64,000 nt of DNA, from contig OY987244.1 of the NCBI GenBank assembly GCA_963920765.1, positions 31,104,358 to 31,168,357 of the forward strand, read 5' to 3'. Each line of letters starts with the position of its first letter. Within the stretch, counting starts at the first letter, position 1. A program made the position numbers and the translations under genes. The notes below the pieces were generated by a model. The model did not search any database and had not been told where the DNA came from. It was given only the letters and a program-made list of their open reading frames with translations. This stretch comes from Ulota crispa. Its lineage: Eukaryota; Streptophyta; Bryopsida; Orthotrichales; Orthotrichaceae. Below, in pieces: positions 1 through 64,000 of the stretch.

Positions 1-1674
1 TGTTGATTATTTGGACTAACATGTATATATATCTACCAGCTCCGCATGCAACCGCATCTGCTATTCAGATGCGTTTACTTCGACGTTTCATCTGAAGCTG
101 GCTTGGCATTGGATTGCCAATTCGCTATTTATCATCTTCAAACTTAAACAAGAGTTCTGAATCTTCGGACTATTACACAATCGGCTTCCATGGTGCTCAT
201 TCGCACATGCTTAATGCATTTCAGAGTGTGCCCTTTCGTTTCTTCTGCCATGTAAGCATCTATTCTCGTTTGAGATTTGTTAACCCAGTTCTCTAGTTTG
301 ACTTGATCAGAAAGTTTATACTTTGATGTGTGGATCGTCGTTTAGATATTATTCTGCTTGCACGTGATGTGAAAGGAGCAATTTAGTCATCATTTATGTA
401 GCCTAGCCTAACTCTGCCCATCCTAAATCTACAGTATTATGTGAAGAATGAGAAAGTACACCTCTTTAATGTTACACCGAAGGTGTTTAGAATGTACGTA
501 AAAACATGTGTTTCTTTAATATGTGACGTGGTGTTGCATATATAAACGGTGTTCGATGCTCAGCATGAAATTGATTATATGCAGTGCTTTAATTTTGTGA
601 AAATGTACTGGTGCAGGTTTGACAGAAGAGACATCCTTCATTGTATTGAAGTTGGGGTGTTGATCTTTTGGCAGTGTTAAATAGAGATCAATCCAAAATT
701 TGTCTGAAGAATTGGCTATTATGACTGTGGTTTGTTGTACTTATAGATACCAAGAAATTTGGTTTCATGATTCTCCTTGCATTTTTGAAATAATGTTTTT
801 ACTGGTAAATGATTATGAGTTCAAGAGTGAAACAGGTGGTCACTAGGTTTTTTGTACTTGGATAAGGTCCCTAACATTTTGTTTGTATGCAATCTTTTGT
901 AGTAAGTGGAATGAGAATAATCTGAGTTTTTGCGAGAAGCTGAAGTATTAAGGAATTTAGATCTAGAGTGTGCTTGATTAAAATTGGTTTACAATAGTGT
1001 TATGTAGGCACATTTCAGTACTCAACACTAAAATTCTACAAAAATCCAAGACCTCACCAGTAATATGATTATAAGTTTAGCTCTGCTTTTCGATAACCTA
1101 CCACGGTGAACAGCAATGAGAGTATATTGAAGAGGGTACTGTATTTGTAACTGTTATATTAGCGCGCAAAAAGATTGAATGGTTGAGAAGGTTTATGAAA
1201 AGTTGAACTTTTTAAAGTTGGTCATCTTTCAAAGACCAACTAGCAAAACAAATCCGACACTGATTGCGTTGAGGTTGCTCCACAATCCACACTAGCGTCT
1301 TGACATTCTACACTAAAGAAATACTAATTGATTTTACAGTGATTTTATCAATAATTATTGCAACAAACAATTATTAAAGCAACAAAAATAAACTTGCTGG
1401 AAACCAAATTAGTGGTGTCCAAGTTGCGAACCATGTGAAATCTTACTATCTAGAGGGTTGCATGGGCCTCCAAGTGTCCAAGTGATGAGTTTTACGGTAT
1501 CTTTTCAAGATTAGGCAACAGCATTATTAAGGGCAACCTAAACATGATACTTGTTGATTATTTGGGGGTAAATGTTGTTGGAATAATATTTTCAGCATCT
1601 TCTTCAATTTTGGCGCTTGACTTTAGCCTCCTCTCCTCTTCATATCCCTTCCATGTTAGTTCCTAATCATAACA
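1..1674. other. AT-rich spacer, no supported gene
   Basis: No stretch here shows a recognisable protein. A short open frame at 114-296 ends near a GTAAGC-like donor and could be a terminal exon or UTR of a gene lying to the left, but nothing in its translation is recognisable. The rest is AT-rich with scattered stops in all frames. Confidence 0.4.
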
Positions 1675-2554
1675 CACTACATTGATAATGGTATTTAGTG
1701 TTATGGTACCAGTAGTGTTACTTGCACTTTAACTTCACTCACTCTAAATTTCAACTTGTTTGCATTTAGAGTTGTCTTCTTTTTGTGCACACCACTCTTT
1801 GTTGCCTCCTCCAAATTGTGGGAACTTTGGGAACGTTATGTGGGAACTTTAAAAATGTCATGTTGGAACTTTGGGAACATCATGGGGAACTTTAAAAATG
1901 TCATGTTGGAACTTTGGGAATTTGATTGGGAACTTTGTGAAAGTCATACGAGAACTTTAGAAACTTCATTGGGAACTTTGTGAACATCAAATAGGAACCT
2001 TGGGAACATCATTGAGAACATAATGTGGGAACTTTGGGAACTTCATTGGGACTTTGGGAACATCATATGGGAACTTTGGGAACTTCTCTAGGAACTTTGG
2101 GAACATCAGATTATAACATGAAATGAAAAGTTAACTTTTTTTTGAACAAAACAAGTTATGACTATTAAGGAACTATAAAAAATTTGTTTTTTGAGTTTTT
2201 TTGAGTTTTTTTGGATTTTTTGGATTATTTTTATCATTTTTCATCAATGAACGGTGATGATGATTTTAATCTAATGGACAAACTCAATCCGGCCCAAGTT
2301 TGTAGTTTGTGCCAAATACTTGTTTAGATATTAACTCATGAATTTAATTTATATTTTTTTGTTGTAATAAAAATGAACCAATTTCTAGCACTAAATGTAA
2401 ACTTGTAAAAAAAATTACTCCCAAAAATTACAATAGTTGACAAATAGTGTATAGGTTGACATTTAATGTTGGTAACATCAAGGGAATTGTTAATATTTAG
2501 TGTTGAGGTTTGTAATTAGTATTGCCAACACTAAATACCATTATTAGTGTAGTT
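1675..2554. mobile_element. CACTA-like non-autonomous element (candidate)
   Basis: The ends form an imperfect inverted repeat of about 27 bp: 1675-1702 starts CACTACATTGATAATGG and 2527-2554 ends CCATTATTAGTGTAGT. The shared inner part reads GGTATTTAGTGTT on both arms. A CACTA start suggests the EnSpm/CACTA superfamily, but I find no clean 3-bp target duplication and no transposase. The interior carries a minisatellite listed separately. Confidence 0.5.
1818..2109. repeat. Minisatellite built on GGGAACTTTGGGAAC
   Basis: About 18 imperfect copies of a GGGAACTTT core alternate with linkers such as ATCATAT, TTCATT and AAAATGTCATGTT, giving periods of roughly 12-25 bp. It lies wholly inside the CACTA-like element. 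An open frame at 1756-1983 is a by-product of the repeat and is not called as a gene. Confidence 0.8.
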
Positions 2555-4823
2555 ATGTTTGTCATAATTGTGTTTATCTTATTAGATAAAGGTCATTGAG
2601 CAGAGAAGAAATCCGTTCTTTATTGGTGCATGTCAATGTACTAGTTAGTGTCAAAATTGGGTGTGTGTTGAGTTTATGTAGCACTTGTATATACAAGGAA
2701 ACAGTGTCTAAATTGACATGTCTTGATTGACTAAATGTGTCCAAATTGACATGTTTTAATTGACAAAAATGAACAAATTGACACTACTCCCTTGTAGTAC
2801 ACAATCATTGTTCAATTCTTTTGATTTAATAATTATTTTGTGCTCAATCTACTTTCAAAGTACTCTATTTCTCCTTCCACACCAAGTGTTTATTGGAATG
2901 TACAACAAATTTGTGCCAAACTACAAATTTATAACAAATTGAATACTCCCTTGGTTTCTGAAAGAAACTCATATTTGAAATTTTGTGAGGAATTAAGGAA
3001 TATTAACCACAAATTGTAATTGGAAGTTATTGGATATTAGGTTTAAACCATTCCAAACCTAATTTTAGTATCTTTGAATTAAGGTTTCTTAAAAAAGAGA
3101 GAAAATTAGTACCAAAGTTTTAAAATTTCAAATGTTTTGTTATTGTCACAAATGGTTAGAAAAATGATTGATATGAAGCGTGTCAATGCAATTGTAAGTA
3201 AAGAACAAGTTAGCCTAATTGCCCAAGTAGTTCCATCTATAAAAAACCAAATCTTTTTGTTGATATTATTGATGATTCTAGCTTAATGATGGGCAAAATT
3301 TGCAAACAAAAATCACTAAATGAAGTTTGTTACACTAGCTTTAGCAATCAATGAGCATAAAAAGCCCAAAAAATATCACCAAACATACTAAGTAGTTAAT
3401 TTTATTTTAGAGGTAAGCATAGGATTTTTTTTTTTAAAGCAACTCAAGAGACAAACACAAGTTTTTTTTGAAACAAAAAAAAAAGCATGTATCTGGGTTT
3501 CTTTCATAAACATAGGGAGTATCATTTGCTCACAAAGTGCCAATTGGCATCAGCTGATTACTTGAGCATCCACTACTCAAAGAGAATTGCCATACAAGGC
3601 CTAATTCATACTAGCAATTAGCCAAAAAATTCTTGAATGTGATTGGTTGAAATTTGGGTTTTGACTATTGCAGGATTTAGACTGAGGGTTTGTCTAGTAC
3701 TTTTACATCCATCTTCACCAACCAATATAACCAGGTTAGCAACCAAGATAATGAAGTTTTGGGACTTGCTGCAAAGGTGGTATCAAACTTGTCCGTCAGA
3801 GGCACGCTCTTGGATGACGGACAATTACACGGAAAAGTTTCTATTGGGCAAAACAATGCCAAATTGTTATCATTTTATGGCAAAAACACAAGAAAAGCAA
3901 CACAAAGTATGACAAAGCTGCATTACAAAGCCAACAAGTGTGAAGCAATTAGAAAAGCCTTGCTAAATAAAATCTCCGGCATTGCTTTAGTACAGGTATA
4001 GTTAATGAACCCAACTTGCAAATGTGAACAATGAAAGTCCATCAAAACAATGAAGAGAGTATCACCACCCGTGCTTAGATATCTGATGGTCAACCTCAAA
4101 TAAGAGTGTACTAGGAAAAGCATCCCTTGTCAGAAATTCTATGGGCATGATCACACTACAATAGGAGTAGGCAGCATCACTTTTGTCAATCAAAATCCAC
4201 ATGGCTGAAATGCCTTTTTAGGTTGAGAGGGGTCATATCCCTGAACCCGCTAGCGACGGTTTACTAATGGAAATGCATGAAAAAAAGGAGGCAAAGATAT
4301 AGTGATAAGCATTATTCCTTGCAAGACAAAAGCGGGGCAACTATTCCAAGAAAAATTTAATTCTACTATTGCTAGTACTTTGTTATCCTATATGGCCTTG
4401 TAAAAGGCTTCACAAATAGCAATTAATGTGTATAACATCCACATCGAATGGATGATAAATAAATAAAAATTCTTCCATATCTTTCATTTCCTAATTTTGT
4501 ACGTAGCAATTTTGGAGTGCAATTCATGCACGCAATAGTGACAAAAATACTCCTAATCCTCGAAAGGGCCTTCCATGAGGAGTGGTCCCGTCTTCTTAAG
4601 CCCCATCCATGACCTCTATAAAGCCTCCTAAGGGCCTTAAGGAGCCTTTACAAATAGCAGTATTGGGAAGAAAAACACATACTTTTGCATTGGCATGTGT
4701 CATCTTTTCATGTGCCACATAGGATGCCAGCTCAATCTTTCTTACCATTCCTCTAATAAGCCACTGGCACGTTTCCAAATGAAGGTCCAAATCATGGTCA
4801 AAGATGCTAAGCAAACAGCCTCA
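2555..4823. other. AT-rich spacer, with one small CACTA-family remnant
   Basis: At 2680-2797 is a small palindromic element ending ACACTACTCCCTTGTAGTA, related to the elements at 18146 and 53596. At 3690-4001 an open frame on the + strand (103 codons) contains a 60-codon stretch that looks protein-like, with few low-complexity runs, but I do not recognise it; it may be a gene fragment. The remainder to the APC5 stop codon shows nothing I can support. Confidence 0.4.
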
Positions 4824-7358
4824 TTAAAATGGCAGAACAGCGTTTTCTGAAGCCTGGGCCAAATGGAGAGCCAGCGTACACCTCTGGAACGCCTTGGCGG
4901 CAACGTTGCGCTCCTCAACACAGCCCCACCGATCAAAAGCAAGGGCTTGCAGGTAGAAAGCTTCAGCAGCCAGAGCGAAGTCCTCCAGAATCTCAAACTC
5001 CTCAGCAGCTTGCTGCAGAAGCTCAAGCACAGGCTCCAGTTGCAATTCAAAGGAAAACTCAGGGTCAGAGAGGAAACACCTGGCCAGAGCAAGGTTAGTG
5101 CGAGCACGAAGCTGAAGCCCACCATGGCCAAGCACCATAGGCAAGCACTCTTGCAAAAGCTTCAAAGCTCGCGGCGCATGGCCAACTCCCAAGCCTAACC
5201 AAAGCTCAGCCAACGTGACTTTCGCACTTGCTTGCAAAGAATCCAAGCTAAACACTTGACACAGAGTCAAACCAGCCAGTGCATATGGCAACCCCGTCAC
5301 CGCACTATCTGCTGTTTTATGGATATCTGCAAGGAGCAAAAGCACGAGCACAGACTCAAGCTGCATACTAGCCTTGTAACACGACGAGAACAGCAACCTC
5401 GCCACTCCTGCAGCTTCATCAAGGTGCCCAGAAACAAGCAGCGTTCGAATATGCCGAAACGTTGCCTCAGTTTTGCGCTCCATGTCCACGCCAATGACAG
5501 GAGACGCCGTGGCTGCAAGCTCCCCACACGCCACCTGTGCAAGCTTCAACTCCCCTCGGTGCAACGCATGGTCATGAATAAGTTGCAGTTGAGCAGTTCT
5601 GACCCAAGGATTGCCCACCCCGGGGAACTTTTTCGCTGCCAATGCAAAAGCAGGTTGTGCAGCAGCGTGGCCTTTGGACGCTGCTAAATGCTGTGCAAGC
5701 TTGACATACGAAAGGAGCGTGTCGTCCGAACTAGCCACGTCTGCATAACAAGTTGCATGTATCAATGCGCTCACTCGGACCAACGGCACGCTTCCGTAAA
5801 GCTCCCACGAGGCTGCACGAAGTAAATGAGAGGTTCCTGCAAGTTTTACAACAGGGGCTGAAGTGCGACCCAAGCGTCCAGTGAAGCTGGTCCAAGCAGG
5901 AGTGGTGGATCCCAGTGGCTGACCTCCGTTGTTGGTATTACTGTTTCCTGCTTGACTCGCACCGTTGCTGATGGAGTCTCCCAAAAGGTAAGGACTAAGC
6001 CGGAGAGTTTTGCAAACCTCCAATGGTGATGTGCCCAATTCACCGCCGTTCTCTAGAGAAGGGAGCCGGCGTACATGTTTCAAGTCGAACTTCGCAAGTG
6101 CCAGACGACTGAAAGCAACCAACTGAGGTAGCTTGAGCTCCAACGCACGACGCAAGCAGCGGCGGAGCAGCAGCAGGAGTTGTTGCTGCAGAGGACCGGT
6201 GCCTACATCTCGAAGACCTGCAGATTCGCCTTTGGCAAAAGTTTCGTCACCGGCTCCAACATCGAAGAGCATGTGGCAGAGCGCAGCCAACGCATGCGCA
6301 AGGCATGCGTCGTCGTTGTACTGTTGCGCTATTCGCACCGCTTCGTTCAAAGCTTGCATGGCTTGATCCACATGGCCGAAGTGCGCGTGCATGGAGCCGA
6401 GGCTCAGAAGGCCTGCTTGGAACCGGCCCACGCTTGCATCACACGATGGACCACCTCCGGTGCTCATCCCCGCGCTGTAGTCGAAGTACCGGTGCAAATC
6501 GTCCATGGTTGCAGGGTAGTCACTTTGTTGCAAATGGTGGAGATAGCGAAGGTAATGCGCTCTCACCATCTCCGGAGCTAGTTTCTCCAAATGACTCAAG
6601 TTCGCGTCCAAGTCTTCCTTCGGCATGCGTGCTACTCCCTTCTCCAGCATCCCTGCTTGCTCCTTCAAAAAGCCTTCCACTTGCTCCACAGTTCGTAGCG
6701 ACCTTGTTTTCACCCCGCTCGTCTGTGGCACCGGGAACGCTGATGCTTGCCTCCCTAGAGCTCGAAACCTCGGCTTTGTGTCACTCATGTCGTCACTGTC
6801 TTCTTCGTCGTCGTACTCGTCGTCGTCTTCGAAGATCCCTCTCGGATCACTGGACTCCAGCCATCGATACGCATTCAACTCGACCACCAGCCTGCCGGAG
6901 CCTTCAAATGAGAGCACGTTGAATGCGAGGATGCACCGTCTGAGGAACTGGCCTAGTGAGCTGTTTGGCTGGATGAGGAGCGGCTCATCGCCACCCTCGG
7001 CAGTGTATGACACGGGAGCCAGAAGCTCTTTCAAGCCCTGGAAGAACTGGAAAAGCTCCTCGGGAGTTGATAACAGTGGTAGCCGGCTGCACAGCTGCTC
7101 AAACAGCATCCCTCCCACATCTGACAAATCCTCCTTTAGCTCTTCCCCGAGCTCCTCAAACGTTGGCTCCAAAAACGTTTCTGTGACCTTCGTTTGGTCG
7201 AGCAGGAAAAGCGCCAGGCGGTGCCGGGCTGAGCTTGGAAGTGCACAGAATGGCGGAGTTGCAGAGGCTGGCGATGCATGCGCTTGCAGTAGCATGCACA
7301 TCGCTACTTTGTGCGACGTGAGGACAAAGCCCCTGCCTCCTCCGCTCACCCCTGCCAT
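4824..7358 (-). CDS. APC5: Anaphase-promoting complex subunit 5, single exon
   Basis: APC5 is a scaffold subunit of the APC/C ubiquitin ligase, which drives mitotic exit in the nucleus and cytoplasm. The 844-residue frame has an N-terminal helical region, a very acidic stretch at about residues 175-190 (DDDDEYDDEEDSDD), the family signature LHRYFDYSAG at about 287-296, and TPR-like helical repeats to the end (LGSMHAHFGHVDQAMQALNEA and later units). The length is near that of the Arabidopsis protein (about 916) and the C-terminus ends where the last TPR-like helix should, so it looks complete. The ATG at 7358 is the first in frame and lies about 60 bp inside a telo-box. There are no introns, unlike the recalled many-exon gene of flowering plants. 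GC content is well above the flanks. The family call is firm; the exact N-terminal start is less so. Confidence 0.93.
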   Translation of the reverse strand: MAGVSGGGRGFVLTSHKVAMCMLLQAHASPASATPPFCALPSSARHRLALFLLDQTKVTETFLEPTFEELGEELKEDLSDVGGMLFEQLCSRLPLLSTPEELFQFFQGLKELLAPVSYTAEGGDEPLLIQPNSSLGQFLRRCILAFNVLSFEGSGRLVVELNAYRWLESSDPRGIFEDDDEYDDEEDSDDMSDTKPRFRALGRQASAFPVPQTSGVKTRSLRTVEQVEGFLKEQAGMLEKGVARMPKEDLDANLSHLEKLAPEMVRAHYLRYLHHLQQSDYPATMDDLHRYFDYSAGMSTGGGPSCDASVGRFQAGLLSLGSMHAHFGHVDQAMQALNEAVRIAQQYNDDACLAHALAALCHMLFDVGAGDETFAKGESAGLRDVGTGPLQQQLLLLLRRCLRRALELKLPQLVAFSRLALAKFDLKHVRRLPSLENGGELGTSPLEVCKTLRLSPYLLGDSISNGASQAGNSNTNNGGQPLGSTTPAWTSFTGRLGRTSAPVVKLAGTSHLLRAASWELYGSVPLVRVSALIHATCYADVASSDDTLLSYVKLAQHLAASKGHAAAQPAFALAAKKFPGVGNPWVRTAQLQLIHDHALHRGELKLAQVACGELAATASPVIGVDMERKTEATFRHIRTLLVSGHLDEAAGVARLLFSSCYKASMQLESVLVLLLLADIHKTADSAVTGLPYALAGLTLCQVFSLDSLQASAKVTLAELWLGLGVGHAPRALKLLQECLPMVLGHGGLQLRARTNLALARCFLSDPEFSFELQLEPVLELLQQAAEEFEILEDFALAAEAFYLQALAFDRWGCVEERNVAAKAFQRCTLALHLAQASENAVLPF

Positions 7359-7419
7359 CTCCTTTCCCCTTCTTTTTCTGTGCTTGCTAACTTTCTCGTT
7401 GCCTCATTTTCTTACCCCC

Positions 7420-7430
7420 AAACCCTAAAC
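7420..7430 (-). promoter_or_regulatory. Telo-box upstream of APC5
   Basis: GTTTAGGGTTT on the minus strand, about 62 bp upstream of the APC5 ATG. Telo-boxes are common in promoters and leaders of plant housekeeping and cell-cycle genes. No convincing TATA box is seen beside it. Confidence 0.5.
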
Positions 7431-7639
7431 CTCTATATCCACGACCATGTATCGTTGAGGTCGATATCGAGCTAGAGGAAAGGAAATAAACAATTCCATC
7501 TTCAACATGATTGAACAGCTCAATTTGAGTCCAAGACCTCTCAAGTTCGCCTTCTGAGGCATCTAAATCTGCCAGGTTCTCTCATTACTACAAAAGAGGA
7601 AAGCAAGAGTGTCGTTAGTAAAGAAAAAGAGCAACCTTG

Positions 7640-8445
7640 CTCTTACAAGCAAACAAACATTGAAACAATCCAAAAGTTTGGCATAGAATACACTTGAGTC
7701 GACAAGTACGGAATGCACAATTCAACATGTATTCGGTTCTACAGCTGCTGAACAACAAAGAATCACAAAAAACGAAGATGTATTTTCAAAACGCCTAATT
7801 GCTACATCGAACCCAATGCAGGGGTGGTAGAAACCCTAAAACCCTGCTGGAAGAAGGCAACTAGCAAGCCAAGTTAACACTCATGACAATTCAACCGTCT
7901 GCCCTAAATTATGTCAATATAAGCTTCGGGTACCAGACGACACTCCGTACAACAAAATGGATTAGGTCTTTTCACAACAAACGAATTTCTGTTCAACATT
8001 TCTGGAATAGTTCATCAAAAATCTCGTCAATGCATGGAACAGAACACCTACAGTACAGATATTAAACCCTAAAATCTTAAACCCTGTTCTTATAGGGTAA
8101 CAAGCAAGCAAACGAACATTCAACACAATCCAAATGCAAAAATGCATTGAGTTTCTACAAAAACAATTTCATTATATTCAAAGTTTCTGAAATGGTTCAT
8201 CGAATTGTTGCATGGAAAAGAACAGCTACGGTAGTATCGAATAAAATCCAAAAATCCCAAGGTAGTAAGCAAGCAAGCAAGCAAACTAACATTTTTACTA
8301 CAAAACCCAAATGCGAAAACGCATTAGGTTTTTCAAAAAGAATTTTCACGATGTTCAACGTTTCTAAAAACGGATTTTGAAAAAAAGATCAGCCTGTTAC
8401 ATTGAACAAAACACGTAATGCAGGTTTAGGGCAAATTAAGGGTTT
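7640..8445. repeat. Degenerate tandem repeat upstream of APC5, unit about 170-235 bp
   Basis: Four diverged copies start near 7640, 7860, 8095 and 8265. Each keeps the same order of short blocks: AGCAAGCAAAC, AACATTCAACACAATCCAAA, GCAAAAACGCATTAGGTTT, a TTCAACGTTTCTGAAATGG-like block, a CATGGAACAGAAC-like block, and in the first ones an AAACCCTAAA telo-box. Short open frames at 7883 and 8147 fall inside it and are not called. Confidence 0.65.
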
Positions 8446-8994
8446 TAGGGGTTTAACAAGAGATCGTTCTCCTCTAAATATAAATCTAGCATCGATCGAT
8501 TTGCTGTCTTGACCATTTGACGTTTATGGCGTGTCCAAAACCCGTGCTTTCAATAATTTTATAAAGCGCATCAGAAAAGGAGCAAGAATTTTGAAGCAAA
8601 CGTGGAGCTGAGATATTCGAATGCAGTGCAGTTGAGAGCTTCAAAGTTCAAACCTGATGACGTTGGCGTAGAAACGAGTGATACATTTGAGGGGTGAGAT
8701 GCCGCATCAACGAGTTCAAGACGAGAAAAAACAGTTGTGAGCTTGTTGGAAGAGCAATTCTGGGGTGATTTGTGTTCCTGGAAGTGCCGGATCAGCCATG
8801 GCGGAGATCTCAGCCACTGGGAGTTCAAAGAGGTTCTCGGAGCAGCGCAAGGATGTCGCGCGCACGAGGCAACTGAAGCATTGCGGACATTGTTGCTGGT
8901 CTTTCGGAGAAGATGAGCGTGTCTCTACTGCGGTAACAGGACGTGAAATCGCGGTATTAGGGGTATTGGCAGGCAAAAATGAACGGGTAGAACC
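8446..8994. other. Spacer with a GC-richer island, function unknown
   Basis: From about 8590 to 8980 base composition is richer in GC than the flanks, and open frames exist on both strands (8765-9088 +, 8716-8976 -). Neither translation is recognised. A TATA-like AAATATAAATC lies at about 8474. It could be a first exon, a promoter or a gene remnant. Confidence 0.3.
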
Positions 8995-9082
8995 GGTTAT
9001 AAGTACGAAGTCATCCGGTTATCAGTACGAAGTCATCCGGTTATCAGTACGAAGTCATCCGGTTATCAGTACGAAGTCAGCC
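8995..9082. repeat. Four tandem copies of a 22-bp unit
   Basis: Units at 8995-9016, 9017-9038, 9039-9060 and 9061-9082 share the core AGTACGAAGTCATCCGGTTA. Only the first and last differ, by one base each, so the array is young or constrained. It falls at the 3' edge of the GC-richer island. Confidence 0.95.
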
Positions 9083-10117
9083 GGTTAACCCTTGAAGGAT
9101 GTTGCCTACCAAAAGTGTTGTTTGTATTCATACGAGAATCATTTAGTACTTGAAGAAATGGCTTTATGACAAATGTCAAAAATTCTCCAAAGAATCTTAA
9201 CTAAGTGGTAGCATGTTTATGACTTGGCTTTAAATTTACACCTTCAATGGGATTCATGTGCTACTCAAATACCCCATCCGTATATAACAAAGGAGAGTGT
9301 ATACAATACATCAACATTCTTTAAGGGTTAAAATGGAAAAAAAAGCCTGTTGAAAATTGGAAAATTTGACCAAATTTTCCAATAGGAAATTGATATATGT
9401 ACTATCCCTTTTTGACTATTCTACCACACCTACTATATATGGTCAATATTCACTATATTAAAATAGGTGTGGACCATGGGAAAAACATCACTACTTCAAA
9501 AATACAACTTGACATAGAAGTTGCAACTTTGATTTTGTTTTTTAGCTCAGGATCTTGTTCATAGTGTCAATTGAAAAGTTAAAATTATGCTTAGTTTCAC
9601 TTTGATTTTTTTAATTGATATTGTGAGGAAAAGTTTGCACTTAAAGACTCAACTATCTCTTTTGTACCCTCTCAACACCCTTGCAAGTCTTTATTTACAC
9701 ATTTCTTTTTTATTTTTAGCATTTGCCCCTCTTGCTTTTGCTATTACTTTGTTTGTTTTAAACTTTAAACATTGGGCTTGTCACCGTGACCATCCTAGCT
9801 AAAGTACTTACATTGTTCACCTCAATGCCTAACAATTAAAATATAATTTCTAAGGTTGCAAGAGTCAACAGTGCATCGTGTCCTCATGAAAATTGCAAGA
9901 AGGGCAGCTTGGGACCTAACACCATGTTTTTGAATCTTATCACAATTTGGGTTGTTTAAAAATATGAATGCATCACATGAGATAATTATTTGCCTTCCAT
10001 GATGGACCATGTGTTTGTGATCAATTCTGAAAAAAAAAAAAGATGAAAAACAACTTTTTTTTGTAACACAGAATCTTATTTCAAAGCCGGAAGACGTTTT
10101 TTGTCCTCCTTGACATT
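9083..10117. other. AT-rich spacer
   Basis: No gene is supported. A 12-bp perfect palindrome arm pair (ATTGGAAAATTT / AAATTTTCCAAT) sits at 9356-9383. An open frame at 9587-9802 is hydrophobic by base composition only. Confidence 0.4.
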
Positions 10118-10353
10118 TAGGGGTGGCTAAATGTCAAGAGGGCATAGTAGATACGTTGTCGTATATCTAGCATTTGCTACCAACAAGGAATTTTAACTTG
10201 GGATCTCAAATAGCTCACTAGAACCGCGTTTATCTATATTCCAACTTCTTTGTTGATCTCAAATGTAGTAGAGGTGTGGATTCATTCCAAATACAAGAAA
10301 AATACTACGTATTGTATTGGTTGCAAAGGGCCTTGTTGAGGTTAAAGGGTTAA
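10118..10353 (+). mobile_element. Family A TTAA-flanked small element, copy 1
   Basis: About 232 bp, ending in AAAGGG followed by TTAA (10350-10353). Its interior holds the block GGGATCTCAAATAGCTCAC and a run matching CAACTTCTTTGTTGATCTC. The same order of blocks recurs, split, at 29968-30049 plus 39344-39489, and inverted at 41535-42627. The left end is diverged, so the start is approximate. It has no coding capacity. Confidence 0.6.
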
Positions 10354-10487
10354 CCATTCTCCATTCTCCATTCACCACCACCCACAAAAGGAGAGTCACG
10401 CCTTTTTCATGGAAAACCGCTCACATTAGGGGGGTTCAAACGTGAAATCTGGCCTATAAGTTTCTCACCTCACAGGATCTCCACTTA

Positions 10488-10850
10488 TTGGTGAATTATT
10501 TTTGTTCACTCCTACACTAAAAGTCCGACACACCAGTGAATTTGCAATTAGGGTTTTGTGCACAATTTGGGGGTCTGAGCATATGAGATAGCTGTGAGAA
10601 TGAGATGCATAAAAGTGAGTTTCTGAAGTGCACTTCTATGGAGTGGATTCCAGAGGTGGGTCCTGCTCATTGGTGAATTATTTTTGTTCACTCCTACGCA
10701 AAAAGTCCAACACATTGGTGAATTTGCAATTAGGGTTTTGTGCGCAAGTCAGGGGTTTGGGCATCTGAGACAGTTGTGAGAATGAGACGCGTAAAAGTGA
10801 GTTTTTGAAATGCACTTCTTAAGAGTGGATTCTAGAAGTGGGTCACCTCG
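10488..10850. repeat. Tandem duplication, 181-bp unit
   Basis: Two copies (10488-10668 and 10669-about 10850) both begin ATTGGTGAATTATTTTTGTT and run through GAATTTGCAATTAGGGTTTT and GTGAGAATGAGA. They differ at roughly one base in ten. They lie about 440 bp upstream of the pyruvate kinase start codon, so they may sit in its promoter. Confidence 0.9.
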
Positions 10851-11289
10851 ATATTCACTAGTGAATTCACAGAGGTGGACCGCGACATGACAGCAACATG
10901 AGTCACTTGAAAAAGTTTAAGTTTGAAGCCCCTATTGGCTCCTATTCCCACTCCCAAACTTCACAATCTTCACAAAAATTTCAATCTCGAAGGTGTGACT
11001 ACCCAGAAAGTAACATGGTGACTTCATCATGTACCTAACTCGTAGACATTGAAATCAGAATGTCCGAAATGAAAAGCGCCTAGAGAGAGTGTAGCAGGCC
11101 CTCTCTTCTCTGTCTTGGTCCCTCCGTCGGTGTTATCACGAGAGGTGGCAGGGCCGTCGCCATCGCCTCGGTTCCTCCGTCGCCACCAAACCAACACCCC
11201 CACAACCTCCCCCTCCTCTTCTCCGCCTGCTGCATCTTTTTTCCTTTCACATTCTCTCGACTCCCATTCAATTCCGCACCGCCCTCGCA

Positions 11290-14200
11290 ATGGCAGCTGC
11301 AGCAACAGTCATCCCGCGCCCCGCCTTCACAGCCTCCGTCTCCTCCGAGGCACCGTCGTCGCTGGAGCGCTACAATGGCTTGCGCAAGCAATCCGCCATT
11401 CCTCGCACCACCCGGAGTCGCAGGGCGACAGCAGCAGCAGCAGCGGTGATGCCCGTGGTGGTGTGTTCCACGAGCTTGAGGCCGGGGAGGTACGTGAAAG
11501 AGCACGGGGGAAGCATCATCCCCGTGTCTCCCGAGGACGGGCGCATCAATTTCCTCGAGGACGAGGTGAAGATGCGCTCGTTTCAGGACCAGCCCGACGA
11601 GTCCCATGGCGGCATTTGGGTGAAGCCGTTGTTCCAGCGCAAGACGAAGATCGTCTGCACAATTGGCCCGACGTCCAACACGAAGGAGATGATCTACAAG
11701 CTCGCCGCCGAGGGCATGAACGTCGCGCGCTTGAACATGTCACATGGCGATCACGCGTCGCATAAGAAAGTCATTGATCTTGTCAGAGAGTTCAACAAAG
11801 AAGCCCACGCCAATGTCATCGCTCTCATGCTCGACACTAAGGTCTCCCCCTCATTCCTGCCCTTCTTCTCGTAACGTATGTTCAAATTATTGCCACGAAA
11901 CCCTAATTTGGCTCATCCATGTTCATTTCTTCTATACAAGTTTGAGCATATCACCTTTTCTCCAGTCTTTGTTGCTCTTTTTATAAATATATGCAACGTT
12001 CATCCATGCTCGACACTGAGGTATCCTCATTCCTGCCTTTTTTCCCATAACCAGGGTTCAAATCACTACCACGAAACCCTAATTTGGATCGTGCATGTTC
12101 ATTTCTTATACAAAAGCTTGAGTATATCATTCTTTCTCCAGTTTTTGTCACTCTTTTGATAAACATATGCAACATTCATCTGAGTTTCGACTTTTCTTAC
12201 TCAATGATCGATCGAATTGGTCCTTTTTGGGGTTTAGGGTTTCTGATAGTGAGTTACACAGGGACCGGAGGTGAGGAGTGGCGACTTGCCACAACCGATT
12301 TGGCTCAAGAAGGGCGATCCCTTCACGTTTACAATCAAGCGTGGCGTTGGAACTGACACTTGCGTGAGCGTCAACTATGATGACTTCGTGAATGACGTTG
12401 AAAGTGGCGATACCTTGCTCATTGACGGTTCGTGCCTCTCTTCCTCATTCTCTCTGTTTTCTCAACAACTGCAGAAATTTTTACAACATTTTCCAGTGAT
12501 CTTCAAACTACTCCATACAGTTTAAAAAACCCTTTCTTGTACCTTGCAACTGTTTCAACTGTTTCAACTTTCGTACAAAAAACAGCAAAGTTCATAATCA
12601 GGGTGGTTTTTTGTTATGAATCTTGTCCCTATTGTTGAACGGAAGCTTGCTTTTTGTGTCAATTTCTTGCATTGGAATCCATTCAAACTTGAGGTCAAAC
12701 ATCTCATTAATGGATGCCTTTTTGATTTTATTTTTAATGCTGACGAAATTTCTCTTATTCTCTCTCTCTCTCTCCAAGCTATTTGATTGTTTCATCATTA
12801 TCTCTGCTTCTCTCTCCTTGCATCATTCCAATGGCTCCATATAAACTAACTCATGATTTGTTATGTTTTTTAATCTGCGTGTAGAATGTTTGTATATATG
12901 TCATGGTGGTAGGATTTATTAACGAGGCTTTGAAATTGTGTGATGAGATCAGGTGGCATGATGTCATTGGAAGTGAAGTCAAAGACGCATGAGGAAGTCT
13001 TGTGTGAGGTGGTGGACGGGGGTGATTTGAAGTCGCGTCGCCATCTCAACGTCCGTGGGAAAAGTGCTACTTTGCCTTCTATCACTGGTATGCTACAAAA
13101 TTTGAAACAATATTTCTCTATAATTGCACTTATATCTCCCCCCTTTCCAAAGCATTTCAACTAGGAGCAGGATTTTTGAGAGATCCTTGGATACAAATGC
13201 TTAATCTGTTGAGGCCAAATCTTTCTCTATTCTGTTTGATGTTTCTTATGCCATTTTAAAATTGCAGTAGTAAAACTTCATATCGAACGCTGATGTTTGG
13301 GTACTTGTGTATGTATGGTGCTGTGGAATGTACAGAGAAGGATTGGGAAGATATCAAGTTTGGGGTGGAAAACAAGGTAGACTTTTATGCACTGTCGTTT
13401 GTAAAGGACGCTGAGGTGGTGCATGAGCTCAAGGCCTTTCTGAAAGGTATTGTCTTTACGTGGAATGTTGCATTTTTGTTTATACTGGGCTGTACCTGTT
13501 TCCAAATTAGTGTCGTTTAGAATGAAAATTCCATGTACTTTTAATCTCAAAGTGCTTAAATGGTAAAAAAATGGCCATTTCTGTATCTGTAGAAGTTGCA
13601 ATAAAGCATTTTGTGAAGGTTTTTAAATGTACCAATAGAAAGTAGAAAACATACCCCACAGTTTTGAATGATAGAAAATAAAGGTTTCTGTAATCTTATG
13701 TCAGTTAGTATTTTCATTTTAATGGCACGCACGGGTTGAGTGGTCAAGAGTCGTAAATCCTTCTCCTAGTATTTTTGAATTCGAGCGTATTTTCAACCCC
13801 GTTCTTTACTAACAAATGCTGTGGTGTTGTTACAGGAAAGTCAGCAGACATTCATGTGATTGTGAAGATTGAAAGTGCAGATTCCATCCCGAATCTGCAA
13901 TCCATTTTGGATGCAGCTGATGGTGTAGGTTTTTATATACCCTGGTTCTCATTTTAGTGTGTCTTTATTTTGATTTTTTCTTTGTCAGGATACATTTCCC
14001 TTTTGCTGATGCTAGTTAGTTGCAATGCCGAGTGTTTCTCATTCAAAGTTTCTTCCTCGTTCCTTGCAGGCGATGGTTGCTCGAGGTGATTTGGGAGCTG
14101 AGCTGCCAATTGAGGAAGTTCCTCTTCTGCAGGTATGTTGTAGGAAAGCTTGCTTTATTACATGTGCTGTGATGTTGTTCCTCGATGCCTGATTATTATG

Positions 14201-16724
14201 TGCAATACAGAGGAGTACGTGTCAGTTCCAGGAGGTGTTTCATTTGGAATCATGCTTAGACTCGTTGTACTGTAGTTGCCAATATACTCATTGTAGTGCG
14301 GTTCTGCAGGGGGAGATTATTAGATCTTGCCGAGCCATGGGGAAGCCAGTGATTGTGGCCACGAACATGCTTGAGAGCATGATCACGCATCCCACGCCCA
14401 CACGGGCGGAAGTCTCCGATATCGCTATTGCTGTCCGTGAAGGTGCGGATGCAGTCATGCTTTCTGGAGAAACCGCTCATGGAAAGTAAGTAATTTCTTA
14501 AAATTGTCCCCTTTTTTTTGTGCGTTACTTTTGTATGTGATTGCTAAATGTGCGGTCTCGAAGTCCTAAACCTCAAACATGCAAAACTTTATGGATTACC
14601 TATATATTGCAGAAAATTGAAACTCAAAATGGTTAGAATGTAGTTTGCTCCATTCACCACAAAAGATTCAGCCAGATGCAGCAAGTTGTTAATGGTAAGT
14701 TTAAGGTGTTCTAAAAGAACACGAAACAATGTTGAATTATTGTCGACTTAATGTTGACAACTAATAATAGTTGCCCCACTATAATCTTGAGTTGTTGCCG
14801 AGTACAGTAACATTATTGCTTCACACCATCCTTAACCGAAGTGTGTAATTGTACTGTCTGCTTTGTAGTTTGAATTAGGATCTGATTATAGTTTCAGCCT
14901 TGGATTTGATATAGTTAATGTAATACTTCAAATTCTCGCATTATTTGATGATATGCATTGGTCAGGTATCCATTGAAAGCTGTACGAGTGATGCATACTG
15001 TAGCCATGCGAACAGAAGCAACCATGCCAGAAGAAGAGGCTCCTGCCAATCTTGGTCGAGCCTTTAAGGTAGCCGCTCTTTTTCACTCTAGTATTCCATT
15101 TTGGTAATGACAGTTTGTACATACTCTAAATTCTTGCTTGCATTAGGCTGCCTAGTTTTAGGAAGAATATTTGATTTAAAAAAACTCTGCAATTGTTTTG
15201 TTTTTTGAAATCCTCTTTCCTCGCATATCTCTTGACGATTTCTTGTGAATTATGTTGAGTTTGTCAAGATACGAAACAAAACGGGTTTGAATCTGCTGTT
15301 GTTCCTCATTCTTCATGGGATGGCTGATTTTATTTTAATTTTAAATTTTTTTTGGGGGGGGGGGGGATATAGACGCACATGAGTGAAATGTTTGCATTTC
15401 ATGCCACGTTGATGTCGAATACGTTGGGAACGTCTATCTGTGTGTTCACCCGCTCAGGTTTCATGGGTCTTTTACTGAGCCATTACCGGCCAGTGGGTAC
15501 CATCTTCGCTTTCACCAATGAGTACGTCTCCTTCTGTTTTCCTCTTAAATACTGCGGTTCAACGTTATCTTCATCTGCAATTCTTGCTTAATTCTGTAAA
15601 CTTAATTTGTGAAGTTACTTTATTTCCATTTAATTTGATAGGATGCAATGTGCAGCAGTTGATCTGACAGGGTTGTCTTTTCTTATCTTTGTTGCAGTAA
15701 GCAGGTGCAATCAAGATTAGCACTTTATCATGGTGTGAGGGCACTGTACATCCACTTTACAAATGACGCGGAAGAAACTTTCATGAATGCTCTCAGCATT
15801 TTGCAGGTAATTTTACCATCTCAGTTTCTGAAGTAGAGCTTCTGGTCGTTTGTGTTCCCTGCTGTTTCATCATGGAGATGACTTTATATGGCATACTCAT
15901 TAAATCATGTATAAACCTGGTGTTAAGAATGTATATCTATGCCTAGTCCAAGTGTGCACCTAAATTCATTCTTAAGACCCTCGCCAACACCTCTCGGCAT
16001 TAATTGAGAACTTACCTTATAGTTCAATACTGTTATAGATTAACCTTCCAAGTGCTAAAATAGCTAAAAGTGGATGCATTCACTAATCATTTTCGAAGCT
16101 TGGTAATATAATATACTAATAGAGAGAAGGAAATTATGCCTCACTTTCCAGAATGATAGAATTACGTTTTGAAAGGAACTATAAAGGATTGCAAGCTTCC
16201 ATACTGGGCTTTCTATTTGTGTCTGGCGCAAATTTAGGCCCTTTTCAATCACATTATTATGGTGCAATACAGCATAACAGAACAAAGATCTAACAACCAC
16301 CTGAGCTGTTCATAGCACCCCTCAATAAGTTGAAACTCTTTGTAACCATAAGCAGGAAGGTCGTACGATAAAAGTTACGAAAGCAGACTGGAAATATCTT
16401 TTGCCAAACAACTGTTATTGGCATTCAAAGTTGGCTAACTCTTTGACATCTTTAGCCAAATTTTGTTGGTTTATGGTGTCTTGCACGATATGGATTGGTA
16501 TTTACTCTAGTCTGAAATGAAAACCTACTGTTTTGAAATTTTGTTTGTTGTCGTACTATTCCATGGGGGAGTTTCTAATACATTTTGATTTGTGTTTGGT
16601 GTGTATACAGAAGAAGGGCATGGTTCAAGATGGTGAGGAGATTGCGTTAGTGCAAAGTGGAAGGCAGCCCATTTGGAGATCAGAGTACACTCACCACATC
16701 CAAGTCCGGAAAGTGCAGGCTTAG
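11290..16724 (+). CDS. Plastidial pyruvate kinase, beta-type, 11 exons
   Basis: Converts phosphoenolpyruvate and ADP to pyruvate and ATP in the plastid. Exons: 11290-11841, 12262-12427, 12953-13087, 13336-13446, 13836-13924, 14070-14132, 14310-14485, 14966-15068, 15373-15521, 15698-15806, 16611-16724. Phases join without a break to give 588 residues, like the 579 of Arabidopsis PKP2, to which it is closest by eye. Residues 1 to about 60 are rich in Ala, Ser, Thr and Arg, as in a transit peptide. Visible landmarks are [10 protein letters not shown] (about 146-155), [12 protein letters not shown] across intron 1, [10 protein letters not shown], the catalytic [29 protein letters not shown] (about 353), NMLESMI and [18 protein letters not shown]. 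The end [23 protein letters not shown] is the expected C-terminus. All introns are GT-AG. Oddities are a duplicated exon 1 end in intron 1 and a G13 tract at the exon 9 acceptor. Confidence 0.97.
11826..12182 (+). repeat. Tandem duplication covering the exon 1 end and intron 1 start
   Basis: Two copies 179 bp apart: 11826 begins CATGCTCGACACTAAGGTCT and 12005 begins CATGCTCGACACTGAGGTAT. They stay alignable through CCACGAAACCCTAATTTGG and TAAATATATGCAACGTTCAT. The first copy holds the true last codons of exon 1 and its donor. The second is a relic donor inside intron 1. Confidence 0.92.
13730..13805 (+). other. tRNA-like remnant in pyruvate kinase intron 4
   Basis: The run GGTTGAGTGGTCAAGAGTCG resembles the A-box end of a Ser or Leu tRNA, and about 35 bases later TTTGAATTCGAGCG resembles a B box. 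I see no foldable acceptor stem, so this is at best a decayed tRNA or the head of a tRNA-derived SINE. Confidence 0.25.
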
Positions 16725-17412
16725 CTTATTATTAACAAACCACACCCCCCTTTTTAAGGTGAAGGGCATTTCAACTGTGCGATATTTTCAGTGACCATGT
16801 TTGGGCTTGTGCTTCATATTTGCTGGTTTGCAGGCTGCCTCTTAGAACCGAGTGTTTCATGGTGCATCAGCTACTCCTACCATTCATGTCATTTCCAGCA
16901 AATTCAAGCCTGGCTTTTCTGATAGCAATCTTTAAAGGTAACCCAGAGTTTTTTTGTATGAAGAGTAGTAGTGGAGTTAGTGATCCCACTTACCTTTATC
17001 TTGGGCAAGTGGATACATTATAGTGTATTTCAGTAGAATTTTGATTTTTATTACTTGATCAATTTCATTTGATGTGCATTATTTATGGAAGCTTATCGGC
17101 CTTCAGATGAAGAGTATGTATGTGAATTCTGCGACTAGGAGATTATTGTTAACTGGACCCCATGGATTTAATAATGACAAATTATTGAAACAGGAAATTT
17201 TAAATTTGTTTTTTCATGAACGTGAGACTTTGAGTTTTAATATTAGCAACTTTTTTGGGAAGGAATGAAAATAATGTGATTTTTTCTAAGCCTATGTGAC
17301 CTTTGAAAAACTGCATTTAGTTCCTTATGTTGCCTTTTTCAATGGAGAGTTCTTTAAATTCAGGATATACATAATATTTTGTCTATCTGAAATCTGGTGA
17401 AATTGTTGGGTA
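16725..17412. other. Pyruvate kinase 3' flank
   Basis: Probably the 3' UTR followed by AT-rich spacer. Open frames at 16820 and 17074 are not recognised and read through likely UTR. Confidence 0.4.
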
Positions 17413-17516
17413 TATAGTGCATGACACTTATAACGGACTAATTTGATGTGACAAGGAATACGCAAAGAGCATTAGACTAATTTGGGAGTTGTTGGTTACA
17501 AGTGTCATGCACTATA
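17413..17516. repeat. 104-bp hairpin element
   Basis: Perfect 17-bp arms: 17413-17429 TATAGTGCATGACACTT and 17500-17516 its exact reverse complement. Inside, GACTAATTTG occurs twice in the same direction. It looks like a tiny inverted-repeat element. No target duplication is clear. Confidence 0.85.
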
Positions 17517-18145
17517 GCTTGTAAATGCAAAAAGTTTGCAACTTTTTAATTCAAATCAATAATTTTGGTAACATCCTTTTCTAATTTTTCATCTATAAAT
17601 CCCTTTCACCCTCCCGTTTCTTCTCTTTCCCCTCCAATATAGGGTGACTTCTCACCCTTCCTTCCCCTACCTTTTTCTCTCCCTCCCTCTTTCTATAATA
17701 GAGAACTTCAAATTTCTAGTGCCAGGCCACCTTAAAAGTGGTAAATCCACTTTTATCCACAATTAGCTTAAAAGTGGTAACTGGTAAGAGTTAAAAGTGT
17801 TTATAACCACTTTTAATCATTTTATCATTTGTATTGGTACCCACAAGCTTATTTGATTCAAAAGTGCAAATATTTTAGATTGTAAATCACCTATCAAAAA
17901 CAAACTGGTGATGGACTTGCAATATTTGTCTTTCTCCTATCTAAAAATTAAACTCCACAAATGCAGTATTAGAAAATAGTGTGGCAACACCTCCTTTCCA
18001 ATCAAGCAGGATTCAAATTGCTAATTGACAAGCTTCCAACTAGCCTCAAATGTAGTCTTTGTGGTTGTAATTGTCAAACTCAATAGCAAAACCATTGCCC
18101 TCCGAGTATGGTGTGTGGATGACTTTGTGGTCCATCTAAACTTGA

Positions 18146-18264
18146 CACTAAAAAGGAAAGTTGTCAACTTGGACATCTTTTCGTCACTTTGAACATTTTA
18201 ATGTCACTTCAAACACATTTAGTCAATTTGAATGTGTCAATTCAAACATTGTTTTCTTGTAGTG
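18146..18264. mobile_element. 119-bp CACTA-type small element
   Basis: Starts CACTAAAAAGGAAAGTTGTC and ends GTTTTCTTGTAGTG, with repeated blocks like CACATTTAGTCAATTTG inside. It matches the related elements at 2680-2797 and 53596-53695. No coding capacity. Confidence 0.65.
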
Positions 18265-18348
18265 ATCCACGCAAGCTGGAGAACATGGCTAGGCAAAATC
18301 CGACTCAAGGCCAATTGGCAATTGTCATCTTGGACTAAAATGGTTGGC

Positions 18349-18431
18349 AAAGAAGTGGGATATAGTGGAATGGAAAATATCTGCAAAGAAGTGGGATATA
18401 GTGGAATGGAAAATATCTGCAAAGAAGTGGT
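18349..18431. repeat. 36-bp perfect tandem repeat, 2.3 copies
   Basis: Units 18349-18384 and 18385-18420 are identical; 18421-18431 starts a third. The core reads GAAGTGGGATATAGTGGAAT. Identity suggests a recent event. Confidence 0.95.
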
Positions 18432-18755
18432 GAACCCTATACACAAGTCGTGTATCCATCCAAATGACACTATTTTATGAGCGTAAAACAATGAGCCCAT
18501 GAGCGGTGAGCCAAGATTTTGTGAGCTAACACCAATTGTGAGCTCAAAATTAATAGAAAAACTTTAAAATAGTAAGTTTTTCAAGAGATGGATGCTTATA
18601 ATGCACAATTACAATGACCTATGTACAAGTTTATAGGTGAAATCTAATATTTTGGTTATAAATCTAGGCTTATGGCTCACAGCTCATGTATTCCCGCTCA
18701 TGATCTAGCATTCCCCATTATCATCCAAAGACTTAAAAGTGGTATACCACCAAGC

Positions 18756-19397
18756 TTAACCCCTAAATGCCTATGGCACCAAAATTTGGTGTTAGCAATA
18801 CTCTGAAGTCCAATAAACCGAATTAAGTTGCTATTTTTAGTAGTTTATATTTTGGATTTGTTCTTTGCAAAGTCTAGTTTTAAGATCAACAATCTGATTT
18901 TGAAAATGATAAATTATGAGTTTTCTATTCAAGCTTTTGTGCAAGGGTCTTAACTTTCTCTAGTGTTCAGAGCTTTTGGAAATGAGCCTCATATACACTA
19001 GATCTTGGAGAAAAATTTACACTAAAAATTCATTTGAAACAGTTGCAGAAGAGATTTTGAAAAGCTATAAAGTGATTGTGGTCAGTTTTGTTATTTCCTT
19101 TAACCTTGTATTTTTTTGGTGACCATTCTTTTAGATCCAACATGTGAAAAGAGGATTCAAAGGCTTGACGTCATTTTTGTAGTTTTGACACCCTCATGAT
19201 CAAACATTATAATCTTTCAATCCATAAGTGAGATCATTGTGTTATTTTTTCCTATGTGACCTCAAACATATCTAGTTTGAATTTGTATAGTTACATTTTA
19301 GAAGAACTTGATACAGCTTATTAAATGTTGCTTTTTTGTTCAATTTGAAGCAAATTTGTAGAAGCTTAAAAAAAGGCCTCAGGCATTTAGGGGTTTA
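18756..19397 (+). mobile_element. Family B TTAA-flanked element, copy 1
   Basis: Begins TTAA then CCCCTAAATGCCTATGGC and ends GGCCTCAGGCATTTAGGGG then TTTAA. The inverted ends agree at about 16 of 18 positions. Interior blocks such as GACACCCTCATGATCAAACA and AATCTTTCAATCCATAAGTG recur at 39494-40085 (inverted) and at 41189-42920 (interrupted). It has no coding capacity. It lies inside the 17724-19447 element. Confidence 0.75.
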
Positions 19398-19447
19398 AAG
19401 TTGTAAAAGTGGTAAATATTTACAGATTACCACTTTTAAGGTGGCCT

Positions 19448-20515
19448 ATGTTAACCCTTAAACATCAAGTCAGTTAGAAATTGTTTGCTAATTATATAAA
19501 AAGCACTTTGTAGGATGGAGAGAAACCAATTTTCATTTGATTCTTTTAGAAGTGATCATGAAGACATGGTCTATCATGGAAGACAAAAAAACATCCTCAT
19601 CAAGTGTACATATTTTTTTGGGTAACCCAAATTGTGAGAAGATTTAGACATGTGTTAGTCCCATGTTGCCCCAACTTGGGATCCGGTGTATACTATCATA
19701 CTATTGTATAGTGCCCTCCAACAAGTCCTTAAGTTCTTTGAAACCAAGTCCTCTTGTGCTTTGTTTATATTTTAACTAGCTTTTAATTAGATTTTCACCA
19801 AGTAAACATAACATCATGTGCAAAGGTACAAATTTAGTCACAATGTATGAATCAAATAGAAAAATTTGATTATCGTAAAGAAATATCTATTTTACAAAAT
19901 TTGGGCATATCACATATCACAATGAAATCTTGGTAGATCAATTTCTTGTTACTTAAAGGGGTCATTTTTAGCATAGAAGACGTGCATATAGATATTTCCT
20001 ACATACATGTGCAATCAAATCTCAAAATTTCATCACCAATATTTTTTGATCAATTATCATCTAAAACCATGAATTTAATACATAATAACACCAAAAATGG
20101 GGTTTTGATGTTGAGGAATTGAAAATTGGTATACTGGATTGGGATTCTATAAGAATCATATTTCTATGATTTGAAACAACAAAAAATCAATTATATTATG
20201 TATTAGCAAAGTTTTTTGAATGGCAAAACAACGTGTTTGAGGACTTGTTGGAGGGCACTGTACTACAATTTACCAGTTTCCATTATTAATACAATTGCCA
20301 CATGGCAAATCCAAGGATGTGGTCCCACAAGCCCTGAAATGCCATGTTGCCCTTCTTGCAATTTTTAGAAGGTTAGGCATGTATTTTTTACTTTTGCAAC
20401 TTTTGAAAATATTATAATGGGTGGGCCCTTGCCACACCACTATAGAGCACTGTAAAGCAATTATAGAGAGGTAGTCACAAAGATTAGCCCGGTGTTTAGG
20501 AGTTAATAGAGAATT
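19448..20515 (+). repeat. Family E repeat, copy 1, interrupted
   Basis: Blocks such as AGTGATCATGAAGACATGG, AAGACAAAAAA and ATAATGGGTGGGCCCTTGCC match 53480-53950 in the same order. This copy is interrupted by the element at 19710-20259. It lacks the CACTA insertion present in the other copy and so serves as its empty site. Confidence 0.7.
19710..20259. mobile_element. 550-bp element with 20-bp perfect inverted ends
   Basis: 19710-19729 AGTGCCCTCCAACAAGTCCT is the exact reverse complement of 20240-20259. Neighbouring bases (ACTATTGT left, ACTACAAT right) agree at 5 of 8 positions, which would suit an 8-bp hAT target duplication, but this is tentative. It sits inside the family E repeat. No coding capacity. 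Confidence 0.75.
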
Positions 20516-21161
20516 TTGATTTTTCAAGACAAATAGATACTTGATGCATTACAATAAAGATTATTGCAAGATTTTGATTAGTACTAGACCATTTCACACT
20601 AATTTGAGTGAATTTTATCTAATTAGTATGAAAATGTAACATGCTCTCTACCCTTGTTTTCTAAGAAAAGTTTTGGTCACACCTTTTGGCTGCCCCTCAA
20701 GTAACAACTTGGTGACAAAACCAATATAATGCAACATCTTTCACACACTCTAATTGGTTTACTTGCTTGCAAAATCTCCTTGAAATTTTGGCCACTTCAA
20801 TCATGCTATTTAAAATAGAACTTACATAATATAATCCACAATATATTGAATGAATAGTACATTACTGTGAACCACTTTACTAATGCACCTTGCAAATTCA
20901 CAGGTTTCTTGGATTAGTATGAGTTAACGTTATTACCGCAAGGAGCTAAATTTGAAATAACTTGTGTAGTATCATACTATATAGCCCATTAACAACTAGG
21001 AGAACTAGGTAATCATAAATACAAGCTTAGTCCCAATCCAAATTTACAAAGCAATTTTTTTTTAAATGGTGTTAAGTTAAAATATCTCTATTATAGCCAA
21101 AGAGAGATTTGACCTCAAGTGCAGATGATATTTGTAGAGAATTTTTTGAAGAAGCATCATG
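20516..21161. other. AT-rich spacer
   Basis: No gene, RNA or repeat with clear ends is seen here. Confidence 0.4.
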
Positions 21162-21569
21162 TAAGGTAGTACACTTGAAAACCACCCATCTAAGGGCTCA
21201 TCCTTCTTTTTCATGGTTTTCCGTGGATGGGAAGATTTTTAGTTCATCTTTACAAAGAGAAATAAATGAGGAATGCAACACAAGTCATTTCATATTTTTT
21301 GAAGCATTTTTGAGTTACTTACGAATTCTCAAAGGGCATGTGTCATAGGTACCTATTAGTAACCTTAAACCTTCCAAAAACCGTTCACTTGTAAGTTGGG
21401 AAGAGATTTGGGGAAGCAAGGAGAATGATTGGCTCTTGCAATTAAACACACCTTTTTTTTCATACATTCAATGAGTTGTAAGAGGCCAATTTAAAAACCA
21501 TTAGTGCACCATTTCACAACAGGCTAGATGGTTCAAAATGTGCAAACAGTTTATGAGTGTACTACCTTA
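21162..21569. mobile_element. Family D small element, copy 1
   Basis: Perfect 14-bp inverted ends: 21162-21175 TAAGGTAGTACACT and 21556-21569 its complement. The TA at each end suits a Tc1/mariner-like TA duplication. The interior (CATCTAAGGGCTCATCC, CAAAAACCGTTCACTTG, GCAAGGAGAATGATTGGCTC) recurs at 40793-41175. The frame at 21109-21348 runs through it and is not called. Confidence 0.8.
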
Positions 21570-22217
21570 ATGAAATTTGATTTGCATGTCTTATTGATGT
21601 ACCAAGTAGATTCCAAAAATGTGTACACTACCAATTTTAAGTCCAAACATTTTTGAAAACTAAATCTTTGATCTTCTACAACAAGAGAAAGCCTAGCTCA
21701 ACAACAAGGTCCTCTACAACGCACTGGTTGCATTTGGACTAAAGATGTTTCTATACACAATGACATCCCACATCATGCTTTTGTTGCTGCATTTGAAAAT
21801 ACCAACGGAGCACGTCGTTGTCGTTCCCGTTGCCACTCCTTTCTCTCCCATTCACAAAACTACACCAAACTTTCCATTCCATCATACTCCAAACAAACCT
21901 CATGCACATCTCTAATGCTCCCGCACCAAACCCATTCCAAAGTCACTGAGCTATGGCTGCACCCCTGCATGCAGCATGTCAAAGAAACGGCAGCAATCTT
22001 TCCTTGATAATGACCACTCGATGCATAAGCCGCAATCGTCAATGTCCACACGATCTGAGTGCCATCATTTAGCAAAACCTGGAAGGCAAGTTTCTACGCA
22101 AACATGCAACCATCCAATTGTTCCCAGCGTGCTCTCCAAGTTTCCAGCGTTCCCCGAGTTCTGCACCGTCTCTGAGTTCCCAGAGTTCCTCGAGCTCCGT
22201 TCCCTTCCCCAAAAAGG
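21570..22217. other. Spacer leading to a candidate promoter
   Basis: The open frame at 21976-22437 (+) is proline- and threonine-rich only because of a CCACAC / AAAAC simple repeat near its end and is not supported. From about 21960 GC content rises toward the TATA box at 22218. Confidence 0.35.
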
Positions 22218-22225
22218 TATAAATA
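22218..22225 (+). promoter_or_regulatory. Orphan TATA box (TATAAATA)
   Basis: AAAGGTATAAATAGCTGCC is a textbook plant TATA box and context. A GC-rich leader-like stretch follows from about 22240, then a low-complexity CCACACC / AAAACAAAAC tract to 22370. The first ATG downstream (about 22450) opens only a three-codon frame. XPB lies converging from the right, so this may drive an RNA or a gene I cannot see. Confidence 0.4.
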
Positions 22226-22439
22226 GCTGCCTCACTTCGCTTATTATTTGGGGCCTGCGAGCCCAAGGGGGACTCCGCGTGAGTCCTCCGCCCAAAACAA
22301 AACTAAACCGGACCACCCCACACCACACCACAACAAACCAACACCACACCACACAAAACAAAACAAAACGCAGAACCACGAAGAAATCCACTCCCCTCGG
22401 CTCCACAAAAAACCACACTAACGATATCTCAGCGTGAAG

Positions 22440-23005
22440 GCTACGCTACATGGACATGTAAACCCAAGCAACGGCACAGAGCCTAGCAAAATCAACTTGC
22501 GATGAATCAAATGCGTTTGAGAGTAATTTTCCGTTCTTGCATCATTATAGTTCAAATTAAATTGTTCACCGTTGGTCCAGCTTTCATCCAAAAATAGCAG
22601 GTCTAAAACACAAATTGCTCATATTGCACAGCAGGATCATTGCCCTCGATAAAAGATCTACCTATTTCATAGATAGGTAAAATCAATGCAAATATATTAT
22701 ACATGTATACTCTCAAAGACACAGAACCTAGTGTGTCGCGTGTACTTTACACACAACACATTTATCCACAGTGACTAGGCAATGGTCAAGACCATCAGGC
22801 ATCAATAGCCCTCCCTGGCCTTCTTAATAACCTTACATAGGCATCAAAAACACAAAACGCCCAAAAGGTCCGAAGAAAGGCTCGTTACATTACAGCTAAA
22901 CAGAAACTTAAAGAATTTCTGATATAGTCCCTGAAAACTAAAAGACCTAAGTTTCTCACACCAACTCGCAGTAAAGACAATGTGACAAAAGCTGGAAAAT
23001 ACACT
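22440..23005. other. XPB 3' flank
   Basis: Likely holds the 3' UTR of XPB on the minus strand. No other feature is supported. Confidence 0.4.
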
Positions 23006-26000
23006 CTAACCGAAACGTTTCTTGAAGAGCGTGTTGCGAGGTTTGTTTGGATCTCGTGCTTTCGGTTTGCCACCTCTTCCTCGACCGCCGGTGCTGCACA
23101 ATAGTAAAAAAGCTTTTAGACCTTAGCTAATCCTTGAAAAAAATTCTTTTCTTTTACGAGGTCATTAGTGAACACAGCATTACGATAATTGAGATAGTTT
23201 AACAGTCATATGTACAGGCAGATACCTGTACTCATAGTAAAGCCGGCCTTCAGCTCCCGACATATTACTCATATTGCCATGCCTTCGAGTAAACCTGCCA
23301 CGTGTGATATCATCTACATCCTCATCTAACTGCTCAATTCCAATTGCCTCCTCTCCAGCATGAAGAACCTGGAGAAAAAATATGATATATGTCGTTAATT
23401 CCTGCCGGGTATCTCACAACACAATTTTCGAGGTCTTCGAGGAGTAATGAGTCGGATATCTGACAGAAAATGTACCTTCGTTAGCAGACTCATCTGTTCG
23501 TCAAGGGAGGAGAAGCTCAACTCAGCCCCGGAATCTGCAGGTGGTAGGCTTGTAATTACCTGCAATAAAGATCCCATATACAACGGTCAGCCTGTTCGTA
23601 CATAACAACAAGCTATAAAATTACACAGAATAGCAAGCAGGTGATTCTTTAATCAATCTTGTCACCAGGTTGTTTGCAAGACATGTTTCCTTTGAAGGTA
23701 GAATATGCAAACCAAGCTTTTGATAAGTCAAGCAGAAGTACCTTGAAGCTATAACCTTGATCAATCAGAAACTGCTGTCTCTTTGTAGAATAGTACATTT
23801 CCTGTTCATAATTCAGAAAAGGCAACAATCAGTCCGCAAATAAAGTGCTAGATTTAGCAAAACACGTCGGTTTGTGGTAGTGGCCTCTAATGTAAATATT
23901 CAAACAATTTAATGATGCATGGGGACTTACTTGAGTGTCAGTAGAAACCAAAGAGTAGAAGAATGCATTGAACTCCTCGACCCCCCCTTTCATACGATCC
24001 TTCGGTTTCCCCTGTACAAAATAGTGGAATATTGATTAGAAGGATTTTGGTTCAAGCCCCAAAATTTTAACGACCATGACTTGCAATCAAACTTTCAAAA
24101 TATGTTTGAACTACATTCACCATATAAAGAGGTGGTGCAAATATCACCTTCTAAAACATTTCCCAGTAACGACAAACAGAGGACTATTAACCAGCGCATC
24201 CACATGCAATGCTCAACCTTTGCTCGTAGAATCCGACCCAACCTTTGGGCTTCTTGCCGACGTGAACCAGCATGTGACGAAATCTGGATGATTACATTGG
24301 CCTCTGGAATATCAATTGAATTGTCTCCCACCTGGTTAAAGAGACAAGAAACACACACGTTGTCAGCATCAACCAAAAAAGACTAGATTGACACTAAAGT
24401 AAGAATTTCATATGTCAGGTATCTTGAAAAGGCTAATGATACCTTCGATAGGAAAATGGTGTTGACTTGCGGGTTGTGCTTGAATGCGTACAGAATTTGT
24501 GTCCGCTCATGATGGCTGTAAAGAATTAACCCACATAATGCATCATCTAACCATGAACGTCGAGCAAATGCTAATAAGAACCGCCAGGCTTGGGATCAAA
24601 ACTTGGTTGAAGCTTTTGAAAATATATGTAATGCAGAAAAATCCATGAAAACTTGGCAACTACTACTGCAGTAAATAATAACATTCATATCACACTAGAA
24701 ACATTACAGCGTTTTCTTTACTGTGAAATTCAAGAAAAGGCAGGCTACACACCTGGTAGGTCCATAAATGAATGGCTTTCGAAGCTTTGTTGCATACTCG
24801 CGAAGTGCAAACAGATTGTCAGAGAACACAATAATTTTGTCGCCCCGCTGTTGCTCATGAAAACGTATTAAGAACTCACAGGCACGAAACTTGTTTGGGT
24901 TCATGACGTAAAGTCCCTACAAAAAATTCAGGCTCATTAGCTAATAGATCGTTATACACTAAGGACGACAGTACCTTTGAAAAGCCAACACCGGAACATG
25001 ATACAGACTTCAGGGTATGTAAGACTTCGGTGCGCTGAAAGCATTGCATCCACAGTAGTTTTGATTCCACAACAATTCTTGCGTACACACTATCTGGGAT
25101 TTCCACTGTACTATTGAAAAAGATACCTGTTTCTTCCTCGAGTTTTCTTTCTTGAGGTACTCTCTGTAGAACTCTTTGGTCATAGGGCACCAAACCTCCG
25201 CGCATTGCACGTTTGCAATAAAACCTCCCTTTACCAGATCCAGCCAGTTTGCCTCGTACAATTTGGGCCCAATCAGAAAATTAAGATCACTGATTCGTTC
25301 ATCCTCACGAACTAGGGTGGCTGCAAGCGCGATTGAGAAATGTATCAGCTCCAGTGCTTACACGTTTCGTTCAGATCCACAACATTCAGGTGGGGTATAT
25401 TGTAACAGCTTGCAAATCAACGCACTGATTTTCTCTGATGACATGGCCGGCAAGCCCCATGCCTAGATGCTCACAGTATCTAATACTCTAAGACCGACAT
25501 GCATAGAATCAACAAGACTCACAACACAAACAACCCTGATACAATTAGCCAGTGAGGTGCCCACCAGTAAGCCCAAGCTTGCAGTGCGATTTTGTGATAC
25601 TGATGACTTTTCGAAACATATGTGCAGGTACAACGTGCACCTGAGCAAACAATGATTAAATGTTGACATCAAAAAGCTTCATGAACTAGAGAGCGTATGT
25701 TTAGACCCTGCAAATGTGTAATAGACCTTGAGCTGACGTATATTCCAAGAATGTCAAATACTGAAAAATAGTGCAGGAATACCTCGTCCATGAGCAGCAG
25801 GCCCCACTCTCGATTCTGGATCTCCTCAATAATTTTCTGAGACTCTTCGGATCGCTTGCCACCAAAAGCAACCATGTTGTAAGTGGTTACCACCACTCCA
25901 ACAGAGCCCCGGAACCTCTCTTTGCTGTCGGACGTAAACCGAGAAATTTGATGATCCGCCACTGTCGACCACAATTTGAACTGAAAAGCCCATTGATCAA

Positions 26001-28059
26001 CTGACACCGCATTGGTAGCCAGGCACAACACACTTTTGCGGATTCGACAAGCTGCTGATACACCAACAAGTGATTTTCCAGCCCCACAAGGCAGCACGAT
26101 GATTCCTGATCTGGCGCGTCCTGCCAAATTATCAAGATTTCAATAGGTAAAAGACAAGCCTGATCGCAAAACATTCAGAATAAAGAAACTCAATGACCGT
26201 CGTGCCAAAGAGTCTCCGTTGCAATACTCGGATTGAGTACCAGTAAACGACACGAACAGCTTGAGTGAATAAAAGCATGTATGCTGGAACTTACAAATTC
26301 TACATGTAGGAAATATGTAAAGGTTTCTCAACTCACCATTTCCAAACATTTTGCTGAGACTTTTTTCTTGGTAAGGTCGAGGTTGAGCTTGTGGCTTGAG
26401 CTCGATGGACAGGTTTGGATTAACCTGCCACCAACCGTACATATATGACAAACCGTCAGCTGTTATTCATCATACAACATGCGCAGAACCCTGTCCAAAC
26501 GGTAGTTCTGAATACTTACGTTGTCATTTCGAAAATCGTATTCTTCAAGCATGGGGAAATTTAGAGCATTGGGCAGGCAACGCTGTTTTACAAGCTCAAC
26601 CTGAATTTTCAAACACCAAGTGCAATCGTTATGGTGTGATGAATGCACCTTCGATCGAAACAAAAAACAGCTGAAATGCTAATGATAATCCTACAATAAA
26701 ATGTTGTTGAATTCCAATTTAAGTTCGGTGATAAGGGTTGCTAAAGAGCTAAACAATGGTATGTGTTTATTGTCCAACTACTCTGAGACGTACTAGCACA
26801 ATGCAAGGCCTAATGTAATGCTAGTGTTCATTGAGACGGAGACCTGAGCTGAATCGATCTCAAAAGAGTGGATCTCTTTCTCTTCAGCATCATTCATAAC
26901 ATCATTTTCTCCCAGCAGCTCCGGAGCAGCTGCTCCAGTTTCATGAGGTGCTCTGCTGACTGTGAAAGACGAGGATCCAGCTTCTTGTGCCTGTAAAGGT
27001 TCATGAAAATTTAACCGCATATTCTTATGATATTGACTAAAAACGTGGAAACCCTAAACCTCCAAACACATATTCACGTTGAGTTGACGTATCATGAGAG
27101 AAATCAAATATGATACATGTTTACGTTGAACATTAGAATGCAATTAAAATAAAAAGCATCTTAGCCTCAAGTGCCGGACAAACCAATACTGCCGCCAAGA
27201 AAATGTAGTATGAACTTGGCATGTGATCATGCTTACCTCATTAGCAGTGATTCTTGCTCGTGAAATGACGTCATCCCGCAGTAATTTCTGCAGAACCTGC
27301 AAGAAGCATACAAAGTTGTTACAGTAAAAACCACGTTGCAGTACACTACTTGCTCAGGCTACATTTCCTATGCAGGAAGGACAAGAATAGGGACTTGCAG
27401 GATGACTAAATAACAAGAAAGATCTTTCACAGTGATGCCAGTAAACCCCAAAGACTTATTCATCATGAAGAGAGGTACTTGTGGAGGTTGCAACCTCTGG
27501 AAACGGTGACTCCACAAAGTACCGATTCTTCTGAAGTACAAGCTTGACTTTGCCATAATTGAGAGTTGAACCCCGGATGAAATCGATAATTTCTTTGGGA
27601 AGTTTAGTCTTGGACAACCTATCCAACACAGTGATGATCGTTTCTGTTTCAAGGCCTACTGACACTGCCGCATAGAGGGAGTGCGGAGTCAAATTGTACT
27701 CGTGCATCGACTCTGGCCTGCATTCCATAACAAAACTATTGTATCAATTAACTAAACAAAATACCTTTCAAAATAAGCACTTACATGATTATTTCAAGAC
27801 ATAAGAAACTACAAGGACGCATTATAAAGCACCAATAAAGCTTACAGCTACAGTTCCTGTACCTGCAAACGGGCTCCGCAATTGCGATGAGAAAGTCATA
27901 CGCTTGCTTGTACAAACTTGAGAAAGTTTCCAAAAAAATTCGCCCATCCGCACACACCCACAGCGGACGATTGGCATGGTCTGCCTTCAGTTCTAACTTG
28001 GTAAAATCCTGCCTCTGGATTTCTTCTACCCCGTCCTCGGGATCATCCATATCCATCAT
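23006..28059 (-). CDS. XPB: TFIIH helicase subunit XPB (ERCC3/Rad25), 17 exons
   Basis: A 3'-5' DNA translocase of TFIIH, used in promoter opening and nucleotide excision repair in the nucleus. Exons in order: 28059-27863, 27717-27495, 27296-27237, 26990-26844, 26600-26520, 26424-26337, 26120-25783, 25640-25565, 25320-25127, 24916-24753, 24515-24443, 24331-24218, 24011-23931, 23801-23742, 23559-23476, 23368-23226, 23093-23006. Phases join to 736 residues; Arabidopsis XPB1 has about 767, the difference being a shorter acidic N-terminus. The N-terminal domain starts [17 protein letters not shown]. Walker A GAGKS is at 278-282, DEVH at 377-380 (split by intron 7), LTAT near 402-405, the RED motif at 408-410, and motif VI QRLGR at 576-580. 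The end NTLFKKRF is the family C-terminus. All catalytic motifs are intact and all introns GT-AG. Confidence 0.97.
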
Positions 28060-28073
28060 TTTTCAACAAACGG

Positions 28074-28087
28074 TAAAACCCTAAAAC
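28074..28087 (-). promoter_or_regulatory. Telo-box in the XPB leader
   Basis: TAAAACCCTAAAACC on the plus strand, about 15-28 bp upstream of the XPB ATG, so within the 5' UTR or core promoter. Confidence 0.45.
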
Positions 28088-29134
28088 CTGATCCTCTCTC
28101 AAACCTGCTTAATGCCTTCTCTACCGCTCTCTACCCCTTGAAATAACTAACAACAAGACCATTTCTACTCCCTCCCTCGGCTGTCCTCTCTGCTGTAAAC
28201 ACCTGCTTGCAGCTCAGCTTCTTAGTACTGAATTCACCAAATTTCGTGTACAATCTAAAAGGCATGCATGCAGAAACGTTGCAAAAGCAAAAGTCCTATC
28301 TTGCTCCGACTTCTGTACAGAGACGACCGTGAGAAAGCTCATCGCTAGCCAGCATGTTCTAACGTGAGCCTCACGTCAACCTAATTAACGAGGTAGAATT
28401 ACTAAAAAGTATACACATCTCATCGATACACTTAAATCCCTAAGGGTATTAATTCGAGTAGCAATGTTGTGTTCCGATACGATCAGGAAAGAATAGGTAG
28501 GTTCATGGACGACCAGGAAGACTCTCCTAAATTAACAAACCCTAAAATACGACAATTTACGAGACTACTGTACCACAATACCCTTAGGTTTTTCGAAAAC
28601 AAAAAGAACGCTTCCTAAACAACCGGGAGTCGCATTGACTCGCTCTGATCTTGTTGACTCAATTCAATTGTTTCAACTTGCTCTGAAAACAAAGAAACGT
28701 CCACCGCATCCACCATGCTTGTGATTTCACCATCAACAATTGCTACGATCCGGGAAAAAGCATACCACAATCTCTCGACGATTCGGACTCTCCTGCATGC
28801 ATGCTGCCAGTCTCTTCAACGCTTGCAAAGTTTTTTTCCAATGTAAAAAAGAAACGAAACCCTAGGATGATGCGAAGACAGGGCTTGATCCTGCAAAATG
28901 AACAATCGCGAAGTGATATGATAAGCTTACTTCACGAAGAAGCTGACCTCCACGTTGACGACAATAGGGCGACGCACATGCGGGTTTAGCAGCCCTGTCA
29001 TCCGCCAGCCGCTGCCCTCCGCCAGGACACGTGGCGAGGCGCGGTTGGGCCGTTGGGGGACCTGCTGTGGACTTCTGGACTTGGCGGAGGGGGTGGCTCC
29101 GCCAGGCCAGTTTTTACTTTTTTTTTCAGAAATA
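28088..29134. other. XPB upstream region and GC-rich island
   Basis: Likely promoter of XPB next to the gene. From about 28970 to 29110 the sequence is GC-rich with inverted CCGCCAG / CTGGCGG-like runs and a G-box-like GACACGTGGC at about 29026. Open frames at 28801 and 28955 are not recognised. Confidence 0.35.
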
Positions 29135-29921
29135 TTAACCCCTAAGCGTCTTGTTAAGAAAATTCAGCGTACCTCCAATATAAATCCTTCAACACATTTT
29201 TTAAGTTTTTGGAAAGTTGAATAAGTAATCACACAATCCAAACCGGTCATTCTATACCCAATTATAAATCAAATGTTTTAAACAAATTTGATTTCAAATC
29301 CAAATAAATTTGCAAAATCTCCACCGTTCAGAATCTCATGTTTTCCAATTTGGGCAACAGTTCAAAATATGGATTTTGGACTTTCATGTAAAATTTTCTC
29401 AAAAAAAAAATTTACCTAATGGTTGATCCCATGAGATTGTGTCTTGCTATACTAAATGGAAAAAAAAAAAAAAAAAACTCTACAAATGGAAAAAAAACTC
29501 CAAAAGATATGGTCACTCAAAGTAGCTAGATTCCACTAGCTCCTTACTTTAAAGTTATAAAAATCTTGCCCAAATCAAGAAAAAAAAAAATGACACATCA
29601 CCAAACTTCTCCCTTGTACAATACAAGACATGAGAGCACCCACCCCATCCGCTCTCTAAGCCGCTCCCTTTGTTTGCCCAAAGACATTCTTTTCCTAATT
29701 GTTGAAAAAATAAAATATTTTCCATGTTCCATATAGAATCTAGAGCAAAATAGGCCCTTCAAGGAACAACAAGCCAATCAGAAACTTTCCTTGAACTAAC
29801 AACTCCATTTGGACTTGAGTGGCAAACCAAAATTTGAGCTAGAAATGCCTCTTTTATATACTTTCACACCTCTAAGCACTCCCTTTGGCCATATTGGGCT
29901 CTTTGGTCCTTTAGGGGTTAG
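29135..29921. mobile_element. Possible TTAA-type element, weak ends
   Basis: TTAA at 29135-29138 is followed by CCCCTAAG, and TTTAGGGG at 29910-29917 is followed by TTAG. Only about seven terminal bases match in inverted order, so this could be chance in an AT-rich spacer with several A runs. No coding capacity. Confidence 0.35.
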
Positions 29922-29967
29922 GAGTAAAGGAATTAATACCTAAGAGCATCTCCTGCAACACGTATAA

Positions 29968-30049
29968 CCCTTAAACGACCATAAGGAATCGTATATACGC
30001 TGATGTATAATTGTTAGTTGCTACTGATAAGAAATTTTAATTTAGGATC
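29968..30049 (+). mobile_element. Family A copy 2, left half
   Basis: Starts CCCTTAAACGACCATAAGG after ATAA (one base from TTAA) and runs to TTTAGGATC. It aligns with the left half of copy 1 and with the complement of 42550-42627. The rest of the copy resumes at 39340, beyond the retrotransposon. Confidence 0.75.
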
Positions 30050-30468
30050 TGTCAAATAAAGTAAGATTGCTAAACATAACAGATTGAGAGTCCCAATCCT
30101 ACCATAAAACAAAAAACAAACTGAGCTCTCACTATGTACAATACAGCCTCAAATGCCCCCCCAAGTGGATAAAGAGACCCTCTATCTGGCTAGGAACCCA
30201 GAACATCAAGAAGACGATCTCCATGATGATGCTGCTACAACCAGTGTATGCATCCAATTGAAAAAGTAATCCTCAACCAAATCAATAAACGAATGGAGAA
30301 GTAACTAAGAGAGGGTAGGCGGGGTGCAATGTGAGCCCCATCCTTAATCGCCTTTGACATTTTTGATGTCAATTTCATGGTCAATCTTCAGTTTGTGTAT
30401 CCTTGAAACAAAATGAAGAATTCCAATCAGACAACAGAGTACCATACCATGACAAGTGCATGTGGAAT

Positions 30469-33400
30469 TCAAGTTGCTCCACTAGATGAGACAGAACTCA
30501 AATACCTACAACACCGAGGGCAAGTCCAATCACCAGATGGTAGTGTAGAAAGAGGTGGCATCAAGCAAGCCATATGCCATCCACGTTGGCAATGGTCACA
30601 GAATAACATGGTGGCCGCACCCCTCTTCTCACCACAAACAAAACATGAGAGGCCCTCAGGCACAATGGCCAGCTCAAGGTGAACTGAGCCGTCAATAGGT
30701 AAGTGACATGGGGCGCAATTCTTGGAGTGCTCCTGACACTCCCTGCCAACTTTGCCTTCCAACAACAGAATACCACTGGATAGCACATCCTTCACACGAA
30801 GAATCGTGCGCCTCACCTTCACATCCAATGTTGTGGGAGCCTTACGCTGTAGATAAACGTAATCTCCAGTGGTAAAACGTCGTAGTTGAGGCCGGTAGGC
30901 TCCGCTACGAATACATGTGTACCGCAATATGTTGCGGTGCTGAGCAATGGATAAGTTGTCCATGGCCATTGGCATGGCGCGTTTGAAGAACTCTGCTCAG
31001 TCACGTAAACAACAAGCCCACATCTTTGGATCGTCCAAATCTACTACTGGAACCAACTTCTCCCTTAGAGAACTGGGTAAAATTGACTCACGTCTGTATA
31101 GCAACTGATATGGACTGAAAGCAGCCAATGAAGCTTGTCTGCTAAACCTGTATCCTATAGCAATCCATGGGATCATCAAATCCCACTCGCGATGGCTGCC
31201 CTAAAATAATCCATACTTTCATAGGCCACGCTTGACCGTCTGAACCACACGCTCTGCCAACCCATCTACTTCCGGATGATCCCGAGAAGTGGTACGATGA
31301 TCAATTAAAGCTTTGGTACACAAAACCTCGAAAGCTCCAAAGAACTCACGTCCCTAGTCTGTCAACACCTCAGCATGGGCTCCAAATCGAGCCAACACTT
31401 GGTCTAGGAATGCCATGGCCACCAACTTTGAAGAGTTTTGTGGTAGCGCCACAAGCTCAATCCACTTGCTAAAGTGCTCCACCATCACCAACACGTATTT
31501 GGCTTCACGTGGGGTGACAACAAGTGGCTGGCCAAATCCAAGGACCAACGGTAGCCCAGCCCCATGATAGGCAAAAGCTGTATTTGCGATGGTAGAGTGT
31601 TGAAGCTGGATCTAATCCGATCACACACTTCACACCGTGAAACATATGTGGCAACCTGCTGATACATACCAGTCCACCAATACTGGCTGCGCAACATGGA
31701 ATGAGTCCGTCGTACACCAAAATGTCTAAGGGCTTTGTATACTTGCCGTACTAACAAAGTCCTCTGCTTTGGCCTAGGAACTATGCGCCTAGTTCCATTA
31801 GGCCACAACCAAAATAGAAGGTTGTACTCCCAACAAAACCTTGCTATCCGGTGTCCAACTCGATTCCGCTCCATAACTAAAAGAGCTGGTGGAAGTGCCC
31901 TGTGCTGTAACTTATGCAAGACTGGTATATCTTCCCACACATCGCTAACAACTTGAACCTTCTCTAGCTCCTCATTAGTTGCTTGGTATGGCAACAAAGA
32001 TGCTGATCCAGACATCAAAGTAAGGAAGGCGATTGCATGCCACCCCGGAACTAACTCCCCGTCACAGTCCCCATGCCACCTAACACCAATCAAATCTTCC
32101 TTGGAGGAACTTGGATTGCGAAAAAGACCATCTGCATCCAAGTTTGTGATGCCGGCTCAATGTACAATGTCAAAATCATACTCCTGGAATAACAAAATCC
32201 ACCTAGCGAGCTTGCCAGTAAGCTTATCAGACTCCATGAGCCACTTCAAAGGCTGGTGGTCGATCACTAAAGTGAATTGTTGCCCATACAAATAAGGCCG
32301 GAAGTGGGCAATGGCCCAAACTTTAGCCAAAGCTTCTCCCTCATAAGAGGAATAATTAGACTCCGCATTGTTGTTGCTTCTAGAAGCAAAAGCCACACCA
32401 TACTCACGTCCTTCCTCATCATTCTATGTCAATACGGCTCCTTGTCCTACAACATTCCAATCTGTGTGCAATTAGAAAGACCACGTAGCATCTAGGCGTC
32501 AAAGTACAGACACTGAACCAAGCTTCAGCTTCAATGTAGTAATGGCCTGTTGTTGCTCTAGTCCCTATGTCCATGGTTGATCCTACCCCGTGAGAATAGT
32601 CAACGGCTTAGCAATCAAGCTAAAGTTCTTAACAAACTTGCAATAATAATTTGCCAAGCCAAAAAAAACTCGAAGCCACGACACGTTAGTTGGGGTTGGA
32701 ATCTTCTGCAGCGCATCCACCTTAGTCTGCTGCACACCAAGACCTCCTGGCATAATCATGTGCCCCAAATATGGTAACCAGCCGTGGGAAAACTTGCACT
32801 TTCCATGGTGCAATTGCAATCCCCACTAATGCAACTTGTCAAACACCGCCTGAAGATGCTTCACATGCTCCTGAGGGCTGCTATTAAAAATGATAACGTC
32901 ATCAATGTAACAACAAGTAAATGGAAGACCAATTAACATCCGGTCCATCACCCTCTAAAACTCGGCGGGTGCGTTCTTGAGTCCAAATGGGAGAAACTTC
33001 TGATGATAAAGTTAATATCTTCCATCCTGATCAACTCCCAAAATGCCGTCTTCACCCGGTCATCCACCATCAATGATAATTGGTCATAACCAGATCGCAA
33101 ATCTAGAGTACTAAATACTCTAGCATGTCCCACTGCATCAAACAACTCCTTTGGCGTGGGCATGGGGTACCAGTCCGATTTGGTCTTGCAATTGATCGGT
33201 CAATAATCCCCACACATCCGTTTCTCTATCCAGTTGCCAAAGATATCCTTCTTCAAAGGCATAACCGTGGCACAAGCATACTTGCTGTTGGAGAGCTCAA
33301 TCAAGCTAGCGGCTAACAACTCTTGACATTGAGTCTGAACCTCAGTTTTTCTAAAAGACTGAGCTTATACGGTCGTCGGAAGATGGAGTGGTCATCCTCC

Positions 33401-35685
33401 AACTGAATGTGAATTGGTTTGCCCTTGTAGCCCTCCAAATCATGGAAGCTAAAGGCAAAACAACTACGATACGAACGTATAAACGCTTGTATCCTTCATG
33501 CTTCGGCATTGATAAAATGTGGCCTTCAATCCAAAGCCCAATCATCAAACTCTATGGTTTCCTTCTCTACCGTTGGAGAACCACCGCATACCGGCACGGT
33601 CGGTGATTGCTACTTGATAGCAGAGAGGGCGCTCATGCCCCCAAACTCCTCACTCATGGGATCCATAGAAAACCCCGTATCGTGATGATGGACTTGCAAA
33701 AATAAGTCTTGGGTTGCATCTCGGCTAAAATCCTCGGCAAAAGCAGCAAAGACATATTGAGCTCAAAGCTCCTTTGACACAAGCCTCTCCAAATGAAAAA
33801 ATAGCTCCGCCTCTTCAACTTCAGTGGGATGTGGCACCATTGCCTCCTGACCATTAAAGCTTGCCTCCAACACACGTGGATGGTCACGCTGATGACGTTG
33901 AATGGCAAAGCAAATGCCAGAAATCCATACGAAGGTGTTGAGGTTAATAGCCTAACCCAATAAGAAACGGCGCTAACTCTCAGAAAGATCTGGTACGGTG
34001 GTGGTAATAGTCAAAAAGTCCATCGTCTGCTCTCGCTCGTCGGATGAAGGCTTGTCATAAATGTGGAAAGTACTAATCCAAATCATGCCTGGACCGCCTA
34101 AGCAAAAAGCAAAGGATGCTGGGTAACACATCAATGTGGATAATGATCCTTGAGGAAAGCCTATACGGTTCACCAGGATTAACGGCGGCTCATCATCTTT
34201 GGTGATCTTCGTAGAAACACAATGATCATCCAAAATATCATCGACCTCGTAGTGAGTGGGTTGTCACACTTAAACTAGTGCAAAGGTGAGTATTGCCAAA
34301 GATGCCAAGTTGGTCCAAATCCATCGTGGCCGATGGGCATATAAGCCCAACACGGCGGCATCAACAAATGTAGGAGGACCAAGAAGGTGATGGATGTATG
34401 CACCATCCTCAAGCACCTTCACTTATGTGTCACCTAATGGAGGTACATTCTCAAAAAGGTACTCAGGTGGCAGAGATTGATGGGTAATCCACCACTGAAT
34501 GAGCCTGAGTAGATCTGCAAAGAGTGATGACCGCGAATCATCTAATCCACATCCATTGCCAACTCGTAAATGGCCTTAGTAAGGCCATCCGGCAATCACC
34601 AGATCCACATGACCTAATCGCCTGAGATCATCCTCACTGATAAACGTGACATATTGTGGTAATTTGCCGAAACATCCATGGATAGCAAAAGGTGGAAGCT
34701 GCTCATAATACAATGCTAATAAATGATGAATGTGGTGGTGAGCGGCTCAGTTGGCTGCAAAGCCACTGTTGACATGGATGTATTGCCGCACCTTGGCCCC
34801 AGCATCTAATACAGCTGTCAATCCTGTATCAATGCCGGCAAAGATCTCAACAAGAGTAATGCCATGGTCTGGTTGGTGCCATTGAATAGTGCATGCTAAT
34901 AACGGTGTGGAAGATTCCAAAAGGGATTAAAGAGCATCAAGAGCATCCACAATCTCTCTACTCCAACAAGTAAGCTCCAATTGAGTTCTCCATGGTGGGA
35001 ACGGATCTTTGCAATGACGTGCAGGGATCTCCATCGGTGCAAGCTCACATGACTCCTCGAGTGCTGACATAAATGCACATGTCTCATCCAAAATAATAGA
35101 AGCACATGGCATATGAGATGCCAAACCAGTGCATCCAAACATAGCCCTTGTTGTAGATGTCACTGTGCTAGCTGCAAAGGTAATAGGAATGAGCTCTTTA
35201 CTGCCATCGTCGGCAGACCATCATGGCCTAATCCATACCTCCTCTGTCTAATTATCCACCCCAAAATCGAGTGGATATAATGCTTGCTGGCCCACCAAAA
35301 TATCGTAATTGGTGGCACCAGTCACAGCACACTGGAGAGATACATGGGAGAACAATGGACTCGATCCTACACCAAACATCAACTGTAATGGATGTCGTGT
35401 ATAACCCATGACCTTCTCCGTGCCTCCAAGTAATGTGATAATGGTGAAGGGGCAAGGCTCAAGGTCAATAGCCTCTAAACCCAAATCTATGGTTGGCTGT
35501 TTGCCAATTATGACTGGCTGAGCTCCAGAATCCAACATTACTTGTAAAGAAGTGGCTCGTCTAGGGTTGCCATTGGTGCAACCAATCAACATGACTCCGT
35601 TGTCATTCACCAAAAGTATCACCCTTGGACGCAAATTGCGTCTCTCCAAGGCATAACAAGCCGCAATGTCAGCCAAGTAGGCCAC
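30469..35685 (-). mobile_element. pol region of the Ty3/gypsy element
   Basis: Fossil pol. The protease part (35248-35685) shows the DSGA active-site motif. The reverse transcriptase part (about 32580-33600) shows LDLRSGYDQL and a YIDD box. The RNase H part (32157-32396) shows FTLVIDHQPLKWLM and FDIVH. The integrase (about 31000-32140) shows the zinc-binding HFGVRRTH..CEVCDRI and a core starting near YVLVMVEHFSKW. The last segment (30469-30975) carries a C4HC3 PHD finger. It is broken at several points. Confidence 0.85.
30480..30625 (-). mobile_element. PHD finger at the end of the integrase region
   Basis: Cysteines and histidine follow the C4HC3 plan: CFVC, then CDHC, GWHMAC, and finally WTCPRC, with spacing normal for PHD zinc fingers and the conserved Trp two residues before the last pair. 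PHD fingers read histone H3 tails. Many plant Ty3/gypsy elements carry a chromodomain at this position instead. Confidence 0.85.
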
Positions 35686-36177
35686 TGCGGATGACTACAC
35701 AATAAAAGTCGATGGGGCATTGGCCTCAAATGCAGAAATAACCTCTGCCGCGAATTTGGCCCGCATGGCCAGCAAATCTTGCTTGGTGGGTGGAGCCGTC
35801 ACTGCCTGCAACACCTTCAATGATAGTATAGGCACTCTATCCTCCAACATACTCCCTGCCAAATGAAATACACTAAATGGTGCAAAATCCGGTGTCATGA
35901 AGTCTACTCCAGCAAATACAGGAAATCGCAACAACTTGTATGCCAAAGTATGTGCGACATCCCCTTGAGTGGGGGAAATCTGTGAAGCAGATGGTGGAGG
36001 AGTAGTACTAGAAGCAGTCGCATCAGCAATGCTGAAAGATAGAGGTAACCAAGACTGTCCAATGTGATTTAGCAAGCCTACGTGTCACTGACACCCGCCA
36101 ATATTGGCAGGAGTCGAAGAAGGTGCCACTGTCTAAGCGGTGGTCTGAGCGCAAGTAGCAACCCCTGCCACAACCTG

Positions 36178-37646
36178 TCATGAGGTGCCATACAAGTAGG
36201 CATCCATGGCGGAGGATGAGCCACGGCTCCTCACTGGAGCCTGTGCGTCCGCCACTTGCCCCAAAGAGGCCATTGCGTTCATCTTCTTCTTGAGCTCCGC
36301 AATTTTGGCTTGAAGTGTCTTCATCTCATTTGATCCTGCAGCTGTAGCTTTGGCAGCGGAAGATCTTGGGCGCTTATCTGGATGAAGAATATACAACCTC
36401 TCCTTGCTATGGCTAGATTTGTCATAATGAAAACATACCAGAGGCTTCTTGCTCTCATCCCCAGCCTTGTCGCCAAACTTTGGAGCCTCAGACTTGGACG
36501 CCTTAGTCTTAGGCTTAGCCTTTGCCGCACTTGCATCCTTCTTCTTGGAGCATTTTGGGTCCCCTTTGGCATGGCCAGCTTCTTCACAAGCCCAACAGTA
36601 TACTACCCTCTTAGGTTGTGCCTCTACCAAGCTGCCAGTCGCAATAGCAAGTTTTTTGGGCTTTGGAGTGTCCATCATGGTTGTGGCTAAGACAGTGGCC
36701 TCCCTCACATTAAGAGCTTTGTCTAACTCTTCCACCTTGGCAAAAACTTCTGCCAAAATTTTGTTGCCATAATAGCAAAAGAGGAGACACGTATCAAGCA
36801 TATCCATCATCTGCTTATCCAATTTGGATAGATAAATATGTGCCAGCTGACATTGCGTGAAGACATTGCCAGCCTCTATTGCCAACCTCGCCAATCAAGT
36901 ATACATGGTGCGAGGAGTATCATCCTTCTCACGGAGGAATTCCTAGATGCGTTGCATTTGATCCCGTCGGAATCTTCTATATTTTGCCTTCAAATGTGCC
37001 AAAAAAACACTAGAGGATCAAATGCTGGTGGAGGACCAACCTTCGCTAATGCTGCTCGTGTGGCTTGGGCCAAACGTGACATGACCCCCATGCCAGGCTG
37101 TTCACCACTGGAAGCTCCCCCTTTTGTCTTGGGTTGATCAATAATAGTAGAAACTTGGCCAACCGCACTCTCTTTGAGAGCGGTTTCCAACTCTATCCAA
37201 TTGTGCTAGTAATCCTCCACTGGGCGCAATAGCTCTATGTATTGTGTAGTCCATGACCCATAGGTTTGAAGAGCCTCCAACGCCAAATGTTGGGACAGAA
37301 GCTCAAATGTATACCAGTTGTTAAACAAAGGTGTCCGCTGACGCTTCTCCTTCATCCATGTGTAGAATTGGAGCGTCCAATTGGGTAGGAAGATGCTCCT
37401 AGCCCGCCTTGAGAAACGGTCTTGCACAACATGGCAATGATCGTCTTCCATGTCGTCAAATGTACCAACTATCCAAACCCAAAGCCTATGATCGGTGTCC
37501 AACATCAAAACAGGCTCAAAAGCCTCGTTGGTATCCGATCTTGGTCCAAGGTCTAAAACAGAAGGACTTTCCAGAGAGTCTGGTAAAGGGGAGCGATAGT
37601 ACCAACTCCTTGTGCTCACCATAAACAAATTACCGGGTACCTGCAA
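36178..37646 (-). mobile_element. gag region of the Ty3/gypsy element
   Basis: Fossil gag in two visible blocks (36990-37646 and 36178-36894). The first has a Trp-rich capsid-like pattern (FYTWMKEKRQRTPLFNNWY). The second has a knuckle-like CWACEEAGHAKGDPKC, followed by a Lys- and Ala-rich tail and a second CFHYDKSSHSK-like motif. The knuckle spacing is not the canonical one. Confidence 0.75.
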
Positions 37647-38399
37647 CTATCTACAGGGTAAGGGCAACATAACCTGCAATCACCACCAATCTATGTGGTC
37701 CACCGGCAATAAATTCCAGCTTATACAAGCTTAAAACATACAAAAAGGTCTCGTCGACAATGAACCTGACCTCACTTCCATGGTACACCCACCACCCAAC
37801 AACACAAAACAGGACATCGTCCGCACACTGGAAAGATACCAATCAACAAAGTCCAACAATCAAAATTGGATCCTCTTCCCAAACAACATAAAAGCAAAAA
37901 TTGAAAGGGTCAACGTCACTAGCACACTCTTGTAGTGGATAGCCCCAAATTGCAATATCTGCAAAGCAAAGGAAAACACTAAAAGTGTTCTCCCAATGTT
38001 TAAACCCTAAAGATGTAATAGAATACTTTAGTTGCGGTGTTCACAAAACACAAATTTCCCAATGCAAATTGCCAAAATAGATGATATAACGCGCCAAAAT
38101 GCCAATCCAACATTACAATTGGATTAAGTGGTGAAAATGCTCAAGTGTAGGCGCAAATTTCACTCAAATCCAAGTAAAATTGCCCTCACAATCTACCTCC
38201 AAAGTTTAGATATAATTTATTTTTATTTTTATTTTTTCAATGGTTTTTGAAAACTCTAGAAACTCAAATTTTTCTTTCTCACTAGGTAATTACTCCCCTA
38301 AGAGTTCAAATCCACAATTGAAATTCCAAAATAATTTTTATTTTGGGCTCTATTAACTCACAGTAATTTAAATCTGCCCCATCTTTACAAGAACATCCA

Positions 38400-38615
38400 T
38401 TGACGGATGAGAAACGAGAGGGATGAAAACGCAGTGGATGACAAATGCAGTGGATGAAAAATGCAGTGGATGAAACATGCATCGGATGAAAATATGCGAA
38501 TGAAAATGCAGTGGATGAAACGCTGCGGATGAAACGCGGATGAAAGTCCAGCGGGTGGGAACACGGCGGATGAAAGTCCGGCGGATGGAATCCAAGGATG
38601 AAACCTGGAGGAGAG
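38400..38615. repeat. Minisatellite GCAGTGGATGAAA
   Basis: About 14 imperfect copies of a GGATGAAA core with linkers (ACGCAGT, ATGCAGT, GTCCAGC, GTCCGGC), period 12-18 bp. It abuts a GC-rich stretch to about 38880. Overlapping open frames of 129-189 codons on both strands come from this composition and are not called. It lies within the retrotransposon limits. Confidence 0.85.
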
Positions 38616-39339
38616 CTCCGGCGCTGCTCCCGTCCAGCGCTCCTGCTCCGTCCCGCTGTCGGTCGCCTGCCGTCGCCGTGCTGCTCCGCTCGACGTCGCC
38701 TGGCTCGCGCGGCGCACTCCTGATTCCGTCGCCTGGTGCTCCCCGCCTCTTGGCCTGCCGCTCCCGCGCCTCTCCGAAACCCTGCGCCTCGCCGCCCAGT
38801 CGCTGCTCCGCTCCCGGCCACGCACAGCGACCCGCGCTCCGGCTCCAGCAGCCTCCCGTGTCCCGAATTCTCCAATTACGGCACAAGAAATCACTCGCGG
38901 ACAACTCCGTACAGCTCCATTACTCTTAGAATTCACCCACAAGTACGGAACTCATTTCAACAACTAACAAAATACTAATCTCTCACTAATCTTCAACACT
39001 GAAAACATGAGTACATCAACTAGCAGTAAACTGTTTTTGTCAAGTGAGTAGGTAGAAGTCAAGCGGCTTGCACGCCACTAAGGGAGAATAAACAAGTGCA
39101 AAATGGTAAAGAAACAAGAAGCTTTACTAATGACAAACCATCACTTACAAGCAATAACAATTCATGAAAACTCTAAACTCATTCACAAGGCTTGACTTGA
39201 CAAAGACAGTCAAGTCCAATGCTTGTGTGCATTACGTACACACAAACCAAACCTTAACAGGTGAAGCTCATCCGTTGGAAGAATGTCCACACAAAAACAT
39301 CAAAATGCGAAGAGGCCCTCGACGCCACGTCTCGTGACA

Positions 39340-39493
39340 GATCTCAAATAGTTCACTAGAACCACATTGATGTATTCTTCAACTTCTTTGTTGGTCTTAA
39401 ATGTCATAGAGGTGTGGATCCATTCCTAATATCAAGGAAAATACCCCTGTATTATACTAGTCGCAAAGGGCCTTTCGATCGTTTAAGGGTTAA
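39340..39493 (+). mobile_element. Family A copy 2, right half
   Basis: Starts GATCTCAAATAGTTCACTAG and ends CGATCGTTTAAGGG followed by TTAA (39490-39493). Its end is the inverse of the left half's start: CCCTTAAACGATCGAAAGG against CCCTTAAACGACCATAAGG. It matches copy 1 from 10194 onward at roughly four bases in five. Confidence 0.8.
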
Positions 39494-40085
39494 CCCCAAA
39501 GTGACATTGCATTTCCAAGGCTTCTACAAATTTCTCTAACTGGAACTAAAAGCCGGTATCTTGATAAATTGTATCAATTCATTTTGAATTGTAACCGTAC
39601 AAAATCAAACTAGACATGTTAGAGATCACATTAGAAAAGAAAACACAACAATATCTCTTATGGATTGAAAAATTATAATGTTTGATCATGAGCCTGTTAA
39701 AAATGTGGAAGTGATTCAATCTTTTTTTCACATGTCAAATCAAAAAAGTTGGTCACCAAAAAAATATGAGGTTAAAAGGCCTAACATGCATAACCCCAAT
39801 CAATTTATGACTTCTCAAAATCTACTCTACAATTTTTTTAAATGAATTTCTAATGTGATTTTTCTCAAAGATCTAGAGTATTTGAGGCTTGTTCCCAAGA
39901 GTCCTCAACACTACATAAAGTCAAGATTGCAATGAACACCCGTGCACAAAATCTTGAATAGAAAAATCATAATTAATCATTTGCAAAATCAAATTGTTGA
40001 AGCTAAAACTAAATTTCAGAAAGAACTTATAAGAAACATAATCTACTAAAAATAGTAATTTGCTCAAGTTTAAAACTCAAAAATT
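39494..40085 (-). mobile_element. Family B copy 2, inverted
   Basis: The complement follows copy 1 (18790-19390) in the same block order, for example CCATAAGAGATATTGTTGTG, CCTCATATTTTTTTGGTG and TTTAACCTC. It shares the TTAA at 39490-39493 with family A copy 2. It keeps an uninterrupted TTTTAACCTCATATT, the empty site for the insertion seen in copy 3. Confidence 0.7.
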
Positions 40086-40459
40086 GGTCGAGGACAATTT
40101 CTGTCTCCAATGACGCTTTGGGATTAAAGAAGCGCATGGAAATTAGGTTTGGATGGGATGGGAGCAGCAAGTAGTGCAACAGAGAGTGAAGTTGTCTTGC
40201 AGTCTAAAAGATTTGAAGGCCTGCACATGCGTTGCAACAAATCGCATGGGTACATCTAGCGTGGCAGCGTAAATAGTGCTTGGCATGGACCATGAAGGAG
40301 GCCTAGAAAAACCTTGAATTTGATGTGAAAGTGGCCAAGCCTAAAAGGCCTTGCTCCTGCACATTGACGAGTATAATGCTAAACATTGGAGACTCGAATC
40401 GCAAAAGTCGTTACGGGTTGCACACAAAGGGCTGTTTTGACATGTTGCAGGAGATGCTC

Positions 40460-41189
40460 TAAGGTAGTGTGCTCATAAGGTAGGAACACCCATAAGCGGC
40501 AATTTAAGGGTTTTGAACATGATGACTATTAATAAACATCTAGCAAATTATAGGATCTTGTTAGCAATAGAAAAGTAATGAGTTTGCACTTTTGAGAGTA
40601 TTGTTTGGATATTGTGAAAATGAGTTGTAAATTTTTAAAGAGCAAATTGCCATTGCACCCATAACCAACACTAAGGTTTCATGTTCACATGTTGTACATC
40701 ATTACAATTACATCTATTTACTTCTACAAAGTTTCCAAGATTTTAGAGGTGACGGTTATGGGGACACTAACGTTGTGGGTGTTCCTACCTTAAATCATCT
40801 ATCTAAGGGCTCACCCACCTTTTTCATGGATTTTTGTGGATGGGAGGATTTTTTGTTTGTTTTTCAGACAAAGAGAAATAGATGCGGAATGTAACACAAG
40901 TCGTTTCATATTTTTTGAAGCATTTTTGAATTACTTATGAATTCTCAAAATGCATGTGTCATAGGTCCCTATTTATGACCCTAGACCTTCCAAAAACCGT
41001 TCACTTGCATGTTGTGAAGAGATTTGGGGAAGCAAGGAGAATAATTGGCTCTTGTAATTAAAAATACTTTTTTTTCCAAGCATTCAATAAGTTGTAAGAG
41101 GCCAATTTAAGAACCACCAATGCACCATTTCACTACAGGCTACCCGAGCAATTCAGAATGAGTGAGTGGTTTTAGAGCAAACTACCTTA
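40460..41189. mobile_element. Family D element, copy 2, with a nested element
   Basis: Inverted ends TAAGGTAGTGTGCTC (40460-40474) and the complement of 41175-41189 agree at 14 of 15. The body from 40793 matches copy 1 from about 21183. It is interrupted at 40476-40792 by another TA-flanked element. Confidence 0.75.
40476..40792. mobile_element. 317-bp TA-flanked element nested in family D
   Basis: Perfect 17-bp inverted ends: TAAGGTAGGAACACCCA at 40476-40492 and its complement at 40776-40792. The termini share the AAGGTAG start of family D, so the two may use the same transposase. No coding capacity. Confidence 0.85.
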
Positions 41190-42924
41190 AATGCCCAAGC
41201 AACCAAATTTGGGTACTCACATAACTTTGAAGATTAATAAAATCATATCAAATCATTTTTTTTGTATTTTTTTTCTATTCAAATTTGTTTGAAGTCTATT
41301 TTCATTGTCAAAAATCTAATTTTGAAAATGAATGTTGATGATTTTTCTACTCAAGATTTTGTACAATGGTGTCCACAACAATCTTGAGTTTTCTACTAGT
41401 GGAAGATCTTGAAAATGTGCCTCAAATATACTAGAGCTTAGAGAAAAACCCACATTAGACATCCATTTAAAAAAAATGTAGGAGTAGATTTTTAAAGCCA
41501 AAATTGATTGAAGTTAGACATGTACTGACATTAACTCCTAAATGTGTGAGTGTGCCACTGCGACTAGTACAACATAAGGTGTTTTTCTTAATTTTGGAAT
41601 AGATTCACCACCTTTACTACATTTGAGATCAACAAGAAGTTGAAGAATATTGAACACTTGAGAACTTGAGTAGGGTCATACAAAGTGAACTTGTATTGGA
41701 TGTTCTCCAAATTGTTACACAATGTATATTATTTAAACCCCAAGTGGAAATGTACTTTTTCCCCAATTGGATGCCCGATTCAAAAATTATGCTACCTAAA
41801 GAATTTGGGCAATTTGGGCATCTTTGGAGAATTTTATGCTAAAACTCTCATCAACTTTTGAAATTTGGCATGCATGTAACTTCTAAAATATGGTATACAA
41901 CTAGAAAAAAAAATCGAGCTTGCACATCACATTCTAGGTGGAATCAAAATTTGTTAACTATGTCCAAGCAATTTCAAAAAAATATATATTCTTCTAACTT
42001 TAGACCCTATTATCTTTCAATCTATATATCCAAATCTCCTATTTTTTTTCACATATTCCAAATGTTTATCTCTAACTTTTTTGCTGTTTGGATTTCAAAT
42101 AAGAGTATTCCTCAATGCAAAAAATATCACAATAGAATGACCAGTGATTTGTCAATTTACTTAACTTCCTTGCATTGCAAGATGATTTAAAATAAGGTAG
42201 ATTATGTATTTGCTTTTGAAATGTTTTATAATTTGACCTTACATCATATACTTATGAATGGTCAATAAGCTTGTATTTGTTTAGAGCAAAAAGTTTCATG
42301 TAGGAGAGCTCAAAGTCTAGTGACCTTGTTTTGCAAGAATAGAATTTTTGTTCTTTTCACTCCAAACATTATAATCTTACAATCCACGTAGTTAAATGGG
42401 CTGAAATTTTAAGCACACATTGACTTAATTGTTTGACACACTTCTGTATGGTTGAACTTTAGGAAAACATTTTTCATTTTCAATTTTGGGCAATGCATTG
42501 AAAGTCGGCAGTTTTGAGTAATTTTCTCAAAAAACACCCTTGGTGCTTTAGGGGTTAAAACTTCTTTTTGGTAGCAAATGCCAATTTTGCAACAATCTAT
42601 ATATTATTGCCTATGGTCATTTAAGGGTTAAACCTCATATTTTTTGGTAACCAACTTTCTAGATTTGTCATGTAAAATGAGGATTGAAAGACTTTAAGTC
42701 ACTTTTGTAGTTTTAACACCCTCATGTTCAAACACTGTAATCTTTCAAACTATAAGTGAAATTGTTGTGTTTTCTTTTCCCATGTAATCTCTAACATGTA
42801 CAGTTTAAATTTGTACAATTACAATTGAAAAAAACTTGATGAAATTTATGAAAAGGTTGGTTGATTATTCAGTTTCATAGAAATTCCAAGAAGCTCAAAT
42901 AGGCCTTGGGCATTTAAGGATTAA
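41189..42924 (+). mobile_element. Family B copy 3, interrupted by family A
   Basis: The left part (41189-41530) matches copy 1 from 18764. The right part (42628-42920) resumes at AAACCTCATATTTTTTGGTA and ends GGGCATTTAAGGATTAA. A 1.09-kb TTAA-flanked insertion lies between. Confidence 0.75.
41531..42631 (-). mobile_element. Family A copy 3 inserted at TTAA in family B, with further insertion
   Basis: TTAA at 41531-41534 and 42628-42631 bound 1093 bp. The left inner part matches the complement of family A's right half (AACATAAGGTG, TTTACTACATTTGAGATC). The right inner part matches the complement of its left half (TTGGTAGCAAATGCCAATTT). Between them is family C-like sequence ending ACACCCTTGGTGCTTTAGGGG then TTAA, so a second TTAA element appears to sit inside the first. 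The frame at 41858-42190 is not called. Confidence 0.7.
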
Positions 42925-42931
42925 GGGTTGA

Positions 42932-43280
42932 CCCCTACACAATCATTGTCCCTTTGGGAGATAAGTGGGATTTTGGGCATGCACCTATGGCTAAATTACT
43001 TTGTTTGATTTTTTGAAACTTTTATGGATGATGTGGAATTCAAAGATTTACATGGGCATCTAATTTTTTCTTCATTTTGATGTTTATTTAAGAAGTTAAA
43101 AATGAATTTCAGAAAATGGGCAAGATTGGGCAAGCCAAAAACTTTTTTTAAAATTGCATTTGAAATAAAAATAAAATTATGAAATGGATTCTTTAGACTT
43201 ATATATAGGTGGGGGGCTTTTAAACATTAAATTTTGATTGATGAGATGAAAGTTATAAGAAGCTTTCGTTTGCAAGTAAT
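42932..43280 (-). mobile_element. Family C copy, partial
   Basis: Starts TTGA then CCCCTAC and follows the complement of 51640-51960 block by block (CACCTATGGCTAAATTACTTT, TTTTTTGAAACTTTTAT, GATGAGATGAAAGTTATAAG). The similarity fades after about 43280. Confidence 0.65.
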
Positions 43281-46200
43281 GGATGCCCATACCCCATTGG
43301 CAATCTATGACAAGGTGGATACTTAGGCTGGCATTACACCAGGAATCGAGGTTGGTTTTCTAGCTTTGACAAGCTCAATCCTAGGTTATGACTAGTTCAT
43401 ATTCTAAAAATGACCTCAAGGCCTTTACACTGGGAGTCAAGGTCAAAATTTTAGAACATATTTTAGTATTTGAAAGACCAAATCGGACATGACCCCAACT
43501 CCAAAATTGGATCTCCTAAAAATGTGAGCCCCATTTCTTAACATAGTGGCCGTTGTTAATTTTATTAATACATGATTATTTGAATTTTTTTTGAAAAGTC
43601 AACATTGTAGGATGGAATAAAAATATCCAATTTTTAGTGGATTTTTCTTTTTTGTTATTTTTCTCATGCAATTTTCAAGGTTTGCACTTATGGCCTCTAT
43701 TTTTTTGGCCCTAAGGCCTTTTCACACAAGTGAATTGACCTAGTTATACTCTTACTATATTGGGTGCTTCAAGCCATTCTTGAAGTCATTTGAGCTGAAA
43801 TTTTGGTTGCAAGAACCCCAAGTTTTTATGGCCTTAATTCCTAATATAAAGTTGCTTTTACATTGGTTTGTTTTTGGACAAACCAAATGAACATTTCTAT
43901 CTCTCTTGTTTTAATACATTAAAACTTTATGGAATCAAATTTTGCCACAACCTTCCCTCACTTTGATACTAACTATTTTGACAACAAAGAATTTGGGTGA
44001 AAAAACGGATGAAATTGCCAAATCCCTCTCAAAGTATCATCAAGTTTGCCAAGTTTTGAATGAATTGTACCAATATTAATAGGTTTTTCTAGATGAATGT
44101 GCAAATAAGCATGTTTCTATCCATTTTCCCATATCTACTTGCATTTCTAGGTGCTTGTTGCTAGATCAACACAAAAACGTTTTTCTAGAACATCCCAGTT
44201 TCCCGGGCACTTACTTGACCTTTTTCAGGTTCTAGAAGAATAGTTGTAGGACCTATAGCAAGAATCTTGGTATGAATAATCTCCCATATTTTTCCTTAGT
44301 ATTAGTCTTATACCATCTTGCCAATTTCAAATTTAGAGATAATCTCTTAGAATCCACGAAATTTTTCCTTTACAACACCTGAGATATTGCTAAGAATATA
44401 GCATGTATACCCTAAGCAGAGGTATTGTATCATCCAGTAGTAAAGCATCTTTATATAAAAAGCTGATTCTATGCATATGTGCATGGCACCATATGCAAGT
44501 TTAACATAACTGACCTTGTAATATATAAGATGGTCATTCAAACAAAAGCTCATTTATAAAAGAAAGGGAATTTTTTTGGCTTATCAAGTTAATCTTACAG
44601 CCCTTTAACCCTAACTCGGAGTTTTATCACCTAGATAGTCAATCAACGCCTTAGGAGGCAATAAAAAGTTTTCAAGCCATTACATTCTACTATACAGAAT
44701 TTATCTAGTGGTAAGAATTTCAGTACAAGATTTCTTATAGAGAGACCAATCCATATGGACTTGGGTCTATTTACTAGTGCTTCAATCCTCATTTAGTGAC
44801 TGAAGGTTACTATAATGCTAAGTCTCGGTCTTATGCTCACTACTCTCAATCCTTCCAGAGGGAGAGAAGAGACAAGACCGCAAGCAAAATTATCTTGAAA
44901 ATATTCCTCTGTTGAACTCAAAGCGACATATATAAAAACAAGGTATTGTTGGTTGTTTTTTCTAATGAAAAGAAGCTTGATTCAACAATCCTACTTATAC
45001 ACCTTTCTAAAACTTGGTTTGAGTTATAGGAAGAGAAAATTTGCAACAAGTAAAGAGGTAGGTGGTAGAAAGCTTGAAGTTGCCAAAAAGCTCCAAGAGG
45101 AATTGGACCTCACCTATGCCCATCCCAAAAACAAACATAAACCAATATGATGTCAGTGAGGTTACAGCAAGTGTCTTCAGCCCAATTCACGTGTTATAGT
45201 TTTCACAAGGAAAACTTAAAGACAAATCACAAATAACATCACCACAAACCTCAAAGCTCGCAATGCAGAGCAAAATATGCTAAGTAAAGCAAAGCATGTA
45301 ACACAAGCAGAGCTCAACAAAACAAAACCAAAACCTGTGTGCTCCATTGTGACAAAGTCATGCTAAGACCACGTAAGACTCTAATTCCCACGTCCAAAGG
45401 TCGCATGCAAGCGTTCAGTCCTCATGTATACTGTATTGCTTGGGAATTGTACTCAATAAAGCCTCAGAGCTCAAGCTATTGCAGTAAAAAGTCAGATACG
45501 TTGTGTGGAGATTATTTTTTCCAAACCCTAGCAGTAGAGAGCGAGCGCGCCAAAGTGCCTTGGTAGGTAAACTTGCCCTTAAGCAACAAATCTGTACTGG
45601 AATTGGAAAGTAACTCAAGTGTTTACCACTAATCGAGCTGTATGAGCTTAGGAACCCTAATCCGTCAATTTTTCAAAAAAATAGAGGGAAAGGCATCTTG
45701 TGCAAATCATATCTCAGCCCAAGTGGCAAGGGCCTCAAAGCCTGGTTCCACCCCAATACAAAGGTCGTGGTACTCAATCAAGGACCAATTAGTTATATTA
45801 ACTCTGTTGCATTAAGCTGCATGAGTTACAGTGTGTACATATGTTGAAACTTGAATGGAGAAAGAGTAAGTGCATATAGCCCTTATAGTTTCTCATTTAT
45901 TTTACACTTGGGATACCTTGGTTGGGTAAAAATCCTTCCCAAAATGTCATAAAGCAATCTCTCTTTAATGGATGTGCGTCCACTTGGAACTAACTGTTTT
46001 TAGAGTTTTACAAATCATTTTCAAAGAGTAAGAGTCCTCATAGCTTCTTTTATCACAACTATTTTCACAAAGCCAAGATGAAGCTTAAAGGAATTAGTAG
46101 AATGCATATAAGCTATTCTTATAATCTAGTACTCCTTAAGCAAGTTGTCATGTGACTAGTACTTGCAAGAGAAAGCTAGAAAAAAGAAAAAAAAAAAAAA

Positions 46201-46946
46201 AAAAATTCCCAACCATTACCCCTTGGATAATGGCTTTTGGAGTAATATTTAAGAAATCTTTTGGACTTCACTAAGTTAACTAAAATCTGACATTTTCAAT
46301 ATTCAATTGATTTTTGCCATACTATGCCAAATATTTTTCTAAAATTACCCTAGATTATACTATATTTTTAGATTATAATATATTTTTGAGTATATTATAG
46401 TAAAATTTAACAATTTTTTTTTACCGGATATTCCAAAATGCAACCGGTTCTTTTCTCAATTCCACTTGCTAATTTCGAACTTGAACTACCGCCGGTTTTT
46501 CCCGCACATTGGTTCCGAGACTTCAAGCAATAGTTATGAGTCTTGCGACTTTCGAGACTTTCGAGTCACGCATGCCGTCGGCGTTTCCCGAGTTCCAAGC
46601 TCCGCATCTCACGTTCCTGTCAACGAGCCATTTAATGTGCATCGACGCGGAGAGCCTTTTTATAGCAAAATCAATCCTCGTGACACAATCACCTTGCTGC
46701 TCATCGTCTGACACACCGTTCGCGGCTTCGCGCCGACTCCTGCTCATTATGTACACCTCCCGCCTCCCAGTCGCGCACGACGTCGTGCTCCTCTGGAAAC
46801 CGCATTGTAATCTGGACCACAGGAGGTGAACTAAGCTTAGCTTGCCTGTAGAATTTGCTTCAAGTTCGGCGTCAATCCTCAAACATCCGCCAGAAACCTA
46901 CAATCTGAGACAATCGAGGCGCGACTTTCATAGATTCGCTCATGTG
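43281..46946. other. AT-rich spacer, no supported gene
   Basis: Short frames at 44953-45150 (with KEVGGRKLEVAKKLQEELDL, protein-like but unknown) and 45339-45566 are not recognised. At about 43326 and 43706 are runs (GGCATTACACC, GGCCTTTTCACAC) resembling the ends of the element at 52785. From 46500 to 46860 GC content rises; frames exist on both strands (46509-46829 +, 46523-46882 -) but neither is recognised. A TTTTTATAGC at about 46650 may be a TATA-like site. An A-rich tract lies at about 46184-46204. Confidence 0.35.
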
Positions 46947-47270
46947 CAGAGTACTCTGCGCACAATAGCAATATATCTTGAATTCTTGATGCTCAGGGAT
47001 GCGAAATCGTATTGTTATTGGTGAAATTGTGGCTTAGAATTGATTTGTGTGAATAATATTGAAAAAGGAAAATAGATATGGCTGGAGTATGAGCAGTATT
47101 GAGATTTATTGCAGAGTCTGCGCACAATAGCAATATATCTTGATGCTTAGGAATGCGAAATCGTGTTGTTATTGGTGAAATTGTGGCTTAGGACTGATTT
47201 GTGTGAATAATATTGAACAATGAAAATAGATATGGCTGGAGTGTAAGCAGTATTGAGATTTATTGCCGTG
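46947..47270. repeat. 162-bp tandem duplication upstream of the secreted-protein gene
   Basis: Copies 46947-47111 and 47112-47270 both run through CTGCGCACAATAGCAATATA, TTGTTATTGGTGAAATTGTG, GAATAATATTGAA and AGATATGGCTGGAGT. They differ at about one base in twelve. They end about 160 bp before the start codon at 47430, so they probably lie in its promoter or leader. Confidence 0.9.
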
Positions 47271-47429
47271 AATTTATAGCTAGTGAGCATGTGCTTGATT
47301 TTCTGCGATTGTGGACTCGATTTAAGGTAGCTTAAGTTTAGTTTAACACCGACCAGGACCGGCATCTCTCTACGTAGAACTGGAGCCTCGACTCTGACCT
47401 CTTGGATTTTCGTTTTCGAGTTTAGTGCA

Positions 47430-47882
47430 ATGGTGAGAGGACATTTCTTGTTTGCTGTGGTGTTGCTCTTAGCGTGTATTATTGTTATTACCGATGCGCA
47501 CACGGCGACGAAGAACGGCCGGAAGCCTTGCTCGGTGAAGGTCGTGGTGCACAATGTAGCGGACAGGGCGATGTCGTTCACTTGCGCTGAGCTTGGGAAG
47601 GGAGCGAAGCCAATCGTGGCGGAAAAAGGGAAGTGGACGGCAATCGGGCCTATTGATGTCACGGTGGAGAAGAACTCTATTCTGCATTTCACAGTGACGG
47701 TGGGAACCGGGTATAGATATGGACATGTGAGGAAGAGCCTGGTGATTAATTTGTTGAAGCAGTTTCAGTATAACCTCGACGGGAGCAAATTCGTCGTTCT
47801 CACCGCGATTGAGAATGCGAGAGAGCAGACGTTGAAGATCAAGCTCGAGAAACACGAAGTCCTTACATTCAATCTCTATTAA
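47430..47882 (+). CDS. Small secreted protein, function unknown
   Basis: A single-exon frame of 150 residues. Residues 1-24 form a clear signal peptide (hydrophobic core FLFAVVLLLACIIVI, then a small-residue cleavage region ending DAHTA). The mature part is basic and beta-rich by pattern (VKVVVHNVADRAMSFTC, then GKWTAIGPIDVTV, HFTVTVGTGYRYGH) with two cysteines. The arrangement of a beta strand, an Asn and a Cys near its start loosely recalls plant S1/SPH self-incompatibility-like proteins, but the usual four cysteines are missing and I do not assign it. GC content and codon pattern are higher than in the flanks, and a sharp drop follows the stop codon, which supports a real gene. Confidence 0.7.
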   Translation: MVRGHFLFAVVLLLACIIVITDAHTATKNGRKPCSVKVVVHNVADRAMSFTCAELGKGAKPIVAEKGKWTAIGPIDVTVEKNSILHFTVTVGTGYRYGHVRKSLVINLLKQFQYNLDGSKFVVLTAIENAREQTLKIKLEKHEVLTFNLY

Positions 47883-49870
47883 AATTCTCCAGGTATACTC
47901 AAATTCGCAATGTCGTTAAATTTATGCATAGTTATAGAGTTGCATTCTCCGAGAATTAAGCTGTGACACTTCCTGAAAATCTTGCAGAGAGTCTCGCCGT
48001 AAATCCTGTCCATTTGAATTCTTGTTTATAGTTCAAACTTTGCAATCATGCCGATTTTTTTTATGCACGTTCGCAGATCTCTTTGCAGAGTCTAGCACTT
48101 ATCCCTTCAAACATTAAGTTATGAAGCTCTTTGAGAATGTTGCGGTAGTTTCAGGACTTTTCTAGTGTTTTTTTTTCCTTATATTTCTTAATCAAGATTC
48201 TTTTGTTTGAGTTCATTTTTCGCTTCATCTACTTTTTATGCACCTTAGTAGTTACCTTTGCAAAGTCGTGATTTCTTCTCCTTGTATTTAGCGTTAATCT
48301 CCTTTAGAAATTCGCGACGGATCGAAGTTTTGTGAAAGTCATTTTTATTTTTGTAACTCTGAATCGAGTTTCTTGTTTTTTCAGGTTCAAGTTTTTTGTG
48401 CCTGCAGATCTGGTGTTGTTGAGCCTCGAACCGTTTTTGCGCATGGCAATTTAGGTTTTCTACCAGATGCTCGTGGCTGCCGGTGTTGGTCGTGGCTGAG
48501 ATTTGCATTTCATATCCCGTCATGGGAGAAGAAGCAACCTGAACCGAGCAGAATTCTTTAGGATGTAGAACGATTTCATTCGTGCCAAGCCAGTCTCTGC
48601 AGTGACGGGCGGCTTCATTCAAATTCTTTCAGATTCATTATCTATTCTCTTATTTGTAAGGCGCTCGAGTGCTCTGCTGGGACTCTCAAGTGATTCAGCT
48701 TTCATTCGTAGTGGTTTGAAACATTTACATATGTTACCTGGCAATTTTTTAACTGAATGCTAACATCGTGCTCATGGTCACCTGACTAAGTGGTATTTCA
48801 GAGAGCTAAAATTGTTGCGTTCAAAATCCTGGAGCTCTAAATCAGGGAGATGTTTAGATTTAAGATTTCAATCTTGGGATTGAACTCGAGCCAGTTTCAT
48901 TGAAAAAAAATTAGTCGAATTGCTTTAAATTTCCGTTCTTGCTTTGTTTCCACTCATATTATCTGATTTTACCATCTTTTTTTGTTTGGCTCGCTGTCTG
49001 ATTCTGTGCGGTCCAAAACCTAGTGAAGATTTCTTTTCTTACCACAAGCGACATCAGTACAGGAAGTAACTGAATTATGTACGAGTGTGCATATTCATAT
49101 GTGCATGGGGAAGTGTTTGGTAACTTTGGTCATCGTCGTGATTGAGGTGGAGTAGGAACTGGCAGTTTTTACCAAACACAGCAACAAGGACATAAGGTTT
49201 ACAATGAATCAATAGGTAGGCAACATGAGCCACCTCTAGATGATACAGGTTGGATTGTATGACAATATGGCAGTGGAGTGTACAACTAAAACATGTAGAA
49301 GTTTGTACGTACATCCCAATGTTCTTAATGGAAGTGCATTTTCATTTGAGCCACAATTTTTCAGATGGGCTTGAGGCGCTACATGGAATTTTCCATGGGT
49401 CCGTAGGTATGCAAATATGGAGAAAGAGTAGAGAGCTCTTGCATAGCTACTGCAATTTTAAACGTCATTTTAGGTCCTGGCATGGTGGGGCAATTCCAAG
49501 AATCACATCAAGTATATGAAGCATATAGAGGTTAAGCAAGGATGTATGACCAATAATATGATAGAAACAAGCACATTAGTACCAATTTGAAATGTGGGCA
49601 AGAATCAAATTATTCTTCAAATCTCTTTTGCATATCATGTAAGCAAACATGGAAGAGTTTGATGTTGCAAATAAATGTAATAGATGCCCCGCATAGAGCT
49701 CAAATGGAGGATCTTAGCCAAGATTTCTACAACTATATGACACTTTTGCACAAAGATTTTTTTTACAAATACCAAGCTGCCTGGTCTTAGTTTTATGTGT
49801 AAAGACTAAAACAAAGGAGACTTCATAATGTTTTAGAGTTTTGTGAAGGGAACTAATATATGCATATCCA
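47883..49870. other. 3' flank and AT-rich spacer
   Basis: Nothing is supported. A frame on the minus strand at 48245-48622 and one at 49250-49519 are not recognised. Small T-rich tracts alternate with ordinary AT-rich sequence. Confidence 0.4.
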
Positions 49871-50230
49871 GGTTTTGTTATATGATACTAGGGGGGTAAA
49901 TTTTAGGTATTTACCATTAACAAGTTGTGTATCAAAAATTTAAGTTTAGATTTGGATTTAGAGACCTTGATTTAGTCTAGAATCACAAAGGAGTTTACAA
50001 TTGAACAATGTCTAGTGGAAGAGCTTAGTATTTTTTACAAACAAGGATAAAAGTAATAATTTGCCCCATAGTTAAACTTTTCCACTAGGCATTGTTCAAT
50101 TGTAACCTCCTTTGTGATTCTAGAATAAATCAAGATCTCTACATCTAAATCTGAATTCAATTTTTTGAAAGTCAACTTGTCAATGGTAAATATCTAAAAT
50201 TTACCCTCCTTGGTGTCCATATAACAAACC
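49871..50230. repeat. 360-bp foldback element with about 150-bp arms
   Basis: The left arm starts GGTTTTGTTATATGATACTA and the complement of the right arm starts GGTTTGTTATATGGACACCA. The arms stay alignable through GGTAAATTTTAG, TATTTACCATT, CTAGAATCACAAAGGAG and ATTGAACAATG, with roughly 85 percent identity and a loop near 50050. Transcription in either direction would give a long hairpin. Confidence 0.88.
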
Positions 50231-51020
50231 CGAGTAATTCCCTTTGTGAATTATCTAAACATGAAAAATAATAGTTGACTCTCCTTCCGTACAACTTTGA
50301 AAGTAGTTAGGACTTAGGACAAACTCCTATATTGGCCTTGAGTTTTAAAAACTCAAAAACAACAAACAAGTTTGCACTTATAATTGATTTTTCAAGAAAA
50401 TAACTAAAAGATTTTGGAGTTTATCCCTTTAATGACCACACCCATTTTCACAGAATCCACTGAAAACAGGGGCTGCAAGCTTAGATTTGGAATTGACTCA
50501 AATATGGACCCATTTTCAATAATCCAACAGTACAAATGGGAAGTACACCTTGTTTATTGTAAAGCACCAAAATTTTAGCTAGATCTATCGTTGGAGGTGA
50601 AATATTATAATGATTGAGTGAGCCGTATGCAAAAAATCTCTTGCATTTCATTCTTGTTTAGTTTTGAATGTTAACCTTTCATGCAAGCTTTGATTGAGAA
50701 GAGCCTTACATTTCTAAAAAGCAAGGTTTCCCACCTTTTTAACAAGACTAGTTCCACACAAAATAGACAAACATAGCAATCACAAGGTGTAGCTAAGTGG
50801 ACAAAAAGGGTCAAAAAACCCACTTTCTTTGCTACCCTAAAACAGTTCTACAAGAAATTTGATAAATATTCTGGAAAATCCAATTGGTGAAAACAATCAA
50901 GAATTGGCCTTAAATGTAGGATGACGTATTTTAAAGCCAAAATGACAACACCATTTCAATAGATTTTCAAATACTACAATTATACTACTACCGTATATGA
51001 AAACAATACAAGCATATTTC
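50231..51020. other. AT-rich spacer
   Basis: No feature with clear limits is visible. Confidence 0.4.
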
Positions 51021-51985
51021 TTAACCCCTAAAGGCCCAAGCCCTTTTTTTGTGAAAATCACTCGAGACTGCCACTTTTGGGGGACTGAAGAGAAATGTTT
51101 TTTTTTTTTGTTTTTGTTTTTTTCAGAAATCCAACCGTAAGATCTTGCCCTAGGCAATGGGAGGTACTCATGGAAAAAATATTAGCTTGTTCTAGATGGT
51201 GAGGAGTGAGATATTCGCATAAGAAGTGAAAAAAATAGTTTTTTCACTGTTGCCCAGAAATTTCAAAAGCCTTTGACGGCTCCTTTATAAAAAAAATTGC
51301 TCTACGCAAAGTTGTGGTTTATCTTTCCCATGTAGAAGACCAAGTTAGGTAAATGTGAGAGAATTTTCAAATGAAACGGAGGTGTGGATCATACTTTGTA
51401 AAATTCTGCAATGCTGTAAGGTCATGAAATTTGCATATACACTAAGCAAAATTGGAGGATTTATGTAAAATTCAATAACCCAAATTACTTTGATCCAAAT
51501 GGTGAAAACCAAGGAATCTTAGTCTACTACAACTTGCAAAAAAAAAGTCAAAAAATAAATACACAAAGAGCTCAAAAAAGTAAAGCAACAAGTTTTACAA
51601 GGGGGAACAAGAATGGAGGTTTGGGAGTCCCATACCTACCCTCAAACTAAAACTTCTCATAACTTTCATCTCATCTATCAAAATTGAATGATTCAAAGAT
51701 GTCCACATATATAAAAATCTAAAGTACCAATTTCAGATTTTTATTTTTAAAAAGTACAATTTTGAATTTTTTTTTTGGGCTGCCCGCCCTCATCCTTTTT
51801 CAAAAATTCATGCATAACTTCTTCATGAAATGTTAGAATGAAGAGAAAATTACATTTCCACGTAGATTTTTGAATTCCCCACCTTCAATAAAAGTTTCAA
51901 AAAATCACAAAAAGTAGTTTAGCCATAGGTACCTGCCCAAAACCTCATCTGTCCCCTGAGGGGACAATGGGCCTTTAGGGGTTAA
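51021..51985 (-). mobile_element. Family C TTAA-flanked element, complete ends
   Basis: TTAA at 51021-51024 and 51982-51985. The ends are CCCCTAAAGGCCCAAG and TGGGCCTTTAGGGG, a perfect 13-bp inverted repeat (CCCCTAAAGGCCC). The length is 957 bp between TTAA sites. The complement matches 42932-43280, and its far end matches the family C-like end at 42490-42560. No coding capacity; the 50897-51157 frame is not called. Confidence 0.85.
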
Positions 51986-52784
51986 GCAATTTGAAATTTT
52001 TTAGAATTGTGCAATTGAAATTTGACATTCTTCTTGCATACTTGATGTATTGTGTTGTTGCTTTGATCCATCTTTGACAAAAAATGGATACATATTTTGA
52101 AGCCATGATGTATAAACACCATTATTTGTCAACTCACATACCCAATTGCATTGTTATTTTTTCAGATGGATGCAAAATTCTTGTGATCACATGTGTACTT
52201 CAAGACCAAATTCCAAATTATTGAGTGATTTCAACCTCCAGACCAAAAACCACTCCAGCGACCAAAATATGGTCGCGTGGTCCTTACAGGGTCATACGAT
52301 GAAAAACTGGTGCACTTTTGTGAGAGAGCGAATTACCGGGAGTGTAGAGAGCTTCCCGGAATAAGCTGCCACTATAAATCAATTACCACGAGGAATTGAC
52401 CTGATTGACATAATTCCGCAGAAGCTTTCTAATTAGACTGCAGAAACCAATTTGACCAACCCAAAACTGACACGTCGTGAACCAGCCCAATCAAAAGTTA
52501 GACTGGGTCAATATAAAGTAGACCTAGGATCAAAGAGAATGTGGGTGGCAAGGTTGACAACTTGACATCAGTGGTCCCCACGGTGGTGTTTATGAGTAGC
52601 CCAAGCCCCAAGTTACTAATTTGAAAACCCCTATTCCCTGCCCTTTCTGATAAAAACAGATTTTAACTTACTGTAGTTTAACACTTTGGAATTCACATCA
52701 TTGTATGAAACTTTTATTGGGTTTGGACCGTAATGAAGGAGGCCTTGCTTTTAGTCAAGTTGACCTACACTGAATAGTGCCTTT
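51986..52784. other. AT-rich spacer
   Basis: A frame at 52146-52364 is not recognised. From 52240 to 52440 GC rises slightly without any recognisable product. Confidence 0.35.
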
Positions 52785-53164
52785 AGGGCGGCTGCACACT
52801 ATGCCCGGTCAAGTTGAGAAGTTGTCAAATTGAGTGACCAAACTTTGTGGTTAAATTTTGCTTAGAGGTCAAGAAAATCTGCTGAAAATAAATAATAAAT
52901 GCTGAAATTGACAACATTAAATGCTGAAATTAATGGCTCTAGCACATAGTTTGCGTCTTCATTTTTGGTGGATCCAAACTTCCTTTTGAGAGGCCGTCAA
53001 CCTTGGATGATAAAGTGCTGCCATGTATGCAAATGGAGGATGATGGCCTTTGGAGGTTGGCTTCTAGTGTGAAGGGTTGAGCGGCCGGACTCTTGATTTT
53101 GTGCAACCTGATTGGTGCAAACCAACAGCCTCTCGACCTTCGGCCATAGTGTGAAGCCGCCTTT
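52785..53164. mobile_element. 380-bp element with GGCGGCT..CACACTATG ends
   Basis: 52785-52803 reads AGGGCGGCTGCACACTATG and the complement of 53145-53164 reads AAAGGCGGCTTCACACTATG. The match is imperfect but extends over about 18 bp. No coding capacity or clear target duplication. Confidence 0.55.
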
Positions 53165-53479
53165 AGGTTGCCTTACTGTATAATACTATAATGTTACTTC
53201 ATGATTCCTTGCTCTGCCACTTGGAGGTGTGTGCAACTTTTTAGATAATAAAATTTTACATGGTTTATAACCTTAACAAAATTTTGTTTATTTGCATCAT
53301 TGTTATTGTTGCCAAGTTTTCATTGTTTATAAAAAAAATCATTCCAATAATTGTTAATAAAATTTATTGTAACAATGGTAAGTATTTGTATAGTGTAAAA
53401 GTTAAGAAATCAGTGGGATAACCTAAGTGTACTATTTGGTGTAGGGAAGCTGGTCCAAGAGCATTTCCACCATTGCCCT

Positions 53480-53950
53480 TCAAGGATCTAATACACTTCA
53501 ACCCTTATATGACAAGGCAAATAAAAAAACACTTTGTTGGATGGAAAAAAACCCCATTTTCATTTGATTTTTCAAAAAGTGATCATGAAGACATGCACTA
53601 CAAGGGAATAGTGTCAATTTGGACATTTTTTTGGGTCAATTTGGACACATTTAGTTAATTTGGACGTGTCATTGCGAACAATTTTTCTTGTAGATATGGT
53701 TTACCATGAAAGACAAAAAAGATCCTCACTAAATGTATGCATTTTTTTAGGTAACCTAGATAGTGTGAAAATTCACAAACTCAATGTTAGGTCCCATGTT
53801 GTATGTCTTGCAATTTTTGCAATTTTCTTGAGGTCAGCATGCAGTGTTGACTTCTATTTCCAAAGTTGGGATTGTATAATGGGTGGGTACTTGCCACACC
53901 ATTGCAGAGGGGCAATCATGGTGACTAGAGCAGCATTCAAGGATTAACAT
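53480..53950 (+). repeat. Family E repeat, copy 2
   Basis: Matches 19480-20510 in order (CACTTTGTTGGATGG, AGTGATCATGAAGACATG, ATAATGGGTGGGTACTTGCC). It carries a CACTA-type insertion absent from copy 1 and lacks the 550-bp element present there. Confidence 0.7.
53596..53695. mobile_element. 100-bp CACTA-type element with 3-bp target duplication
   Basis: Starts CACTACAAGGGAATAGTGTC and ends ATTTTTCTTGTAG plus two bases. ATG flanks both sides (53593-53595 and 53696-53698). The paralogous site at 19561-19590 has a single ATG and no insertion. A CACTA start with a 3-bp duplication fits EnSpm/CACTA. Confidence 0.85.
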
Positions 53951-54492
53951 TTGATAATAAGTGCTTTGGGCCCCTCAAAATACTCTCATGACATTCCATT
54001 GGTCCATCCTAGTGTGTCAACCAATGGCCCTTCAAAACATTGTTCATCTTAAGTTTATTAAACACTATATTTGTTAATTTGGAAAAAACAAGTGTTCCAT
54101 TTTGTACTCCACCTTAAACCCAAAAAGTTACCTTAAACTCAATTTGAAGGTATCAAATTCAATCTAAGCCACTAAGCTTTTTTCCCTCGCAAATTCCTCC
54201 TCTTTGGTGAAGACGCATGTACAAAAAAAAACTCTAAGCTTGGTTTTAGGTGGCCACCTAAAACTTTCACCTCAAAATTTCAAAGTCCCAAAATGTACCG
54301 TTTTTCCCAAATTAACAAATATGGTGTTACTAAGCTTTATCTTACATTCTCTAGGTGAATGGTCAAATGACTATTTATGAGACACGTTGAAATGCAAAGG
54401 TGGAGAATAAGAATTTTGAGGGCTCTTCACAAATAAAGATAATCTCTTGAAGTGTCAAGTTTGAAGTGCAATGATGGAGATGCTCTTAGGAA

Positions 54493-55001
54493 GCTTGAGT
54501 AGGAGCTACCTTACCAGTGTCCAGGGAGGTTTTAAAAAAAACTAGGTACATGTCCTAGTCTTATCTGGTCCACTCAGTTATTTTTATTTTTAACTGGTCA
54601 TGGCCTAGACATGTATTTTTTGGTTGGCCAATAATCTTTGTTTTTTTTTTCACTCGGTTGATTTCCTAAATTTAGGAAAACAATTTGAATTTCAATGTAT
54701 TATATCAGATTTTTTTTCTCTTACAAATGTTGCAGACAAATCAATCTTTTGCTTACCATGTGCATCAGTGTTTTTTTTTCTAGCAGCACAGCGTTGCTCT
54801 GTCCTCTCCCCATTGGAGCAAACGTGGAGGGAAGCAAATATAGTGGGCAAGAGTGACGGCTTGTTGCCAAAAAAAAAAAGACTGATGTGCATGGCATAGC
54901 AAAGCAAGACAATGATCAAGAAACTCAAGATTAAAGCTTCCGAAGAGTTAGGGTATACAATTGAGCAATGAGCACCATGTTTCCTTTAAGGATTGATGCA
55001 T
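54493..55001. other. AT-rich spacer
   Basis: Frames at 54624-54899 (+) and 54692-54928 (-) overlap and are not recognised. Confidence 0.35.
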
Positions 55002-55113
55002 CAAGTGCACTATTTATCCCATTAACCATCAAGTGCACCGTTTATCCCATTAACCATCACATAGTCACTTGGCACTCACCCACTCACCCACTCACCCACT
55101 CACCCACTCACCC
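55002..55113. repeat. Two short tandem arrays
   Basis: Two copies of a 26-bp unit (core AAGTGCAC..TTTATCCCATTAACC) at about 55002-55053, then five copies of the 8-bp unit ACTCACCC at 55074-55113. Confidence 0.9.
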
Positions 55114-57550
55114 ACATGACCACCTCACCCATGTTTCTTGTTTTTAAAATTTTTGAACTTTTAGCACTTTGTAATTGCTTGTGAAATAAAAAAACATTTG
55201 GTTTTTGTTTAGAAGGTCAGAAAATTTCCTTATCATGGATAAATTCATAGGTTGATTACCCATAGTTTCAAATTTCATTCAGCCCATTTCCTCATCTACA
55301 AGTGCACATTCGGCTAAATTTCCTACAGATGAAATTGTAACTCAACTAATTTCCTAAAGCCATGTTTTTATGATTGGAAGCAAATCCGCCAACTTTCATT
55401 TTATTTTGGCAATCCTCAAAAAAAGTCGGTTGATTTGTAACTAAAACTCGGTTCTCTCCGGACACTGTACCTTACTCAAAAATCTAACTATTGTTGCAAG
55501 GACAAAACCTTTGTTAGTGTACAGGCTCGTTACACTTAATAATTTTTTTTTAATAAGTTCAACCACATCTATGAACATTGCATTGGTGGCTCACTAGTGT
55601 AATTTTTGCACATAAGGTAGACACACCCATTCCCAATTGGCTCCCAAATTCCGCACCCTAGATTTGAGGGTTTCACCATACATTAGCTATTGAGCCCAAA
55701 GTGGAACAGTGAACGCTACTTGCACAAGCAAATCTTACCACATGTTAACTACTGAGTTGATTTGGGAAGGCTGAGATTGGAAACATTAAATGTTGTTATA
55801 GGAACACATCCAAGCAAGCAATTTTCAGTGTTAATCTAGCTTGTAATTATTTTGAAACTATACCCCTATTTATAGTATTTTTCATTTTTGTACCCCTATT
55901 TGTAATTTACCCTTTATTTTTTATATATTTGGCTTATTCGATTATTCCTTGTGAAAAGGATAACAAGTGTCAATGGGTTGAAAACACCTTGCGTACAACA
56001 ACTAAATTCGTATGTTGATATCTGATGTCCATGATGGATGCACGCTACCTCTCAAAGCTGTTTAAACAAGACTAGCAAAGATACTTCCATGATTGAATTT
56101 TATTGAGTTTTGTACGGTTGGTTTCATTCATGTTTTTTTTAATATATTCCTTCAGAACTACATTTGAAAGTAGTGAGCCCTGAGTGATTGTGTGGGAAAA
56201 ATATGCTTTAAAAAGAAAGAAAAGGTCTTACAAAATACAAACAAAATCGACTTACGGAAACCGAAAAAGAAAATATCAAATGTGCTTTGTAGAAGAAGTC
56301 ATTGTCCTACAATCTTTGAAGATAAGAACTAATCCCAATTTGAAAACTACCACTCAATATTGCATTTAAGTTGCCTTAAAAATTAATTTGCGAAACCTCA
56401 TAAAGCTACCTCGTGACTCATCACTTAGCCACTTGAAAGTGCATGCAACTACTTATATATTAGGAACTCACATGGTTTATGACTTAGACATTATTAGTTT
56501 GTTTTTTTGCAACTCTTGTTGTTTTTGTCAAGCCCTTTAAAATTTGTTAATGTAATAATTATTGATGAAAATAATTATGGTAACAATAAGTATTTATGTA
56601 GTGTAAGATGTTGAGAAATTTGTGTGGGATAATGTAAACTCAATGTTGAGTGTAGATTAAGAAGAAGACAATTTACATTTTGTCATGTTTTGGGTATGTT
56701 TTAAATAAATAATACATTTTTTCAAGAATAAAATGCTTGACAATAGCCAAATGAATTATTATAATTGTCATATTAATCAATTCAAAACAATCAGGTTTGA
56801 TCTCCAAAGACTTAGTGTCCACTTTTAGAAATAAATTGCCCATCATGACTTTTGACAGGGTATATTTTTCTTATTATGTAATGCAAGATGCTCATCTTGT
56901 TTGTTTAGTATTTAAGTTCTACATCAAACCTACTTCTTGAATAATTTATTAATTCATTATATTTCTGTAATATAATAAGAATGCAAGCATTCCTTTTCTC
57001 CTTATTTTAGCAGAGTCAGACATACAATATCATGCTAGGGAGTACTTTGGTTCTTTATGGTATTGGAAGAAGGTTTGGTGTTAAAATTGCAATCAAAGAA
57101 CAAATTGTTTTTAGGAACTTCAAATTGAAGGCCTTCAATGGGTTCAATTGCAAGGTATGAGAGGCACTTGGAACTCTCCATCTACATGGATCCAAGAACT
57201 TAAAATCATTTACAAAATACTAAAAACTATGCCCTCTTGAGGGCTTTCCATTTATATAAAAATCTACAAACATACTATTTCACAATACCAAGCCTTTTTG
57301 CACTATAAGGATTTGATTTCTTTGAACTACCTAAGTTTTTGTTTACAACTTGAGCCAAACAAGTTCAATTATAACCTTTCACACAAGACCATTTAGGGTA
57401 AAACCAAACTACTTTCACTATTCATACATTAAGGGCATCTCCCCTAGCATCATAGGCTAGGGTTTGGGGAGAATTGGCATTTAATTTATTGTCAATTGGT
57501 TGAAATTGCAAAAAAAACTAGTTGGCATTTGAAACTATCTTATAAAAAAG
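55114..57550. other. AT-rich spacer, no supported gene
   Basis: No recognisable protein, RNA or element with clear ends. The frame at 56184-56369 is lysine-rich by composition only. Confidence 0.4.
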
Positions 57551-57881
57551 GGAAAATTTCATGGATACCTTTGAAGTTTACCATATTTACATAGATCCCC
57601 CTAGTTCTTCAAAAATTACAAAAATACCTTTGGTCCATAGTTTTAGGCATTTGTTATATTGGGCATACCACCTCTTTCTCACTTGTGCACACATTTCCAT
57701 TCTATTGGACTCCTTGTTTTAACATTCCTCATGAAAGAAATAACGTACACAACAAAACAAATGCCTGAAAACTACAGACCAAGGGTATTTGTGTAATTTC
57801 TGAAAACCAGGGGTATCTATGTATTTATGGCAAACTTCATGTATTTATGGCAAACTTTAAAGATATCCATGAAATTTTCTC
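57551..57881. repeat. 330-bp foldback element with about 110-bp arms
   Basis: The left arm starts GGAAAATTTCATGGATACCT and the complement of the right arm starts GAGAAAATTTCATGGATATC. Both continue through ACATAGATACCCC, AAATTAC, AAATACC, TTGGTC and AGGCATTTGTT. The right arm holds a local tandem duplication of about 21 bp (ATGTATTTATGGCAAACTT, near 57818-57860). Confidence 0.88.
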
Positions 57882-59280
57882 TAAAAAAATTGGCCACGTT
57901 AGAAAACATCAATTATAATATATCACACTATAAGTATAAGTATAGGAAATTTATACTGATGAATGCTTATGAAAAACTGATGAAAAATAGGAAATGCCGG
58001 ATTTTAGCTGGTGTAGCTAAACCGTCGCCCCAATCGCTGTCATAGCCGGACGACACAAACAGTCGTTCGTTCTTCATCGTTGAACAAAACATCTAGCACC
58101 ACCGATAAATGAACGAACGAACGACCACCTCCGTTTCCACTCACGACGGGATCTAGATAAATCCAAACCACTTACCAAACTACCCCGTTCACACAGCGAT
58201 TGTAAAGGGAGCAGGCATCTCCATTGGCATCACAGCAGATGCAGAGTTGTTGTTGTTCCAGGTTGTTGCAGCTTTCCCTCGAGCTATGGCGAGCCGGCCA
58301 GCGAAGCTCATGCAGTTCGCATCACCTGCAGCTGGTCACACTTTTCCCGATCATGGCGCTGCGCACCTGCCGACACTCCTCTAAAAGCAAAGTCGTGTGC
58401 ACCATCCGTCCGGCCGTGCTTGCTTTCGTCTACAAGGATGTAAGAATCCCGTCATCGTCACAAATTGTGTGTATTTTTAGCATTTACGGTGAGCGGTAAA
58501 AGCATTTCCCGAAAGGCGTTCAGTCGCATTCAATGCTGAGAGCTGGCAGTTGTTGAGTTTTCGAATCCTGTCCTGTTTTGTTCAAGATCAAGTACAGTGG
58601 ACATGTACTATACTCGCGAAGGACACTGGTTTTGACCTAATCTGTGTCAGTCCTCTGTGCGTAAGTTTGCAACTCTTTTTTCTAGTGCAGAATGTGAGAT
58701 CAGTAGGTTTTGATACGAGGTCGCGGATACCGGTAGACTACTGGCAAGGGGAAAGCGGATGAAGCTCTCGAAAATTCCGGTGACAGACAGTGTTTTAGTT
58801 GTTGAGTTTTTCTTTACTTTCTTGTGATCGTCGTCGGTGTATTTTTCTTCTTTATTGGTTGTGACGTGGTTTAGATTTGGTAGAGGCTGATTTGGTGAGG
58901 AAAAATGAGCGCACATGAAAGTTCCGCAAGACTCGCTGTGAGAAGGCTTAGTTGCAGGTGTTTTTTTAATTTCATTGCGGTTTGTGTTGATAGTTTGCGA
59001 CCAAGGTTGTGTGTTATTGATGTCATTTTTGGTTGTTTTTGTAGCTGTTAATGCCGTTTTTTCTCTTTTGTAGTTTTTGTTGTCTGAGACTTGTGGCAAG
59101 AGGCTGGTGAGGTTGGCTGATGGTGAAAGGTGGTGACTTCTGTAGTGATGTAGGCGTTCGGATCCGACAAGGAGTGCGGGAGGACTGTGATTCCATGGTG
59201 ATCTTCGTGGCCATCGTTGAGCGCTGAACGGCCGTTGGAGTATCTTTTCGCCGTGTCCTGCATCTTGAGGCGCTTTGAAA
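57882..59280. other. Upstream region of the diacylglycerol kinase gene
   Basis: From about 58020 GC content rises, consistent with a promoter and 5' UTR. A frame at 58224-58499 is not recognised and probably lies in the leader. No TATA box stands out. Confidence 0.4.
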
Positions 59281-62200
59281 ATGAATTTGGAGGGAAAGCC
59301 TGACCCCCCTGCAAGTGTGAGTAACGAGAGAGATGCTTATGATTTAATTGCCATGTCTTTAGCTATTGAGCTTCAAAGTTTATGTTTTTATGTGATTGCA
59401 GTATCAAAAAGAGACTCTGAATTTTCTACAGAAGCTGACTTAAAATATTTTCTATGGTGTGTCTAAAAAGTTAGGTTTGCAGGAGCCTAACGTTGGAATG
59501 ACACCATTGGATGCAAACGAGATTCGCAAGGAACGTAGTAGTGGGAATAGCCATAGCCACGAAAGGAACGGCAGTATGTCTGAAGCTTTTCTAGCTGCTC
59601 CTGGTTACTCGCCGTCGTTTGCGTCTCTAGACACGAACGCCTTAGAAAGTCACCACAGACCGAAATACTCCGACACCTTCGAGGGTTTTGAGCCTCCAAG
59701 GCTTTCGGAGTCCAATGAGGTACAGGAAACGCCGAAGGTGACACGGCCGGAAGGATTGGCATTTACAACAACGCCGATGTCTGGTTATAAAACTCCGGGA
59801 CATTTTGAACCTCCTCGGGCGGGGTTTGCTACTCCGTCCTCGATTAAAGAGCAAGAAGGGGAGAAAGAGGTCGATGAAGATTTCACTTCTCCGATTGCCA
59901 ATCTTGTTGAAAAGCCTCGTGGTGGTGACTCTGCATCTTCTAGTACTCCGACAGAGGTAGTACCTGCTCAGGGCAATGGGAACTCCTTTTCGTTTGGCAG
60001 AGTTCCTGGAACGCCTGAAACGCCGAGTGTGCAGCCTGGCTATCCGAAGAACACTCCTGCACTCCCATCTCCGAGTACTCCGCCAGATTTGATACCTGCT
60101 CTGGGCAATGCGACACCTTTCCCGGTTAGTGAAATACATGGAAGTCATGCTGGCCAATCAGCTAATGAGCCCCACGCTATCGTAAAGAAGATTCCAGGAC
60201 ATGAATTGTTGAGCTCCTCATTCACAGCAACGAGCACGCCATCGACTCCTCGAACACAAGAATATTTGCATGGGGTGAATGGAGTTATTAGTACGCCAGT
60301 GATTGAATCCAGCAGCAGCTCTAGCAATACGCCCAACTTGCAGAAGAGCGTTGATGAAGTAAAACCATTTGTGAGAAAACCCACAGTTCATAGTCCCGAC
60401 ATTAACCATTCCACAAGTCATGAAGTTCCTCTTCCTGAAGATCCAGCTATGGCTATTATTCCACCATCGGAAGTGCTGGAAAGTCGTGCAACAGATTCAC
60501 CTATTGTCGTTTCTGCACGTATGTACATTGGATCTTTACAATATTTTGGAACCCGATGGTCGTTGAAGATGTGTAGGTGATGTCTAGCGAGTTCGCACTC
60601 GACTTCAGTATTCTATGGCAGTATTGCTCTATTTTTTGTATGACGTAACAGATTTAGTAAGTTTGGGCATTCCTTTTTTTTGTTTTTTAATAATTTCTAA
60701 TAATACCCGTAAAAGAGATACATAGAGCATCACAGTTGAGTAGGAGTTGAAAATTATGAAATCGTGGTTCGATTTTTGAACGCTTGCAGATTCAACGATT
60801 CCGCGGTCCTCTGACACGGGCAACATTGCAACCGCCGGTGACGAAGTTGGTGACGGAATTTTTGAAAAGCCTGTTGAACATGGAACATACACGGAGGGCA
60901 AGAGAGAACCTGGCAACGCATTGCCGCAGACTCAGATTACTAATGCTCCAGAGGCTGTTGCATTTCGTGACGTCAAGCCAAAGACGGAGGTGTCAACGTC
61001 TGCTAGCACCGCAACTCCTAAAAAAGGTATGGAATTGCTTACAGGTATCGGTTTGTTTGACTGGATAAGAATGCTATCTGCTTATCTTGCCCTGCCATTG
61101 ACGTTTGACTGGTTATCATGTAAGATTTGAGTATGCTCTGCTGCATCGCAACGTTTCAAAGGTTTCCGTACTTTGTTTTTGAATCTAGCTTTTGCTTCTC
61201 GTGCTCTATTATGTATAAATTGCTTCTTGGAAAGGAGTGATCCTTACGAATGACCTGGATATGATGATCTCAGGACCGTTCCTTGGAGCCCTCAAAACAA
61301 TGGGTACCAAAAAATGGCGTGGCCCAAATGATGATGAACTCAGAGCAATGGTGGTTATTCCGAAATACCTAAGCAGAGATATGGCCAACGCAGTTGCTAA
61401 TGAAGGAGCTGCCAATCCAGAAGGGCCTCCTGAGGGTGAAAAGATAGAAGCACCAAGCTGCCCAATTCTTGTGTTCATTAATTCAAAAAGCGGGGGTCGA
61501 TTGGGTCCTGAGCTTATGGACCACTTTGAAGAACTCATTAGCCCCGAGCAGGTTAGAAATTCTCGGATGCTCTTCTTGACATTCGCTTCTTGCCTCATTA
61601 TTTCGTTGTTTTTTTGTACAATTTTGCATGAACATCTGTTTGATATCTTAACATCACGTTATATGGTCGCTATGTTTCAGGTTTACGATTTATCAAAGCA
61701 TTCGCCTGCTGCTGTTCTTAAATATGGAGTTGGTTGTCTGGACAAGATGGTCGACTCAGACGAATGTGCTCGACAGACACGACAAAATCTTCGCATTATC
61801 GTGTGTCTCATCACTACTATTTTGTGTCCTTTTGAAATAGTTTAGTTCTACATTTGATACGACTTCTCCTTATCAATAGCGAGGGTCATGGGTGGACAAT
61901 GAGGAATTCAGGATGTTCTAGAGTTGACCTATTGGAGTGACATTTTTTTCATAATTCAGTCTCAGTATCACTTCAATTTTGCAGATCTGGATGGCTACGT
62001 TGTTGATGTTAACAATTGTCGTGCCTGCTATTCAAAGCTTGAGACCTGATGCAATGTGCAAATCTATATTAGGTCGCAGGTGGAGACGGAACTGTTGGAT
62101 GGGTTTTGTCAAGTGTGGGAGCACTTCGAGAGCTTTCGACAGTTGATCGTGTCCCTCCAGTTGGGGTTATCCCACTTGGCACAGGGAACGATCTTTCACG

Positions 62201-64000
62201 AAGTTTTGGCTGGGTAAGATAACAACAAGTCCTAGCAGGCTCTGAAGCTGACATTCTTGACGTGCTTGGACAGGCTTTGGACATGGAATTTTGTTCAGAA
62301 TAGAGCACGTTGAAGTTAGATCCTTTTCAATTGTGCTGGAATCAGGTTTGTGGTTGGCTGTGTCTTGCTGAAGGAGTTCTTTGTCCGGCATATTTTGACT
62401 GTTAACAGGGAGGAGATTTCTCTTCAACGGCTAAGTCCACTCTCAGAAAAATTATTGTGAAGACATTAGCTGCCAAGGCCGTACCTCTTGATACGTAAGT
62501 TCTCCTTCAAGGAAAATGGAGCTGTTGTGTAGATAGGGTTGTATTTCAGAGCAGTATCGAAATACGAATGAACTACTGGTACACTAACCATATTTCTGGA
62601 TGTTTTATGGATACTTGACATAATGTTGAGTAGGAAGTGTATGTAATGCTCCAGACAACTGATGCTTTCCTTCGTGAGGGCAAGATCTAGTAATAATTGT
62701 AGCAAAATACCCTGGCATTATCCTAAACAGAAAAGTTCTGCTCCCATCTCTAGTCCTATTCAACTTCTGCTCCCTTACTTTTCAACTAATTGGTCATCTT
62801 CTTACAACTTGGAGTGTCATGCAGTTGGAAGGCAGTAGTTTTGCCTTCGAAATCAGTTGCTTCAGAAGATATTAAGTTTCCACATGCAATGAAACTCCAA
62901 CAGCATGTTCCATTGCCTTCATCGGTAACCTTTCCGAATCGTTTATACCATTTCTTTAATATAATCCATATACAGAGCAATTGATACTTTAGTTTTTCTT
63001 GATGGTTTATCGTATCTGTCCGAACCTGCAGGTGGCCGGTGAAAGACATGAGAAAGATGAAGCTGATCCTGCATTCGAGGGTTTGTTTTTCAATTATTTT
63101 AGTGTTGGTAAGCTTATCCAAGAAATCTAATTTACATGGTTTTTATGATTTTCCAAGTCTTTATTTTCTACTTTGTACCATCGGAAGGCCATTCCTCAGC
63201 GTTGTATTAAGGCATCTGTACACGGTTGAGGATCCTTAAATGGAGACTGAAGAAACCATGCTTGGCTGCTTGGTGTAGGAATGGATGCTCAAGTGGCATA
63301 CGGCTTTCACCATCTACGAGATGATAAACCGTGGCTTGCTCGGGGCCGCACAGCGAATCAAGTGAGTCTGCAGACCTTGCCTGGTTTGGATTTCTTCTCA
63401 GCCAAGAACGTGTCTTAATAGGATTGACATTGATCGGTGCAGTTGGCAATCCTGGGTAATGTGTTGGCAAGAATATTGATCAATGTACGTTACATGGAAT
63501 CTGCAGATGATTTACTCCTCCTTTGGTTGCACGCAAGGTTGGTTCTGCACTGCATGCTCAATGGCTCCTCGTTCCAGGTGAAGTCTTAAGGGCTTTTTCC
63601 TCAGTAGTGATCACATTTCACTTTTTCTGGGTTACATACTGGTCGACTTTTTGAACTGAGCAGTTCTAATTCGGTGAGATGAAATTGGCCACTGGTAATT
63701 GCAATTTTAAATTTTCTTCCTGTAGGAATCTCATGGCTCGATTGGACGGCTGCAATCCGCAATTTGAACCTGTCATAATGATTCTTTGCTTGCAGAGGCG
63801 TATCAAATATATTGAAATTGTCTGTGAGGAGAAGGGGCAGCACTTCCGGAGGTTGGGAGGAAATTCATCTGCCTAGCAAGTAAGTAGTATGTTTTGAGCG
63901 CACTGTTCACTGACCAACTCTACCTCCTTTTACGCCTTCTCTTTGTATGAATCTAACGATCTATGGGTATGGGTGACAACAGTATTCGAGCAGTTGTGAT
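59281..64000 (+). CDS. Diacylglycerol kinase, plant type, long N-terminal extension (partial)
   Basis: Phosphorylates diacylglycerol to phosphatidic acid. Exons: 59281-59316, 59483-60518, 60790-61026, 61235-61551, 61681-61800, 62073-62213, 62409-62494, 62825-62924, 63032-63107, 63279-63361, 63507-63577, 63796-63879, 63983 to the window edge. Phases join to 801 codons. The catalytic domain begins near residue 511 ([16 protein letters not shown]). The ATP-site GGDGT is at about 585-589, followed by [21 protein letters not shown]. The accessory domain has [30 protein letters not shown] and WEEIHLPS. No C1 zinc finger is seen. Residues 1 to about 435 are rich in Ser, Thr and Pro with many TP pairs, and are not found in the roughly 490-residue plant enzymes I recall. 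The segment [18 protein letters not shown] repeats as [18 protein letters not shown]. The start codon opens a 12-residue exon with a GTGAGT donor; an upstream start is possible. Confidence 0.92.

Follow-up and report, generated by a model that had tools for sequence, protein, structure and literature searches.

A 1,093-bp insert at positions 41535-42627 splits a copy of family B, one of the three families of short elements (A, B and C) that concern us here, and is flanked by TTAA on both sides. Other copies of these families and their relatives lie elsewhere in the window, by which we mean the whole 64-kb stretch analysed. L-numbers denote retrieved genomic loci or pieces of the same assembly, and strands are given where assigned.

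9816-10123, minus strand: probable degenerate copy of the bridging family, relative of L082:123-504 (184-bp match, 72%, over 9852-10035)
10126-10353, minus strand: family A copy without a nested element (window match); single TTAA at 10193-10196
18756-19398, plus strand: family B copy 1, full length, reading TTAA, CCCCTAAATGCC ... GGCATTTAGGGG, then TTTAA
39340-39493, minus strand: partial family A copy, abutting copy 2 (window match)
39490-40127, minus strand: copy 2, a 638-bp relative of family B with TTAA on both sides; ends CCCCAAAGTGACATTG and TCCCAAAGCGTCATTG
41185-42924, plus strand: family B copy 3, of a diverged subfamily, interrupted (sequence comparison with B copies)
41531-41534: left-hand TTAA of the insert's target-site duplication (uncut copies have one TTAA)
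41535-42627, plus strand: composite insert, a family-A element enclosing a family-C element (genome and window matches)
41655-42558, plus strand: 5′-truncated element of the CCCCTAAAGGACC family (C) inside the family-A element (genome matches, junction)
42628-42631: right-hand TTAA of the same target-site duplication (window reading)
42928-43272, plus strand: partial copy of the 51021-51985 type (window match)
51021-51985: family C-type element of 965 bp, both ends reading TTAA followed by CCCCTAAAGGCCC; a relative in L067 spans almost the whole length

The window corresponds to C3:31104358-31168357 of a 275-Mb assembly. One open reading frame in this DNA has a leader presumably like that of plastid pyruvate kinase. 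Genome-wide, the domain of the plant-specific NAC family (PF02365) gave 25 matches at 13 loci, 12 of them in two pieces. Both observations point to a land plant, and so small a number of NAC loci suggests a bryophyte or some other plant without seeds.

A sequence-only reading had placed a single inserted element between the TTAAs at 41531 and 42628. These coordinates were confirmed, and the insert proved to be composite. It starts with CTCCTAAATG and finishes with CATTTAAGGG, which are family-A ends (that of the insert begins CTCCT), and its outer parts match the family-A copies at 10126-10353 and 39340-39493. When the genome was searched with the insert, 3,997 first-look candidates came up, and the 40 places scored yielded 41 matches; 39 of these places lie outside the window. 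Nearly all non-window matches span only about 120-1025 of the query, equivalent to window positions 41655-42558, and the main ones are 77-81% identical. The C copy in this middle part has an intact 3′ end, CTTTAGGGG followed by TTAA (42555-42558), which aligns with the lone TTAA of the uninterrupted A copy. At its 5′ end, the C copy is about 36 bp short, and about 35 bp of adjoining A sequence have also been lost. Since the outer parts match A, the middle matches C and the 3′ junction of C falls at the single TTAA of A, the nesting is three levels deep, with C in A in B. Such a structure probably formed when a family-A MITE entered a TTAA of the B copy (at 41531-42631), a C element entered a TTAA within that family-A element, and a later deletion took the 5′ tip of the C copy together with some neighbouring A sequence. 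The interrupted host, copy 3, retains its 3′ outer TTAA (42921-42924), while its 5′ outer TTAA is degenerate; it matches L074, a B relative with an internal deletion, over 253 bp (85%).

Other elements in the window are likewise packed against each other. The TTAA at 39490-39493 is common to copy 2 and the adjoining family-A copy. The ends of copy 2 begin CCCCA and TCCCA, differing from those of B, and a B-like interior with other ends suggests that interiors and ends evolve separately. For the element at 9816-10123, the ends were read by eye as CCCCTAAATGTCAAGGAGGAC on one side and TTCACCTCAATGCC on the other. Within two mismatches of TTAACCCCTAAA, the window contains 27 sites, compared to 8.5 ± 2.8 in shuffled sequence; none of 100 shuffles reached 27.

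TTAA at filled and uncut sites

We examined genomic copies of family B, which is 634 bp between TTAAs and has terminal inverted repeats of 14 identical bp (CCCCTAAATGCCTG, consensus), or 18 bp allowing one mismatch. The 30 best copies share 92-96% identity with their own consensus; they include window copy 1 and, having been drawn from the top of 4,277 first-look candidates, are a biased sample. TTAA is present on both sides of 27 of the 30, and the remaining three have one side mutated or shifted. Relatives of family C (L002-L008) are 942-964 bp long, with ends reading TTAA followed by CCCCTAAAGGACC; TTAA lies on both sides of five of the seven and at 12 of the 14 ends. Among the copies examined, TTAA on both sides is therefore the rule, as had been expected of a TTAA-duplicating family.

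The uncut state was also as claimed from the sequence, with the single TTAA of copy 1 at 19100-19103, about 10 bases from the position first given, and that of copy 2 at 39772-39775 (complement strand). The uncut B site reads ...CTTTAACCTT..., with one TTAA. When the best 30 B copies and window copy 2 were aligned, TTAA occupied the insertion column in 28 of 31 (29 of 31 by a looser automatic count), being absent from L064, L065 and L067. This bears out the proposal that insertion at one TTAA leaves two. A second case comes from L082:2439-2662, a 224-bp insert that has duplicated TTAA in a copy of the L072 family; L072 itself, an uninserted relative of that host copy, has a single TTAA. The ends of this insert, TCCCAGAAGGGC and CCGCTGAACAGCC, are not of the CCCCTAAA type. 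A third case, C in A, can be read on one side only.

TTAA is thus the target duplication and not just a terminal palindrome. Because TTAA is palindromic, the flanks of isolated copies cannot separate such a duplication from a TTAA that merely belongs to the elements' own inverted repeat, but the latter is highly improbable given the single TTAA at the insertion point of uncut relatives in two independent cases and, one-sidedly, in the third. Moreover, two foreign inserts inside the B copy L071 gave overlaps of 9 and 12 bp rather than TTAA, and therefore the comparison method does not force TTAA.

Numbers and arrangement of the ends

The end sequences are present in great numbers. Exact TTAACCCCTAAA words number 30,972 genome-wide, compared to 77 for the reversed word; the corresponding counts are 5,148 for CCCCTAAATGCC (reversed control, 6) and 4,241 for TTAACCCCTAAATGCC (reversed control, 0). 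Thus, 4,241 of the 5,148 CCCCTAAATGCC words (82%) directly follow TTAA. Since an element has at most two ends, the 30,972 ends imply at least about 15,500 elements. As a rough estimate, there could be up to about 35,000 if some 42% of ends survive exactly, a value drawn from the small sample of 100 listed TTAACCCCTAAATGCC sites, 42 of which form 21 head-to-head pairs 72-1,503 bp in length (read by hand). Thirteen of these pairs are of B length (637-664 bp), and other lengths are 72, 79 (three pairs), 386, 906, 931 and 1,503 bp.

Six elements were fetched. L071 and L074 are related to B, L072 and L073 belong to another family, and L075 and L076 are the 79- and 72-bp forms. L071, which is 1,503 bp long with CCCCTAAATGCC ends, had been considered a possible autonomous relative and was rejected as a B copy containing two foreign MITEs.

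Abutting ends, TTTAGGGG-TTAA-CCCCTAAA, occur at 335 sites compared to about 161 expected under independent placement, an expectation that assumes even TTAA density and extrapolates about 1.49 million TTAAs from the window (346 in 64 kb). The excess is about twofold and crude.

piggyBac transposases and the ends of their elements

With the PF13843 profile, 116 loci were found to carry 120 matches, and those listed were all above the curated cut-off; as 116 of 527 candidates were scored, the genome holds at least 116 such loci. There were no matches in 14 control genomes of unstated kind, which is a weak control. The matched stretch is free of stops at 8 of the 116 loci and contains stops at 108. 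Alignment of the best 30, of which 13 lie on the minus strand, revealed TVDE, DNFFTSP and MRGVDxxDQ as majority consensus, with the first aspartate of the DDD motif in 27 and the last in 26. Domain stretches of 29 of these 30 contain stops, and only L019 is open. Compared to solved structures, the L019 protein matched piggyBat (1.2e-21) and piggyBac (6x67; 1.1e-16), and its three aspartates align with those of piggyBat in the printed alignment.

Ends were recovered for two transposase-bearing families. L009 and L018 are 90% identical, and their similarity starts exactly at TTAA followed by CCCCTCATCGCC (TTCA in one copy); the element runs from C3:13130262 to a TTAA at C3:13135288, 5,027 bp including both TTAAs. 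The L014 family, of about 5.1 kb, extends from C2:15046195 (TTAA followed by CCCTTGACCGCCCAAGGGACGAA) to 15051296. Its inverted end at the latter position is TTAA followed by CCCTTCACCGCC, and the 5′ end form of this family is TTAA followed by CCCTTGACCGCC. In both families, the TTAA-flanked ends begin CCCCT or CCCTT. No 12-bp inverted repeat pairs next to TTAA were detected in the 4-kb pieces around 30 transposase loci, because elements of about 5 kb reach past the 1.5-kb flanks; the search for ends around transposase loci covered both strands. Upstream pieces of five transposase loci yielded one clear 5′ end (L014) and none that could be paired at the other four. On C1 as far as 29.2 Mb, the 100 exact transposase-type ends listed included none at the expected distance of about 2.5 kb upstream of a transposase locus, as judged by eye.

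We compared the ends of the small elements with those of the transposase-bearing elements (44 comparisons in all), using as background the 692 18-mers that lie next to TTAA in the window, its own element ends included. The L072 end CCCCTAAATGCCCAAGGG has 14 of 18 positions in common with each of the two transposase-element 5′ ends, and none of the 692 background words does as well. The 5′ ends of C and of the bridging element match at 12-13 positions, those of B at just 10-12 (equalled by 3 to 9 of the 692 words) and those of A at 8-12. Against the transposase-element 3′ ends, MITE ends match at 6-11 of 18 positions, with one exception. This is BR3, an end of the bridging element L082:123-504 (382 bp), which has CCCCTAAATGCC (CCCCTAAATGCCCAAGGAGACGAA) at one end and CCCTTGAACGCC (CCCTTGAACGCCTGGC) at the other; the latter, BR3, shares 13 of 18 positions with the L014 3′ end (background, 0 of 692). 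A search with the bridging element scored 40 places of 1,363 candidates, 25 of which cover at least 345 bp. C5:2092822, selected for its mixed end, proved to be a 382-bp MITE.

Related ends are thus found on transposase-bearing and small elements, and intermediates join them. The pattern TTAACCCYTBANYGCCNAAGG occurs as 903 genomic words (reversed control, 0), among which CCCCTCACCGCC, CCCCTGAATGCC and CCCCTTAATGCC form a graded series. The L009-type 28-mer, the transposase-element 5′ pattern, occurs 1,809 times with up to three mismatches (reversed control, 0), and one of 100 listed words reads TTAACCCCTAAATGCCAAAGGGGACGAT. The sequence-only reading had also pointed to a resemblance to the plant telomere repeat CCCTAAA. 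A functional link to this repeat was rejected, since related ends lack it; as they read CCCCTCACCGCC, CCCCTGAATGCC and CCCTTGACCGCC, the likeness looks incidental.

A search for a transposase whose own ends match those of the small elements succeeded in part. It yielded many PF13843 loci, two families with TTAA-flanked CCCCT/CCCTT ends and a subterminal sequence common to some small elements; no CCCCTAAA-ended transposase-bearing element was found in the 30 loci, in pieces around some of them or by six probes. Around the 30 loci and in their flanking pieces, CCCCTAAA ends occur only as parts that we read as separate MITEs. Six ends with the AAAGGGGAC subterminal sequence (one CCCCTAAATGCC, five CCCTTAAACGCC; that is, one reading CCCCTAAA and the rest CCCTTAAA) were probed for a piggyBac domain 2.6-3.4 kb inside, assuming the L009 layout, and none of the six had one. 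Since no transposase-bearing copy with CCCCTAAA ends was found, the partner transposase of these elements is one that we infer.

Superfamily assignment and significance

piggyBac transposases excise their elements through TTAA hairpins and insert them at TTAA. Passages on the superfamily give its hallmarks as TTAA and terminal inverted repeats of 12-19 bp starting CC[C/T]T (PMC2872659), list CCCTT and CCCTC among the conserved starts of animal piggyBacs (PMC10813416) and describe near-exclusive insertion at TTAA, with the site restored without a footprint (PMC8086355). In this genome, TTAA duplication is found for B and the L082 insert, and TTAA precedes most CCCCTAAATGCC ends; inverted CCC(C/T)T ends are found in B (14 bp), while the A insert end and copy 2 differ; and piggyBac transposases are identified by profile, motifs and structural match. 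The assignment to a piggyBac-like non-autonomous family made from the sequence is therefore supported by TTAA on both sides, the PF13843 loci and the related ends. We consider it likely, with a probability of about 0.86, that this land plant's families A, B and C are MITEs of the piggyBac superfamily and were moved in trans by transposases from other loci of the genome. A transposase of this kind would bind CCCCTAAA-type inverted ends and adjoining subterminal sequence, excise the element and insert it between the 4-nt staggered ends of a cut TTAA, giving TTAA on both sides.

The alternative that survives best, though with little probability, is that the families belong to Sola3, which duplicates TTAA, or to an undescribed TTAA superfamily, and resemble piggyBac ends by convergence. 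TTAA with C-rich ends is by itself a weak signature, the B and A ends are only moderately like those of transposase elements, and neither the transposase loci nor the six probes gave a CCCCTAAA-ended piggyBac element. Convergence would nevertheless have to account for MITE ends that are alike over 18-28 bp in some cases, for the end-specific likeness of BR3 to the L014 3′ end and for the graded series connecting the MITE and transposase-element types. Kolobok, another superfamily that duplicates TTAA, is a very unlikely source, as its termini are given as 5′-RR..YY-3′ and its occurrence among plants as chlorophytes and rhodophytes, not land plants, in passages of PMC9587614, whereas the ends here begin CCCC or CCCT and related ends are carried by piggyBac elements of this genome.

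Read as piggyBac-superfamily MITEs, the families have close counterparts in animals. In the passages of PMC2872659 on the coral (Acropora) CMITEs, these are, as here, short and non-coding, with TTAA duplications and CC[C/T]T ends; they coexist with piggyBac transposons, one of which shares its terminal repeats with a MITE family, and one element was built by insertion at an internal TTAA, with cross-mobilisation considered possible. Unlike in the coral, the host here is a land plant, the ends are CCCCTAAA, exact ends number 30,972 and several interiors share ends. piggyBac and piggyBat (PDB 6x67/6x68, 9c0f) share a related DDD transposase, the TTAA target and CCC-starting ends with the elements described here, although the transposase-bearing plant elements are about 5 kb compared to 2,472 bp for the well-defined piggyBac in the part of PMC10813416 concerned. 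PiggyBac-class repeats are also reported in a seed-free land plant, C-fern, where the passage in PMC6890710 gives 1,230 copies, 122,417 bp and 0.00% of the assembly and, unlike here, no MITE families. Pokey and the mPok MITEs of Daphnia are reported to be a piggyBac-superfamily transposon and its MITE derivatives, as here, but in an animal and with a specific rDNA insertion site as well as other sites.

Among animal transposons, piggyBac is a major superfamily, and it serves as an important tool for gene delivery; MITEs in plants are usually assigned to other superfamilies. The open full-text literature searched, judged by titles and the openings of abstracts, showed no description of native piggyBac MITEs from a land plant, and neither did the passages concerned of PMC6890710, PMC10813416, PMC8086355, PMC11707139, PMC2872659, PMC9587614, PMC5505980 and PMC10794571. 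In PMC10619864, 'piggybac' is just part of the word piggybacking. Since passages of PMC8086355 and PMC10813416 make the general statement that plants have piggyBac-like elements, their presence in a plant is not itself new. The mechanism and the kind of element are known from animals, and what is noteworthy in a plant is the numbers, the ends common to several families and the nested arrays.

Tentatively, and at somewhat under even odds, we suggest that these elements favour the TTAA of existing copies as insertion sites and so form nested and abutting arrays; that 15,000-35,000 short elements with several interiors and interchangeable ends (TTAA followed by CCCCTAAA) may have been cross-mobilised by diverse, largely broken native piggyBac transposases; and that this may be among the largest known radiations of MITEs driven by piggyBac, its host being a seed-free land plant. 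The 116 native piggyBac loci and the approximately 31,000 matching ends mean that TTAA elements can become very numerous in plants. They also provide a source of plant-native ends and transposases for study, and represent a class of repeats that may go unclassified in plant annotation pipelines.

Abutting, nested and ultra-short elements

Genome-wide, 335 sites have one TTAA common to two adjoining element ends (TTTAGGGG-TTAA-CCCCTAAA), about twice the 161 expected from a crude independence estimate. The window holds an example:

39490-39493, TTAA common to abutting element ends

The B relative that includes this TTAA (39490-40127) carries inverted ends of a different type, CCCCAAAGTGACATTG / TCCCAAAGCGTCATTG, on a B-like interior.

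A single B copy (L071) contains MITEs of two other families:

L071:327-762, nested MITE
L071:973-1378, nested MITE

Their junction overlaps are 9 and 12 bp and their ends are GGGGAAATTACAAATAGGGG and a TATGTGTACCACACCC type; a window relative lies at 55841-55930. These MITEs are perhaps hAT or Mutator-like.

Two ultra-short elements consist of scarcely anything beyond two ends:

C1:241492-241610 (L075), 79 bp including TTAAs
C1:3324704-3324815 (L076), 72 bp including TTAAs

Retroelement remnant and host genes in the window

30469-32156, minus strand, retroelement remnant: integrase zinc-binding ORF (PF17921), then ORF with PHD finger (PF00628)
4824-7403, minus strand, host gene, anaphase-promoting complex subunit 5
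11095-11874, plus strand, host gene, pyruvate kinase exon

The remnant possibly encoded an integrase with a chromatin-reading domain.

Three piggyBac transposase loci

C10:11522208-11522963, second, partial piggyBac transposase, in region C10:11522208-11528657 (L070, L018)
C1:1180709-1181995, piggyBac domain in stop-free frame
C8:19570986-19572215, piggyBac domain in stop-free frame

The partial transposase lies outside the transposase-bearing element L018, approximately 2 kb beyond its 5′ end. Since no CCCYT end was found in the 2.1 kb upstream of the C8 domain (the one upstream piece examined for the C1 and C8 pair), these two stop-free domains may represent domesticated genes.
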